Below are positions 1 through 64,000 of a DNA stretch of 64,000 nucleotides, in pieces (within the stretch, counting starts at the first letter, position 1; every line of letters begins with the position of its first letter). Position numbers and translations under genes: made by a program. The notes below the pieces were generated by a model. That model ran no database searches. It was not told the origin of the DNA and was given only the letters and a program-made list of their open reading frames with translations. Source of the DNA: Photorhabdus laumondii subsp. laumondii (GTDB taxonomy: Bacteria; Pseudomonadota; Gammaproteobacteria; Enterobacterales; Enterobacteriaceae); assembly GCF_003343245.1 (NCBI RefSeq), contig NZ_CP024901.1:4960001-5024000 (forward strand), read 5' to 3'.

Positions 1-9360: not shown

Positions 9361-9405
9361 AATGACGGATAGAGAGCATAACTTGGAAAGTTATTATCCG
9401 TCATT
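9361..9405. terminator. Inverted repeat between osmY-like gene and yjjU
   Basis: AATGACGGATA (9361-9371) pairs perfectly with TATCCGTCATT (9395-9405). It could end osmY transcription on the minus strand or act as a regulatory stem in the yjjU leader; there is no strong T-run. Confidence 0.4.
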
Positions 9406-9537
9406 ATATTATGGTGCTACGTAGCCAATATTTTGATAAAAGTACCCCTGGTGAGGGCGCATATCTGGTTAGTGCTATTCAGTTTAGTACAACGTAAAAT
9501 TATCTGAATGGAAAACAACCACTCATAACAAAATATA

Positions 9538-9915
9538 TTATTTTTTTATGGTCAGACCGTTTTGAATCGACTTGACCCCTTTCACTTTAGAGATAATCTC
9601 TATAATTTCTCTGGATTGTTTCTCGCTTTTCACAAAACCAGAAATATAGACAACTCTCCTCTCTGTTTTTACTGAGATATCACTACTGTTGATCCCTTTT
9701 GCTGCCAACAACTCACTTTTAATCTTCGCTGTGGTCGCACTATCACCCATATAACCATCGATGTTTTTCATTGAATCATCGATTTTCTGACCAGCACTGT
9801 CGAGTGCTTGTGTCGCTTTATTTTTAAAAGACTCCTCCGCCAGTACACTATTGCTAACGATAGCAGTACCCAAGGCAATAGCCACCAACAAATGGGCCAA
9901 TTTAACATTCTTCAT
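9538..9915 (-). CDS. osmY: OsmY-like periplasmic protein with a single BON domain
   Basis: 125 residues. The signal peptide runs through about residue 26 (ALGTAIVSNSVLA cleavage type). A linker with DSAGQKIDDSMKNIDGYMGDS precedes one BON domain (TTAKIKSELLAAKGI to VKGVKSIQNGLTIKK). E. coli OsmY is about 201 residues with two BON domains, so this form is shortened. Position between yjjU and prfC supports orthology. In E. coli OsmY is a periplasmic, osmotically and stationary-phase induced chaperone-like protein; the role of a one-domain form is inferred. Ribosome site AAGGAAGG is present. Confidence 0.85.
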   Translation of the reverse strand: MKNVKLAHLLVAIALGTAIVSNSVLAEESFKNKATQALDSAGQKIDDSMKNIDGYMGDSATTAKIKSELLAAKGINSSDISVKTERRVVYISGFVKSEKQSREIIEIISKVKGVKSIQNGLTIKK

Positions 9916-9972
9916 CCTATACCTTCCTTAATTGCCGGTTAGATTTCTGAATCTATAAAGCCATTCAAACCG

Positions 9973-10049
9973 TTTTTACGCAGTGTGCTTTTACACAGGT
10001 GTTTTTACACAATGCATCTTTACACAATGTATCTTTACACAATGTATCT
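9973..10049. repeat. 15-bp tandem repeat upstream of osmY
   Basis: Three consecutive TTTACACAATG(C/T)ATC units (10004-10048) are preceded by two degenerate units. They lie upstream of the osmY-like start, in its presumed promoter region, so copy number could affect expression (inference). Confidence 0.8.
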
Positions 10050-10265
10050 AAGTAGAATCGTAATCTAAGCAGAATCACAATCTACATTAGAATTAAAAAC
10101 AGGTTATCACTCCCAATAGCTGAGAGGCTAAATCGGGAAATAAGCACATCAATACAGCAAAGACCGAGGAAATAGTAACAGGAAAATAAAGCAAAGTGCT
10201 ATAAAATAAGATGGATCTTACCCGACTAAATTATAAATTATTCTTGTGTTACATATATTTTTGTA

Positions 10266-10294
10266 AAGAAAAAGGCTAACTTGTTGTTAGCCTT
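10266..10294 (-). terminator. prfC terminator
   Basis: Read on the minus strand: AAGGCTAAC, a 5-base loop, GTTAGCC, then a T-run. It lies directly after the prfC stop codon. Confidence 0.85.
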
Positions 10295-10301
10295 AAAAAT
10301 A

Positions 10302-11891
10302 TTAATGTTCCCGTGTTTTACGGAAATTGATGTCAGGATAACGTTCACGGGTCAAATTTAGGTTAACCATCGTTGGGGCAATATAGGTCAGATTATCACC
10401 ACCATCGAGCGCCAGATTTTGCTCACTCTTACGCTTAAACTCTTCCAGCTTCTTAGCATCATGACACTCAACCCAACGCGCTGTTGAGACATTTACTGGT
10501 TCATATAAAGCTTCAACGTTGTATTCGCTTTTTAAACGGGCAACAACCACATCAAACTGGAGAATACCAACGGCTCCCACAATCAAATCGTTATTTGCCA
10601 GTGGACGAAATACCTGTACAGCACCTTCCTCAGATAATTGAACCAATCCTTTCAGCAGCTGTTTCTGTTTCAGAGGATCACGCAAGCGAATACGACGGAA
10701 TAATTCCGGCGCAAAGTTAGGAATGCCGGTAAATTTCAGATCTTCCCCTTGAGTAAAGGTATCACCAATCTGAATTGTCCCGTGGTTATGCAAACCGATA
10801 ATATCTCCCGGATAGGCATGATCCACATGAGAACGATCACCCGCCATAAATGTCAGCGCATCAGCAATCACCACATCTTTCTTAATTCTTACCTGATGCA
10901 GCTTCATGCCTTTTTCATATTGACCTGACACCACACGCAAGAAAGCCACACGGTCACGGTGTTTAGGATCCATATTGGCCTGAATCTTAAAGATAAACCC
11001 GGTAAATTTATCTTCCTGAGCGGAGACTTCGCGAACATCTGTCTGACGCGGCATCGGCGCAGGTGCCCATTTAACCAAACCATCCAACATGTGATTTACG
11101 CCGAAGTTACCCAGTGCAGTACCGAAAAATACCGGTGTTAGTTCACCTTGCAAAAATGCCTGATGATCAAACTCATGAGAAGCCCCCTGCACCAGTTCCA
11201 GCTCCTGACGCAATTGTTCAGCCAGATCTTCACCAATCGCAGCATCCAGTTCAGGATTATTCAGCCCCTTAATTGCGCGGACTTCCTGAATCGTGTGCCC
11301 CTTTCCGGTCTGATACAGGTAAGTTTCATCAAGATAGAGGTGATAAACCCCTTTAAAAGACTTACCGCACCCAATCGGCCAAGTGATCGGGCAACAAGCG
11401 ATATTCAACTCATTTTCCACTTCATCCATCAGTTCCATCGGATCACGGATATCGCGGTCAAGCTTGTTCATGAATGTTAGAATCGGGGTATCGCGCAGAC
11501 GGGTCACTTCCATCAATTTACGTGTCCGCTCCTCAACCCCTTTAGCGGCATCAATGACCATCAAACAACAGTCAACCGCCGTCAATGTACGATAAGTATC
11601 TTCGGAGAAATCTTCATGCCCCGGCGTATCCAACAGGTTAACCAGGCAATCTTGATAAGGAAACTGCATCACAGAAGTGGTAATGGAAATACCACGCTGT
11701 TTCTCCATTTCCATCCAGTCAGATTTCGCGTGCTGGTTTGAACCACGGCCTTTCACCGTACCGGCTTTCTGAATCGCCTGCCCAAACAGCAATACTTTTT
11801 CAGTAATCGTCGTTTTCCCTGCATCAGGGTGAGAAATGATAGCAAAAGTTCGCCGTTTAGCGACTTCCTGCTGAAAAGGGGAATTTGACAT
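10302..11891 (-). CDS. prfC: Peptide chain release factor 3 (RF3)
   Basis: 529 residues from the chosen ATG ([14 protein letters not shown]), the same length as E. coli RF3; an upstream in-frame ATG adds only three residues. RF3 is the GTPase that recycles RF1/RF2 from the ribosome after peptide release. The translation-GTPase motifs are clear: P-loop [15 protein letters not shown] switch region, DTPGHEDF and NKLDRD. The C-terminal domain ends FRKTREH as in enterobacteria. It lies in conserved order with rimI, holD and rsmC upstream and osmY/yjjU downstream, but yjjG (between rimI and prfC in E. coli) is absent here. Confidence 0.97.
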
Positions 11892-12047
11892 CAATAACAA
11901 TCTTCTGCTTTATATACGGGCTTGTATTCAACATCAGACGCTTCCCCGCAAGGAGAACAGTTGCCAAACCCGTGGGTGAATGAAAAATTGGCGCTCATTT
12001 TCGCTGAAATTGGTGCTATAAACAATCAATCAATTTTATAGCGCTTA

Positions 12048-12494
12048 TTAGGCAAACAGCGGCAACGCCATGATGATGGCATCTTCTTTACCTGTCGCAG
12101 TAGGATAGTAATGCTTACGAACAGAGACTTGGTTAAACCCTGCTTGTTCATACAATCTAATAGCAGAATGATTCGATTGTCTGACTTCAAGCCATAAGGT
12201 ATTCACCCCTTTGCCCGGTAAAATTGACATTAAATACGCTAATAATGCTTTACCATAACCCTTACCTTGGTAGTCAGGATCAATAGCAATATTAAATAGG
12301 GTTGCTTCATCTAATATCACTTGGGTTATGGCAAAACCAATAAGTTGTTCATTAATCGCTATTTTATAATTCAAATACCGCTCCCCCTGATTACCGAAAA
12401 ATGTTTTTTCACTCCACGGGAACGCATGACTGGCTTTCTCAACCAGAAAAGCGGACGGGAGATCAGCGGGAGTTAATAGAGAAATGTTGTTCAT
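12048..12494 (-). CDS. rimI: Ribosomal protein S18 N-alpha-acetyltransferase RimI
   Basis: 148 residues from the ATG at 12494 (MNNISLLTPADLP), chosen because it aligns with E. coli RimI; the frame is open 19 codons further up inside holD. A GNAT-fold enzyme using acetyl-CoA to acetylate the S18 N-terminus. Diagnostic stretches are AFPWSEKTF, DEATLFNIA, the acetyl-CoA loop QGKGYGKA and WLEVRQSN. It overlaps the 3' end of holD by 32 bp, so the two are probably translationally coupled. Confidence 0.95.
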   Translation of the reverse strand: MNNISLLTPADLPSAFLVEKASHAFPWSEKTFFGNQGERYLNYKIAINEQLIGFAITQVILDEATLFNIAIDPDYQGKGYGKALLAYLMSILPGKGVNTLWLEVRQSNHSAIRLYEQAGFNQVSVRKHYYPTATGKEDAIIMALPLFA

Positions 12495-12876
12495 GTTGAG
12501 AAATCTGTTGCCAAAGAGAACGTTTTGCCTGTCCATCACAATATAAATCATTTAATGCCGGGCTTCTCAAAGAAATTCCCGGCCATGATAGTGTAATATC
12601 CACCCCTAACAACCAATATGGGCACTTAACCTGTTCCGGTAACATCGCAACATTATTTGTTGTAATGCAGTAAACAGAGGATTTATCCAACCCCATAGCG
12701 GTGAAAATATCTATTAATAATGAATTAGTTAAATCAATGTGGTCATTGGTAATAATCAGCAGACGAGTGGTGTCAGGTAAGTGAACAGCTAATTCACCTT
12801 GCAAAACCGTAGGGTTACGTAAGGTCCATTGGGTAATCCCCAATTGAGCTAATAACCTGTCGCGCCGGGTTACCAT
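12463..12876 (-). CDS. holD: DNA polymerase III psi subunit
   Basis: 137 residues. Psi bridges the clamp loader and SSB through chi. The N-terminus RRDRLLAQLGITQWTLR matches the enterobacterial psi motif (RRDxxLxQLGITQW), followed by LQGE and a C-terminal SPALNDL...LWQQI helix. Sequence elsewhere is divergent, as usual for psi. It overlaps rimI and is divergent from rsmC, as in E. coli. Confidence 0.93.
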   Translation of the reverse strand: MVTRRDRLLAQLGITQWTLRNPTVLQGELAVHLPDTTRLLIITNDHIDLTNSLLIDIFTAMGLDKSSVYCITTNNVAMLPEQVKCPYWLLGVDITLSWPGISLRSPALNDLYCDGQAKRSLWQQISQHEQHFSINSR

Positions 12877-13006
12877 ATCTATATTACCTGCTGTAAAAAA
12901 TAATCGGTAACATGTTATCAGAGGCCACGATCTGCGCCAATATTGGGTTGAGATTTATCACTATCTGATACTTGAGCACAGAACCATTGAAGGAGCTTAT
13001 AGACAA

Positions 13007-14023
13007 ATGTCTGCGTTAACCCCCGCCAGTGAAGTTATTTTACGTCACCGTGAGCAATTTAGCTCTCACCACCTGCTCTTCGCCGGTGATATTCAGGATA
13101 CACTGGCAACCCAAATTGATGCTGCCAGTGTGCGAGTGCACACTAACCAATATCATCACTGGCAATCACTGATCCGCACGCTGGGTGAGAGTGCCTGGTT
13201 TGGCCTGGTAGCCGAAAAAGCATTTACTCAAGGTTGTGACACCCTGATCTACTACTGGCCTAAAAGTAAGCAGGAAGCTCGCTTTCAATTACGCAGCCTG
13301 TTCTCTGTTTTGCCAAAAGGTATCAATATTTTTATTGTCGGTGAAAACCGTAGCGGAGTACGTAGTGTAGACAAACTGATGGACGGCATGGCAACGTTTC
13401 GAAAAATCGATAGTGCCCGTCGTTGCAGCCTGTTCTACGGCCAGTTAGAACATGAGGTGCAGTTCGAACAGGATAACTGGTGGAACAGTTATCAGGTGGA
13501 AAACGTCATAGTGAATACGTTACCGGGTGTATTTAGCCAGGATGAATTGGATGTTGGTAGCCGTTTATTGCTTTCTACCTTTGACAAGCCTCTCTCCGGC
13601 AATTTACTGGATATCGCCTGTGGTGCGGGTGTACTGGCAGCGGTATTGGGTAAGAAAAACCCTGAGTTAGCACTGACGCTCAGTGATGTTAATGCAGCAG
13701 CGATTGCCTCCAGTAAAGCAACCTTAAAAGCCAATAAACTGGAAGGCCATGTTGTTGTCAGTAACGTTTATTCCAATATCGAAGATAAATTCGACTGGAT
13801 TATCTCTAATCCTCCTTTTCATGAAGGATTAAAAACCAGTTTACTGGCAACCGATGATCTGATCCGCCAAGCTCCCAACCACCTCAAACCCGGAGGAAAA
13901 TTGCGGATTGTTGCCAATGCTTTCCTGCCTTATCCCGACTTACTGGATAAAACTTTTGGTACTCATGAAGTCATTGCTCAGACGGGGAAATTCAAGGTTT
14001 ATCAGGCAACAAAAAAATTCTAA
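13007..14023 (+). CDS. rsmC: 16S rRNA m2G1207 methyltransferase RsmC
   Basis: 338 residues, two tandem methyltransferase-like domains: a degenerate N-terminal one and a catalytic C-terminal one carrying the SAM-binding [14 protein letters not shown] loop and the NPPFHEG motif of N2-guanine methyltransferases. It methylates G1207 of 16S rRNA in 30S subunits. Divergent from holD as in E. coli, with AAGGAGC ribosome site and a strong terminator 8 bp after the stop. Confidence 0.97.
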
Positions 14024-14031
14024 TTGACTCA

Positions 14032-14062
14032 GCCTGTCCTTGATTCAAGGACAGGCCATCTT
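14032..14062 (+). terminator. rsmC terminator
   Basis: Perfect 10-bp stem GCCTGTCCTT/AAGGACAGGC with 5-base loop, followed by a weak T-rich stretch. Confidence 0.8.
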
Positions 14063-14070
14063 TGATAACA

Positions 14071-14103
14071 AACAAAGAGGCAACTTGAAAGATAACGGGT
14101 ATA
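14071..14103. repeat. ERIC fragment (one end only)
   Basis: AACAAAGAGGCAACTTGAAAG followed by ATAACGGGTATA equals the last 33 bases of the full ERIC elements of this window (compare 63738-63770). The remainder has been lost. It sits between the rsmC terminator and the tRNA promoter. Confidence 0.85.
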
Positions 14104-14115
14104 AATAAATAATGA

Positions 14116-14143
14116 TTGACGTCGGCTACAAAACCTCTAAAAT
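14116..14143 (+). promoter_or_regulatory. Promoter of the tRNA-Leu pair
   Basis: TTGACG, 16-bp spacer, TAAAAT, followed by a GC-rich discriminator (GCGCCTCC), the pattern of stable-RNA promoters under stringent control. It is about 55 bp upstream of the first tRNA. Confidence 0.75.
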
Positions 14144-14198
14144 GCGCCTCCGTATTATCAATGTATTATCAATCAACAGATTGATAATGTCTGAATTT

Positions 14199-14285
14199 GC
14201 GAGGGTGGCGGAATTGGTAGACGCGCTAGCTTCAGGTGTTAGTGTCCTTACTGACGTGGGGGTTCAAGTCCCCCCCTTCGCACCA
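14199..14285 (+). tRNA. tRNA-Leu (CAG)
   Basis: 87 bases including encoded CCA. Long variable arm of a class II tRNA, D-loop GAATTGGTAGAC, anticodon CAG within CTTCAGGTG, and T-arm GGGGGTTCAAGTCCCCC. It reads CUG leucine codons. Confidence 0.97.
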
Positions 14286-14353
14286 AATCAGACAACCGCT
14301 GATTGAATTCGGCCAGTTTAGATTAAGCAATAAAAAGTAAAATGACAGTACCT

Positions 14354-14440
14354 GCGAGGGTGGCGGAATTGGTAGACGCGCTAGCTTCAGGTGTTAGTGT
14401 CCTTACGGACGTGAGGGTTCAAGTCCCTCCTTTCGCACCA
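14354..14440 (+). tRNA. tRNA-Leu (CAG), second copy
   Basis: 87 bases with CCA. It differs from the first copy in the variable arm, the T stem (GAGGGTTCAAGTCCCTC) and one acceptor position, giving two adjacent G-U pairs in the acceptor stem. Cotranscribed with the first copy. Confidence 0.97.
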
Positions 14441-14492
14441 ATCTGTCTGTTTTTCTTATCGAACTTCTCTCCATTTATTCTGCTATAAAACG

Positions 14493-14768
14493 TCAAAAAC
14501 AACCCAGTCGATATGCTCCAGCCAATAAAGCACATAACACAGCAAACCCTGATGGTATTAATAGAAAATGGCGTGACTTCTGGTTTAGCAGCATAAATAG
14601 CGTCAGCAACATCGCTAATACTACCCCAATTTTAAACTGCTCAATTCCGGGATTGATGATGACGAATAGCATGCCAGCCAAGCTAGATAAACCTATTCCC
14701 CACAAGCTGGTGATACCCTGCCAGAAAAGCGATCTCTCTCTGTCTTTAACCCTGATCATAACTTGCAC
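14493..14768 (-). CDS. yjjZ: YjjZ-like small membrane protein (DUF1435 type)
   Basis: 91 residues with three hydrophobic segments (about 17-37, 46-60, 67-88). The segment QKSRHFLLIPSGFAVLCALL resembles the KQLRHYILLPSCLALI stretch of E. coli YjjZ, and the location beside rsmC and leucine tRNAs matches. A near-consensus Fur box sits just upstream, so expression should rise under iron limitation. Molecular function is unknown. Confidence 0.75.
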   Translation of the reverse strand: MQVMIRVKDRERSLFWQGITSLWGIGLSSLAGMLFVIINPGIEQFKIGVVLAMLLTLFMLLNQKSRHFLLIPSGFAVLCALLAGAYRLGCF

Positions 14769-14778
14769 CCAGACAAAT

Positions 14779-14797
14779 GATAATGATTACCAATATC
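14779..14797 (-). promoter_or_regulatory. Fur box upstream of yjjZ-like gene
   Basis: GATAATGATTACCAATATC matches the 19-bp Fur consensus at 16 positions. It starts 10 bp upstream of the minus-strand start codon, where bound Fe-Fur would block transcription. Confidence 0.8.
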
Positions 14798-14981
14798 ATA
14801 TACAAAAAAGCGTGAAGTACAAGTCAGTTGAAATAGCTAATCTGGCAGATCAAATCAATATCTTGTGACACCCGTTCAAACTATTACGATTCAACATACT
14901 ACAGAGTTGAAAAACCGTGGTTCGAAAATATCACAAAGCACTAACTCAAGCACTCAATATTGGGATGACAATTACACAGAA

Positions 14982-15227
14982 TTAAGAAGAAGGCCGCTTA
15001 ATGCAACTAATCTCCCTTTCTCTTAAATCCAACTTTGGATATTCCAAACGACTGTGGGTAAGACCAGCTCTTATCATCATCTGTAAATAACCCAATGCAA
15101 CTGCTGTAGGATCAATTACTTGAATCGGCATTCCTACAGCCTTCATCTCTTTGGATAAGTACTTTGCCATCCCCATCATGCCGGTACAACCTAATACTAT
15201 GGCTGTTACCTGCTCTTCTTTAATCAG
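14982..15227 (-). pseudogene. Hydantoin/Asp-Glu racemase, C-terminal remnant
   Basis: An open frame of 81 codons starts directly after an in-frame TAG and lacks the N-terminal two thirds of a racemase (family about 230-250 aa). The second catalytic cysteine motif survives (AIVLGCTGMMGMAKYL), followed by the family-typical GMPIQVIDPTAVALGYLQMM and RAGLTHS. The junction lies within the last four bases of the MFS gene, so a deletion probably fused the two. In intact loci such racemases accompany hydantoin or allantoin transporters. Confidence 0.75.
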
Positions 15228-16444
15228 CTAACATGTGATTCATCATTAATTCTCCTATTAACTACATTGTTTCGCAAATCAATTAAGACAAACAATGAAA
15301 ATAACAACCCCATAGCAATTATTGATGATACTACAATTGCTGAATTAAACAGTTTTCCAGTAAATGCCCATCCTGAAATAAGGACACTGAAACTGAAGAA
15401 AATAAGTCGAAAAAAAGTTAATAAGGATGATGCTGAACCAACTAATTCAGGGTGCAACGCCAAAGAACGAGAAAACACCATACTATATTGAAAAGCAGAA
15501 CCTATACAGATAACGGCCATCGACAGTGTAAAAAGTATTGCAGATTCGGGATAAATATGACTAAATATCATTAATGAACCACAACCTATCAAACAAATTA
15601 TAATACTCAAATAGATACAATTAGCTGATCCAATCTTTCTATTCAAAGCACCTGAATAAAATCCAGCCACCGACAAACATATTCCTAATATCGCTTGATG
15701 CACTGCAAATATGTAGTAACTCATTCCCATTTTATCTATATATAAAAAGGGAACAACAGATACATATGCAATACATGCAGATACTAATAGCCCAGGTGTA
15801 AAAGAATATATTAAGAAACGCGTATTGAATATAAGTTGGCAATAATTTTTGATGACCTTATTTACACTCAACTTTACCGTATTACGATTTGTTTCAGGAA
15901 CGATGAACACAGCCATAAGAGAAAGAAAGCTCAGTAAAGCCACTAAGTGGTAGGTAAATCTCCAATTATAATGTGCAACAATAAGAGAACCCGCAATGGG
16001 AGCTATAATGAGGGCCATTGATATTGCCGCGTTGAGAATGCCAAAAACCTGTACTGATTCCTCATCTTTATAAATATCCGAACAAATTATAAACCCGACA
16101 ATCCAAATAGCACTGCATCCTGCCCCTTGGATAAATCTAAATAAATACAATTGATTAAGATCAACCACGGTTGAACAACCTATGCTCCCAATAAAGAACA
16201 GAGTAGCGCCGATTAAAATTATTTTTCTTCGCCCATATGATTCTGAAAGTGGGCCGAAAATAGGTGTGAATATACATAACCCTAAGAAATTTACTATTAG
16301 AGTAAATTGCACTGCCGATTCAGCTGCAGAAAAAAAATTTAGCATTTGGGGAAATGCTGGCAAAGTGATATCAACTTCTATAAATGATGGAACCATTCCA
16401 ATGATAAGTATTATTGGTAATAACCTTAATATTAACGGTGGCAT
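15224..16444 (-). CDS. MFS drug-resistance-type transporter (Bcr/CflA-like)
   Basis: 406 residues with about twelve hydrophobic helices. The cytoplasmic loop GPLSESYGRRKIILIG between helices 2 and 3 is the MFS motif A; RFIQGAGCSAIWIVG follows as motif B/C. A proton-driven exporter of drugs or metabolites in the inner membrane; substrate unknown. The 3' end abuts the racemase remnant. The start ATG is followed by an unusual PPLILRLLPIILIIG stretch, so helix 1 is intact. Confidence 0.85.
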   Translation of the reverse strand: MPPLILRLLPIILIIGMVPSFIEVDITLPAFPQMLNFFSAAESAVQFTLIVNFLGLCIFTPIFGPLSESYGRRKIILIGATLFFIGSIGCSTVVDLNQLYLFRFIQGAGCSAIWIVGFIICSDIYKDEESVQVFGILNAAISMALIIAPIAGSLIVAHYNWRFTYHLVALLSFLSLMAVFIVPETNRNTVKLSVNKVIKNYCQLIFNTRFLIYSFTPGLLVSACIAYVSVVPFLYIDKMGMSYYIFAVHQAILGICLSVAGFYSGALNRKIGSANCIYLSIIICLIGCGSLMIFSHIYPESAILFTLSMAVICIGSAFQYSMVFSRSLALHPELVGSASSLLTFFRLIFFSFSVLISGWAFTGKLFNSAIVVSSIIAMGLLFSLFVLIDLRNNVVNRRINDESHVS

Positions 16445-16515
16445 AAATCAATTCACCTCTGAACATTATGAATCCTATCTAATATAAACACAAAAAGCTG
16501 CCATCAAACAACACC

Positions 16516-16632
16516 TATACCCGTTATCTTTCAAGTTGCCTCTTTGTTGGCTGCACTCACTCACCCCAGTCATATACTCCCGGGGATTCGCTCCCTTGCC
16601 GTCGCGATGCATCTTGAAATCCATAGGGTATA
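16516..16632. repeat. ERIC element (about 10 bp shorter than full length)
   Basis: Terminal TATACCC...GGGTATA inverted repeat with the ERIC core. Ten bases around the centre (TCACATCGTTATCTAT in other copies) are reduced to CATA. Confidence 0.93.
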
Positions 16633-16695
16633 TATTTCCCTTGGATTACTGTTTTGCTGAAAATTTTATCTGCAATTTATATTGCCTTTTTATCA

Positions 16696-16730
16696 ACAAA
16701 AAAATTAAGGCCAGAGAATATCCGGCCTTA
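16696..16730 (-). terminator. phoA terminator
   Basis: TAAGGCC/GGCCTTA stem with a T-run on the minus strand (AAAAAAATT on plus). Several near-identical TTAACTCTTTATTCC units follow toward the phoA stop. Confidence 0.8.
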
Positions 16731-16787
16731 ACTCTTTATTCCTTAACTCTTTATTCCTCAACCACTTATTCCCCAACCACCCAAAAA

Positions 16788-18230
16788 TTACTTTAACTTC
16801 ATCGCATCACGTATCGTGAAGAATAGATCTGTCTGGTCAGTCAGACCTACAACATTGGCTGCCTGAGGGCCATAAGCGGCCACTCGTAGCTGAGTACCCG
16901 TATGTTCCTGTTCCTTACCCTCAGAAGTACCGTAGCTAACTGCCATCACCGAACCATCTTTCGTGATTAATGCCTGAGTCAGCCCCGGAGATTTTATATC
17001 AGCTTCAATAATCTGACTGGCGTGAGCATGATCAGCGGTGACAATAACTAATGTATCACCGTGTTTACGCGCATATTTCAAACCAACTTGTACCGCCTCA
17101 TCCAATGCGACAGTTTCACCAATCTGCCCACAAGGATTAGCTTTGTGATCCTGCTTATCAATCGAAGCGCTCTCCACTTGTAAGAAGAAACCTTTCTGAT
17201 TTTCTTTCAACAGATCAATGGCTTTCTCCGTCATCTGTGCCAACGTCGGCGCATCAGGATTCCGTTTCGAGTTGACTTTACAAGTCACTGGGGGATTATC
17301 AATATTACCGTGATAAACGGCTTTAGGTCCTTCCCAAGCAATGTCCATATTGTCTTCATGGAACAAGCCCAACAACGGTGTTTTCTGATCCGCTCTAGTC
17401 ACGGATGCCAGTGACTTAGCATCCCTGACCAACTGATAACCCTGTTCCTGTGCCTGCTGTTCCAACGTTTTATCCTTGCCAGTACCAACAACCGATTTCT
17501 GGGCGAAAATCTTGGCACCTCCACCTAATGTGATATCAGCACGAGCCACTAATAATTGCTCGGTGATCGAACCACGCCCGCCATTTTCTAGCGCATTCGT
17601 TGGACATTTTTTTATCGTCTCTTGCGGACCATAACAGCCACGGTCAGTGACATGCGCATACAGTGCTGCTGGCGTGGCATCCTGCACCCTGGCCGTCGTT
17701 ACGTTACCTGTTGCTTTACCATTCGCTTTTGCCAGCTCAAGCAGAGTTTGATGATCTTTACCAAATACATCAACACCCAATGCGCCATTATAGGTTTTTA
17801 CACCAGAAGCCCAAGCGGTGGCAGAAGCGGCTGAATCCGTCGCATAGTTGGGTTTACGGCTCTTTTTATCCAGAGAATAGTGAGTGTATTGGCCGGTAAA
17901 TGGCAAGGCATCAATTCCTTTGAAAAATCCACCCGCACCTTCTGCATAGTTACGGGCAATAGTAATCTCAGAATCTCCCATACCATCACCAATAAATAAA
18001 ATAACATTTTTAGCTTTATGATTATTTATCGCCGCTTTTAATGCCTCAGTCTGATTTTGAGTCATACGGCGAGCACCACCAAATTCCGTAATATTACCTT
18101 TTACTGCCCGACCTTCCGCCATAATTTGATTTGCATTTTGATCATCAGCCGCCGATACCGGTAAGCTGACACTTGAAATTAAGGTTGAGACCATGACTGC
18201 AACCAAACTTTTCTTATACTTGTTTGACAT
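16788..18230 (-). CDS. phoA: Alkaline phosphatase
   Basis: 480 residues, exported phosphomonoesterase of the periplasm. Signal peptide to about residue 28 (SLPVSAA). Metal and catalytic motifs are complete: [12 protein letters not shown], nucleophile Ser in [35 protein letters not shown] and the distal His in EHTGTQ. A Pho box upstream (18304-18321) indicates induction under phosphate starvation by PhoB. Length is comparable to E. coli PhoA (471). Confidence 0.96.
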
Positions 18231-18303
18231 TAAGGTTTCCTTATTAAAACGTAATCGGAGTAAAAATTATCTTTATCTGATAAAGGGATACTAAAGAAAC
18301 TAT

Positions 18304-18321
18304 GTGACAATTATGTGAAGA
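18304..18321 (-). promoter_or_regulatory. Pho box of phoA
   Basis: On the minus strand TCTTCACATAATTGTCAC aligns with the E. coli phoA Pho box (CTGTCATAAAGTTGTCAC) at 12 of 18 positions, with the downstream TTGTCAC repeat perfect. It lies about 75 bp before the phoA start. Confidence 0.65.
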
Positions 18322-18334
18322 AAATAGAATTAAC

Positions 18335-19903
18335 TTACCATTTCGTTACTAACGACCGTGTTCCATAGTACAAAGTTTCACACCACGAAATGTAATTGTG
18401 ACCACTAGAAATTTCACTGGATTCAACCAGATAACCTTTCTGTAATAACGTCTGTTTCATGCGGCGATTATTATATAAAATACCTTCCAATTCCCCGCGA
18501 TTGGTTTCAAATAATCCTGCCTGTAAATAGAAACGCAGTGGTTTTTTCTCTGCTTTAGCAAACTCACGGATCAACCATTCAGGCGCTTCTCCCTGAGGAG
18601 CCCACCAATATGAACCAGACATACTGAGAACATTGCCAAACAATTCAGGATGATTAAATGCCACCCATGAAGACGCCAATCCACCATAACTGGAACCTGA
18701 AATAATGGTACGCTCTGCCGGTGCTTTAATACCCTGAGCAGCCAGCCACGGTATTAATTCACTCGCCATAAATTCAGCAAAATTAGGATTAGGTGGTAAT
18801 TCCTGACCTCGACGTGCACTATCCAGGCTATCAATAAACACCACATACATAGGTGGGATCTTGCCCTGTTCAATCAGGGAATCGAAAAATCTATCAATAT
18901 AATACTGTTTACGGTAAATCTGCCCATCAAACAGCACCAACATAGCAGGCTGTTTCATCGGAGTAACCGGTTGATAAATCGCAATTTCTCGACTGTTACC
19001 CAAAATCTTACTCTCAAGCTGATGAAGTTTAGTCGCTCCCTGAAAAGGCGATTGCTTAAATTGTGCGATATCACATAGAGTTGGCCTTAGTGCCAGCAAT
19101 GAATCATGGTTAAACACATCCTCTGATACAGCCGGCACAACCTTTTTATTCAATGGATCGGCCTGTGCCGTAATCAAAATCGATCGACGCTGTTCGTCAG
19201 CCGTGCCTTCGACTCGCGGTAAATCCGGTGCCAATCTATATTGCATCAAGGTATCTGACGGAACGATATAGCTGCGAAACCAAACATCAGTACCAACCAA
19301 ATGTGACATCGGATCATGATCACCACTCGGTGCCCCCAGAATAAAGACATTCGCTTTTGCGCCGCGCCACAGGAAAGTGACTCGCTTATTTTTATCATCA
19401 TAATCTTCAATTAACGGCGTACCCTTGCGGGTTATTTCCCGCCAGAAAGCATGGGTGCCTTTTCCTTGTGCGATTTCAGTTTGAAGTTGTTTCAGACGCA
19501 AACTTTCTGGCTGCTGCCGATAATCATTATCCTTGGGAATATAAGATGGAAATGACAATGTAAGCTGCCACGGTTCCCCTGTTTTGCCCTTGGCTGCCAA
19601 CCGATATTTTCCTACCTGAGGAACGGTAAAGCCAATTGATTGACGAGCATCCACCGGGTTATCAGTAAATAGCGTACGAATATGTTGTTGATTACCCTTC
19701 TGTACCACCAATTTCTGCATACCCAATGCCAATCCACGTACATAATGTTCAGGCAGAATATTAAACTCAATACACGCTTCCCTCTGAGAATTAAAATTCC
19801 CAGTTATTGTTTGCTGATCTTGCTGAAATTTTATTTGGTGACACTGAGAAGCAAAGGCATTAAAGGAAGCCATAAGAGCACATATCATTATGTTTACTTT
19901 CAT
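18335..19903 (-). CDS. Exported Fes/IroE-like esterase
   Basis: 522 residues from the ATG at 19903, chosen because it begins a signal peptide (MKVNIMICALMASFNAFAS) after an AGAAGAG ribosome site. The C-terminal alpha/beta-hydrolase domain carries LVLFDGQIY, nucleophile elbow GSSYGG and the final His in SSGHNYISW, as in ferric-enterobactin esterases. A typical Fes N-terminal domain (WRGAKANVFILG, GTDVWFRSY) precedes it. Fes is usually cytoplasmic, so export is notable. No catecholate synthesis genes are in the window. It may hydrolyse imported or foreign siderophore esters (inference). No strong Fur box was found upstream. Confidence 0.8.
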   Translation of the reverse strand: MKVNIMICALMASFNAFASQCHQIKFQQDQQTITGNFNSQREACIEFNILPEHYVRGLALGMQKLVVQKGNQQHIRTLFTDNPVDARQSIGFTVPQVGKYRLAAKGKTGEPWQLTLSFPSYIPKDNDYRQQPESLRLKQLQTEIAQGKGTHAFWREITRKGTPLIEDYDDKNKRVTFLWRGAKANVFILGAPSGDHDPMSHLVGTDVWFRSYIVPSDTLMQYRLAPDLPRVEGTADEQRRSILITAQADPLNKKVVPAVSEDVFNHDSLLALRPTLCDIAQFKQSPFQGATKLHQLESKILGNSREIAIYQPVTPMKQPAMLVLFDGQIYRKQYYIDRFFDSLIEQGKIPPMYVVFIDSLDSARRGQELPPNPNFAEFMASELIPWLAAQGIKAPAERTIISGSSYGGLASSWVAFNHPELFGNVLSMSGSYWWAPQGEAPEWLIREFAKAEKKPLRFYLQAGLFETNRGELEGILYNNRRMKQTLLQKGYLVESSEISSGHNYISWCETLYYGTRSLVTKW

Positions 19904-20257
19904 TTTTTTCTCTTCTTTAATTGTTGATTGTTGGTATTCAATTTTTTTGACACGGCAAATCATGCACTAAATTTTTATTTAATAATAAGAACAATTACTA
20001 TTATTAATAGAATAAATTGTATGCTAACTTTCACTAATTACACGTAAATATGTCAAAACATTTCAGAGAAATGATTCTTTAACAAGATGCGATAGTTTAT
20101 TAGCAGATATATAAATGGCTCGATACGTTGATATAATATTAGTCAAACCATCCCACATATTAAAAAATAAAATAGAAAAACGGGATATAATCTATCCCGC
20201 CACTTCAAATTTGATAAAAATAAAACAAGTTAGTTGCATCTGAATTAAATACAGAAC
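19904..20257. other. Intergenic region between hpaB-like and esterase genes
   Basis: AT-rich; holds the terminator at 20174-20199 and presumably the esterase promoter. No further gene seen. Confidence 0.5.
20174..20199 (-). terminator. Terminator of the HpaB-like gene
   Basis: CGGGATA/TATCCCG stem with a 5-base loop and a T-run on the minus strand. Confidence 0.8.
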
Positions 20258-21703
20258 TCAACTAACATCAATAGAATCTAAAATCCCTCGGCTCATATTC
20301 TTAGCAAAATCCCAATCATATTGATCATATAGACGAGACAGAGCAACATAATGCGCTCCTGAATAAAACATTTCATATTGAGTATGACGTGATGCAAACT
20401 CAGAACCGATAGCATCCCACACTAATTTCAGTAATTTCACACGTTCAATGGGTGGCAGTAGAGTTGAATATTGTGTTTTTTCTATTAAGTCACGGATTTC
20501 TGGATTTGCTAAATCAATATAATTTGACGGTAACATAATCACACCACCACCAGAAAGTTTTCTGATGCTTTCTATCACCTTTGGATAAGTTGACTGTAAT
20601 GCAACCTGACAAGCATATAGTTGTAATCGATTGGGAATATAGTACTCATTATGTCGATCAGGATTGCTAATTAAACCACGAAACAGCCCTTCAATATTAG
20701 TGGCATAGCAAGCAAGCTCAGCTAATGATTCACGAACAGCAGGAAACTCATTGACGCCTGTAGTTTCAGTAAGCTGATGAGCCAAACCCGTTAAGAAATG
20801 CAGCTTAACGGCATACCGAGCCATACCCTGAACATCCATTAAAACGTCAGCGCCAGTTGCCAGAAATTGCCGGCGACACATATCCGTATTTTTATAAACA
20901 AAAACTCTTTCCCACGGAACAAAAACATCGTCAAAATAAATGACTGCATCATTCTCATCAAACTGATGCGCTAAAGGGGAATCAAATTTATTACTGCCTG
21001 TTTCATAGGATTTTCTGGAAAGAATTTTTATTCCTTTAGTATTCAACGGTAATGCAAAAGATAGAGCATATTTATCATCAACGCCCTCTTTGAGTGGATT
21101 AAACACGCCAACAACCACTTCCTCTGCAAGGACAGCCGCTGTTCCTAACATCTTTGCCCCGCGAACAATTATTCCTTGCGGTTTCTCCTCCAATACACCA
21201 AGAGTATGAAAGACGTTTTTTATATGTTCACTGGGCGTTTTGGATCGATCACCTTGTGGATTGACTAATGTAAAAGCCAAATAAATATCTTTATCACGGG
21301 CATATGAATAGTAATTTTTTAATGCCTCAGCCCTATCCTTAGAATATTCCTCAAAGACTTCCAGGTAAGTCATCATTCCGGTCAGAGCAGCAGAAACATG
21401 ATCTGGGCTTCTACCTAACCAACCACAACTCTGCATTGCCCAGGCATACGCCGCCTCACCTCTGGCAATTAATTTCTCTCGGGTAGTAGGAAGTTCCCAA
21501 TATAAACCAACGCGCTTACCACCAGATGTTTCGAACGTCATCTGATCAGCATGTGCTGCCTGATAATCATAAAGTGAAGCTACGGTTCTAATTGCATTCC
21601 GAAAAGCAGGGTGATCCACGTGATTAGTGATCTTTTCTCCATTCAGAAAAATAGTTCTTCCATCACGCAAGCTTTCAATATATTCCTCACCAGTTCTAGA
21701 CAT
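20258..21703 (-). CDS. HpaB/PvcC-type FADH2-dependent aromatic hydroxylase
   Basis: 481 residues from the ATG at 21703, preceded by GGAGGAAA at proper spacing. Family features: MSRTGEEYIESLRDGR N-terminus, LxNPQGDRSK (substrate/flavin loop), AHQFDENDAVIYFDDVFVPW and LSGGGVIMLPS. Members such as HpaB (4-hydroxyphenylacetate 3-monooxygenase) or PvcC hydroxylate phenols ortho using FADH2 from a separate reductase. No reductase gene lies nearby. A glutathione transferase follows upstream on the same strand. Substrate unknown; could tailor a phenolic product. Confidence 0.88.
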   Translation of the reverse strand: MSRTGEEYIESLRDGRTIFLNGEKITNHVDHPAFRNAIRTVASLYDYQAAHADQMTFETSGGKRVGLYWELPTTREKLIARGEAAYAWAMQSCGWLGRSPDHVSAALTGMMTYLEVFEEYSKDRAEALKNYYSYARDKDIYLAFTLVNPQGDRSKTPSEHIKNVFHTLGVLEEKPQGIIVRGAKMLGTAAVLAEEVVVGVFNPLKEGVDDKYALSFALPLNTKGIKILSRKSYETGSNKFDSPLAHQFDENDAVIYFDDVFVPWERVFVYKNTDMCRRQFLATGADVLMDVQGMARYAVKLHFLTGLAHQLTETTGVNEFPAVRESLAELACYATNIEGLFRGLISNPDRHNEYYIPNRLQLYACQVALQSTYPKVIESIRKLSGGGVIMLPSNYIDLANPEIRDLIEKTQYSTLLPPIERVKLLKLVWDAIGSEFASRHTQYEMFYSGAHYVALSRLYDQYDWDFAKNMSRGILDSIDVS

Positions 21704-21721
21704 TAACAATTTCCTCCGAAA

Positions 21722-21848
21722 TATATCCGTTATCTTTCAAATTGCCTCTTTGTTGGCTGCACTCTCTCACCCCGGTCACATCGTTCTCTATGCTCCCGGG
21801 GATTCGCTCCCTTGCCGTCGCGATCCATCTTGAAATCCATTGGGTATA
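21722..21848. repeat. ERIC element
   Basis: Full length 127 bp with slightly diverged left end (TATATCCGTT). It lies immediately upstream of the HpaB-like gene's ribosome site, so it is in its 5' leader or blocks readthrough from the GST gene. Confidence 0.95.
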
Positions 21849-21917
21849 GAATTGATTTTAGGTAAATCGATCTTCAAAGGCATGACAATTCCTTGCCCTA
21901 TTGTCGGGCATTGCCAT

Positions 21918-22541
21918 TTAAGGGCCGGTTGCCGGCTCCGGTATCATAATCCCACGCTGTACTGCGGGCCTTAAGGCAATACGATCATGCCAGGCACTTA
22001 AATATTCATGATGACTAAAATCAAAGTCAATAATTCTGGCAATATGGGTCCAGCCAAAATTAGCAATATCAGCAATGGAGTACTCATCTCCGGCGAAAAA
22101 GGGGCGATCACTAAGCCGTTTATTCAACGTAGAGAAAGCCTCTTCCGTTAAGCGACGATATCGTTGTATAGCCATATGATTTTTTTCAGTTACAAATAAT
22201 TCAAAATGAACCCGTTGTCCCAATATTGGCCCGACGCTGGAAGAATGAAATGTTAGCCATGTAATCGCTTCCCAACGGCTTTTAAAATCCTCCGGCAACA
22301 GTTGCTGAGTTTTCGATGCCAGATAAAGCAGAATCGCCGACGATTCAAAAAGGGTCGTCTCAGTACTTTCATCAACAAGTACGGGTATACGCCCGTGAGG
22401 GTTTAATTGTAAAAACTCAAGCTCCCTATTTTCACCCTTTTCAATTCGTACATGCTTTAATGTGTATGGCAATCCCAACTCTTCCAAAGCAATTGTGATC
22501 TTATAGCCATTTGGTGAACTATCAGTGTATAAGTAGATCAT
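21918..22541 (-). CDS. Glutathione S-transferase family protein
   Basis: 207 residues. N-terminal thioredoxin-like domain with YLYTDSSPNGYKITIALEEL (GST Ser/Tyr region), the cis-Pro LNPHGRIPVLVD and ESSAI glutathione contacts; all-alpha C-terminal domain with FAGDEYSIADIANFGW. Resembles YfcG/YghU-type GSTs. On the same strand as the HpaB-like gene but separated by an ERIC element. Confidence 0.92.
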   Translation of the reverse strand: MIYLYTDSSPNGYKITIALEELGLPYTLKHVRIEKGENRELEFLQLNPHGRIPVLVDESTETTLFESSAILLYLASKTQQLLPEDFKSRWEAITWLTFHSSSVGPILGQRVHFELFVTEKNHMAIQRYRRLTEEAFSTLNKRLSDRPFFAGDEYSIADIANFGWTHIARIIDFDFSHHEYLSAWHDRIALRPAVQRGIMIPEPATGP

Positions 22542-22544
22542 CTC

Positions 22545-22626
22545 TATACCCGTTATCTTTCAAGTTGGCTCTTTGTTGACTGCACTCTCTTGCCGTCGCG
22601 ATGCCTCTTGAAATCCATAGGGTATA
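22545..22626. repeat. Internally deleted ERIC element
   Basis: 82 bp: both ends intact (TATACCCGTTATC...CCATAGGGTATA) but the central CCCGGGG palindrome is missing. It abuts the GST start codon. Confidence 0.93.
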
Positions 22627-22722
22627 TATCTCCCCTCAAGACAAACGCTTAATAATTTAACTGCTAAAATATCACTCGCATTTAAAATATTACTAATAAA
22701 GAGCCAGCATTCAATTTCTCTC

Positions 22723-22847
22723 TATACCCGTCATCTTTCAAGTTGCCTCTTTGTTGGCTGCACTCTCACCCCGGTCACATAGTTATCTATGCTCCCGGGG
22801 ATTCGCTCCCTTGCCGCCGCGATCCATCTTGAAATCCATAGGGTATA
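22723..22847. repeat. ERIC element
   Basis: 125 bp, 2 bp short in the CACTCTCACC segment. Together with 22545-22626 it fills most of the 22542-23039 gap, which holds no gene. Confidence 0.95.
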
Positions 22848-23039
22848 TACCGCTAACTAAATGAAAATAACATTAATTCTCAGAAATTGAAAATGAATAT
22901 CACGGTGTTCCTTGCTACACGCATAAATTACATTTATTGATTTATTGTGTTGTCAGTAAAGAATGCGAACATAAAAGTACACAAGAAAACTATTTATCTT
23001 CTTGTGGATCAATTAATCGTGAAAAACCGCAATAACATA

Positions 23040-23978
23040 TCACAATGACTCAGATTGGTTCCAAGCTAATGAACATTCTCCCACGCAATCGTCAGACAAA
23101 TTAGATTGCTCAACAAGCCAATCAATAATATTAACAATTTCAGGTCGGAACAAGGTTTCTGGCAATGTCACCGCATAATAAGCAAATCGGGAAGGCCATT
23201 TTTTTTCCAGTGCAACGTTAAGCCGACCGGAACGCAATTCCTCTTCAACGCAAAATTCAGGCACCAATGCTAAACCCTGACCGGTTAAAGCGGCGCGAGC
23301 CAGTAAAAAATCATCTTCGAAACTGGAGCCCTGTCTTGCTTTCGCCCCTTCATTAATTCCGTGTGCTTTTAACCATAAATGCCAATCAGATCTATCTGAA
23401 TCCTGTAACAAAGGGTAATTCAGACAATCTTCAACATGGTTTATCGGTGGTCCTGATCCTAAAAGTTCCGGCGTACCCACGGGAATTAATACCGGTGCAA
23501 TTAACCTGGTAGATATTAAACCTGGGTAATTACCAAGCCCATGCCGTACAGCAATGTCTGTAGAACTTCTTTTTAGGTCTACCAATTCATTGGAAGCTTC
23601 TATATTAACTTCAATATTAGGATATTTCTCATTAAAATTTTTTAGTCTGGGAATCAGCCACGATGCGGCAAATGACGAAGTGGTATTTATAGAGACTTTA
23701 TGTTCGAACTGCATTGCTTTAAGAGACTTAATAGATTTGTCAATATTATCAAACGAAAGTAATAACGTCTCATAAACCCGATCCGCTTTAGCCGTAAGCT
23801 TTATACCTTTAGGCGTTCTTAAAAACAGCGCAAAACCAATTCTATCCTCCAAAATACGAATCTGTTGACTGACCGCCCCAGGAGATACACCCATTGCAGC
23901 CGCCGCAGCTTTAACACTGCCCCGTCGACCAACTTCAGTAAAAGCTCTGAGAGCTAACAGAGGCAAAATAGAACTCAT
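23040..23978 (-). CDS. LysR-family regulator (GcvA-like)
   Basis: 312 residues. N-terminal winged helix (LRAFTEVGRRGSVKAAAAAM, SPGAVSQQIRILED) and a periplasmic-binding-type effector domain with SWLIPRLKNFNEKYP, as in GcvA/DsdC-like regulators. It is divergent from the nine-gene biosynthetic operon beginning at 24379 and is the only regulator beside it, so it is the best candidate activator (inference). An inverted repeat at 24312-24338 is a candidate binding site. Confidence 0.9.
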   Translation of the reverse strand: MSSILPLLALRAFTEVGRRGSVKAAAAAMGVSPGAVSQQIRILEDRIGFALFLRTPKGIKLTAKADRVYETLLLSFDNIDKSIKSLKAMQFEHKVSINTTSSFAASWLIPRLKNFNEKYPNIEVNIEASNELVDLKRSSTDIAVRHGLGNYPGLISTRLIAPVLIPVGTPELLGSGPPINHVEDCLNYPLLQDSDRSDWHLWLKAHGINEGAKARQGSSFEDDFLLARAALTGQGLALVPEFCVEEELRSGRLNVALEKKWPSRFAYYAVTLPETLFRPEIVNIIDWLVEQSNLSDDCVGECSLAWNQSESL

Positions 23979-24010
23979 ATTTTATTCTCCAGTGTGCACT
24001 GTATGTCCTC

Positions 24011-24136
24011 TATACCCTTGGATTTCAAGATGCATCGCGACGGCAAGGGAGCAAATCCCCGGGAGCATAAAGAACGATGTGACCGGGGTGAGTGAGTGCA
24101 GCCAACAAAGAGGCAACTTGAAAAATGACGAGTATA
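24011..24136. repeat. ERIC element
   Basis: 126 bp, opposite orientation to the preceding copies (starts TATACCCTTGGATTTC). It sits in the divergent promoter region between the LysR gene and the biosynthetic operon. Confidence 0.95.
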
Positions 24137-24311
24137 TATGACAAAGATACTACCATGCCAATTACAGATATCAATATATAAAACTGAACTTCAACACCCA
24201 TACGGGAAAATGGTAAATGTAAACAGAATAAGACATGCAAATTTAGAAAAACTACGGTTGGCGTTTAAATAATATAGCTTTAATTCACTTACTTTTAATG
24301 CTAGTTTCTCG

Positions 24312-24338
24312 ATAATTATTAATAACTGAAATAATTAT
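24312..24338. promoter_or_regulatory. Inverted repeat, candidate LysR operator
   Basis: ATAATTATT and AATAATTAT are exact inverted repeats separated by 9 bp, centred about 54 bp upstream of the operon's first ATG. LysR proteins favour AT-rich dyads of this kind. AT-rich chance dyads are common here, so support is modest. Confidence 0.4.
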
Positions 24339-24378
24339 TCAAGTCAGCTAAATGTTAAAATAGCATTGAGGATTTATT

Positions 24379-25338
24379 ATGTTCAATTATTCAAAGCATA
24401 AGACGTATACCAATTTATTCAAGGAGAACAAAATCAGCATCGGCATGTTTTTACCTCTCAGAGCGTTAAATCAAGAAGCTGATATTAAACCTGAAATCGA
24501 TCTCATTCGTGAAATCGAACAACAAAACTTTTCCGCCATTTGGCTAAGAGATATCCCGCTGTTCGATCCCAATTTTGGCGATATAGGTCAGGGCTTCGAT
24601 CCATTTGTCTATGCCGCCTGGCTAGCCGCATTAACCAGCAAAATCGCCATCGGTTTCGGCAGTGCCATATTTACGCTGCGACACCCCATCGATTTAGCCA
24701 AGAAAGCAACGTCTATTGATCAATTATCAAATGGCCGGTTAATACTGGGTGTCGCCGCAGGAGACAGAATGTCAGAATTCCCTGCCTATAACATACCTTA
24801 TAATGAAAAAGGGATGCGGTTTGTCGAATCAATCAATATGTTCAGAGCGCTGTTGGATAACAACAATCGCACCATTAATAGCCCATTAGGTTATATTGAT
24901 GGGAATTTACGCCTAATACCCAAGGCGGTCAATGATTTTATCCCCCTGATAGTCACTGGGCGTGGGCAACAAGATATTAAATGGATCGCGGAAAATTCGG
25001 ATGGATGGTTTACCTATCCTATTCAAACCCATAATAAAGAGGGCGTCGCCAAACTCGGTAAGAATATTAGCGAATTTAGACAAAATATCCCAGGAAATAT
25101 GTTCAAACCGCACTTAACTAATGAATGGATTGATTTAGTTGAGGATAAATATTATCCCAGAACCCCCACGAATGGCGGATTTATCCTGAAAACCGGCCGC
25201 CTGGGACTGATTGAATTGTTGGAAGAGTGGCAAGAAGTCGGAGTTAATCACGCCGCTCTTGGTATTCAGTACGGCAAAAGGCCCCCTAAAGAGGTTATTC
25301 AAGAAATCGGTGAAGAAGTATTACCTGCTTTTATCTAA
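24379..25338 (+). CDS. Luciferase-like flavin-dependent oxidoreductase
   Basis: 319 residues, TIM-barrel of the bacterial-luciferase-like superfamily: SIGMFLPLRALNQE first strand, IAIGFGSAIFTLRHPIDLAK, SNGRLILGVAAGD and IVTGRGQQDIKWIAENSDGW. It uses reduced flavin (FMNH2) and O2, or F420 in other organisms. First gene of the operon, 52 bp before N-monooxygenase 1. It may oxidise or tailor the N-N product; the reaction cannot be read from sequence. ATG preceded by TGAGGA. Confidence 0.85.
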   Translation: MFNYSKHKTYTNLFKENKISIGMFLPLRALNQEADIKPEIDLIREIEQQNFSAIWLRDIPLFDPNFGDIGQGFDPFVYAAWLAALTSKIAIGFGSAIFTLRHPIDLAKKATSIDQLSNGRLILGVAAGDRMSEFPAYNIPYNEKGMRFVESINMFRALLDNNNRTINSPLGYIDGNLRLIPKAVNDFIPLIVTGRGQQDIKWIAENSDGWFTYPIQTHNKEGVAKLGKNISEFRQNIPGNMFKPHLTNEWIDLVEDKYYPRTPTNGGFILKTGRLGLIELLEEWQEVGVNHAALGIQYGKRPPKEVIQEIGEEVLPAFI

Positions 25339-25390
25339 AAAAATAAAAAAATTATTACTAATAAAAGTTTAAATATTTAAGGAATTTTAC

Positions 25391-26716
25391 ATGAACCAGG
25401 TGGAATACGATATCATAGGCGTAGGATTTGGGCCATCCAATATTTCATTAGCGATAACACTGGAGGAAGAATTACCCCATAAAAAAGTGCTTTTCTTTGA
25501 AAAAGAGCCATCATGCGAATGGCAGGCCGGGCTGTTATTAACAAATTCCGATATCCAAAACCACCCTTTACGGGATCTTGCGACACCAAGAAACCCCAAA
25601 AGCCACTATTCATTCATCAATTACCTGTTTGAAAATAACAGGTTATTTGAACATTTAAACTTGGGATTATATTTTCCATATCGTTATGAATACCGCGACT
25701 ATATCAAATGGGCGGCCAAACATTTCGATAAAGTCGTTCGCTATTCAACATCGATAACATCCGTGAAAATTATTGATCATTATCATGGGGAAAATACACT
25801 CATTGAAGTCAAAACAGATGGAGGAGAAACCTATCAATGTAAAAACCTGATAGTCGGAACAGGAAGAACCCCCTATATTCCTTTATCTCTGCGACAACTT
25901 GACCATAACCATTTAATTCATGGTGCAGAATTTAACAACATTATTAGTCATATTTCCAGTGGGAAAGTAAAAAGTATCGCGGTAGTCGGTGGCAGTCAAT
26001 CTGCTATCGAAATCATGATATTTTTAGCAGACAAATTTCCTCACCTTGAAATTCACGGTGTATCAAGGAAATTTGGCTACCGACTGAAAGATACCTCGCC
26101 ATTTACAGGTGAAGTTTATTTTCCTGAATTTGTAGACACATTTTTCAACAGTAAAGAGGAGCATAAAGCGAGATTAAAAAGAGATTTAAATCTGACAAAC
26201 TACTCTGCCTCCGATGGTGATGTTCTCGATGAACTTTATCGGACTATCTATAGAGATAAATATTTTGGTCAGCATAAAATCAAAATTCATAACTCTGCGG
26301 ATATTGTTGAATCTAGCGTGAAAGATTCCATTGTTTCATTACAAATAGTAAAAAATCATGGGTTAGAAGAAACATATCAAATAGATGTCGATATGGTTGT
26401 CTCCGCCACAGGTTTTAAAGATATTGGCAGGGAGGAATATCAGGAAATCTGTCCACCTCTTCTGGCAGAACTCTATCCATTAATGAGTAAAAATAGCCAT
26501 AACGGGATCATCATCAACAGGGATTATAAGATAGATCTGATTAATGCTACCGATATAGGCATTTATCTAAACGGATTATGTGAATCTTCACACGGCTTAG
26601 GTGATGCCGGCTCATTGAGTTTAGTTTCTATTAGATCCAAACACATTATTGATTCTATCGAAAAAAATATAAAAATTAAAAGATCTATTCATAATAAAAA
26701 TAAAATCGAGGCTTAA
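25391..26716 (+). CDS. Amine N-hydroxylase 1 (lysine/ornithine N-monooxygenase family)
   Basis: 441 residues, class B flavoprotein N-hydroxylating monooxygenase (IucD/PvdA/SidA family). FAD fingerprint GVGFGPSN (10-17), the family block NHPLRDLATPRNPKSHYSF, NADPH fingerprint VVGGSQSA, and ATGFKD near residue 340. The family hydroxylates the side-chain amine of lysine, ornithine or a diamine with NADPH, FAD and O2. In hydrazine pathways the homologue (Spb38 type) makes N6-hydroxylysine for the cupin/MetRS ligase. One base separates it from the aminotransferase gene. Confidence 0.92.
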   Translation: MNQVEYDIIGVGFGPSNISLAITLEEELPHKKVLFFEKEPSCEWQAGLLLTNSDIQNHPLRDLATPRNPKSHYSFINYLFENNRLFEHLNLGLYFPYRYEYRDYIKWAAKHFDKVVRYSTSITSVKIIDHYHGENTLIEVKTDGGETYQCKNLIVGTGRTPYIPLSLRQLDHNHLIHGAEFNNIISHISSGKVKSIAVVGGSQSAIEIMIFLADKFPHLEIHGVSRKFGYRLKDTSPFTGEVYFPEFVDTFFNSKEEHKARLKRDLNLTNYSASDGDVLDELYRTIYRDKYFGQHKIKIHNSADIVESSVKDSIVSLQIVKNHGLEETYQIDVDMVVSATGFKDIGREEYQEICPPLLAELYPLMSKNSHNGIIINRDYKIDLINATDIGIYLNGLCESSHGLGDAGSLSLVSIRSKHIIDSIEKNIKIKRSIHNKNKIEA

Positions 26717-26717
26717 A

Positions 26718-28085
26718 ATGAATAAGGTTAATATTCACACCACAATACCAGGTCCCTTTTCAAAAATCGCATTAGCAAAACAGCTAGAGCAAGAATCAAG
26801 TGCTGTGTCATATCCTAAAAGAATTCAGATTTCGCTAGAAAAAGGCAATGGTTGTTATGTTCAGGATATCGACGGTAATGTATTTATTGATTTTTTATCC
26901 GGTGCCGGCTCTTTACCTCTGGGACACTCTCACCCTGAATTAATTGCCGAAGTAAATGCACAAGTATCAAAACTCTGTTTGGGCTTGGATTTTCCCACGC
27001 CTGCCAAAGAACTTTTTACCGAAGCGCATTTAAGTATGCTACCTGAAAGCCTGCGCAACAAATACAAAATACATTTTTGTGGGCCAACAGGTGCGGATGC
27101 CATTGAAGCAGCCATTAAGCTGGCAAAAATAGCTACCGGAGCTGACGAAATTATTAGTTTCAGGGGTGGCTATCATGGATGTACCCATGCTGCTATTGCC
27201 GTTACTGGCAATAGAAGTATGAAGAAAAATATTCTGGGAAAAATGCCGGGCGTCCATTTTTTCCCCTATGGCTCAGAATCTCAATCTTCGGAAAGTTGGG
27301 TACTCAATTCAGATCATCTTGATGCCGGATTATATCTTGAATCCGCCTTAAATGATGCAAACTCTGGGTTAGGAAATATTGCCGCAATCATTCTGGAGCT
27401 TATTCAAGGTGAAGGTGGCGTTTATTCTGCACAAAAATCATTCGTAGACAGTATTATCCGTGTTTCAAAGACATATTCTATTCCGGTTATTATTGACGAG
27501 ATCCAAACCGGTTGCGGCAGGACCGGAACCTGGTATGCTTTTGAACAGTACGCAATTGAGCCTGATATATTTGTTACCTCAAAAGGTACCAGTGGAATAG
27601 GGTTACCCTCTTCCCTTATGTTCTATAAGAAAGATTTCAATAATTGGACATCAGGTATTCATATTGGCACATTTAGAGGAAATCAGTTGGCATTCGCCTC
27701 AGGTACAAAAGCCATTGAAATAATAAAGCGTGATAATTTATTAGAGAATGTCAAACAGAGATCAATACAAATTAAAAAGCATCTCGCCGCGTTGAAAAAT
27801 AATTTTAACATCATTGGTGAAATTCGTGGTAAAGGCTTGATGCTAGGTGTTGAAATTCTTAACGCCAGCACAGGTAAAGCATGTGAAATAACAGCAAAAC
27901 ATATTCAAAAAATAGCATTAAATAAAGGATTAATAACAGAATTAGGTGGCAGAAACGATACGGTATTACGTATTCTTCCGCCACTCAATGTGAGTAGTGA
28001 TACCATTGAAGAAGCCATAGAGATTCTTCGAAATACATTTCGAGCCTATATGAATGAATTTCAACTTTTAGAGGAAGGTGTATGA
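26718..28085 (+). CDS. Class III aminotransferase (diaminobutyrate-2-oxoglutarate type)
   Basis: 455 residues, PLP fold type I. FLSGAGSLPLGHSHPE, FCGPTGADAIEAAIKLAK, GGYHGCTHAA, the PLP-Asp in IIDEIQTGCGRTG, and the Schiff-base Lys in VTSKGTSGIG. The overall pattern follows 2,4-diaminobutyrate aminotransferases such as RhbA/DatA, which convert aspartate semialdehyde plus glutamate to diaminobutyrate. The SKGTSG variation around the lysine differs from the common SKAIGG. With the decarboxylase at 33381 it could produce 1,3-diaminopropane. Stop overlaps the cupin start (ATGA). Confidence 0.88.
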   Translation: MNKVNIHTTIPGPFSKIALAKQLEQESSAVSYPKRIQISLEKGNGCYVQDIDGNVFIDFLSGAGSLPLGHSHPELIAEVNAQVSKLCLGLDFPTPAKELFTEAHLSMLPESLRNKYKIHFCGPTGADAIEAAIKLAKIATGADEIISFRGGYHGCTHAAIAVTGNRSMKKNILGKMPGVHFFPYGSESQSSESWVLNSDHLDAGLYLESALNDANSGLGNIAAIILELIQGEGGVYSAQKSFVDSIIRVSKTYSIPVIIDEIQTGCGRTGTWYAFEQYAIEPDIFVTSKGTSGIGLPSSLMFYKKDFNNWTSGIHIGTFRGNQLAFASGTKAIEIIKRDNLLENVKQRSIQIKKHLAALKNNFNIIGEIRGKGLMLGVEILNASTGKACEITAKHIQKIALNKGLITELGGRNDTVLRILPPLNVSSDTIEEAIEILRNTFRAYMNEFQLLEEGV

Positions 28086-28450
28086 TGAATATTATTCGTA
28101 AAATGGATTGGGATTCAATGGTTCATGAATATGATCTGGACGGTTCAAGACTTTTACCGTGGGAGGGGCTAAATACGCCATTTGGCGGTGCATGGTGTAT
28201 TGTACGACCAGAAACCAAAAGTTTCCGCCATTCCCACAATGAATATGAATTATTTATTGTTATCCAAGGTAATGCCATTATAAGAATAAATGACGAAGAT
28301 TTCCCTGTCACCAAAGGGGATTTAATTATTATTCCATTAGACTCTGAACATCATGTAATAAATAACAATCAGGAAGATTTCCACTTTTACACAATATGGT
28401 GGGACAAGGAAAGTACATTGAACTTTCTTACCCGATTAGAGCAGGATTAA
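28082..28450 (+). CDS. Small cupin protein, partner of MetRS-like ligase
   Basis: 122 residues, a single cupin domain: metal-binding HSHNEYELFIVIQG (first motif with two His and Glu) and IIPLDSEHHV (second motif His). In characterised hydrazine synthetases (Spb40 type) a cupin is fused to a MetRS-like domain and catalyses N-N rearrangement of the O-aminoacyl hydroxylamine ester. Here it is a separate ORF lying 2 bp before the MetRS-like gene, and 4 bp overlapping the aminotransferase. An ATG at 28085 is an equally possible start. Confidence 0.85.
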   Translation: MMNIIRKMDWDSMVHEYDLDGSRLLPWEGLNTPFGGAWCIVRPETKSFRHSHNEYELFIVIQGNAIIRINDEDFPVTKGDLIIIPLDSEHHVINNNQEDFHFYTIWWDKESTLNFLTRLEQD

Positions 28451-28452
28451 TA

Positions 28453-29946
28453 ATGAATAAATACATTGTCACCATTACGCCACCAACACCAAATGGCGAT
28501 CTGCACGTTGGTCATATAGCAGGACCATTTTTAAGTGCAGATATATTTACTCGCACTCAGCGTTTAAAGGGTAAAAAGTGTTATCTGATATCCTATTCAG
28601 ATGATTATCAATCTTATTTACAGCGCAAAGCAGAAGAAATAGGCATAAGTGCACCAGCACTGGCAAAAGAGAATTCGAAAAAAATACAGGAATCATTGAT
28701 CTTAATTGATATAAAACTGGATCATTGGCTAGAGTCATACGATAACCGCTATTTTGAAGATGCCGTCAAGATGCTCTATCACTCTTGTTTGGACCAAGGC
28801 ATTATTGCACCAAAGGTGAGTTTAGAACCTTATTGCGAAAAATGTGAAAAATGGGGCTATGAAGCCTTTGCCAGAGGTGAATGTAATCATTGTGGTGAAA
28901 GCTCAGATCCAAGCCAATGTGAATCCTGCGCAATGGCACCGGACGCATTTGAAATGAAAAATTTGCGCTGTATTTTGTGCAATGAAAACGTTGTTTATAA
29001 ACATGTTGAGCGCAACTTTCTATTACTGCCGGTAATTGCCGAAAAATTAAAAGAGAAAATTCTTAGTTCTCCTATGAGGCCACAATTAACAGCATGGGTC
29101 GAGGAAGTTTTTGCGCATGGTATAAAAGAGTGGGGCGTGACTCGCCCCAATGAATCAGGGCTGAAACTCTATTCTGATGAAAATCACCGTATTCATACCT
29201 GGTTTATGGGATTAGCCGGATATTTAGCAACACTGAAAGAGCTTTCTGAAAAAAACGCCGATACAGAGAGTCCTTATGACCTTATTTATGATGATAATAC
29301 TTGCATGGTCAATTTTTTAGGTATGGATTGTTCTTACAGCCATATTCTTGCATACCCGGCTCAAATATTATTGAACGACGAATTACACTTTAAACATGCT
29401 TTCTATACTAACTTTTTCTTAAAATTAGATGGAAAAGATTTTTCAACCAGCCGCAATCATGCGATTTGGGTGAAAGATATCGTCAAAAATGCCTGTTCTG
29501 ACAGTGTCAGGTTCTATGTCTCTCTAATATCGCCAGAACACGCTTCTGAAAATTTTGTCGTAGAAGAGTTCTGGACATGGCGGAATCATATCTTTAATTA
29601 TCTGCTGCCCAAAATATCTGATAATTTGGAAAAAATGAATTCTGATAATATTACCAGCCCTATCGTATTATCAGAATCAGAAACAAAAATTATCGAAAGA
29701 TGGCAAACCTATTCCAGATACGATAATTTTTCGATTAAGGAAATTGCCGCTGAATTAATGGAGATGTTAGATTTATTAAACGCAAAATTAAATTACAATA
29801 TTTTAGACAAGAATCTTGCTATTTTATTTGCAATTTTGTCTGAACCGATAATACCCAAAACATCCCAAAAATTAAAAGAATATATTACTCACCATGATAT
29901 AGAGGCTTTCTGTTCATTGTTAAATTTATCAAGACCAGGTGTTTGA
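28453..29946 (+). CDS. Methionyl-tRNA-synthetase-like amino-acid ligase
   Basis: 497 residues from ATG 28453, chosen because the N-terminus then begins with the catalytic strand (NKYIVTITPPTPNGDLHVGH). Class I motifs: HVGH (18-21) and a KMSKS counterpart KDFSTSR (328-334). MetRS-type zinc knuckles (CxxC pairs between about 128 and 190). The C-terminal helical region is short compared with E. coli MetRS (677 aa), and a housekeeping MetRS would not be in such an operon. Its context with N-hydroxylase, cupin and FAD oxidase indicates the hydrazine-synthetase role: activating an amino acid (glycine in known cases) and joining it to an N-hydroxyamine. Substrate unproven. Confidence 0.9.
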   Translation: MNKYIVTITPPTPNGDLHVGHIAGPFLSADIFTRTQRLKGKKCYLISYSDDYQSYLQRKAEEIGISAPALAKENSKKIQESLILIDIKLDHWLESYDNRYFEDAVKMLYHSCLDQGIIAPKVSLEPYCEKCEKWGYEAFARGECNHCGESSDPSQCESCAMAPDAFEMKNLRCILCNENVVYKHVERNFLLLPVIAEKLKEKILSSPMRPQLTAWVEEVFAHGIKEWGVTRPNESGLKLYSDENHRIHTWFMGLAGYLATLKELSEKNADTESPYDLIYDDNTCMVNFLGMDCSYSHILAYPAQILLNDELHFKHAFYTNFFLKLDGKDFSTSRNHAIWVKDIVKNACSDSVRFYVSLISPEHASENFVVEEFWTWRNHIFNYLLPKISDNLEKMNSDNITSPIVLSESETKIIERWQTYSRYDNFSIKEIAAELMEMLDLLNAKLNYNILDKNLAILFAILSEPIIPKTSQKLKEYITHHDIEAFCSLLNLSRPGV

Positions 29947-29948
29947 TT

Positions 29949-31076
29949 ATGCAAACAGATAAAACCATACGCATTACCATTATAGGAGGGGGAATAGTTG
30001 GCGCAACAGTTGCTGCAAACTTGGCATTGAAAGGACTCAATGTCTCCCTCATTGAGCAAGAGACTATTGGCGGTAATGGCGCGACTAAATTCTCCGGTGC
30101 ATTATTCCGCGTACATGATCCTGATCCGGAAATTGCCAGGCTCACACGAAGAAGTGTCGAGCTAATGCAAGAGAGTCAGGTAGGAAAAATATTTAAAAAA
30201 ACGCTCAAACAGACAGGTATTATTTATGCCGCCGAACTCAATCAGAAAAATATTGAATTAGTCAAAACAAGTATCAGGGATTATTGCGACAGTCTCTATC
30301 CTTTAGAGCTCATATCCGCCGAAAAAGCTTTCGAATTAACCAATGGATGTTATTCCAAGCATAACAACCGAATTATCCTTTTTGAGCCCAATGGCGGATT
30401 TGGCTATATTAGACATACAGCCTCAAACTTAGCACAAGTTGTTAGAGATACGGGGAATCTAGTATTAGAGAATACCAAAGTACATGCAATAACAACCGAA
30501 AATGGTAAAGCCATCGTTCAACTTGCTCACTCAACCATTGAAGCAGACTATATTGTTTTAGCCATCGGTGCATGGACAAAAACACTGGCATATAAACTGC
30601 CCGTTAATGCTAAAAGTATCCCTCTGGCAAATATCCGTACCTCCTACAGTACAAATATGCCAATTATAGATACCGAAACTGGCACGCATATCGTGCCACT
30701 TGCTGAATATTTCTATCAAGCCGGATCTAAGATTAGAAATGTGGCCGAGACACCAGAAGATATAGAATATAATGATAATATTATTGAAAACGATATCAGC
30801 GAAAGGCTCCTAAAATCAAAATTTAAACATGAGCCAAGCAATATTCTCTCTATCATTAAAGGATATGATTCATATACACCAGATGAACGCCCTATTCTTG
30901 ACTTTATCGATGAAGAAAAGAGATGTTTTGTTGCGGCTGGATTCTGTGGTATAGGATATAAAATCGCTTTAGCGGTGTCTGAGATTATTACATTAAACCT
31001 ATTGCCAACTGAACTTTCGACTGATTTTCTCAAACAGAAAAATCAGATTTTCTCCTATTCACGATTTACTTATTAA
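29949..31076 (+). CDS. FAD-dependent amine/amino-acid oxidase (DadA/ThiO-like)
   Basis: 375 residues from ATG 29949; a TTG at 29943 overlapping the upstream stop is possible. N-terminal FAD-binding fold ITIIGGGIVGATVAANLALKG and the C-terminal FAD loop FVAAGFCGIGYKIALAVSE, as in glycine/D-amino-acid oxidases. In the Spb39-type pathway this enzyme cleaves the lysine-derived carbon from the carboxymethyl-hydrazine intermediate, releasing hydrazinoacetate. Two bp after the MetRS-like gene. A generic D-amino-acid oxidase role is the alternative but less likely here. Confidence 0.9.
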   Translation: MQTDKTIRITIIGGGIVGATVAANLALKGLNVSLIEQETIGGNGATKFSGALFRVHDPDPEIARLTRRSVELMQESQVGKIFKKTLKQTGIIYAAELNQKNIELVKTSIRDYCDSLYPLELISAEKAFELTNGCYSKHNNRIILFEPNGGFGYIRHTASNLAQVVRDTGNLVLENTKVHAITTENGKAIVQLAHSTIEADYIVLAIGAWTKTLAYKLPVNAKSIPLANIRTSYSTNMPIIDTETGTHIVPLAEYFYQAGSKIRNVAETPEDIEYNDNIIENDISERLLKSKFKHEPSNILSIIKGYDSYTPDERPILDFIDEEKRCFVAAGFCGIGYKIALAVSEIITLNLLPTELSTDFLKQKNQIFSYSRFTY

Positions 31077-31086
31077 GATAAATAAA

Positions 31087-32052
31087 ATGAATAGCAAGCT
31101 TATTTGTGGCATTTCCGCCATTTTAGATCCTGAGAGATCGGTACATGCATTAACTGTCATGCGTGCTATTGAGATATTTAAAGATCTACATAACAATAGC
31201 ACACTGGAATTTATCTTCAGTGAAGATTATGGCTCAATTGAAGGAGGTGCTAAAGCAGCACACTATAATATTGAGAACAATGTCGATATGGTCATAGGTC
31301 ATTTTTCAAGTAACGCGGCAATAGGTGCGGCGGAAGTCTACTCACATCATAACATTCCTGTTCTGTTACCTACTGCAACTGAAACTACCTTGACCATAAG
31401 AAATAGCAATATATTCAGAATTTGCTTCAATAATAAAAATATTGCCCATGCACTTACTGTATTAACAAAAGAAGATGGAGATCACTATTATGAAATAAAA
31501 ACCGATGGCTCAAAATATAGTGATAATCTGGCAGAAGATATTCGCAGAATGTTGAGCAGAGACGATGCTGCGGTAAAACCCAATGACAATACCGATCAAA
31601 TTATTTTTATTGGTACTATCGGTAAAAGTGAAAAATTTCTTCATCATTATTTCTCTGAAAAGAAAAATGGAAAAATTATCCTTACTGATGATGCTGCATG
31701 CAAGCAACTTAATTTGCCAGAAAATGTGGAAAATGGACAAATTACCGGTATCGGATTTGCTCCAGTCGAATTCATTAACCCACTGGAATCCTGTATCCAA
31801 CACTATATCCAACAATACCAGCAATTCCCTAACATCTTCTTTCTTGAAACCTTTGCCGCATTGGAGATTGCCCATCAATTAGCGATTCCCGATAAATTAT
31901 TGCATCGTTTGAATAGAGAGACATTCCAGACAATCCTCGGCCATATTAAGTTCATTAAAGGGGAATGCTCAGCCGCTAAATTATGTTTATGGATGAATGA
32001 GAACTCCATTATGAAGCCACGCTATATTTTACCCATTAATTCGAGAGCTTAA
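31087..32052 (+). CDS. Leu/Ile/Val-receptor-fold protein lacking a signal peptide
   Basis: 321 residues, periplasmic binding protein type I fold (ABC amino-acid receptor / AmiC-like): LICGISAILDPERSV, a FSEDYGSIEGGAKAAHYNIE stretch, VDMVIGHFSSNAAIGAAEVY, IPVLLPTATETTL. The N-terminus starts directly with the first strand, with no signal peptide and no lipobox, so it is predicted to stay in the cytoplasm, and no permease or ATPase genes accompany it. It could sense or sequester a pathway intermediate (inference). Confidence 0.75.
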   Translation: MNSKLICGISAILDPERSVHALTVMRAIEIFKDLHNNSTLEFIFSEDYGSIEGGAKAAHYNIENNVDMVIGHFSSNAAIGAAEVYSHHNIPVLLPTATETTLTIRNSNIFRICFNNKNIAHALTVLTKEDGDHYYEIKTDGSKYSDNLAEDIRRMLSRDDAAVKPNDNTDQIIFIGTIGKSEKFLHHYFSEKKNGKIILTDDAACKQLNLPENVENGQITGIGFAPVEFINPLESCIQHYIQQYQQFPNIFFLETFAALEIAHQLAIPDKLLHRLNRETFQTILGHIKFIKGECSAAKLCLWMNENSIMKPRYILPINSRA

Positions 32053-32054
32053 CA

Positions 32055-33356
32055 ATGAATACAAATAATAAAAAATTTATAGATGTACTCAGCATTGGCT
32101 TTGGGCCCGCAGGTATCGCATTAGCTTGTATATTTGATGAGAAAAAAATCGAACACCAGTATCAATTGCAAAATAATTTCTTAGCACTTGAAAAAGCAGA
32201 TTCTTGTGCCTGGCATCCTAATTTATTATTGCCAAGCACCGATATTAATCATCATGTTTATCGGGATTTAGTGACCCCCAGAAACCCACAAAGTCCTTAT
32301 AGTTTTGCCATGTATTTGAAAGAAAAAAATCGCCTGTTTAAATTTGGCTTATTAGGTCGTCCAGCAAGTCGCTTTGAATGGTCAGATTACATGATCTGGG
32401 TTGGACAAAAACTGGAAAATTATGTGCAATACAAAAAAAATGTGACTCATATATATCCGGTTATCAACCGTGGATTACTGGATGGCTTTAGTGTCTCCGG
32501 GGAAGATTTTGAGTATGTTACCAATACGCTGATATTATCCAGCGGATCAACGCCATTTACGCCAAAAATGTTTGATAACTTGTTAGGTGATCATGTTTTT
32601 CATACCTCTGCATATTTAGAAAAAATAAATAATTTCCAAAATAACATACCCCGAAGATGGATGGTTATTGGTTCTGGTCAAAGTGCCGGCGAAGTGATTG
32701 CTGACTTAATCAATAAAAAAGATGATATTGACATTCTTTCACTGCATCGTTCAATCGGCTTTAAGATCGCGCAACTAGGCCAATTCCCCAATCTGGTATT
32801 CTTACCAGAAAATATCGAATACTTTAAATCTTTAAGCCCGGAGAACAAAAAAGTATTTTTCGAACACGTTAAAAGTACAAACTATTCAGGCATTGATATT
32901 GATGAGAGCCAATCGCTATTTTCAACGATGTATGAAGATGAAGTCATTGGCAAAGAACGTCTTCACATGATGGTCAATTCAGAAATAATTACGATTGACC
33001 ACTCTCACGAAGAATACCAAATTGTTATTAAAGATACATTTACTGGTGAAGAGACTAACCATATTTGTGACGCTATCGTGTTAGGCACGGGATATTATCA
33101 AAACCCGCTACCTGATCTACTGGCAAAATTCGATCAATTTTTGGTAAAAGATTTTGAAGGTGGGCTTACCATCGACAGTGACTATAAAGTGAAATTAAAA
33201 AATTGTGGTACCGCTCATCTTTATGTCAATGGCCTTTCAGAACGAACTCATGGTATTAGCGATGCTCAATCTTTTTCCGCAGTCGCGATAAGAGCAGAAA
33301 GAATATATGAGTCTATTAAAGCGAATACCGGAACGACTGATGATTACGCTATTTAA
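32055..33356 (+). CDS. Amine N-hydroxylase 2 (RhbE/IucD family)
   Basis: 433 residues, second SidA/IucD-type N-monooxygenase. FAD fingerprint GFGPAG (15-20), NHHVYRDLVTPRNPQSPYSF, NADPH fingerprint VIGSGQSAGEV, and LGTGYYQNP near the C-terminus. It is clearly diverged from N-hydroxylase 1, so the two may hydroxylate different amines, one possibly 1,3-diaminopropane as RhbE does. Two bp after the receptor-fold gene. Confidence 0.9.
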   Translation: MNTNNKKFIDVLSIGFGPAGIALACIFDEKKIEHQYQLQNNFLALEKADSCAWHPNLLLPSTDINHHVYRDLVTPRNPQSPYSFAMYLKEKNRLFKFGLLGRPASRFEWSDYMIWVGQKLENYVQYKKNVTHIYPVINRGLLDGFSVSGEDFEYVTNTLILSSGSTPFTPKMFDNLLGDHVFHTSAYLEKINNFQNNIPRRWMVIGSGQSAGEVIADLINKKDDIDILSLHRSIGFKIAQLGQFPNLVFLPENIEYFKSLSPENKKVFFEHVKSTNYSGIDIDESQSLFSTMYEDEVIGKERLHMMVNSEIITIDHSHEEYQIVIKDTFTGEETNHICDAIVLGTGYYQNPLPDLLAKFDQFLVKDFEGGLTIDSDYKVKLKNCGTAHLYVNGLSERTHGISDAQSFSAVAIRAERIYESIKANTGTTDDYAI

Positions 33357-33380
33357 TTTTTACAGGAGGAGATCAATCAA

Positions 33381-34829
33381 ATGATAGACACAAATGACAG
33401 ATGGGATATCAGCAAGGAAATCATCTCTTCACTATTTCCTGAGATACATCAACGTAATGATATTATTGAATTCATAAAGAATTCAGTTAACAATCACATT
33501 GCTGAGTTGCCGACAATGGGAGTTAATCCTTCACTTTCCAAAACTGATATTTCCCACGCTTTATCAAAATACACCTTTGATGGCAATTTTTCGCCAACAG
33601 ATGTTTTAAATGATGTATTACATCTTATGGAAAAAGGAATTGTTCATGTCACCAGCCCGCATTATTTTGGGCTATTTAATCCATCATCAACTTTCTGGGG
33701 TATTATTTCTGACTTCATTACTGCGCTATATAACCCACAATTAGCGGTCTGGAGTCACGCCCCGGCCTGCGTTGAAATAGAGGAAAAATTAATTAAATAT
33801 TTTGGTGGCCTGGCAGGGTTTAATGCTGATAATAGCGGAGGCACATTTACTACCGGTGGTGCAGAAGCAAATTGTACTGCGCTTATTTGCGCCCTGACAA
33901 AACATTTTCCCGATTATGCCCAACAGGGTTTACAGTCAATAAATGGGCAACCTATTTTTTATATCTCTTCAGATAGCCATCTTGCCTGGTTAAAAATAGC
34001 ATTACAATCTGGTTTGGGACACAGTGCTGTCAGATTAATAGCGGTTGATCATACAGGAAGAATGGATATTTCAGGTTTAACCCGAGCTATTGATAATGAT
34101 ATAGCGAACGGCAATAAACCTTTCATGATTGTTGGGACCGCTGGAACGACAAATGCAGGTATTATCGATCCGCTGCCAGAGCTTGCCGCTGTGGCAAATA
34201 AATATCAACTGTTCTTCCATATTGATGCAGCATGGGCAGGCGCAATCCTGTTAAGTGATCAATATTCTCATCATCTCAAGGGTATTGAACAGGCTGATTC
34301 CATTACCATTGACGCCCATAAATGGCTTTCTGCCCCAATGGGTACTGGCATGTTTATATGTGCAGATAAACATATTCTGACAACACCTTTTGCTGTTTCC
34401 ACCAATTATATGCCGGTTAGTGATGATATTAATTCCGATCCCTACATTCACTCCATTCAGTGGTCTCGACGTTTTAACGGATTAAAACTATTTATGCCTC
34501 TGGCAATTCTTGGCCGAACGGGATTTAGCAATATGATTGATTATCAGATCAATCTTGCTGATTATTTAAGATCACAACTGGCGAAAAATGATTGGCAGAT
34601 ATTGAATCCCTCTGCTTTGCCTGTTATTTGTATCCGTGATAATGGAGATTTTGATGTTAATAAAATTTTAGAGAAAGTATTAGAGATTAATCAATGCTGG
34701 ATCTCAATAACCACCTTTGCCAATACAAAAGCCCTGCGCCTTTGTATATCCAGTTTTAGATCCAGCAAATCAGATATTGATCAGCTTGTCGATACTTTAA
34801 ATATGGCGCGAAATTCTGTGCCAATGTAA
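33381..34829 (+). CDS. Group II PLP decarboxylase (diaminobutyrate decarboxylase-like)
   Basis: 482 residues. FTTGGAEANCTALICALT, HIDAAWAGAILLSD (cofactor Asp and Ala) and PLP-lysine in TIDAHKWLSAPMGTG mark the glutamate/aromatic/diaminobutyrate decarboxylase group. Paired with the aminotransferase at 26718 it fits the RhbA-RhbB route to 1,3-diaminopropane. It has the strongest ribosome site of the operon (AGGAGGAG), 24 bp after the preceding stop; last gene before the terminator. Substrate could instead be glutamate or an aromatic amino acid. Confidence 0.87.
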   Translation: MIDTNDRWDISKEIISSLFPEIHQRNDIIEFIKNSVNNHIAELPTMGVNPSLSKTDISHALSKYTFDGNFSPTDVLNDVLHLMEKGIVHVTSPHYFGLFNPSSTFWGIISDFITALYNPQLAVWSHAPACVEIEEKLIKYFGGLAGFNADNSGGTFTTGGAEANCTALICALTKHFPDYAQQGLQSINGQPIFYISSDSHLAWLKIALQSGLGHSAVRLIAVDHTGRMDISGLTRAIDNDIANGNKPFMIVGTAGTTNAGIIDPLPELAAVANKYQLFFHIDAAWAGAILLSDQYSHHLKGIEQADSITIDAHKWLSAPMGTGMFICADKHILTTPFAVSTNYMPVSDDINSDPYIHSIQWSRRFNGLKLFMPLAILGRTGFSNMIDYQINLADYLRSQLAKNDWQILNPSALPVICIRDNGDFDVNKILEKVLEINQCWISITTFANTKALRLCISSFRSSKSDIDQLVDTLNMARNSVPM

Positions 34830-34850
34830 ATATCTATTTTCGCTCACATC

Positions 34851-34890
34851 ACCACCGACAACTCTTGAATAAAGAGCGGTGGTTTTTTTT
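34851..34890 (+). terminator. Terminator of the biosynthetic operon
   Basis: ACCACCG/CGGTGGT stem with an inner CTCTT/AAGAG stem, followed by eight T's. Confidence 0.93.
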
Positions 34891-34939
34891 AAGTCTAATT
34901 TGCGATCCACACTATGTTCACTGAAATAGGAAAACAGGT

Positions 34940-35066
34940 TATACCCGTTATCCTTCAAGTTGCCTCTTTGTTGGCTGCGCTCACTCACCCCGGTCACATA
35001 GTTATCTATGCTCCCGGGGATTCGCTCCCTTGCCGTCGCGATGCATCTTGAAATCCATTGGGTATA
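34940..35066. repeat. ERIC element
   Basis: Full 127-bp copy between the biosynthetic operon and the AbiE-type pair. The rest of the 34830-35171 gap holds only the terminator. Confidence 0.96.
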
Positions 35067-35171
35067 TACTGCTTTTCGCCCGATATCTCCACCCGAATTA
35101 GGCCAAGATTTACAGTGAATTTTACTAACAATAACCAATATCTGTGTAAATGCGTTCACCAATCAGACAAT

Positions 35172-36134
35172 TTAGTTCAGCTCATTCAGAACAGATAAAG
35201 CCGTCTGCCGGAAACAATCGTAAGCTTCTGCCCAAGGTATTCTACTATGTTCAAAGACCATTGGGATCACAAGTTGTTGATAACGTTGCTGATAGATGGG
35301 ATTACTTCCCAACTCTTCCAATCCAGCTCTCAGTTCATTAATCGACGAAATCTGAAACTGAGGATACTGGCGGCCATAGCGCTGAATATCCTGTTCAATA
35401 GTTTGTTGTACAAAACCAGCAAGTTGACGGATATCCACTCCTATTGCATTCACAATGCAGTAGTTATCATGCAGATGACGAACCAGTGACTCGTCATCCT
35501 TTCTATCAATATTACGCATAAACACAGCAGTCCGTCTCAGCATAGCTACCAGCTTTTCAGCTTGAGTGCTGATAATCGTCGTGCAGGGGAACGCTTCAAC
35601 CGCCCGACCTTTTCCTGTTAGTTGCGTGACAAATGAACGAATATCGCGCCGTTCTGCCGCTTGCAGCAAATCAGACTCCATCAACTCCAGTTTGATAAAT
35701 GGCCTGAGGTAGGGAACCTGTACAACACGTTGGGGATAGCGGACCGAAATATCATTGTAGCGATATTCATCCCGTGTGATCTTAGGGTTGCTATCGTCAA
35801 TCCCCAAAAAACCAGATGCTGCAATAGTCGCTGATATCGTCTGAACAATATCCTTTCTGATATTTTTGCGCTGAGATCGGGAGTACTGAACACCCACCAA
35901 AAATTCAGGCTGTGGAACCAGTTTGATATCCACATCTTCCGACATCCGATCAAGTGAAATTCCGGCTTTTGCCAACGCTGTTCCACCAGCAAATACCAGT
36001 TTATGGGTATCAAACGCTAAAGGCTGTAGCAGACGAAGCAGTTCAACAACATAGTAATCTTTTTCCACAATAGAAATAGTACCGATACCTAGTACATCGG
36101 CAACATCTGCAAATAAACCTGATAAATCATCCAT
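35172..36134 (-). CDS. AbiEii/AbiGii-type nucleotidyltransferase toxin
   Basis: 320 residues. Polymerase-beta-like nucleotidyltransferase with KLVFAGGTALAKAGISLDR followed by MSEDVDIKL; the GG(T) and DxD-like (SEDVD) signatures match the AbiEii family. Such toxins transfer nucleotides to tRNA or other targets and act in phage abortive infection. Its start overlaps the upstream antitoxin-like gene by 8 bp. Confidence 0.9.
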   Translation of the reverse strand: MDDLSGLFADVADVLGIGTISIVEKDYYVVELLRLLQPLAFDTHKLVFAGGTALAKAGISLDRMSEDVDIKLVPQPEFLVGVQYSRSQRKNIRKDIVQTISATIAASGFLGIDDSNPKITRDEYRYNDISVRYPQRVVQVPYLRPFIKLELMESDLLQAAERRDIRSFVTQLTGKGRAVEAFPCTTIISTQAEKLVAMLRRTAVFMRNIDRKDDESLVRHLHDNYCIVNAIGVDIRQLAGFVQQTIEQDIQRYGRQYPQFQISSINELRAGLEELGSNPIYQQRYQQLVIPMVFEHSRIPWAEAYDCFRQTALSVLNELN

Positions 36135-36522
36135 TTAACCGGCTATTCCCCACCGATAACACCCGTTTAAAACGGAATGTGGTTTTAATTTGGGTATAAG
36201 CGGGAATCTGTGTTGATTTACCGTCAGTATAGGCAGCAGAAGCTCCATCCAAATGGTATTTCACCTTTAAACGCTCTAACGCTTCAAGAATAACCGCATC
36301 AGAGCCTCCCGGAGAAGCAGGCATTATTTTCCCAGTAACGCTATTTTTCCGAGCCTTGGTGTAAACACCGTATCCCACTTTCAGCAATTGACCTTCTTTG
36401 ACCAAACCGCGCAGTATCCTTCCTACCTGATCGTAACCAGCAATATCTTTAAAGTCGTCACGAATGAACACATAACGTTTTGATCGCTTCAAACGCGCCT
36501 GAATACGCTCTTTAATAATCAT
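36127..36522 (-). CDS. AbiEi-like antitoxin (DUF6088 type)
   Basis: 131 residues, winged-helix N-terminus (RYVFIRDDFKDIAGYDQVGR, then LRGLVKEGQLLKVGYGVYTK) and a C-terminal region ending in NSRLNG. Partner of the nucleotidyltransferase toxin by gene order and overlap. Antitoxins of this class repress their own promoter and block the toxin without forming a tight complex (type IV). Confidence 0.85.
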   Translation of the reverse strand: MIIKERIQARLKRSKRYVFIRDDFKDIAGYDQVGRILRGLVKEGQLLKVGYGVYTKARKNSVTGKIMPASPGGSDAVILEALERLKVKYHLDGASAAYTDGKSTQIPAYTQIKTTFRFKRVLSVGNSRLNG

Positions 36523-36609
36523 GGGGCTCTCCAGAAATTATGATCGACAAGCGTAGCAAACATACGACATTTTTACTAGCAAACAAACGACATCCAACAC
36601 TGTAAAATA

Positions 36610-37206
36610 TTAGATCTTTTCCATGAGTTGACTAAACATCAGCAACGAACTGAGCAACAAATAACGCTGCTCAGAAGTCAAACGCAAATAACGACGACTG
36701 GCCGGCAATCGGCTGACAATCTCAGAAGCAGCAAAATGTTCCACCTCAAGTTGCCATTGCCCTTGATGAATATTCAATACCAGATCCCGGAAATCCAGCT
36801 CTGCTAATGTTTCTCCAATTAATGGATATTGATTGAGTAAATCAATAATCTGTTGCCCATATTCTGCACCATGATAACAGTAATAAGTCACGGTTTTTCG
36901 CCGAAATATCCCCTTTATCTTGGCTTTAATAACGATTTTTTCCTTGAGTGAAGTCATTCCCTGCAAACGAAAACAACAACTGACAATATAGGCCAGAAAC
37001 AGCGTCTTCGGCTTTTCACAAACGTCAATCTGCAATCCATCAGGTAACGTCACTTGCAAACTTTCCGCTGATAAACGCTCACAACAGTAAGGCGATAAAT
37101 TCTGTTCCAACCGGTTTAGCGTTATACCTGCCTGATAGCCAGTAGGATAGCGGGGTTTATTTAACCGCCGCCAAATACCCTCAATTAAGAGAACGAAGTG
37201 GCTCAA
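36610..37206 (-). CDS. DUF3156-like protein encoded with the permease
   Basis: 198 residues from a TTG at 37206, chosen because GGAGG lies six bases upstream; the frame extends 18 codons further. It overlaps the 3' end of the amino-acid permease gene, implying coupled translation. Recognisable YPTGYQAGITLNRLEQNL near the start. No membrane segment. Function unknown; family assignment is from the PGYxAGVTLxR-like start and is tentative. Confidence 0.6.
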   Translation of the reverse strand: MSHFVLLIEGIWRRLNKPRYPTGYQAGITLNRLEQNLSPYCCERLSAESLQVTLPDGLQIDVCEKPKTLFLAYIVSCCFRLQGMTSLKEKIVIKAKIKGIFRRKTVTYYCYHGAEYGQQIIDLLNQYPLIGETLAELDFRDLVLNIHQGQWQLEVEHFAASEIVSRLPASRRYLRLTSEQRYLLLSSLLMFSQLMEKI

Positions 37207-38674
37207 GCTGTACCTCCGGCAATTCACCCTTAGTGAAAGTATGTGAAAGTACCTGCTCAACGGGTACGGGTTTAAACGGATTCACCCGTTGTACACAGAG
37301 CGTCCAAAACAGGGCATAGCTAGCGGTCAGACCCAACATGATGGCGAATGGAATGTACACATCACCGGGATTCATTCCCGGAGGTGTAATGTGAATAATC
37401 GCCAAAATAATTCCTACACTAGAGACAATTTGAGGTAATGGGAAAAAAGGGGATTTATAAGCACGATGTAAATCAGGTCTGCGAATACGCAGTAATATCA
37501 CAGAACATGTCACCAGCAAATAAGCGACACACCAGGCACATACCGCTGCCAGCACCAAAGGCATAATCCGACTCAAATCACCTTGAATAATAAAGGCATG
37601 TAAGCAGGGGATCATTACCGCAACCAAAATCCCAAATATTGGCGTTTTAAAACGTGGATGTAGATAAGCAAAAATACGCGGTAACGCACCATCCAATGCC
37701 ATACCATAGAGAATACGTGGGACCGCCGCCATCAGGGTATTAATCGTTGCCGCTCCCGCCAATAATAACCCGATACCAATCCAATATTTACCAAAATCCC
37801 CCATCACCTGGCTAGCAAAAGCAGGAATGGCCATTGGCGTTTCTAGCAAGCGAACATTATTTTCTACATCCACCAACACATTTTCTACCTGATGACTGAT
37901 TGACGCCCCATATAGACCCATACAGAAAGCCACCCCACACAGGCCCGTCATCATTGCTCGCGGCAAAACTTTGGCAGAATTTTTAATTTCCGGTGCCATT
38001 GGCGTCACTAGTTCACAACCGACAAACATAAACATCGCCATACCTACCAGACTCAGCACTGCCAAGGGATCGCTTACATTAAGCCCCTCACCAAACCAAC
38101 TCTCCAGCGGCACAGCAAATGGCATTAATAATCCGCAAATACTGAAAATAACCAAAGTACTCCACATGCAGAATGTCAGCACAATTTCGACTTTACCGAA
38201 CGCTTCAATACCCAACGCATTCAGTAATCCGAACGTAATAACGAGCCCAACACCGACCATCCATGAAGCGTTATGACTTTCCACCATCGTATTAAGGCTG
38301 TCAAAATTCACTAATGCCATAATACCAGAGAGGATCGTTTCTGCCGTACCCGCAAAAATATGAACAATCAAATACGCCGAAAGTGCGCCAGTAATTGCCC
38401 AGAACCGCCCCATGCCACAAGAAATATAGTCATAAACAGAGCCGGAAGTAGGCAAAATAGCGGCTGCCTCCGCAAACGTCGTCACTTGGGCCTGCATCAT
38501 GATAAAACTGATCAACATTGCCAGTACGAAAGTGTCACCGCCAATCCCAAAGCCACTGGTCACGGTCAAAATAACCGGGCTCGCCATGATCACCCCGATG
38601 GAACTTGCCAGTGCGGTAGGAAATCCCACCACTCCCTTTTCAATATGCGAAGTCAGTCGTGTTGACATATTCAT
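37181..38674 (-). CDS. APC-family amino-acid/polyamine permease
   Basis: 497 residues with about twelve hydrophobic helices; the APC consensus region TFAEAAAILPTSGSVYDYIS (helix 2 area) and AATINTLMAAVPRILYGMALDG (helix 8 area) are visible. Inner-membrane importer of amino acids or amines; substrate unknown. Divergent from the LuxR gene at 39248, which may regulate it. Confidence 0.88.
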   Translation of the reverse strand: MNMSTRLTSHIEKGVVGFPTALASSIGVIMASPVILTVTSGFGIGGDTFVLAMLISFIMMQAQVTTFAEAAAILPTSGSVYDYISCGMGRFWAITGALSAYLIVHIFAGTAETILSGIMALVNFDSLNTMVESHNASWMVGVGLVITFGLLNALGIEAFGKVEIVLTFCMWSTLVIFSICGLLMPFAVPLESWFGEGLNVSDPLAVLSLVGMAMFMFVGCELVTPMAPEIKNSAKVLPRAMMTGLCGVAFCMGLYGASISHQVENVLVDVENNVRLLETPMAIPAFASQVMGDFGKYWIGIGLLLAGAATINTLMAAVPRILYGMALDGALPRIFAYLHPRFKTPIFGILVAVMIPCLHAFIIQGDLSRIMPLVLAAVCAWCVAYLLVTCSVILLRIRRPDLHRAYKSPFFPLPQIVSSVGIILAIIHITPPGMNPGDVYIPFAIMLGLTASYALFWTLCVQRVNPFKPVPVEQVLSHTFTKGELPEVQLEPLRSLN

Positions 38675-39106
38675 TTATCTTCCCTTTTACTTCCGGTCGT
38701 AGAAATAACGCTCACAGCGATTTACTTGTGAATTTTTTGTACAATTTATTGAGGATAAATACACTATAGAAAGTGAAACGGAATACCGACTATCGTCCTG
38801 AAGAACGATACCTAAAGGGGGATTCATAGCCGAAAAGCTGTGACGAAAAACACCAGAAAAAAACAAAAATCAAAAATAATCACTTAAATATCAATCAATA
38901 AAAAACAGATTACTTAATAAGTGCATTAAGAAATTATTTCAGATATATACCAAAACCTCTATTCTTAACAGGTGATCATCACGGTGAGAAATTTCATTTA
39001 TTGCAATCTATATCACGTTATTAATATGTTTATTTTGTGTTGATTTTGCATTTTAACTAGCATTCGATTAATCTTCATTATTGATTTATCCAGTTAGATA
39101 TTATTC
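38675..39106. other. Divergent intergenic region between permease and LuxR genes
   Basis: AT-rich, presumably promoters for both; no gene or clear operator recognised. The ERIC element follows at 39107. Confidence 0.5.
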
Positions 39107-39233
39107 TATATCCTATGAATTTCAAGATGCATCGCGGCGGCTAGGGAGCGAATCCCCGGGAGCATAGATAACGATGTGACCGGGGTGAGAGAGCGCAGCC
39201 AACAAAGAGGCAACTTGAAAGATAACGGGTATA
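39107..39233. repeat. ERIC element
   Basis: Full 127 bp; ends 14 bp before the TTG start of the LuxR-type gene, so the leader of that gene is ERIC sequence. Confidence 0.96.
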
Positions 39234-39247
39234 AAGGGAGAACTTCC

Positions 39248-39907
39248 TTGTCTACTGTACTACCGAATAGCCGTGAAAATGCTTTAATCTACAGTTGCTT
39301 AAATACCATTGCACATCTGGTTCCTATCTCAGCCGCAGCATTCTATCTGGTGAATAATGAATTACGCCCTGAAAATTACATTCTGTACGGCATCTCAGAC
39401 GAAACCCACCAGAATTATCTGGCTCATTTTCAGCATTTAGATCCATTAAAACCAGCTAATTATCAACAAGGTGATATTAATATGGTTGGCATGGATCAGA
39501 AAATACTGACGAAACATAATAAATATTACCATGAATTTATGCAGCCAAATAATATACAGGACATCGCCGAAATATTTATCCGTCAACACAACCAAATTAT
39601 TGCCGGCGTCTCTTTATTACGAGATACCCTATTTACACCAAAAGACTTTAACCGCCTCAGTGCTATTCTGCCATTAATTGAATTAGCTGTCAGAGATTTG
39701 CTTCCTGAAACACCAACTATTCTGACAGCTAAAGAGCAAGAAATTATTAATTTAATAAGAGAAGGATCAAGTAACAAACGTATTGCACAGATACTTAATA
39801 TTTCCCTGTCTACCGTCAAAACCCACCTGCGCAATATTTTTGCCAAAACAAAAGTGACTAACCGTACTGAACTCGTTTCCAGTGGGTTTATTACTCGGTA
39901 TTTGTGA
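39248..39907 (+). CDS. LuxR-family response regulator without receiver domain
   Basis: 219 residues from TTG 39248 (ribosome site GGGAGAA), chosen since the longer frame runs into the ERIC element. Domain order: GAF-like N-terminus (about 1-140), HTH_LuxR C-terminus with LTAKEQEIINLIREGSSNKR and ISLSTVKTHLRNIFAKTKV. Divergent from the APC permease, so probably controls it. Confidence 0.85.
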   Translation: MSTVLPNSRENALIYSCLNTIAHLVPISAAAFYLVNNELRPENYILYGISDETHQNYLAHFQHLDPLKPANYQQGDINMVGMDQKILTKHNKYYHEFMQPNNIQDIAEIFIRQHNQIIAGVSLLRDTLFTPKDFNRLSAILPLIELAVRDLLPETPTILTAKEQEIINLIREGSSNKRIAQILNISLSTVKTHLRNIFAKTKVTNRTELVSSGFITRYL

Positions 39908-40070
39908 TTGGTAGGATTTGATAAATTATCTGCAACAATAACCCAGTTAAATGGCTTTCCAAAGAATGTTATTACACCATCTGCTATGCACTGAGCGGCA
40001 ACTGGGTAAACAAGACTACTCCGGCAACAGAGCCAGTTCAATGAGATTAAGTTACGGTAGATCATAATCA

Positions 40071-40099
40071 AGCCGGAAGATCGTGAGGATATTCCGGCT
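40071..40099. terminator. CCGGAA hairpin
   Basis: AGCCGGAA/TTCCGGCT inverted repeat. Related stems recur at 40306-40330 and 42558-42582; see findings. The rest of 39908-40164 is unrecognised remnant sequence. Confidence 0.55.
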
Positions 40100-40164
40100 C
40101 TTAACTTTATTCTTCGATAGTGAACATATTAATTATTTCATCTTTAGATTTATTATATGGAGGT

Positions 40165-40271
40165 ATCCCGATGGCTGACACCCACCAGTTGAGCATGTTC
40201 ATTGTAGTGATAGCGACAGAGCAGTACACGGTTGCCGTTATACAATACCTGCCAGACGGCGGTCAGGCGGG
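40165..40271 (-). pseudogene. Rhs core fragment (107 bp)
   Basis: Nearly identical to 45846-45952 inside the Rhs gene and in the same orientation. Only a slice of one YD-repeat is present, so it is a duplicated scrap of the Rhs core, not a gene. Confidence 0.85.
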
Positions 40272-40305
40272 GGAAGAGAGATGCGCTCAGTGTTATTTGA
40301 TCAAA

Positions 40306-40330
40306 CCGGAAAATCACAGAGATCTTCCGG
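40306..40330. terminator. CCGGAA hairpin beside IS insertion
   Basis: CCGGAAAATC/GATCTTCCGG with one mismatch, followed by TTTT on the plus strand. It matches the hairpin at 42558-42582 between Rhs cassettes. Confidence 0.55.
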
Positions 40331-40343
40331 CTTTTATATATTA

Positions 40344-41331
40344 ACCCGAATTCTGCTTAAGCCGTCATTAAAATATCTTTCTCTGAGTAGAAAATTTTCA
40401 GTGATGGCTTTTTCAATTTAAGGCTGTAAGCAATCAATCCACCTAAAACACACAACAGAAAGCCTTTTATACTTCGGTGGCGCGAGTGCTCAATTTGAGA
40501 AATGGTCTTTAATTGCCCGTTAATCGTTTCGATGATAAATCTCTTTTTTAACATTAAGTTATTCCACTCAGACAGCGCTTGTGCTTTCATATTACGGCGT
40601 TTCTTCGTGATGAAAGTCACACCGATTTTGGCTAAATCATCGGCCAGTTCCTGACTGAGATAACCTTTATCACCGTAAAGATAACCCGTTAACGATTTTG
40701 ATAATTCGCGTACAGGCTCTCGATCATTCACATTACCGGGAGTCACTTTTAGCGCGAGAATTTCGCCCTGATGGTTAACAACCAAGTGTAATTTGAAGCC
40801 GTAAAACCAGCCCATTGATGTTTTTCCGCGCTGGGCTATTCCCTTAAAAACCTTATGACGCGGGATACGGATGTTATGACAGACGCACAAACTCGTGGAA
40901 TCAATAAAAGCAATCTTGGTCGGTTTTCCTTTTAATTGAGTCAGATAACTACATAGTGGGACCAAAACGGAAGGGGCAACACTGACAAAACGGGTATAAC
41001 TGAGCAGGGTGGGGAAATCTTTGTGGTGATATTTCCAAATATGTTCCAGATAAAAATGTTTAAAATCACGGTAATGCGCCATATGAAAAAGGATCAAAAT
41101 AGTCATGATTTCACTGGGGTGCATATGGCCTTGCCGATGACGCTGGCGGTACCCTTTTTCGAAACAAAATAATTCCCATTGAGGAATGAAGAAGCGGCAA
41201 AAATCATCGACATCGCAGAAAATTTCAACTAACTTGTTCATAGCCTGTTCCTCCCCGGAGCTGTTTCGGCGTGCACCAAAACATTGCTCCTGGAACAGGC
41301 TTCATGTCAATTTCTTATCCAGAATTCGGGT
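40344..41331. mobile_element. IS982-family insertion sequence
   Basis: 988 bp bounded by perfect 12-bp inverted repeats ACCCGAATTCTG (40344-40355) and CAGAATTCGGGT (41320-41331), and flanked by 7-bp direct repeats TATATTA (40337-40343 and 41332-41338). One transposase gene on the minus strand. Ends and target duplication are intact, so insertion is recent and it may still move. Confidence 0.93.
40357..41241 (-). CDS. IS982-family transposase
   Basis: 294 residues, DDE transposase. N-terminus MNKLVEIFCDVDDFC is typical of IS982 family. The catalytic acids are visible as AFIDSTSLCVC, LYGDKGYLSQEL and ETINGQLK(T). No frameshift or stop, so it appears functional. Confidence 0.92.
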   Translation of the reverse strand: MNKLVEIFCDVDDFCRFFIPQWELFCFEKGYRQRHRQGHMHPSEIMTILILFHMAHYRDFKHFYLEHIWKYHHKDFPTLLSYTRFVSVAPSVLVPLCSYLTQLKGKPTKIAFIDSTSLCVCHNIRIPRHKVFKGIAQRGKTSMGWFYGFKLHLVVNHQGEILALKVTPGNVNDREPVRELSKSLTGYLYGDKGYLSQELADDLAKIGVTFITKKRRNMKAQALSEWNNLMLKKRFIIETINGQLKTISQIEHSRHRSIKGFLLCVLGGLIAYSLKLKKPSLKIFYSEKDILMTA

Positions 41332-41343
41332 TATATTATCTAT

Positions 41344-41955
41344 TTATCGTAGCGGTACCGGTAAACGACTGGTCAAGGGCCTTAATTGCTCTCTGTCATC
41401 CCACAGTCCCGGAAACACCTCGAATTTCAGGTCATCACGGTTAATACCGGTATCAAAATAACGACACAGACGTTCTGCTAACTCTTCATGTGACCACATA
41501 TTGGTTAGTTCATATTTTTCAATGAGTTCCCGATCGTTTGGTAAGGTTAAGTCTTCTTTTAATACGGGTGCCAGTGTGGTTCCGATATTACCCTCAGGAC
41601 CGATATCAATCAGTTTACCGCCCATAAATAAAAAAGAGTTTTTACCTCCAGGATAATGATCACCATCGAATGAAGAATAAGGCTTTATCCAGTAATTATT
41701 ATAGGATTGAGTATTAGGAATAACTGATTTATCCTTAATTTTATCTGGCATCAATTTATAAACAGCATTGACAACTAAAATCCGAAATAAAGTAGGCACT
41801 TGATTTAAATCAATATTTTTCCAGACTCCATCTGTATTACAGATATCATAAAACTGCATTTCTACACTATTAAGCATCTGTCCAATGGTATACAGATTAT
41901 CCCTCAGTTTAATATTAACCAGATGGTTATGCTTCCAGACAATTCGTTTCACCAT
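41344..41955 (-). CDS. Putative immunity protein of the displaced Rhs tip (Imm26-like)
   Basis: 203 residues, cytoplasmic. KHNHLVNIKLRDNLYTIGQM followed by FYDICNTDG resembles the start of Imm26-type immunity proteins (tentative). It follows the displaced Rhs tip by 15 bp on the same strand, the standard toxin-immunity order. Its 3' end lies just after the IS element. Confidence 0.65.
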   Translation of the reverse strand: MVKRIVWKHNHLVNIKLRDNLYTIGQMLNSVEMQFYDICNTDGVWKNIDLNQVPTLFRILVVNAVYKLMPDKIKDKSVIPNTQSYNNYWIKPYSSFDGDHYPGGKNSFLFMGGKLIDIGPEGNIGTTLAPVLKEDLTLPNDRELIEKYELTNMWSHEELAERLCRYFDTGINRDDLKFEVFPGLWDDREQLRPLTSRLPVPLR

Positions 41956-41970
41956 TGATCAAAACAGCCG

Positions 41971-42495
41971 TCAGCAACGGCTGCCTCCTTTGCCGTTGCG
42001 TTTAGTTGTTTGCCCTAGATGTTCGTCCGCCGCAGCCAGATAATCAGTCCGGCGGGTATTGTTTGGTCCCACTGGATTTTGTTTATTAGCTGTACCCTCA
42101 AGACCACCCAGATTTTCAAATCGCCGTTGTTCTAATCCACGAGCAGTATCTTTACCTGCTTGAGAATAACCTTCATAGATAACTTCAGGTGGTTTACCAC
42201 CAAAGCGACCAAAACCGTTACCATATCGATATTTCAATATCTCTTGGGCTGCCTGTCGCCCCTGCTTACTGGCATAGCCCACATACGGTTTGCCAGTTTC
42301 AGCATCAATACCCTGATAAGTGATATGCGTTGCCGTTTTAGGATTGCCCGCCCAACCTAAAGGATCAATCCAAGTCACCGGATTCGGCGCATACTGATAT
42401 AAGTTCAGTCCGCCTTTTAGCCCGATCGGATCGGGTGTGATAAACCGGCCAATCTCCGGCGCATAATACCGATACGTATTAAAATGCAGCCCCAT
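41971..42495 (-). CDS. Displaced (orphan) Rhs C-terminal toxin, URI/GIY-YIG-like nuclease tip
   Basis: 174 residues. It starts with the last ~45 residues of the Rhs core ([20 protein letters not shown], ending IDPLGW), nearly identical to the main Rhs protein, then a different toxin tip. The tip shows [20 protein letters not shown], followed by [14 protein letters not shown]; the YVG spacing and ARGLEQ resemble GIY-YIG/URI nucleases (low confidence). It lacks PAAR, delivery domain and secretion signal, so it must recombine into the Rhs gene to be delivered. Confidence 0.7.
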
Positions 42496-42557
42496 ATCTA
42501 AACTTCAGTTAGCGCCGGCTTGCCGTGGCTATGCACCTCGGTAAATCATGAATAAGG

Positions 42558-42582
42558 CCGGAAGATCATAAAGATCTTCCGG
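42558..42582. terminator. CCGGAAGATC hairpin between cassettes
   Basis: Perfect 10-bp stem CCGGAAGATC/GATCTTCCGG, 5-base loop. It lies just downstream of the immunity gene at 42591. Confidence 0.7.
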
Positions 42583-42590
42583 TTTGCGGC

Positions 42591-42896
42591 TTAATCTAGA
42601 AAATCATCGTATACAAGATAATGTATCACTGCTTCAATTAAATCTTCTTTAATCGCATTAGGATTGTGTTCCAGTTTGTTATCGATAATATCTGCAAACA
42701 TGGGGCATTCTAGAAATGTTCCATGAGTTTCATCCATATCAAACTCTTCATCATCATTTTCAGCCAGATAATAATTTTTATTTAAAATATCTTGGGTAGA
42801 TTCTGTATCAAAATCTTTATCAATATAAATCCAACCAACATCAGGCAGTTGTTTATAAAGACTAAGTAACTGATCGAAACCACTAATTGTTTTCAT
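42591..42896 (-). CDS. Putative immunity protein for the main Rhs toxin
   Basis: 101 residues, strongly acidic (EDD/DEEFDMDE clusters), as expected of a protein binding a basic nuclease. Located 12 bp after the Rhs stop codon on the same strand. No family recognised. Confidence 0.65.
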   Translation of the reverse strand: MKTISGFDQLLSLYKQLPDVGWIYIDKDFDTESTQDILNKNYYLAENDDEEFDMDETHGTFLECPMFADIIDNKLEHNPNAIKEDLIEAVIHYLVYDDFLD

Positions 42897-42908
42897 ATAA
42901 TAACTCCA

Positions 42909-45900
42909 TTACTTGCGGCATTTATTCCCACCTCCCCATTTATCTCTACCACCTGACCCATCAGGATGATAAATCTTGTGATAGGACTTATGGTCATATC
43001 GGTCAACCAGACTTAATTTCCCTGGCTGATTCTCATGATGCCAAGTCATATTCTTTGGTGAAGTCCCTCTAAAGTTCCCTTTAGAATTTGGCTGAACATG
43101 TTCCACCACTCCCGGATATTTAGTCTGCATTTCACGTCTGAATGCCGGATCGCGCTGCATTCTTTCGTACACAGATTGGTTGCCCCGTTTAAAGTGCTGA
43201 CCATCAGATAATTGATATTCCGATGAATTCAGGGTGTGTTCATGGAAGACATGGTACTTCCCTAAACCCCGTTGTCCCTCACCCTTGTATAACCCCCACG
43301 GATCGATCCAACTCATTGGGTTAGGCGCGTAAGTATATAAGTTTAATCCACCTGCTAATCCAATGGGGTCAGGTGTGATAAACCGGCCAATCTCTGGGGC
43401 GTAATACCGATACGTATTAAAATGCAGCCCCGTCTCTTTGTCAAAATATTGCCCTGCATAACGCAGGTTTTGCTTGAAATCATGGAATGAACGATCAGTA
43501 TCGACAAAATAGGCCAGCGCCAGACCACTAATTTTACCCAAGGCATCGTATTTCCCCGACCACACGATTTTTCCCGCCTCATTCGTGACTTCCAGTGGCG
43601 CGCCATTAATATCGGTGTGATACCAAAAATACTCACGCACGGTCCCTCTTGATTCAATACACGCCAGCGGGGTGTAGCTGTCATGAGATTCATAACAGTA
43701 GGTTTGCCTCTTACCGGTTTTTAACTCATGATCCTGCAACAACCTCAAACCATGCCAGACAAAATCCGTTTGTTCATAACGTGCCTGTCCACCAATCCCG
43801 GTTTTCACCACCTTACTGATACGGCGTCCAAGCGCATCATAGTGATAGACAACCTTCATACTCAGCTCTTCCACTGTCGTCAGTCGGTTGTCGCCATCGT
43901 ACCGGTAACGCTGCCCCTGCATATTTTTACGGCTAATCACGTTGCCATGTTCATCATGCTCGTACTGCCAGTTGTTCCATTGACTTAATCTGTCTCCCGG
44001 GGGAGTAAGGCTCCCTACCGGCTGCCTCTCTCTCTGTGATTGCGGGTGTTCAAGCAGATTATCCGCCCCGTCATACCAGAACATTTCCTGATAACTATCC
44101 GTGCTATCTACGCTTTTCAAACGGCCTTCTAAATCATAGGAGTAATTCACCCTCCCCAAGTAATGATCTTCCCTTAGGAACAGCTCATCCTGAATGTCAT
44201 AATGCCACGCCCGCCAGGGTTTACCCTGCCAGATTTCCGGTTTTATATCCGTCTGAACGTTAGCCTGCGGCACACTGTACTGGCTGATACAACGACTCAA
44301 CGGATCATAGCGGCGATACTGGAATAAGGCCCCCTGTGTGCGACAGGTTTCCCGGTGCAAGGCATCACGTTCAAATTCCGTTATCAGTTGCTGGTTGTAA
44401 CGAACAGCGCTGAGATGACCGGAACCATAATAGAGCCAGTGCAACGTCTCTCCCTGCGGTAAGGTCAGTTCCGTCAGGTTATCTAATTCGTCATAACCAA
44501 ACTGGAGGATATTTTCACCATTTTGTTCCCGGGTTACCCGCCCCAAAGCATCGTATTCAAAACACACCGTATTCGGCAGAATATCCAGTTTTTTTCCAAC
44601 TTCATTGGGCTGGCGCTCTGCCTGTCGCAGCCGCCCCAAGCTGTCCCATTGATATTGATAGTTATCAGTATACGTTTCCCGCTGAATAAGATTTCCAGCG
44701 CCATCATAACGGTGGTGTACCCGACGCTCCGGGTACTTAAACACTCTATCACCCATGCGTCTTTCGGTACTGAGTAATCCAGCGGCGTTGTATTCATAAT
44801 AAATCAGGGTTTCATCCGGCCGAATTTCTTCCGTTAACCAACCTTCAGCATCACGGGTCAGGATGTAACTGTCACCATTGGCATTGTCAATTTTGACCAA
44901 ATATCCTTCGGGAGTGTAATGATAACGGATTTGCCGCTGTAAACGGTCGGTAGTACAAACCACCTGCCCCAATACATTATATTCCCAGTAACGGGCTTCG
45001 TTTTCGTTACGCTGGTAACTCAACAGTTGACCGGCGCTATCCCAAGTCATTCGTTCAGTAGAATCATCAGGATAGGTAACCTGTGTTAGTTGTCCATCAT
45101 CGTGATAATGATAGCTGGTCGTTTCCAGCAAGGCATTGGTAAAGCGACTGACACGGTATTGCATATCATAACCCCACTCACTGGCCTGGCCCGAACAGTC
45201 GGTTCGCCGAATAAGCTGCCCCTGATCGTTCCACATAAAACGGCTCTCTCCGCCCCGGGCATCGATACGCAGGTAAGGACGCAAGGTCTGATTGTGACCA
45301 TAACAGTAACGGGTAGTCTGTTTCAGTGGCGTGGTTTCACTCACTAATCGACCACGGTCATCATACTCAAAAACACTCTGGCAGCCATCCGGCCACAAAA
45401 TAAACGTCACCCGATCAGTGTCATTTTGATACTGCCAGCCCGTCTGATGACCATTGCCGTCAGTAAAACTCAACCGTCGTCCCAGAGTATCCCACTCACA
45501 CCGTCGCGTGTTACCATCGGCATCTCGATAGCCTGTCGGTAAGCCAAATTCATCCCATAACAGATGGTGCTCCACGCCCGCACGGTCCATACAGTGAATA
45601 ATCTGATGCTCTTCGTTGAGTGTCCAGACCGTCGTTGTACCGTCATACCATTGCGCAGTACGAACACGGTGTTCCTCATCATAATGCAGACGGTAACCCG
45701 CTCCCTCGCTGGTCTGCTGTGAAATCACCCGCCACAGCGCTTCTTCCGTTTGCTCCCATTGGTAGTCACAGCGTAACCCACGTGCATCCTGATGCCATGC
45801 CAGTAATCCCCCTTCATGCCAGCCAAACTGGCGCTTAAGATGGTCATCCCGATGGCTGACACCCACCAGTTGAGCATGTTCATTGTAGTGATAGCGACAG

Positions 45901-47183
45901 AGCAGTACACGGCTGCCGTTATACAATACCTGCCAGACGGTGGTCAGGCGGGAAACGGATTTGCCGCCAAGTTCAATGAGAAGATAGTCACAATGCAGGT
46001 TTAATTTACCACTGCCAGTAATATTCACCATCTGCTGCAATTCGTTGTAATGGAATACCTGTTCATTACCGACGTTATCACTAATACGGCTCAGCCGGCT
46101 GGTACTATCAGCTCCAAATTCAGGATAATGATAAATATGTTCACTGGCATCACGAATTTCCCAAGTGTCTTCTGGGGTATGCATCAGCCAGCTTTGTGCT
46201 TCCGGGCAGAAACAGCGATAGCCGATGGGCACATCAGGAAAAGGGATAATTTCACCCAGTGGTGAACGCCATAATATTCCCTCTTCAATAGACGTAAGCG
46301 TGCTTTCCCAAGACAGGCTCCAGCTACGCCCTAACACACTGTCATAGTCATAACTACTCAGGTACGAACGCTGCCAATACAGCGGCAATTCTCCTTCAAT
46401 GATAAAGTCCAGTTCGTCGTCGTCATTAAGAAATTTCTGTCCGGCTACCACTTCTACTGGATTCATCAGGATACCCACTACTGACGCACCAATAGCCAAC
46501 GGACTCAGGCGGCACAGTATCCTGCCAATTTTCCCCGCGCCAGGGATTTTACTAAACAATTTCTTTACAGCACTGGGGCCGTTAGCCGCTGCCCCGCCAA
46601 AACTAATAAGCCCAGCCGCCAATATCGTGAGGTCAGACACCTGATACGCCCAATGCGGCACTTCTGGCGTCACCGCTTCGGTAGGCTTCGTGCCGCCGCC
46701 GATAAAAACATTCGGAGAACCGGTCATGACTACCGCATCACACGTAGTCTTATCCCCGACCCGTGCTAATGGGTAACCATTAACAAAAACAGAACTGGAG
46801 CCTTCAGCCATCTGGCGCGTGCCATCCTTGTCACACCCAACCTGACTATAGGTTGCGATAGCCGCCGGTTTGCCATTGATAAATACATTAGAGGAACCAC
46901 GGGTAATTGTTCCACAGGGACTTCGCGACGCTGCCCCCGATTTGGTACAGTTATCTCGGGCCATTTCCCCCAGATGGCTTGCCAACATCCCAACCGCAAC
47001 AGACAGGCCAATAAGTAGAATACCTACCCCCAAGCAGGAGGACGCAATACCCGCAGCAAACAGCGCTCCACCTACAATACCGCCAATTGCAGAGATAGCT
47101 GCTCCTAAAATCGTCCCACCAATCAATCCAGCTAAAGCGCCAGAATGGCCTATTGTATCACCCAACCGTGCCGCTTCTGGCAT
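42909..47183 (-). CDS. T6SS-type PAAR-Rhs effector with WHH-like nuclease tip
   Basis: 1424 residues. Domain order: prePAAR motif AARLGDTIGHSGALAG (about 4-19) with transmembrane helices (about 20-70), PAAR domain with GSSNVFINGKPAA and GSPNVFIGG repeats (about 95-165), a second hydrophobic segment (about 182-245), YD-repeat shell (about 270-1270), and the DPIGLAGGLNLYTYAPNP core end. The tip (about 1305-1424) has MTWHHENQPGKLSLVDRYDH and DKWGGGNKC, a WHH-type HNH nuclease. PrePAAR pairs with an EagR chaperone, encoded just upstream. Confidence 0.92.
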   Translation of the reverse strand: MPEAARLGDTIGHSGALAGLIGGTILGAAISAIGGIVGGALFAAGIASSCLGVGILLIGLSVAVGMLASHLGEMARDNCTKSGAASRSPCGTITRGSSNVFINGKPAAIATYSQVGCDKDGTRQMAEGSSSVFVNGYPLARVGDKTTCDAVVMTGSPNVFIGGGTKPTEAVTPEVPHWAYQVSDLTILAAGLISFGGAAANGPSAVKKLFSKIPGAGKIGRILCRLSPLAIGASVVGILMNPVEVVAGQKFLNDDDELDFIIEGELPLYWQRSYLSSYDYDSVLGRSWSLSWESTLTSIEEGILWRSPLGEIIPFPDVPIGYRCFCPEAQSWLMHTPEDTWEIRDASEHIYHYPEFGADSTSRLSRISDNVGNEQVFHYNELQQMVNITGSGKLNLHCDYLLIELGGKSVSRLTTVWQVLYNGSRVLLCRYHYNEHAQLVGVSHRDDHLKRQFGWHEGGLLAWHQDARGLRCDYQWEQTEEALWRVISQQTSEGAGYRLHYDEEHRVRTAQWYDGTTTVWTLNEEHQIIHCMDRAGVEHHLLWDEFGLPTGYRDADGNTRRCEWDTLGRRLSFTDGNGHQTGWQYQNDTDRVTFILWPDGCQSVFEYDDRGRLVSETTPLKQTTRYCYGHNQTLRPYLRIDARGGESRFMWNDQGQLIRRTDCSGQASEWGYDMQYRVSRFTNALLETTSYHYHDDGQLTQVTYPDDSTERMTWDSAGQLLSYQRNENEARYWEYNVLGQVVCTTDRLQRQIRYHYTPEGYLVKIDNANGDSYILTRDAEGWLTEEIRPDETLIYYEYNAAGLLSTERRMGDRVFKYPERRVHHRYDGAGNLIQRETYTDNYQYQWDSLGRLRQAERQPNEVGKKLDILPNTVCFEYDALGRVTREQNGENILQFGYDELDNLTELTLPQGETLHWLYYGSGHLSAVRYNQQLITEFERDALHRETCRTQGALFQYRRYDPLSRCISQYSVPQANVQTDIKPEIWQGKPWRAWHYDIQDELFLREDHYLGRVNYSYDLEGRLKSVDSTDSYQEMFWYDGADNLLEHPQSQRERQPVGSLTPPGDRLSQWNNWQYEHDEHGNVISRKNMQGQRYRYDGDNRLTTVEELSMKVVYHYDALGRRISKVVKTGIGGQARYEQTDFVWHGLRLLQDHELKTGKRQTYCYESHDSYTPLACIESRGTVREYFWYHTDINGAPLEVTNEAGKIVWSGKYDALGKISGLALAYFVDTDRSFHDFKQNLRYAGQYFDKETGLHFNTYRYYAPEIGRFITPDPIGLAGGLNLYTYAPNPMSWIDPWGLYKGEGQRGLGKYHVFHEHTLNSSEYQLSDGQHFKRGNQSVYERMQRDPAFRREMQTKYPGVVEHVQPNSKGNFRGTSPKNMTWHHENQPGKLSLVDRYDHKSYHKIYHPDGSGGRDKWGGGNKCRK

Positions 47184-47207
47184 GGCGATATCCCCTTATC
47201 AAAAAAA

Positions 47208-47639
47208 TCAGTGTGGTAATTGAAAACTCTTCAGACAACCATCCAGCCATTGGCGCTCTGACTCAGATAGGGCCTGATGTGCCGACAGAGTGAAAATCAG
47301 CGCCTTACGGTCATCTAATAGAAACACCGCCTGATATTGATAAACTTGTTGCTCTTTTTTGGGACGATAACGGGAAAACAGCGCGGTGCCGGATAACAGG
47401 TTGTCACCAAGAACCGCAGGCTGTTCGTCAAGTAATTGCCAATCTCGCAATCCTTTTTTTAGTAACTCTTTTTGACGAACCAAGTAGTCGGTCAGGCTTT
47501 CACCTTCATCCAAACTATCACGGGAAATGTTCAATGCAGGGGCATTAGGGGCTGTAATGATGTTGACGGTTTGCTCTTGATAACCTTCTGGTAGGGTAAT
47601 GCTGCCTTCACTAAACCGACAACGGAGATGATTATCCAT
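47208..47639 (-). CDS. EagR (DUF1795/DcrB-type) chaperone of the Rhs effector
   Basis: 143 residues, single DUF1795 domain: LPEGYQEQTVNIITAP near the start, SLTDYLVRQKELLKKGLRDW and a final WLDGCLKSFQLP. Such chaperones shield the transmembrane helices of prePAAR-Rhs effectors and load them on VgrG. Directly upstream of the rhs gene (24-bp gap), supporting T6SS delivery. Confidence 0.88.
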   Translation of the reverse strand: MDNHLRCRFSEGSITLPEGYQEQTVNIITAPNAPALNISRDSLDEGESLTDYLVRQKELLKKGLRDWQLLDEQPAVLGDNLLSGTALFSRYRPKKEQQVYQYQAVFLLDDRKALIFTLSAHQALSESERQWLDGCLKSFQLPH

Positions 47640-47820
47640 CTATTTTTACCTCCGTCATCACCATAGTATTATTAGTTAAAACCACCATGATTAAGTATTC
47701 TCGTATAAATGAAATATCCTTATTGGAAGCACCAGAGTCGTTAATTCCTATTAATCAACAAGCTAATTTACGAATAAAAATCTATCAATCTTTTTAACAT
47801 ATCAATAACTATAAAACAAA

Positions 47821-48108
47821 TTATACCCTATGGATTTCAAGAGGCATCTTGAAATCCATAGGGTATATACGGACTTCTGTATCATCAATAATCTGAAAGA
47901 AAACGACATAGCGACCATAAGCGCTGCTTCTGACCCCTTTCCCGAGCTCAGGTCTTTCCCTATAAATTGCGGGTGCTTCCGCTAATAACAAGCATTGCTG
48001 GTATAACTCTTTGGTAAAGCTGAGCGCTCTTACAGGATTATCTTGTGCAATCCAATCGCCGATTTCTTCAAGGTCGTGTTCTGCCAGAGGCGAAATACTC
48101 AGTTTCAT
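47821..48108 (-). CDS. RelE/ParE-family toxin with ERIC-encoded C-terminus
   Basis: 95 residues: LSPLAEHDLEEIGDWIAQDN, then RPELGKGVRSSAYGRYVVFF, typical of ParE/RelE toxins. The final 15 residues (IYPMDFKMPLEIHRV) are encoded by the ERIC remnant 47822-47867, replacing the usual C-terminal RxxxxRD-like segment, so activity may be altered. Overlaps its antitoxin by 4 bp. Confidence 0.88.
   Translation of the reverse strand: MKLSISPLAEHDLEEIGDWIAQDNPVRALSFTKELYQQCLLLAEAPAIYRERPELGKGVRSSAYGRYVVFFQIIDDTEVRIYPMDFKMPLEIHRV
47822..47867. repeat. ERIC remnant: perfect 46-bp palindrome
   Basis: Only both ERIC tips remain: 21-bp arms that are exact inverted complements with a 4-base centre. It supplies the end of the toxin gene and can form a hairpin in its transcript. 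Confidence 0.95.
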
Positions 48109-48374
48109 TTACCCTGACTACCTTCGGCCATGTTCTTGTATTTTTGCGTAAGGCGGTCAAAAACATCTCCCGCATCTCGACTTTCACCGCTTTGGATGCC
48201 AGCCATTATAGCGCTTTTGAGTGATTCAACTTTTACTTGCTGCTCTCGCTCTTCTAACGCACGAAGACCGGCGCGAATGACTTCGCTTGTATTGTTATAA
48301 CGGCCGCTATCAATCTGATTGCGGATAAATGCTTCAAAATAAGGGCTTAGTGCTACACTTGTCGGCATAGTCAT
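48105..48374 (-). CDS. ParD-family antitoxin
   Basis: 89 residues, ribbon-helix-helix N-terminus (SVALSPYFEAFIRNQIDSGRY, NNTSEVIRAGLRALEE) and a flexible C-terminus that binds the toxin. Immediately upstream of the ParE-type gene. Confidence 0.92.
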   Translation of the reverse strand: MTMPTSVALSPYFEAFIRNQIDSGRYNNTSEVIRAGLRALEEREQQVKVESLKSAIMAGIQSGESRDAGDVFDRLTQKYKNMAEGSQGK

Positions 48375-48524
48375 GCCTCCACTGTTTTTAATATCTATTA
48401 ATAACTATTAGTATAATTTAGAGGCATCATTTCGGCAATATTTTGACAGGCAAGAGACTTAATTATTTCCCGATATTGGTGATTTCACCTCATGTTGACA
48501 AAATACCAGGCGAAAAGCTCAGAA

Positions 48525-48587
48525 TGAGTCAAATGACATTGCTATTTGCCTCATTTGATGAGTAGAATAAAAGCCTTATTTGACTCA
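48525..48587. promoter_or_regulatory. Dyad operator region upstream of fic
   Basis: TGAGTCAAAT (48525-48534) and ATTTGACTCA (48578-48587) are exact inverted repeats, with a second TCAAATGA/TCATTTGA pair inside. The distal arm lies just before the fic ribosome site; the Fic protein has a C-terminal helix-turn-helix and could bind here (inference). Confidence 0.55.
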
Positions 48588-48604
48588 CAGGTGAAGCAAA
48601 GCCA

Positions 48605-49702
48605 ATGTGGATATGGGAACAACCGAACTGGCCGAAATTCCATTGGAATGCCGATACTATTGCACCATTACTGCGAGATGTGCACTTCAACCAAGGATTG
48701 TTATTAGGCAAATCTGATTATGAAGACACCAAGCAGGCAACGCTTGATAGCCTTCTATCTAGCATACTCTATTCAAGTGAAATTGAAGGCGAAAGATTGA
48801 ATGCGGCTTCGATACGTTCATCATTGGCAAACAGACTAGGCATTACGGAAGAAAAACCTTATCCAATCATAGAGAAGAGTGACGGCATTACAGAGGTTGC
48901 CCTTGATGTGATAGAAAATAGCCACTCCGATTTAACCCTTGAGCGTATCCTCAGATGGCATCAGTTGATATTCCCTGAAGGTTATACCATGTTCAATCCG
49001 ATACAAGGAGGTAAATTACGCAAAGGGATGATAGAAGTGATATCCGGTCGTTTAGATAAGCCAACCGTTCACCTTGAAGCGCCACCGCCAGAAAGAATGG
49101 TCGACGAAATGCCCCAATTTATAGAGTGGTTCAACCAATCCCGAACAGATGCCAGTCTCGATCCCATCATCAGAGCAGCAATTGTTCATTTATGGTTTGT
49201 AACAATTCACCCTTTAGAAGACGGAAACGGGCGCATTACTCGATTTCTAACAGACCTTGCACTTGCTCAAGCCGAAAACCGCTCAATCCGTTTCTATGCA
49301 ATGTCGGTAAGTATTTGTCATCATCGTAAGGCGTATTACGAACTCCTTGAAAATACTCAACGTGGCGGCTTGGATATTACTGATTGGTTGGTTTGGTTTC
49401 TGAAAATATTGAATGAGACCTTAATAAACAAACTGCAAGAAATTAATCAGGTTGTGCAAAAAGCTAAGTTTTGGCAGCGAATAGACCAGACTCAACTTAC
49501 CGCAGAGCAAACTAAGGTGCTAAACCGTATGCTGGACGGCCATTTTGAGCAAGGCATTAGCAGCAGCCAATATCAAAAGGTGGCGAAGGTAAGTCGCGCC
49601 ACTGCAACCAGACACTTGGCACATTTGGTTGAGCTAAATTGTTTAGAAAGCACCGGGGCCGGTGGTCGTAGCACTCGTTACGTTATTAATCACAAAGGTT
49701 GA
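48605..49702 (+). CDS. Fic-family AMP-transferase with own inhibitory helix
   Basis: 365 residues. DUF4172-type N-terminus (MWIWEQPNWPKFHWN), inhibitory motif SSEIEG (57-62; [S/T]xxxE[G/N], class II), Fic catalytic loop HPLEDGNGR (from residue 202), and a C-terminal helix-turn-helix (GISSSQYQKVAKVSRATATR). Transfers AMP (or related groups) to target hydroxyls; here probably autoinhibited and DNA binding. Confidence 0.92.
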   Translation: MWIWEQPNWPKFHWNADTIAPLLRDVHFNQGLLLGKSDYEDTKQATLDSLLSSILYSSEIEGERLNAASIRSSLANRLGITEEKPYPIIEKSDGITEVALDVIENSHSDLTLERILRWHQLIFPEGYTMFNPIQGGKLRKGMIEVISGRLDKPTVHLEAPPPERMVDEMPQFIEWFNQSRTDASLDPIIRAAIVHLWFVTIHPLEDGNGRITRFLTDLALAQAENRSIRFYAMSVSICHHRKAYYELLENTQRGGLDITDWLVWFLKILNETLINKLQEINQVVQKAKFWQRIDQTQLTAEQTKVLNRMLDGHFEQGISSSQYQKVAKVSRATATRHLAHLVELNCLESTGAGGRSTRYVINHKG

Positions 49703-49783
49703 ATCAATGCCAGTGATGACCTTAGGTTTGACAATGGCCCCTTTCAATCAAGGGGCCTTGCTTATTTTGATCCGAATATCAAA

Positions 49784-51277
49784 TCAATAGCGAACCATCA
49801 CGGATTTCAATTCAGTATAGTGCTCAATAAAGGCGCTACCGAATTCACGACCTATACCTGAGGATTTGGTACCACCAAATGGTAATGCCGGATCGAGGAA
49901 TGTATGCATATTAACCCAAACAGTTCCTGCTTCGATACGTGGGATCATGCGCATGGCTTTGCTGAGATCATTGGTCCACAAACTCGCCGCTAAACCAAAC
50001 GGAGTGCTATTCATCAAGCCAATCAGCTCTTCCTCATCGTTATAGCTGAGGAAAGTCCCAACAGGACCAAATGTCTCTTCCTTCATCAATGAATCTTCAG
50101 GGCTGTTAGCACGAATCACGGTTGGTGCCACAAAGAAACCCGGTCCGGCCAGAGCATGACCACCGTAAACAATCTCACTGCCTTCTTGACGCGCTTGCTC
50201 AAACAGGGACAAGATCTTGTCATAGTGTGCTTTGTTTGCCAACGGACCCATTTCTGTTGAGTCATCCAGAGGCGAGCCAATTTTCATTGCCGCGAGTCTT
50301 TCAGACAACAATTTCAGCACATCATCCATATGGCTTGCGGGAATATAGAAACGTTCCGCTGCCGCACAAATCTGCCCTTGATTGAGATAACCGGCTTCCA
50401 GAATACCATCGACAATTTTTTCAACAGACATGTCCGCTAAAAACGCCGCACCGTTCTTGCCACCCAATTCCAACGTGGCGCGAGTCAATCCCTGTTCCAT
50501 TGCTGATTTACCAACAGCAATACCCGTTGGCACCGATCCGGTGAAAGTCACCTTGGCGCATAACGGATGACCTATCAGTGCAGGCCCAAGCACCGAACCG
50601 GAACCATTAATCACATTAATGACACCATCAGGAATACCCGCTTGTTTGGCTAATTCAGCCACTCTGAGCATGGTCAACGGGGTGTATTCACTGGGTTTCA
50701 ACACAATGGTACAGCCGCAAGTCAGTGCAGCCGCCATTTTCCAGATGGCAATCATGATGGAGAAATTCCACGGAATAATCCCTACCACAACACCAATCGG
50801 CTCGCGACGGGTAAACGCCGTGTATTGTTCACCCTTAAAAGAGGGCAAAGAGACATTCAAGGTTTCGCCACTGATCTTACTTGACCATCCGGCAAAATAA
50901 CGCAGGAATTGAGCAGAAGAATCAATTTCCAGCATACGGGATAACTGGATGGTTTTACCGGAGCAAAGGGTTTCTAACTGCGCCAACTCTTCCCGATGTG
51001 CCAGTAATAGATCTGCCAGACGATTCAGGCAATGACCGCGCTCCATCGGTGAAGTTTGGGCCCATACCCCATGAAATGCCGCCTGTGCCGCTTGCATAGC
51101 AGCATTAACTTCCGCTTTACCGCCTTGATTAACAGTTGCAATGATTTCATCAGTCGCAGGATTTATGACAGAAAATGTTTCACTCCCCTGACCACTGACT
51201 GGCTGACCATTAATATAATGCCCATGATTGTGTTGCAAAAAGGCCATCACTGGCTGTAATAAGTTTATATCACTCAT
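49784..51277 (-). CDS. Aldehyde dehydrogenase (FeaB/PuuC-like)
   Basis: 497 residues, NAD(P)-dependent. PWNFSIMIAIWKMAAALTCG, ELGGKNGAAFLA (catalytic Glu), nucleophile Cys in NQGQICAAAER, and the PFGGTKSSGIGREFG tail. Closest in pattern to FeaB (phenylacetaldehyde dehydrogenase) and PuuC. With the PuuB-like oxidase upstream it would oxidise the aldehyde formed from an amine. Confidence 0.93.
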   Translation of the reverse strand: MSDINLLQPVMAFLQHNHGHYINGQPVSGQGSETFSVINPATDEIIATVNQGGKAEVNAAMQAAQAAFHGVWAQTSPMERGHCLNRLADLLLAHREELAQLETLCSGKTIQLSRMLEIDSSAQFLRYFAGWSSKISGETLNVSLPSFKGEQYTAFTRREPIGVVVGIIPWNFSIMIAIWKMAAALTCGCTIVLKPSEYTPLTMLRVAELAKQAGIPDGVINVINGSGSVLGPALIGHPLCAKVTFTGSVPTGIAVGKSAMEQGLTRATLELGGKNGAAFLADMSVEKIVDGILEAGYLNQGQICAAAERFYIPASHMDDVLKLLSERLAAMKIGSPLDDSTEMGPLANKAHYDKILSLFEQARQEGSEIVYGGHALAGPGFFVAPTVIRANSPEDSLMKEETFGPVGTFLSYNDEEELIGLMNSTPFGLAASLWTNDLSKAMRMIPRIEAGTVWVNMHTFLDPALPFGGTKSSGIGREFGSAFIEHYTELKSVMVRY

Positions 51278-51294
51278 TATTTACCTCTATAAAA

Positions 51295-51421
51295 TATACC
51301 CGTTATCTTTCAAGTTGCCTCTTTGTTGGCCGCACTCACTCACCCCGGTCACATCGTTATCTATGCTCCCGGGGATTCGCTCCCTTGCCGTCGCGATCCA
51401 TCTTGAAATCCATTGGGTATA
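51295..51421. repeat. ERIC element within an operon
   Basis: Full 127 bp between the cupin and aldehyde dehydrogenase genes, which lie on the same strand; read through, it forms a long stem-loop in the message. Confidence 0.96.
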
Positions 51422-51429
51422 AGTGTTTT

Positions 51430-51798
51430 TTAACCTTTATTACAAGCCAGATAATGCTTCACAAAACGGTCAGCGGTGATTTCCCACAGTACTTCCGTTC
51501 CTTTCGGCGCAAACCAGGAATCTCCCGGATGATATTCAACGGTTTCACCGCTCTTCACGTCGGTCAATTTTACCGAGCCTTCTGTCACGGTTGCGTGCTC
51601 ATCAAACGGATACACCATACTGAACTTGCCATGAGTACAAGCGAAAATACCACATGTCAGGTTATCCGTTGGTTCACCAAATATCAGTGCCATACTGGCC
51701 TGCGGATCGCCTTCCAACACAGTCGCTCCCAGATTGCTTACGCTACCAATGTCCAATAATTCAGGCAGGGATTTGTTCAGTAAAAGTGATTTAATCAT
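51430..51798 (-). CDS. Cupin protein (DUF861/EutQ-like)
   Basis: 122 residues from ATG 51798 (ribosome site GGAGCGAG). Single cupin domain with FSMVYPFDEHATVTEGSVKL and EYHPGDSWFAPKGTEVLWE. Small cupins like this accompany amine-oxidase/aldehyde-dehydrogenase operons. Catalytic role unproven. Confidence 0.85.
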   Translation of the reverse strand: MIKSLLLNKSLPELLDIGSVSNLGATVLEGDPQASMALIFGEPTDNLTCGIFACTHGKFSMVYPFDEHATVTEGSVKLTDVKSGETVEYHPGDSWFAPKGTEVLWEITADRFVKHYLACNKG

Positions 51799-51862
51799 AA
51801 TGTTCTCGCTCCAAATAAAATAATTTATGAATTTCCCAATGAATACTATTGATATCAATAAA

Positions 51863-53167
51863 TTAACGGCGACCTTTCCAATACCCTGACGTTTGATGCC
51901 AAATTTTGCCCGCTGATACCATCAGATGTCGCAACTTATCTTTGCCAATAATATTCGCATGAGGAATTGAACTCATCAGGTCATAACGTTCAGATCCTTC
52001 ACTCATCCCTTCAGCCAACACTTTACAAACGATATGGCTTGGAGTGACCCCAAAACCGGAATATCCCTGCACATAGAACACATTATTGTGCTGCGGCAAA
52101 GAGCCAATCTGTGGGAACAAGTTTGCACTGCAACACAACGGCCCTCCCCATGCCAGTTCAACTTTCACATCTTTCAAATAAGGGAAAACTTTCAGCATCA
52201 AGTGGCGGTTCCAGGCTTTCAAATCAGATGGGATATGCTCAATGAAAGGGGTTGCACTACCGAACAAGAGACGGTTTTCTTTCGTCACACGGAAGTAATC
52301 AATAACCGGACGAATATCACTGTATGCACCGCGAATCGGGCTGATTTTCTCAATCAAATCGTCCGGCAACACTTCCGTCATTAATTGGAAGGCATAAGTG
52401 TTAACCACCTTTTTATAAATATATGGCTCAAGACCACTATTAAGAAAGGCGTTACAGGCCCACAGCATTTTATTAGCACGAACCGATCCCATCGCGGTAC
52501 GAACCGTTACTCTAGGACCATATTCAATATTCAGTACCTGGCTGTTCTCAAAGAGCTTTACGCCCAAATCTGTCGCAGCCTTTGCCTCTCCTAACAACAG
52601 GTTTAGGGAATGAACATGCCCTCCCCCCATATGCTTCAACACGCAAGTATAAGCATCAGAACCAATCACCTTTTTCACATCAGCGCCGGTGTAAAGCTCA
52701 ATCTCTTCATCAGGAGAAACCGCCTTAAAATCTTGCAACCAGCTACGTAACGTCTTTTCCTGCCTCTTATTCATGCCAAGATAGCCATAACCACGGCAGA
52801 GATCCGCATCAATATTATATTTAGCGATACGATCACGAATGATGCCAGCACCCAGATTGCTGATCTGAAAGATCGTTTCTAACCCTCGCTCACCAATATG
52901 GCGTTTGATCACCTCCAGATCATGACCGATACCCGCCATAACCTGACCACCATTACGACCTGTACTGCCATAGCCAAGATGACGGCTTTCCAAGATCGCA
53001 ATATTAGTGATACCTTTTTCCGCCAGTTCAAGGGCAGTATTGATACCGGAAAATCCACCGCCGATAATCACGACGTCTACATCCAGATCTTCTTGTAATG
53101 CGGGAAAACGAAGATCATATTTCTTGGTCGCAGCGTAATAAGTTAATGAATCAAGATGATTGTTCAT
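51863..53167 (-). CDS. FAD-dependent amine oxidoreductase (PuuB-like)
   Basis: 434 residues, DAO family. VDVVIIGGGFSGINTALELA FAD motif, YGSTGRNGGQVMAG and a C-terminal YVQGYSGFGVTPSHIV. Resembles gamma-glutamylputrescine oxidoreductase and oxidises a primary or secondary amine to an aldehyde. In one transcription unit with the cupin and aldehyde dehydrogenase downstream. Confidence 0.9.
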   Translation of the reverse strand: MNNHLDSLTYYAATKKYDLRFPALQEDLDVDVVIIGGGFSGINTALELAEKGITNIAILESRHLGYGSTGRNGGQVMAGIGHDLEVIKRHIGERGLETIFQISNLGAGIIRDRIAKYNIDADLCRGYGYLGMNKRQEKTLRSWLQDFKAVSPDEEIELYTGADVKKVIGSDAYTCVLKHMGGGHVHSLNLLLGEAKAATDLGVKLFENSQVLNIEYGPRVTVRTAMGSVRANKMLWACNAFLNSGLEPYIYKKVVNTYAFQLMTEVLPDDLIEKISPIRGAYSDIRPVIDYFRVTKENRLLFGSATPFIEHIPSDLKAWNRHLMLKVFPYLKDVKVELAWGGPLCCSANLFPQIGSLPQHNNVFYVQGYSGFGVTPSHIVCKVLAEGMSEGSERYDLMSSIPHANIIGKDKLRHLMVSAGKIWHQTSGYWKGRR

Positions 53168-53169
53168 GT

Positions 53170-53297
53170 GATAGCCCGTTATCTTTCAAGTTGCCTCTTT
53201 GTTGGCTGCACTCTCTCACCCCGGTCACATCATTCGCTATGCTCCCGGAGATTCGCTCCCTTGTCGTCTCGATACATCTTGAAATCCATAGGGTATA
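53170..53297. repeat. ERIC element
   Basis: 128 bp, somewhat diverged (GATAGCCCG left end, TTGTCGTCTCG in the right half). It lies directly before the start codon of the oxidase gene. Confidence 0.93.
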
Positions 53298-53399
53298 GCC
53301 CGATTAGCATCCAACATAATCACCCGATTATCTGTAGCGCAGAGTCACATCGCCATGTCCCCTTAGGGATATTTGCAACACAGTTTTAGCATTTGTGAC

Positions 53400-54155
53400 T
53401 TAGGCAAAATAACGGACAGGAGGCATCATAAACAGGCTAAAAAGTTCTGCTTGTGATCTGATTTGTAACTTTTGATAAATATTTTTCCGATGGTTTTTCA
53501 CCGTCCCCGTACTGATAAAAAGTTTCTCGGCAATCTGTGGTGAACCTTTACCTTGCAATATCAACTCCACAATCTCACATTCTCTCGGAGTCAAGGCATA
53601 ACGAGTCTGAGTATCCAGACAAACCATCTCAGCAGCAGGTGGTTGCTGAGTCATATCATCATGTAATCGCGCCACACTGCGGATAATTTCCAGTACAGTT
53701 TTCAGGTTTTTCCAATGTGGTTTCTGGATGAAAAATGGCTGATTTTCCTTACCAAAAAACAGGCCAAGCTGCCTCTGGGGGGAGAGCTTCAATAACACCC
53801 CCGTTTCATCCTGCCAACCGGTCTTACGATAAAAATTCAGATAATAATCAGTATGATAAAACCCTGAAGGGACAAGTTCCCGTAAGGTAAATAGATCAGT
53901 GCCAGCCCCATCTATCAAGGCTTGATAGAATGGATCTTGCAGATAAGCACCCTGTTGATAAATCTGATTTATTGCATCGCTGTTTTTCTTCTCAGTTTTG
54001 CTCAAACAACGCGGAGGAGAACCTTGCTCGAAGGCATAGACAATGGCGTTATCAAAAGTAATAAATTGCTCCAACCAAGTCAGTAAATTAGGATAAAATT
54101 CACTGGTTGCCACCGACTCAATCACTGTTGATAATCTATCTACATGAATATCCAT
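53400..54155 (-). CDS. LuxR-family regulator
   Basis: 251 residues. Sensory N-terminus (about 1-170) followed by LuxR helix-turn-helix LTPRECEIVELILQGKGSPQ and STGTVKNHRKNIYQKLQIRS. Same strand and upstream of the amine-oxidase operon, so likely its regulator. Confidence 0.88.
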   Translation of the reverse strand: MDIHVDRLSTVIESVATSEFYPNLLTWLEQFITFDNAIVYAFEQGSPPRCLSKTEKKNSDAINQIYQQGAYLQDPFYQALIDGAGTDLFTLRELVPSGFYHTDYYLNFYRKTGWQDETGVLLKLSPQRQLGLFFGKENQPFFIQKPHWKNLKTVLEIIRSVARLHDDMTQQPPAAEMVCLDTQTRYALTPRECEIVELILQGKGSPQIAEKLFISTGTVKNHRKNIYQKLQIRSQAELFSLFMMPPVRYFA

Positions 54156-54420
54156 TCAAGCCCTCGCAATTATTCACAAATTAATAATAAATCCGAAGCA
54201 GATATAGCCCGCCAATTCCATAGCGAACCTATATAAAAATCACACTAAAACTAGCTCCACAACTCAACTATCGTTTATGTGTTAATCAAATCACAATTAT
54301 GAAACATTTTACTAATTATTTATGAGAGCACTCACCCAGATCTAAGATTTTGTCACGGAATAGACGTTTTAACTGGATTATGCTCATTTTTTATATCACT
54401 TTCTCTAGCAAGGAGTAAAA

Positions 54421-55371
54421 ATGACCACCAAAAAAATTATTCTTGATTGCGATCCGGGACATGATGATGCCATTGCGATGTTATTGGCGCATGGCAACCC
54501 TAATATTGAGCTATTAGCCGTCACGACGGTTGTCGGGAATCAGACACTGGATAAAGTCACTCGCAATGCGCTGGCGATAGCGCATATTGCCGGTATTACC
54601 GGCGTGCCCTTTGCCTCAGGCTGTCATCGGCCACTCGTTCGCGATATCGAAACGGCATCGGATATTCACGGCGAATCTGGTCTGGGTGGCGTGAAGTTGC
54701 CTAAACACTCCCGAACACTTGATCCCCGCCACGCAACGGATCTGATCATTGATACCATCATGTCTCACCCGCCCAAAACGGTGACTTTAGTCCCCGTTGG
54801 CAGCTTAACCAATATTGCTCTCGCCGTCCGTAAAGCACCGCAGATCGTTGAGCGGGTAAAAGAAGTGGTATTAATGGGGGGTGGATATCACACCGGCAAC
54901 AGAAGTGCAGTGGCAGAATTCAATATCAAAACCGATCCGGAAGCCGCACATATTGTTTTCAATGAAAAATGGCCGCTGACCATGGTCGGTCTTGATCTGA
55001 CACATCAAGCTCGCGCCACACCAGAAATCACCAAAGCAATTTCACGTATCAATACCAAAGTGTCTCGGTTTGTCGTAGAACTACTGGATTACTATGGTCA
55101 ACGTTATCAAGAGAGACATGGTTTCAACTGCCCGCCAATACATGATCCTTGTGCCGTCGCCTATGTTATTGATCCTACAGTGATGACAACGCAAAAAGTC
55201 CCCGTCAATATTGAACTGAACGGTACCTTAACCGTAGGAATGACAGTGGCGGATTTCCGTTACCCGCCAACAGAAGATTGCCATACCCAAGTTGCTGTCA
55301 AACTCGATCAACAGCGATTCTGGCAATTGATTATTGATGCATTGAAAAACATCGGCGATACCTGCGATTAA
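54421..55371 (+). CDS. Ribonucleoside hydrolase (Rih family)
   Basis: 316 residues. Calcium-binding DCDPGHDDA at the N-terminus, IHGESGLGG, VTLVPVGSLTNIALAV, VLMGGG, AEFNIKTDPEAA and IHDPCAVAY define the nucleoside hydrolase fold; it splits the N-glycosidic bond of ribonucleosides. RihA/RihB-type; which subgroup is not decided. Ribosome site AAGGAG. Confidence 0.93.
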   Translation: MTTKKIILDCDPGHDDAIAMLLAHGNPNIELLAVTTVVGNQTLDKVTRNALAIAHIAGITGVPFASGCHRPLVRDIETASDIHGESGLGGVKLPKHSRTLDPRHATDLIIDTIMSHPPKTVTLVPVGSLTNIALAVRKAPQIVERVKEVVLMGGGYHTGNRSAVAEFNIKTDPEAAHIVFNEKWPLTMVGLDLTHQARATPEITKAISRINTKVSRFVVELLDYYGQRYQERHGFNCPPIHDPCAVAYVIDPTVMTTQKVPVNIELNGTLTVGMTVADFRYPPTEDCHTQVAVKLDQQRFWQLIIDALKNIGDTCD

Positions 55372-55424
55372 GATGGAAAATAACCACAGGTAGGGAACGA
55401 TTATTAAAGCCGTTATTTTCACTC

Positions 55425-56414
55425 TTAAACGGCTTTTAACACCGCTCGAAGTCGCGGATAACGACGAGCCAAACGCCAACGCAATCTAAATCCACGGGCA
55501 TTTTTCCAGATCATTGACCAAATACCGCGCTCAAACAATTCATGAACGATTTGTTGTTTTATCGTAGAGGATTCTATCTCATTAATGGTATGCAAAATCC
55601 CTAGCCCCTCTTTCGCAATTTGCCAATGACATGCCGGCACCTGCTTGACTTGCTGTGGATAGCGCTGATTAATCTTATTCAGCATCTCCAAGATTTTCAT
55701 ATAGTGATGTGCTGTTCTTACCTTAATACGATCATCCGCAGGAACATGGGACACCGAAGCGGCGTGAATCAGATAATCATAAAAAGATTCATCAATATAT
55801 TGCACCCGATTTGCCGTCAACAAGAGTTCTGTTGTCCACGGAATATCCTGATGATGCAACCCCGGTTCAAACTGATAATGATGTTTTGTCAGAAAAGCCC
55901 GTTTATAGATATTCAGCCAAGTTACATGCAAGAATTTGCGTGAACTCAGTGCTTGTTGCAACCATTCTGGTCCGCTCAGAACCGCGGTAGAAGAGAGGCG
56001 ATCGGAAGGAAAAATCTTTCGAGCAGGCCGACCATCATCATAAACATAATGACCGTTGCAAGTAGCAATATCCAAATCATTATTCTGAGCAATCTCTAAC
56101 AGCCGGTTATACATACCCGGATAAATGACATCATCAATATCAGGAAAAGCCACATAATCACCTCTGGCTTTCACTAACCCCGTATTACGGGCAACAGAAA
56201 CCCCTTGATTCTTCTGCGCGATAATTTCTATCTTTGGGAATTTTTTGGCATATTGCTCAATAATCTGGCGACTATTATCCGTTGAACCATCATCAACCAA
56301 AATTAATTCAAAATTAGCTAGCTTTTGCCGAGATAAATTAACAAAAAACTGCGGTAAAAACCGCATTCCATTATAAATAGATACGACAATACTGAGTTTT
56401 AGTGATATAGACAT
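55425..56414 (-). CDS. Glycosyltransferase family 2
   Basis: 329 residues, GT-A fold: SIVVSIYNGMRFLPQFFVNL, FELILVDDGSTDNS, ARNTGLVKARGDYVAFPDID (the DxD-like metal motif DIDD). Cytoplasmic, transfers a sugar to surface polysaccharide or lipid. A lone gene; acceptor unknown. Confidence 0.92.
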   Translation of the reverse strand: MSISLKLSIVVSIYNGMRFLPQFFVNLSRQKLANFELILVDDGSTDNSRQIIEQYAKKFPKIEIIAQKNQGVSVARNTGLVKARGDYVAFPDIDDVIYPGMYNRLLEIAQNNDLDIATCNGHYVYDDGRPARKIFPSDRLSSTAVLSGPEWLQQALSSRKFLHVTWLNIYKRAFLTKHHYQFEPGLHHQDIPWTTELLLTANRVQYIDESFYDYLIHAASVSHVPADDRIKVRTAHHYMKILEMLNKINQRYPQQVKQVPACHWQIAKEGLGILHTINEIESSTIKQQIVHELFERGIWSMIWKNARGFRLRWRLARRYPRLRAVLKAV

Positions 56415-56793
56415 AAAATCAATATATTCCTTTAGCCCAAAAGTGTTACTTTTTTATATTGACATCATCTAAATAGTTATCAGGAAAATAATTTCCACAT
56501 ATAAATATAAAACCAATAAATATTTATTACCTTTACATTATACCTAAAAATAAAATAATAATAATTTTTACCACTCAAACTTACCGACAGACGAAACTTT
56601 CACCAATATTACCCCTGAAACCAATAATAGTTCAACCGCAGTTAAACAATTACTCACTACATTTCACATTAACTAATGTAATGATGTTATTGTTCTTGAA
56701 ATCCATTGGATATAGTAAAAAGCAGATAATAATGTGGGGTTTTACCGGACCCTGGATTTTTATCTTCCACTCCTAGAAAAGGAATCTAATATT
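56415..56793. other. AT-rich intergenic region with ERIC remnant
   Basis: Divergent promoters of the glycosyltransferase and lipoprotein genes. TCTTGAAATCCATTGGATATA at 56694-56714 is one ERIC tip. No gene seen. Confidence 0.55.
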
Positions 56794-57990
56794 ATGAAAA
56801 AACAGGAAAAAACAACCTCCCGGGCAATTATCGCCGCCAGCATGCTGACGCTGATAACGGGCTGTAGCCATATGGAAAAAATCCATATGCCAGAAAAAAA
56901 TAAACCTGTCCTTTCTACTAAGCTGAACATCCATCAGCCAACATCGATTATTGTTCCTGTCACTATCTCCGGTAAAAAATATCAATTCTTGCTGGATACC
57001 GGTGCCAGTTATACCTTCATCGATAATAAGCTGGCAAAAACGCTGACACAAACCACACCAGAATCAAAAATACCGGTTACATTCCACCGTATGTTGTCCG
57101 ATGGACTGGTTACAACCAGTGAAAAACGCTTACACAAAGCTGACCTAACATTATGGCAACCTCTGGCGATTACCCTCGGTAATCATACAGTGCCGAGCTC
57201 CGATCCCTGGATTGGCATTGACATGAGTCTCTTTAATCAGTCCATTGGTCAGGAGCTGGATGGTATTCTCGGCATTGATACTTTTCGTCAGCTAAACTGG
57301 GAAATAAATAACCTGAACCACACATTGACAGTATGGCGACATGCACCTTCAATCCTAAATTATCAACAATGTGAACCTTACAGTGATAGCTACGGCAAAT
57401 CTCCCGCAATCCAAGTTTCTAATGTCGTTTTTAATATAGATACCGGGGCCGATTACAGCTATGTTGCTCAGGAATTTATTGAATATCTGAAAAAAGAGCA
57501 CAAAGATAAAATTTCTGAAGGAACCAGTGTCAAATACGCGTCCGCTAGTGGGCTTGATAGTAGTAAAGAGTATCTGATTGATGGCTTTTATTTACAGCAA
57601 CTGCCGGTAGGTCGTCTGAGAATTGGCGAAAATAAAAGTGGTCTCTACAATCTCGGTATGAGTTTCTTCTCACGTTTTGATAATTATCTGTTTATCCCAA
57701 ATAAAATGCTGCTCTGTTTTAACGCTAAAAATTTCACCCGTTATGACAGTCCATTACTTCGCACAATTGCAATCCGTTATTTTAATAACAAAGTAGAGAT
57801 ATTTTACAACGATCCCAAAGATATCGAAAAATTTGGATTAAAGAACGGTGATATTGTACTGGAAGTTAATGGTCAACAAGCCCTTCCTAAGGATATCACC
57901 TATCTTCGTAATCAGTTGTCAGAAACACCATCGGGTAAATTGACAATAAAAATTGAACGAGATAACACCCAGAAAATTATAACTATTTAA
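56794..57990 (+). CDS. Retropepsin-like aspartic protease lipoprotein with PDZ domain
   Basis: 398 residues from ATG 56794 (ribosome site AAAGGA). Lipobox LITGCS, so membrane-anchored. Two retropepsin-like halves with active-site YQFLLDTGASYTF and FNIDTGADYSYV, then a C-terminal PDZ segment (LKNGDIVLEVNGQQALPKD). Two DTGA motifs in one chain suggest a pseudo-dimeric active enzyme. Target unknown. Confidence 0.88.
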   Translation: MKKQEKTTSRAIIAASMLTLITGCSHMEKIHMPEKNKPVLSTKLNIHQPTSIIVPVTISGKKYQFLLDTGASYTFIDNKLAKTLTQTTPESKIPVTFHRMLSDGLVTTSEKRLHKADLTLWQPLAITLGNHTVPSSDPWIGIDMSLFNQSIGQELDGILGIDTFRQLNWEINNLNHTLTVWRHAPSILNYQQCEPYSDSYGKSPAIQVSNVVFNIDTGADYSYVAQEFIEYLKKEHKDKISEGTSVKYASASGLDSSKEYLIDGFYLQQLPVGRLRIGENKSGLYNLGMSFFSRFDNYLFIPNKMLLCFNAKNFTRYDSPLLRTIAIRYFNNKVEIFYNDPKDIEKFGLKNGDIVLEVNGQQALPKDITYLRNQLSETPSGKLTIKIERDNTQKIITI

Positions 57991-58014
57991 TAAAGCCATT
58001 TATTGAGGGAGATA

Positions 58015-58141
58015 TATACCCGTCATCTTTCAAGTTGCTTCTTTGTTGGCTGCACTCTCTCACCCCGGTCACATAGTTATCTATGCTCCCGGGGATTCGC
58101 TCCCTTGCCGCCGCGATGCATCTTGAAATCCATAGGGTATA
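58015..58141. repeat. ERIC element
   Basis: Full 127 bp between convergent lipoprotein and SAP-like genes; may serve as a bidirectional transcription end. Confidence 0.96.
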
Positions 58142-58159
58142 GGTTCTTCCTCAATAAAC

Positions 58160-58771
58160 TTATTTTTCAATTTGGTATTTATTCTGTTTATAAGCAAGAT
58201 ACGTTTTAGGTAAATTTTTTTCTTTCAACGCCTGCCATATTTCCAGTGCCTGTTTTTTCCCTTTATCTTTATTTTCCGGATCAGCAATGAAGTCACTAAT
58301 AAAATTATTTAAACGGGCGGAAGGGATCTGTGGAAGCCTTCCTTCCTGCTGTTTCAGAGAAGCCAAGTGCTCAACCAAATCGCCATAGGTAATTTTGTTA
58401 TTATTAGCAATTTGCGCCTTACGCCAATAATTTAACCAATACCATTGGCCAGATTTATCCGCTAATGGCCCATATTGGCGGTTCACCTGTTCTAATAAGA
58501 AATTTTTCGTTTGCTTGTCACTCACATAATTTATTACCAAACTTTCCAAGGCGAGTAAATCCCGACCAACACGATCTCTTTTGTTAGGAATAGCAATAGG
58601 CAAATCACCAGAATAACCAAACAAGCACGACCGAATATGTAACTCAAGCTCATTCTTTTTTAAGTGACTTGTTGCAATTCCTAAAGATTTAGCAAACTGC
58701 CGAAGTTCAGTTACGTAAAAATAACCATTCTCAAACGCTTCCTGACTCATGCCTTTATACAATTCACTCAC
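58160..58771 (-). CDS. SAP-domain-like protein
   Basis: 203 residues. A helix-turn-helix-like start YVTELRQFAKSLGIATSHLKK resembles a SAP DNA-binding motif; the rest is polar and helical (LPQIPSARLNNFISDFIADP). Predicted nucleoid or DNA associated; no further function recognised. Confidence 0.6.
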   Translation of the reverse strand: MSELYKGMSQEAFENGYFYVTELRQFAKSLGIATSHLKKNELELHIRSCLFGYSGDLPIAIPNKRDRVGRDLLALESLVINYVSDKQTKNFLLEQVNRQYGPLADKSGQWYWLNYWRKAQIANNNKITYGDLVEHLASLKQQEGRLPQIPSARLNNFISDFIADPENKDKGKKQALEIWQALKEKNLPKTYLAYKQNKYQIEK

Positions 58772-58904
58772 AATGACATTTCCTTAATCGTACTTATCAG
58801 TTACCACCAACCCATTTTCTCAACCTTTATCAAGGCTAGCACAGTAATTCATTCCAACAAAAAGATAAGAAAATTTCTAAGAAATAAAGGGGAAAGCGAC
58901 TATT

Positions 58905-59141
58905 TTAGCCTTTTGGTTTTGCACTGAAATCAAACAAATCTGTCAGCTCAATCTGCAAACCACTCGCAATAATATTGATGATTTCAAGCGTAGGATTTCT
59001 AACCCCACGCTCAATACCACTGATATACGTCCGATCAATTCCACATTTATCGGCAAAAGCTTCCTGAGACATGCCAGACGACTGCCTGAAATACCTAACT
59101 CTTTGTCCAAAAAGGAATTTTACAGCATTTGGCTTTTTCAT
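58905..59141 (-). CDS. XRE-family repressor
   Basis: 78 residues, single HTH_3: FRQSSGMSQEAFADKCGIDR, TYISGIERGVRNP. Divergent from the Ner-like gene, with the dyad at 59144-59170 overlapping its start. A close paralogue lies at 62037-62273. Confidence 0.93.
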   Translation of the reverse strand: MKKPNAVKFLFGQRVRYFRQSSGMSQEAFADKCGIDRTYISGIERGVRNPTLEIINIIASGLQIELTDLFDFSAKPKG

Positions 59142-59143
59142 CT

Positions 59144-59231
59144 GATAAGTATCGAATGATGTTACTTATCAGACCACGGACTATGAGTCACTTTTTATGG
59201 TAAGTTATGTTATCATATGTGACTTATAGTC
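59144..59231. promoter_or_regulatory. Divergent operator region (XRE/Ner-like)
   Basis: GATAAGTA (59144-59151)/TACTTATC (59163-59170) dyad, plus GACTATGAGTCAC (59179-59191)/GTGACTTATAGTC (59219-59231), 12 of 13 matching. The first dyad is conserved before the paralogue at 62276-62302. Confidence 0.6.
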
Positions 59232-59290
59232 TACTATGTAACGACTTACCTTTTCATATCAAAGTTATCCGTAACACGGAGGATTAATTA

Positions 59291-59500
59291 ATGAAAAATC
59301 AAGACTGGCACCCAGCAGACATCATAGCTGAGCTGAAAAAACGTGGCACATCGCTAGCCGCCGTTTCAAGGAAAGCAGGATTAGCATCATCGACCCTTGC
59401 CAATACCCTGCAACGCCGCTGGCCAAAAGGTCAACGGCTTATTGCCACGGCTTTGGATCGCGATCCCGCTGAAATATGGCCTTCGAGGTACACAAAGTAG
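59291..59500 (+). CDS. Ner-like DNA-binding protein
   Basis: 69 residues; DWHPADIIAELKKRGTSLAA, LASSTLANTLQRRWPKGQ and IATALDRDPAEIWPSRY match the Ner/SfsB-type winged-helix of Mu-like phages and enterobacteria. GGAGGATT ribosome site. Divergent from an XRE repressor, a typical small phage-like switch. Confidence 0.9.
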   Translation: MKNQDWHPADIIAELKKRGTSLAAVSRKAGLASSTLANTLQRRWPKGQRLIATALDRDPAEIWPSRYTK

Positions 59501-59513
59501 GTGGCTGTAAATT

Positions 59514-59559
59514 AAAGTGGAGTAGTTTATCAATGAGATAAGCTGCTCCAATCTACTTT
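59514..59559. terminator. Hairpin after the Ner-like gene
   Basis: Imperfect stem AAAGTGGAGTAGTTTATC against GATAAGCTGCTCC...ACTTT, followed by T-poor sequence; probable transcript end. Confidence 0.5.
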
Positions 59560-59666
59560 ATATCATTCGGTAAGAGTAATGATTACTTATAGCTGTTTGC
59601 ATTTATCTTTTCCTGCTCGCAATCCATTTCCTCATGTTCATTTTAAGTGTGTTTCTGAGGTGTGCT

Positions 59667-59885
59667 ATGAAACATAGAGTTAACGTAACTTTTGATAAAG
59701 AAAATTATCTGATCCTGAATTCAGCCGGTGTAAATATTTCAGGTTTTGTTAATAAAGCCATGACCAGAGAAGCTCAACGAATCAAAGCTGAAAGTTGGAA
59801 AGCAGATAATCGCAAAGGATTGGAAGAAATTGCTCAATTTATTGAACAATATGGCTCATTTGCTGATGAAAACAGGAACTGGTAA
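59667..59885 (+). CDS. ccdA: CcdA antitoxin
   Basis: 72 residues from ATG 59667 (GAGGTG ribosome site). Ribbon-helix-helix HRVNVTFDKENYLIL followed by the CcdA pattern NISGFVNKAMTREAQRIKAE and C-terminal SFADENRNW. It blocks the CcdB gyrase poison. The next gene starts directly after its stop codon (TAAATG). Confidence 0.92.
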   Translation: MKHRVNVTFDKENYLILNSAGVNISGFVNKAMTREAQRIKAESWKADNRKGLEEIAQFIEQYGSFADENRNW

Positions 59886-60110
59886 ATGCAATTTGTTGTT
59901 TATCAATACAAACGGAGCGAAAGCAAATACAGTATGTTTGTTGATGTACAACGTGACATCATTGAAACACCAGAAAGGCGTATGGCTATTCCTTTAGTTG
60001 AAGCGCATCATTTTTCAAGCAAGGTGAGTCGTCATCTATTTCCCACGTCTGGCTCTCAGTTTTCTTCATTTGTGCCGCTCTGCTGCGTCTGTATGAATAT
60101 TTTTCTGTAA
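59886..60110 (+). pseudogene. ccdB: CcdB toxin, truncated
   Basis: [20 protein letters not shown] and [14 protein letters not shown] follow CcdB, but homology ends after KVSRHLFP (about residue 53 of about 101) and the frame runs on into unrelated sequence of the next gene. The C-terminal gyrase-binding Trp-Gly-Ile end is missing, so it should not poison gyrase. Confidence 0.88.
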
Positions 60111-61045
60111 ACAGAGGGGGTGATGCCCGTATTTTTAACAAAGGCCCTGCGCATTACATCGCTGCTTCTGTATCCGCAAGCTCCCGGGATTGCCTTGAGC
60201 GGGAGCCTGCCTTCCTCAAGTAACGTCCGCGCTTTCTCAATACGTGCATGCTCCAGCCATACTCCTGCCTTCATGTTGAGCTCCTGACGGAACAGACGTC
60301 CCAGATGCCTGATACTCAGGTTCATATGTGTAGCCATGTCCTGCAAGCCACTTATGCCCTGTAGGTTTGCCTGCGCCCAGCGTTGTAAATCCTGAAAAGC
60401 GGCTCTCCCGGATAGGGATAACTGGCTCCTGCGGATAAAGTGCCCCTGACAGACCGGTCGCCTGAAAAACATGACGAGACTTGCTGCCACCTCCATCGCG
60501 ATTTCGCGACCCAGATCCTCTTCAACCAGCCTGAGCGCCAGATCCAGCCCGGATGTCACACCTGCCGCCGTTCTCACGGAACCATCAGCCACATAGAGCA
60601 TGTCCGGTTCGACAATGATTTCGGGAAAACGCATCGCGAGCAATTCGGCACACTCCCAATGGGTTGTCACCCGACGCTGCTTCAACAGTCCGGTCTGCGC
60701 CAACAACAGGGCACCAGTACAGACGGAGCCGTAACGCTGACTACGATGACACATTTCGATGATTGCAGAACACTCCTGTTCTGAAAGGGTATGGCTATGC
60801 GCATCCGGCGCACCAGCCACAAGAAATGTGTCTGCCGAGTGGCTGGTTGTATCGCTCAAAATCACATCAGCCATCAGCCTAACGCCAGAAGAAGAAGTGA
60901 TGATGTCTGAACCGGTCGACATCACGCTCAGGGAATAGACCTGCCGGTGCAATATACGGTTCGCCTCAGCGAATACATCTAGGGGGCCTGAAACATCGAG
61001 TAGCTGAACGTCAGGCACAGCCAATATGGTGATGTTGTGAATCAT
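60056..61045 (-). CDS. GlxA-type regulator (DJ-1/PfpI + AraC)
   Basis: 329 residues. N-terminal DJ-1/PfpI-like domain with [16 protein letters not shown] (nucleophile-elbow Cys), C-terminal AraC domain with two helix-turn-helices ([37 protein letters not shown]). Divergent from the HD-hydrolase gene and likely controls it. Its 3' end joins truncated ccdB; base composition is visibly more GC-rich than neighbours, suggesting import. Confidence 0.9.
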
Positions 61046-61159
61046 TGCTCTACAGAAGTCTTATTTAATCTTAGTGTCCTGAATCATCGTTATAAGTTAA
61101 TTCAGGACGGGTGTCATGTGTTTTATGCTGACCTTCACTTAATCAACCGGAGACAGCAT

Positions 61160-61801
61160 ATGAATTTTTCAATTAACGGCGTGAGTATTCCTGATACCCA
61201 AATAACCCGTGATGCAACCACGTTCATCCGCGATACGGAATCTGACCTGCTTTTTCATCATTCAAGTCGTGTTTACTACTGGGGTGCGCTCGCCGGTCAG
61301 CGTCTTGGGCTTAACGTGGATCATGAACTGCTCTATGTCGGATGTATGTTTCATGACATCGGCCTGACACATGAACACTGTAGCTGTGACAAACGATTCG
61401 AGGTTGACGGCGCGAATGCGGCGAAACATTTCCTGCAAGGATACGGTATCGCTCAGGCCGATATTGATAAAGTCTGGACGGCGATTGCTTTACATACCAC
61501 GCCGGGCATTCCAGAGTTTATGGTACCCGAAATTGCGCTCGTTACTGCTGGCGTTGAAATGGATGTGTTGGGGATCAATTACGAAGCGTTCAGCGACAGT
61601 GAGCGCACTGCGGTTGTACAGCATCACCCACGTACTGACGGCTTCAAGGAAGATATCATTCAGGCTTTTTATGATGGCATCAAGGACAAGTCCCAGACAA
61701 TGTTTGGTGGCTTCAATGTGGATGTCATACAGGATAAACAGCCGGGACTTGTTCCCCTCAATTACTGTAACGTAATCCGCAATTCCCGCTGGAAAGGCTA
61801 A
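61160..61801 (+). CDS. HD-domain hydrolase (cyanamide hydratase-like)
   Basis: 213 residues from ATG 61160 with GGAGAC ribosome site; the longer frame runs into the divergent gene. HD metal motifs: LFHHSSRVYYWG, CMFHDIGLTHEH and IALHTTPG. Closest type is the Ddi2/cyanamide-hydratase-like HD family, though real substrate is unknown. Same GC-rich segment as the divergent regulator. Confidence 0.82.
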   Translation: MNFSINGVSIPDTQITRDATTFIRDTESDLLFHHSSRVYYWGALAGQRLGLNVDHELLYVGCMFHDIGLTHEHCSCDKRFEVDGANAAKHFLQGYGIAQADIDKVWTAIALHTTPGIPEFMVPEIALVTAGVEMDVLGINYEAFSDSERTAVVQHHPRTDGFKEDIIQAFYDGIKDKSQTMFGGFNVDVIQDKQPGLVPLNYCNVIRNSRWKG

Positions 61802-61904
61802 ATGTCCTATTGTGGCAGATGAAGGATAACCTGCTACTCAAATGCAGGTTATCCGTTTTGAGTCTACAGGAGCAGGCACAGAGAAGATCTGCCTGAAAAA
61901 CAGG

Positions 61905-62031
61905 TATACCCGTCATCTTTCAAGTTGCCTCTTTGTTGGCTGCACTCACTTCCCCCAGTCACAGAGTTATCTATGCTCCCGGGGATTCGTTCCCTTGCCG
62001 TCGCGATGCATCTTGAAATCCATAAGGTATA
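61905..62031. repeat. ERIC element
   Basis: Full 127 bp with a few changes (CTTCCCCCAGTCACAG core). Abuts the XRE paralogue's stop. Confidence 0.95.
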
Positions 62032-62036
62032 GATCA

Positions 62037-62273
62037 CTAACTCTTTTTCTCCGCGTCAAAGTCAAACAGATCTTTTAATTCAATCTGTAAACCACTTGCT
62101 ATGACATTGATAACTTCAAGCGTGGGGTTCCTGACGCCACGTTCAATGCCACTGATATAAGTACGATCAAGCCCACATTTATCGGCAAAAGCTTCCTGAG
62201 ACATACCAGATGCCATTCTGATATATCTAACTCTTTGTCCAAAAATGGATTTTATCGTGTTAGGTTTTTTCAT
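62037..62273 (-). CDS. XRE-family repressor, second copy
   Basis: 78 residues, differs at few positions from the regulator at 58905-59141 (same SGMSQEAFADKCG and RTYISGIERGVRNPTLEVIN). Its upstream dyad is conserved too. Confidence 0.92.
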   Translation of the reverse strand: MKKPNTIKSIFGQRVRYIRMASGMSQEAFADKCGLDRTYISGIERGVRNPTLEVINVIASGLQIELKDLFDFDAEKKS

Positions 62274-62275
62274 TC

Positions 62276-62302
62276 GATAAGTATCGAACGATGTTACTTA
62301 TC
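62276..62302. promoter_or_regulatory. Conserved XRE operator dyad
   Basis: GATAAGTA (62276-62283) and TACTTATC (62295-62302), same 11-bp spacing as at 59144-59170. Confidence 0.6.
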
Positions 62303-62624
62303 AAACCACGGACTATAAGTCACGTTTTCCTGTAACTCGTGTTACTAATATGACTTACCGCAAAAATACGATGAATGATATTTTAATAACAAAGTGATCT
62401 TGTCATTGGGAGGATTAAAACGCTCAATTATCATGGCACAAAAGGCATATATAGCTTCTCTTATCATTCGCTTCCTTAATGGCATAGACGCTACCGCCTT
62501 TGTTTGGGATTACGCCAAACAAATATAACGTTACAAACCAAAAATATGAAAAATCTTCGAACACATTAATTAAATTAATTTATTTTATCAAGAAATTTGC
62601 CAATCTGGTCGCAAGTATTATTTA
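62303..62624. other. Decayed counterpart of the Ner-like region
   Basis: The first ~60 bases still resemble the divergent promoter at 59171-59290, including GGGAGGATTA, but no Ner-like frame follows; the gene is lost. Nothing else recognised before the GntR gene end. Confidence 0.45.
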
Positions 62625-63290
62625 TTAAGTACGATTTTTGCGCGTATAAGCCGCTAATACCGTACGTTCTGACTGCTCCAGATAGCTTTTTAACTCGGAG
62701 GCCGCACTTTCTGGTTCACCTTTCTCAAGTAACGCCAAAATATGGGCATTCTGATCAATATAAGGAACATAAAAAAGTTCAGGATCGTTCAGATAACCAA
62801 AAGCCAGCCGCAATTCCGCAGAAATATGCCCATAGAATGTTATCAGCCGTTCACTGTCAGTCAGTTCAACAATAGCTGAATGAAATGCCATATTTGCAGT
62901 TCCTACACCGATCCAGTCCTGAGTATCACGACACCGTTTAGCCATTTCGATTGCACCGCGCATGTGTTCAACCGCAGGATGCATAGGATAAGATTGCGCC
63001 AATGCCTGACACTCAATAAGCCGCCGGATTCGATAAATATCGATAATAGAAGCGATACTCGGAGTGGCGACGAAAACACCACGGTTAGGTTCATATCGCA
63101 GTAACCCTTCCTGAGTCAGTACCCGAAAAACCTCACGTAATGTATTACGCGATATTTCAAGTTGTTCGCTCAAAGCCGCTTCTGATAGTCGTTGACCGGG
63201 TGATAGCTCCCCAATAATCAATTTCTGCCGGATAATATCTGTAACTTTTTCACTTAACGTCTTAGGAGAGGAATTATTTTTTTTCATCAT
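62625..63290 (-). CDS. GntR-family regulator (FCD subfamily)
   Basis: 221 residues from ATG 63290, chosen because the conserved domain (LSEKVTDIIRQKLIIGELSP) starts soon after; 35 upstream codons are not family-like. Winged helix with RLSEAALSEQLEISRNTLRE, then all-helical FCD effector domain. Divergent from the DUF969 operon, which it probably represses until a metabolite binds. Confidence 0.88.
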   Translation of the reverse strand: MMKKNNSSPKTLSEKVTDIIRQKLIIGELSPGQRLSEAALSEQLEISRNTLREVFRVLTQEGLLRYEPNRGVFVATPSIASIIDIYRIRRLIECQALAQSYPMHPAVEHMRGAIEMAKRCRDTQDWIGVGTANMAFHSAIVELTDSERLITFYGHISAELRLAFGYLNDPELFYVPYIDQNAHILALLEKGEPESAASELKSYLEQSERTVLAAYTRKNRT

Positions 63291-63453
63291 AATTAATTGA
63301 AAGAGCGGACCAAATGTCGCAAACCTGGCCACAAGCTCCCGGCTGCTAAAGATAAGAATGGCAGGCATCTTCACACATTCACCTACTGCCAGCAAGCATA
63401 GAGATTCCTCCCCACTGACTGTTTTCTACGCCAGAATGATTATTGCCTCATAA

Positions 63454-63472
63454 TGGTGCATTAAACGCACCA
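63454..63472. promoter_or_regulatory. TGGTGC-N7-GCACCA dyad
   Basis: Exact 6-bp arms in the GntR-DUF969 intergenic region; candidate GntR operator. Confidence 0.45.
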
Positions 63473-63564
63473 CCATAGAACATCACTATTATAAAAAGTG
63501 ATCTGCATTTCATTTTTATCATTAAAAAATAATTTTATTTGCCTATTCTTTCGCCTCACTCTAT

Positions 63565-63581
63565 TTATTGTTCAACAATAA
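63565..63581. promoter_or_regulatory. TTATTGTT-C-AACAATAA palindrome
   Basis: Exact 8-bp arms with one central base, about 55 bp upstream of the sigma-54-like promoter; candidate activator or repressor site. Confidence 0.45.
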
Positions 63582-63621
63582 AAAAACAATAATTTAACAA
63601 TAAATGCAAATTATCCAACGA

Positions 63622-63637
63622 TGGTACGCATATTGCT
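63622..63637 (+). promoter_or_regulatory. Sigma-54-type promoter of the DUF969 operon
   Basis: TGGTACGCATATTGCT has GG and GC exactly 10 bp apart, matching TGGCACG-N4-TTGCW except one base. It points toward DUF969; transcription would start at about 63648, inside the ERIC element. Confidence 0.6.
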
Positions 63638-63643
63638 TAGATA

Positions 63644-63770
63644 TATACCCTATGGATTTCAAGATGCATCGCGGCGGCAAGGGAGCGAATCCCCGGGAGC
63701 ATAGATAACTATGTGACCGGGGTGAGTGAGTGCAGCCAACAAAGAAGCAACTTGAAAGATAACGGGTATA
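63644..63770. repeat. ERIC element
   Basis: Full 127-bp copy immediately after the sigma-54-like promoter, within the presumed 5' leader of the DUF969 operon. Confidence 0.96.
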
Positions 63771-63806
63771 CATTTATCTACTATCTACCACACAGGAATT
63801 CAACCT

Positions 63807-63872
63807 ATGACGACACAGCAAGCAACCGCGATTTTTATCCACCGAGGTGACACACCATGCAACAGATTGTGA
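63807..63872 (+). CDS. 21-residue leader ORF overlapping the DUF969 start
   Basis: ATG at 63807 with ribosome site CAGGAA; MTTQQATAIFIHRGDTPCNR then Leu and TGA. Its stop lies 13 bases inside the DUF969 gene and the two starts have separate ribosome sites, so it may couple or attenuate translation. Could be chance. Confidence 0.4.
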   Translation: MTTQQATAIFIHRGDTPCNRL

Positions 63873-64000
63873 ATCTATGGCCGTTGATTGGCATCGCGGT
63901 TATTGTCGTGGGTTTTTTACTTAGGTTTAACCCGGTATTGGTAGTGATTGTCGCAGGGATCATTACCGGGCTGGCCGCTCATATGCCGATCACAGCGATT
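63857..64000 (+). CDS. DUF969 family membrane protein, N-terminal part
   Basis: Runs off the window end. Visible 48 residues: LWPLIGIAVIVVGFLLRFNP, VLVVIVAGIITGLAAHMP, two hydrophobic helices matching DUF969. Such proteins are paired with DUF979 and often with pyrrolidone-carboxylate peptidase genes, so an organic-acid or 5-oxoproline transporter role is suspected. Ribosome site GAGGTGA. Confidence 0.85.
   Translation, partial: MQQIVNLWPLIGIAVIVVGFLLRFNPVLVVIVAGIITGLAAHMPITAI

What the first reader, a model, noticed from the sequence alone, without database searches (positions are those of the whole stretch)
24379..34829. Operon with the full gene set for N-N bond (hydrazine) formation, with added diamine-making genes
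Seen: nine closely spaced plus-strand genes (gaps 1-52 bp, one 4-bp overlap) ending in a strong terminator. They include an amine N-monooxygenase, cupin, MetRS-like ligase and FAD oxidase in near-collinear order. Known: in actinomycete pathways (s56-p1 Spb38/Spb40/Spb39; triacsin) these enzymes N-hydroxylate lysine, join glycine through a cupin/MetRS-like protein to form N-N, and release hydrazinoacetate. Inference: this Photorhabdus-like genome has a hydrazine natural-product pathway. Added DABA-aminotransferase and decarboxylase types, a second N-hydroxylase and a luciferase-like oxidase make the product unlikely to be one already known.
Basis: partly seen in the sequence, partly recalled or inferred. 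Interest (0 to 1): 0.96.

Follow-up and report, generated by a model that had tools for sequence, protein, structure and literature searches.

The report
Photorhabdus operon for diaminobutyrate-type hydrazines
Nine closely packed genes in the insect-killing bacterium Photorhabdus are predicted to make a still unknown molecule with a rare nitrogen-nitrogen bond, likely built on the amino acid diaminobutyrate; gene sets of this kind were described in print in 2010, and one of the nine proteins already has a crystal structure.

Summary
The operon is real: nine plus-strand genes, 24379-34829, ending in a hairpin terminator. It is not the first sighting: Aravind et al. 2010 describe this kind of operon and name Photorhabdus luminescens among its hosts, and the cupin is identical to Plu4264, whose structure is solved (4mv2, 4q29). 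The cupin keeps all four metal ligands and the MetRS-like protein is far from the housekeeping MetRS, so a hydrazine-synthetase pathway is likely.

Both N-hydroxylases carry Arg where PvdA, KtzI, MbtG and the RHS1-locus enzyme carry Lys (5cqf, deposited as a lysine 6-monooxygenase, also has Arg). The first is followed by a diaminobutyrate aminotransferase, as in Xenorhabdus and Vibrio plasmid clusters; the second shares many contigs with the MetRS-like gene. L-2,4-diaminobutyrate is the likely hydroxylated partner.

Two features stand out: Asp/Asn replaces the Lys of the KFSTSR signature, and a signal-less periplasmic-binding-fold protein recurs in 6 of 12 plasmid clusters analysed. Product, second amino acid, and the roles of decarboxylase, luciferase-like enzyme and binding protein are unproven. 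Verdict: new variant of a known kind.

The parts
24379..25338 (+). luciferase-like (LLM) flavin oxidoreductase, TIGR03571 family
   Evidence: NCBIfam TIGR03571 392 bits, cut-off 303.9
25391..26716 (+). NMO-A, flavin amine N-monooxygenase; clade with Xenorhabdus pXT29 and Vibrio halioticoli plasmid enzymes
   Evidence: PF13434 289 bits; 43-46% to xen/vib; 3-row clade 100/99
26718..28085 (+). L-2,4-diaminobutyrate aminotransferase family (class III)
   Evidence: TIGR00709 402.1 bits, cut-off 401.6; below the stricter equivalogs (EctB 348 vs 552); 34% to xen/vib aminotransferases
28082..28450 (+). cupin, identical to Plu4264 (PDB 4mv2, 4q29); ligands H50, H52, E56, H90
   Evidence: (identical over 122 residues)
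28453..29946 (+). MetRS-like ligase (ORF listed from 28396; likely start 28453); HVGH and DFSTSR signatures
29943..31076 (+). DAO-type FAD amine oxidase (start TTG 29943 or ATG 29949)
   Evidence: PF01266 130 bits; nearest PDB sarcosine/glycine oxidases; 23-26% to oxidases of xen and vib clusters
31087..32052 (+). periplasmic-binding-fold protein without a clear signal peptide, no ABC permease or ATPase in the operon
32055..33356 (+). NMO-B, second flavin amine N-monooxygenase, related to 5cqf (deposited as L-lysine 6-monooxygenase)
   Evidence: 441 bits to 5cqf; co-occurs with MetRS-like homologs on 28 shared contig lengths
33381..34829 (+). PLP-dependent decarboxylase with DAHKW motif
   Evidence: PF00282 229 bits; far below the RhbB cut-off (168.7 vs 900)
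34851..34890 (+). intrinsic terminator: 12-pair hairpin and U run
23040..23978 (-). divergent LysR-type regulator, present beside the operon in the 3 operon-bearing genomes examined; candidate regulator

Best explanation
This nine-gene Photorhabdus operon, which encodes the cupin Plu4264, a methionyl-tRNA-synthetase-like protein, two proteins of the flavin N-hydroxylase family, a diaminobutyrate-aminotransferase-family protein and a protein of the FAD amine-oxidase family, is predicted to form a nitrogen-nitrogen bond, most likely on L-2,4-diaminobutyrate (DABA) that would first be N-hydroxylated. Proposed steps, all inferred from family chemistry: (1) the aminotransferase makes DABA from aspartate semialdehyde; (2) NMO-A (and perhaps NMO-B on DABA, ornithine or a later intermediate) makes the omega-hydroxylamine; (3) the MetRS-like protein adenylates a small amino acid and transfers it to the hydroxylamine oxygen; (4) the cupin rearranges that ester to the hydrazine; (5) the FAD oxidase cleaves one C-N bond, giving 2-amino-4-hydrazinobutyrate if it cuts like Apy10, or an alpha-hydrazino acid plus aspartate semialdehyde (which the aminotransferase could recycle) if it cuts like Spb39; (6) the decarboxylase and the luciferase-like enzyme tailor the product, for example to an aminopropyl hydrazine and an N-oxidised form. 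The binding-fold protein is proposed to hold a reactive amino-acid-like intermediate in the cytoplasm. Shown here: gene content, order, motifs, conservation, phylogeny. Not shown: any reaction.
For: Cupin H50/H52/E56/H90 sit at the same numbers as PyrN's four ligands and align with RHS1 D63/H65/E69/H103. The MetRS-like protein is far from the genome's housekeeping MetRS. NMO - cupin - MetRS - FAD oxidase order recurs in Deinococcus, Pantoea and, with the aminotransferase inserted after the NMO, in the window. An NMO-A type enzyme directly followed by a DABA-family aminotransferase recurs in Xenorhabdus pXT29 and V. halioticoli. Both NMOs keep a basic residue in the xDLVT/xDLAT motif, where 6xbb (named GorA, a diamine enzyme, from recall) has MSDLVT. 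DABA as N-hydroxylated partner and FAD-oxidase cleavage have precedent in Apy11/Apy9/Apy10 (PMC11705231, section read). No NIS synthetase, NRPS or N-acyltransferase domain among the nine proteins.
Against: The MetRS-like signature is DFSTSR; the first residue is Lys in 10 of 12 plasmid homologs and Asp in the other two, and PyrN K458A has negligible activity, if that Lys is K458. None of the papers I read names an assayed member that I could place in this D/N branch. 5cqf, close to NMO-B, is deposited as L-lysine 6-monooxygenase although it has the RDL motif. The TNY motif that both NMOs share with PvdA, KtzI and MbtG is missing in the lysine hydroxylase of the RHS1 locus, so it does not tell amino-acid from diamine enzymes. 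NMO-A and its two plasmid relatives lost the Asn that aligns with PvdA N254 (residue number recalled). The window's aminotransferase passes its subfamily cut-off only barely (402.1 vs 401.6) and is only 34% identical to those of Xenorhabdus and Vibrio. Two N-hydroxylases are one more than the scheme needs. The decarboxylase could act first, giving 1,3-diaminopropane.
Confidence: 0.6

Rival explanations
1. Lysine/glycine pathway to hydrazinoacetate as in s56-p1, triacsin and azaserine.
For: Same enzyme classes; DAO-type oxidase present, with weak similarity to the oxidase of the Sinorhizobium cluster that I judge azaserine-like from recall (24%, E 5e-8). NMO-B's close PDB relative 5cqf is deposited as L-lysine 6-monooxygenase.
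Against: Ten of 12 plasmid clusters analysed, among them the lysine-using RHS1 locus, have KDL N-hydroxylases and KFSTSR ligases; the window has RDL and DFSTSR. A DABA aminotransferase has no role in it.
Confidence: 0.12
2. Diamine route: the decarboxylase makes 1,3-diaminopropane first, an NMO hydroxylates it, and the synthetase couples that to an amino acid.
For: Aminotransferase plus decarboxylase types resemble the rhizobactin RhbA/RhbB pair (for the RhbB model; roles recalled). The review lists N3-OH-DAPN and N4-OH-putrescine as accepted hydroxylamines (I read DAPN as 1,3-diaminopropane, undefined in the text).
Against: Both NMOs keep a basic residue where 6xbb has Ser; this is one motif only. 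The decarboxylase is far below the RhbB cut-off (168.7 vs 900).
Confidence: 0.2
3. Two separate hydroxylamines: NMO-A hydroxylates DABA and NMO-B ornithine or lysine, so the operon makes a mixed product or two products. This overlaps with the best explanation.
For: NMO-B homologs share contigs with MetRS-like homologs (28 shared contig lengths, 11 of them 30 kb or less), while NMO-A relatives sit next to a DABA aminotransferase. Por9 of P. orientalis is given as specific for the ornithine compound and Por11 uses N-OH-DABA or N-OH-Orn with glycine.
Against: Whether Por9 belongs to the NMO-B group was not tested.
Confidence: 0.25
4. Hydroxamate siderophore operon of rhizobactin/schizokinen type.
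For: RhbA-, RhbB- and RhbE-like enzyme classes (roles recalled). An enterochelin-esterase-like gene (18335-19963, 196 bits, cut-off 222) lies about 4.4 kb upstream and is also upstream in L003 and L004.
Against: No NIS synthetase, acyltransferase or NRPS domain among the nine proteins or the flanking ones scanned; the cupin plus MetRS-like pair has no role.
Confidence: 0.03
5. Peptide-type metabolite made by a Met-Lys ligase, as proposed in 2010.
For: Aravind et al. 2010 (PMC2922099; abstract, find passages and part 1 of 2 of section 7 read).
Against: Later in vitro work on PyrN and RHS1 showed ester transfer and N-N formation (PMC8664883).
Confidence: 0.05

Closest known systems
RHS1 locus of Rhodococcus (cupin WP_007299751, PDB 5UQP; seen here in strain DK176 as L008)
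   Same: standalone cupin and MetRS-like protein, N-hydroxylase, and a luciferase-like enzyme in one cluster
   Different: KDL/KFSTSR motifs, saccharopine dehydrogenase and lysine 2,3-aminomutase; the luciferase-like protein is of another family and has no BLAST match to the window's; no DAO-type oxidase, DABA aminotransferase or binding protein annotated in the stretch opened
Apy9/Apy10/Apy11 of actinopyridazinone (from review PMC11705231)
   Same: DABA as hydroxylated partner (proposed here), FAD oxidase step
   Different: reference sequences not in hand; the product needs PKS/NRPS genes (recalled), absent here
Xenorhabdus sp. TCT-1 plasmid pXT29 and Vibrio halioticoli pIAM14596 clusters (L007, L010)
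   Same: DFSTSR ligase, cupin, FAD oxidase, binding protein, NMO-A type enzyme next to DABA aminotransferase
   Different: one N-hydroxylase in the stretch read; adenylation protein, GNAT, alpha/beta hydrolase and rhodanese-like proteins; no protein with a BLAST match to the window's decarboxylase or luciferase-like enzyme; cupins lack the second His ligand
Deinococcus ficus, Pantoea and Klebsiella plasmid clusters (L011-L015)
   Same: NMO-cupin-MetRS-FAD oxidase order (in Klebsiella the oxidase position lies across the record start and was not seen) and a binding protein
   Different: KDL/KFSTSR motifs, ATP-grasp and MFS genes; no DABA aminotransferase annotated in the stretches opened
Plu4264 (PDB 4mv2, 4q29)
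   Same: identical sequence to the window's cupin
   Different: nothing; Weerth et al. 2015 seen only as a reference-list entry, paper not held

Membership tests
cupin/MetRS-like hydrazine synthetase | MetRS paralog distinct from the housekeeping MetRS | tested here: met
   21% identity to the other genomic copy; in the 39-row tree the housekeeping protein is on a branch of 6.89, the window protein's nearest row is at path 0.8 (root drawn at midpoint only)
cupin/MetRS-like hydrazine synthetase | fused or neighbouring cupin with four metal ligands and the invariant Glu | tested here: met
   H50, H52, E56, H90
cupin/MetRS-like hydrazine synthetase | Lys of the ATP signature (PyrN K458) | tested here: inconclusive
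   The window has D348 where 10 of 12 plasmid homologs have K. That this column is K458 is inferred from similar numbering; the PyrN sequence was not in hand
cupin/MetRS-like hydrazine synthetase | co-encoded flavin N-hydroxylase | tested here: met
   two, by Pfam PF13434
cupin/MetRS-like hydrazine synthetase | N-N bond formation | not testable with these tools
   needs enzyme assay
hydrazinoacetate pathway (lysine + glycine) | lysine-type N-hydroxylase | tested here: inconclusive
   RDL motif, and clades apart from the RHS1-locus lysine enzyme; but 5cqf, near NMO-B, is deposited as L-lysine 6-monooxygenase. Activity untested
Apy-type DABA hydrazine pathway | DABA supply gene beside the N-hydroxylase | tested here: met
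   25391-26716 directly followed by 26718-28085; a like pair in L007 and L010. Whether Apy itself has this pair was not seen
Apy-type DABA hydrazine pathway | homology to Apy9/10/11 | not tested
   no Apy sequence in hand
rhizobactin/schizokinen siderophore | NIS synthetase (IucA/IucC) | tested here: not met
   no such domain among the operon and flanking proteins scanned; other parts of the genome not searched for it
ABC-transporter substrate-binding protein | secretion signal and neighbouring permease/ATPase | tested here: not met
   no strongly hydrophobic N-terminus in 7 of 7 proteins by a crude hydropathy check; no ABC permease or ATPase domain in the operon

The most novel reading that the evidence does not exclude
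A separate branch of hydrazine synthetases (Asp/Asn in place of the KFSTSR lysine, Arg-type N-hydroxylases) works on diaminobutyrate, and a cytoplasmic protein of the periplasmic-binding fold is an unrecognised core component that carries or channels the reactive hydrazine.
Probability: 0.27. Interest if true: 0.72.

Novelty: new variant of a known kind. Interest (0 to 1): 0.52.

Why it matters
N-N bonds are rare in biology and the enzymes are sought as biocatalysts. This operon has an already crystallised cupin, sits in a genus that can be worked on genetically, and belongs to a ligase branch for which I found no assay in the papers read. It would test whether DABA-based hydrazines are common outside actinomycetes, what the binding-fold protein does, and what Photorhabdus makes with it. 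It also suggests that an NCBIfam equivalog (NF008859) labels a likely non-translational enzyme as methionine--tRNA ligase.

Tried and rejected
Looked for the same operon outside Photorhabdus in whole genomes: 1 of 369 class genomes (E <= 1e-60) and 1 of 394 order genomes (E <= 1e-40) matched, in both cases only the window's own genome, so no chromosomal neighbourhood from Serratia or Pseudomonas was seen. Searches with NMO-B (3 of 143 genomes, own included) and NMO-A (7 of 369, own included) were meant to reach a Pseudomonas genome. Three of the hit loci (L027-L029) were printed and by eye sit beside siderophore-type genes; none served. Contig-length matching was used instead. It shows co-occurrence on a contig, not order, and rests on capped lists: 120 of 366 MetRS-like hits, 120 of 184 NMO-B hits and all 17 binding-protein hits. 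Only 5 MetRS-like and 3 NMO-B contigs are shared with the binding-protein list.

The ~44-bp repeat on both sides of the operon looked like element ends, but the window holds 10 copies, so it was dropped. The long MetRS-like ORF start (28396) was rejected in favour of 28453. A ligand for the binding protein could not be named: the best structural matches, LivK/LivJ and glutamate-receptor domains, lie within a few Z units and a shared fold shows no function. Paper searches for a described product or earlier functional work listed none for this operon beyond Aravind 2010 and papers that name Plu4264 or its entries (one opened); only open-licence papers are searched. On checking against the calls I lowered the best explanation from 0.62 to 0.60 and raised the hydrazinoacetate rival from 0.10 to 0.12, because 5cqf is deposited as a lysine enzyme and the TNY motif proved not to be diagnostic.


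Full report
Observation. The nine ORFs are present at the stated coordinates with near-zero spacing and a hairpin terminator after the last (z -3.07). Photorhabdus bodei and Photorhabdus sp. CRCIA-P01 carry the same nine genes in the same order (92-99% identity). Among Photorhabdus genomes held, 3 of 12 have the MetRS-like gene, the window's own included. Its cupin is identical over all 122 residues to Plu4264 of P. luminescens subsp. laumondii TTO1, so TTO1 or a close relative is likely.

Identity of the parts. Pfam and NCBIfam give: LLM oxidoreductase (TIGR03571, 392 bits); N-monooxygenase A; class-III aminotransferase of the DABA family (402.1 bits against a cut-off of 401.6); cupin; MetRS-like; DAO-type FAD oxidase; Peripla_BP_6-like; N-monooxygenase B; PLP decarboxylase. 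The cofactor motifs looked for are present. The second genomic MetRS is only 21% identical and sits on a very long branch of the tree (6.89, drawn with a midpoint root). In the alignment the stretches of the housekeeping protein that I recall as anticodon-recognition elements (NLASRN, APW) have no counterpart in the MetRS-like proteins.

Cupin. In PyrN the metal ligands are H50, H52, E56, H90, with E56 essential; in RHS1 they are D63, H65, E69, H103 (PMC8664883: part 1 of section 5, section 12 and find passages read). The window's cupin has H50, H52, E56, H90. RHS1 itself (WP_007299751) lies in the plasmid locus fetched as L008, so the alignment includes a validated member. The Xenorhabdus and Vibrio relatives lack the second His.

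A separate branch. Thirteen plasmid records were opened (14 calls) and twelve analysed (L020 was not). In 10 of 12 the MetRS-like protein reads KFSTSR and the N-hydroxylase KDL; in 2 of 12 (Xenorhabdus pXT29, Vibrio halioticoli) and in the window they read DFSTSR and RDL. The 13 closest listed homologs (52% identity or more, Photorhabdus copies included) all read DFSTSR. Of 17 homologs aligned, 8 have D, 8 N, 1 T and none K; one more (P0118) has C. All 24 NMO-B homologs sampled have RDL. The branch also stands out in NCBIfam model NF008859: 826, 672 and 608 bits for window, Xenorhabdus and Vibrio (cut-off 553) against 206-213 for Rhodococcus, Deinococcus and Streptomyces. That model calls its members methionine--tRNA ligase, which is probably misleading. 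PyrN K458A has negligible activity. If K458 is the first Lys of KFSTSR, as similar numbering (446-461 in four fused homologs) suggests, this branch must activate its amino acid without it. I count this as the strongest point against simple transfer of the known mechanism.

Which amine is hydroxylated. NMO-A groups with the Xenorhabdus and Vibrio enzymes (100/99), and all three genes are directly followed by an aminotransferase of the DABA kind. The Xenorhabdus one scores 657 bits to EctB (cut-off 552), the Vibrio one 519 (below that cut-off, above the PRK09264 one), the window's only 348, and the window's is 34% identical to both, so the pairing is alike but the aminotransferases are not close. 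NMO-B belongs to another group that includes 5cqf (441 bits; its source, P. syringae, is recalled). So NMO-B homologs often accompany this ligase branch, and NMO-A with the aminotransferase resembles the Xenorhabdus/Vibrio arrangement; the window has both. Both NMOs have Arg where PvdA, KtzI, MbtG and the RHS1-locus enzyme have Lys; that this Lys (PvdA K69) binds the carboxylate is recalled. 6xbb, which I recall as the diamine enzyme GorA, has Ser there. Against a simple reading: 5cqf has the Arg too and is deposited as L-lysine 6-monooxygenase, and the TNY motif of both NMOs is missing in the RHS1-locus lysine enzyme, so it tells nothing. The Asn recalled as PvdA N254 is kept in NMO-B but is G, D and E in NMO-A, Xenorhabdus and Vibrio. 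Precedent: Apy11 hydroxylates DABA, Apy9 joins it to alanine, Apy10 cleaves the C-alpha bond; Por11 of P. orientalis joins N-OH-DABA or N-OH-Orn to glycine (PMC11705231, section 15 and find passages read).

Site. In 4 of 11 Photorhabdus loci the HpaB-like gene lies next to the DUF3156 gene with no room for LysR or operon; 3 of 11 (own genome included) have AbiE-type genes there, 2 of 11 the end of the operon, and 2 of 11 nothing that matched. The operon with its LysR neighbour therefore looks like a variable insert. Its G+C is 0.377 against 0.411 for the window.

Prior art. Aravind, de Souza and Iyer 2010 (abstract, find passages and part 1 of section 7 read) describe MetRS-paralog/cupin/N-monooxygenase operons, name Photorhabdus luminescens among the hosts, and mention DABA transaminase, flavin monooxygenases and binding proteins; their figure with the operons was not seen. 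They proposed a peptide. Zhao 2021 and the 2024 review give the N-N chemistry. The Plu4264 structure paper is known to me only from a reference list. Searches listed no report of a product for this operon; most subscription papers are not in that library.

Verdict. Likely hydrazine synthetase operon (about 0.85), DABA as the hydroxylated partner (about 0.6), hydrazinoacetate as product unlikely (about 0.12). New variant of a known kind.

Noticed in passing
window 28453-29946: NCBIfam NF008859 ('methionine--tRNA ligase', equivalog) scores this protein far above cut-off, so automatic annotation names a likely non-translational enzyme a MetRS.
   Followed up: yes
window 24079-24122, 34954-34997 and 8 more: A ~44-bp repeat occurs 10 times in the 64 kb, on both sides of the operon among other places.
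   Followed up: partly
window 35172-36522: AbiEii-type nucleotidyltransferase with a DUF6088 partner (likely AbiE toxin-antitoxin pair) beside the operon; matching genes lie at the same site in two Photorhabdus genomes without the MetRS-like gene.
   Followed up: partly
protein P0124: Photorhabdus antumapuensis has a 430-residue protein carrying both binding-fold and N-monooxygenase domains, apparently a decayed or fused remnant of the two neighbouring genes.
   Followed up: no
window 42909-47183 (-): PAAR/Rhs-repeat protein ending in a WHH nuclease-type domain.
   Followed up: no
window 4044-5738 (+): Protein joining hemopexin repeats to a PA-IIL fucose-binding lectin domain.
   Followed up: no
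L007 19033-19689: In Xenorhabdus pXT29 the cupin carries an N-terminal stretch that looks like a carrier-protein domain (GIDSL motif seen), recalling the C-terminal carrier domain of azaserine-type synthetases.
   Followed up: no
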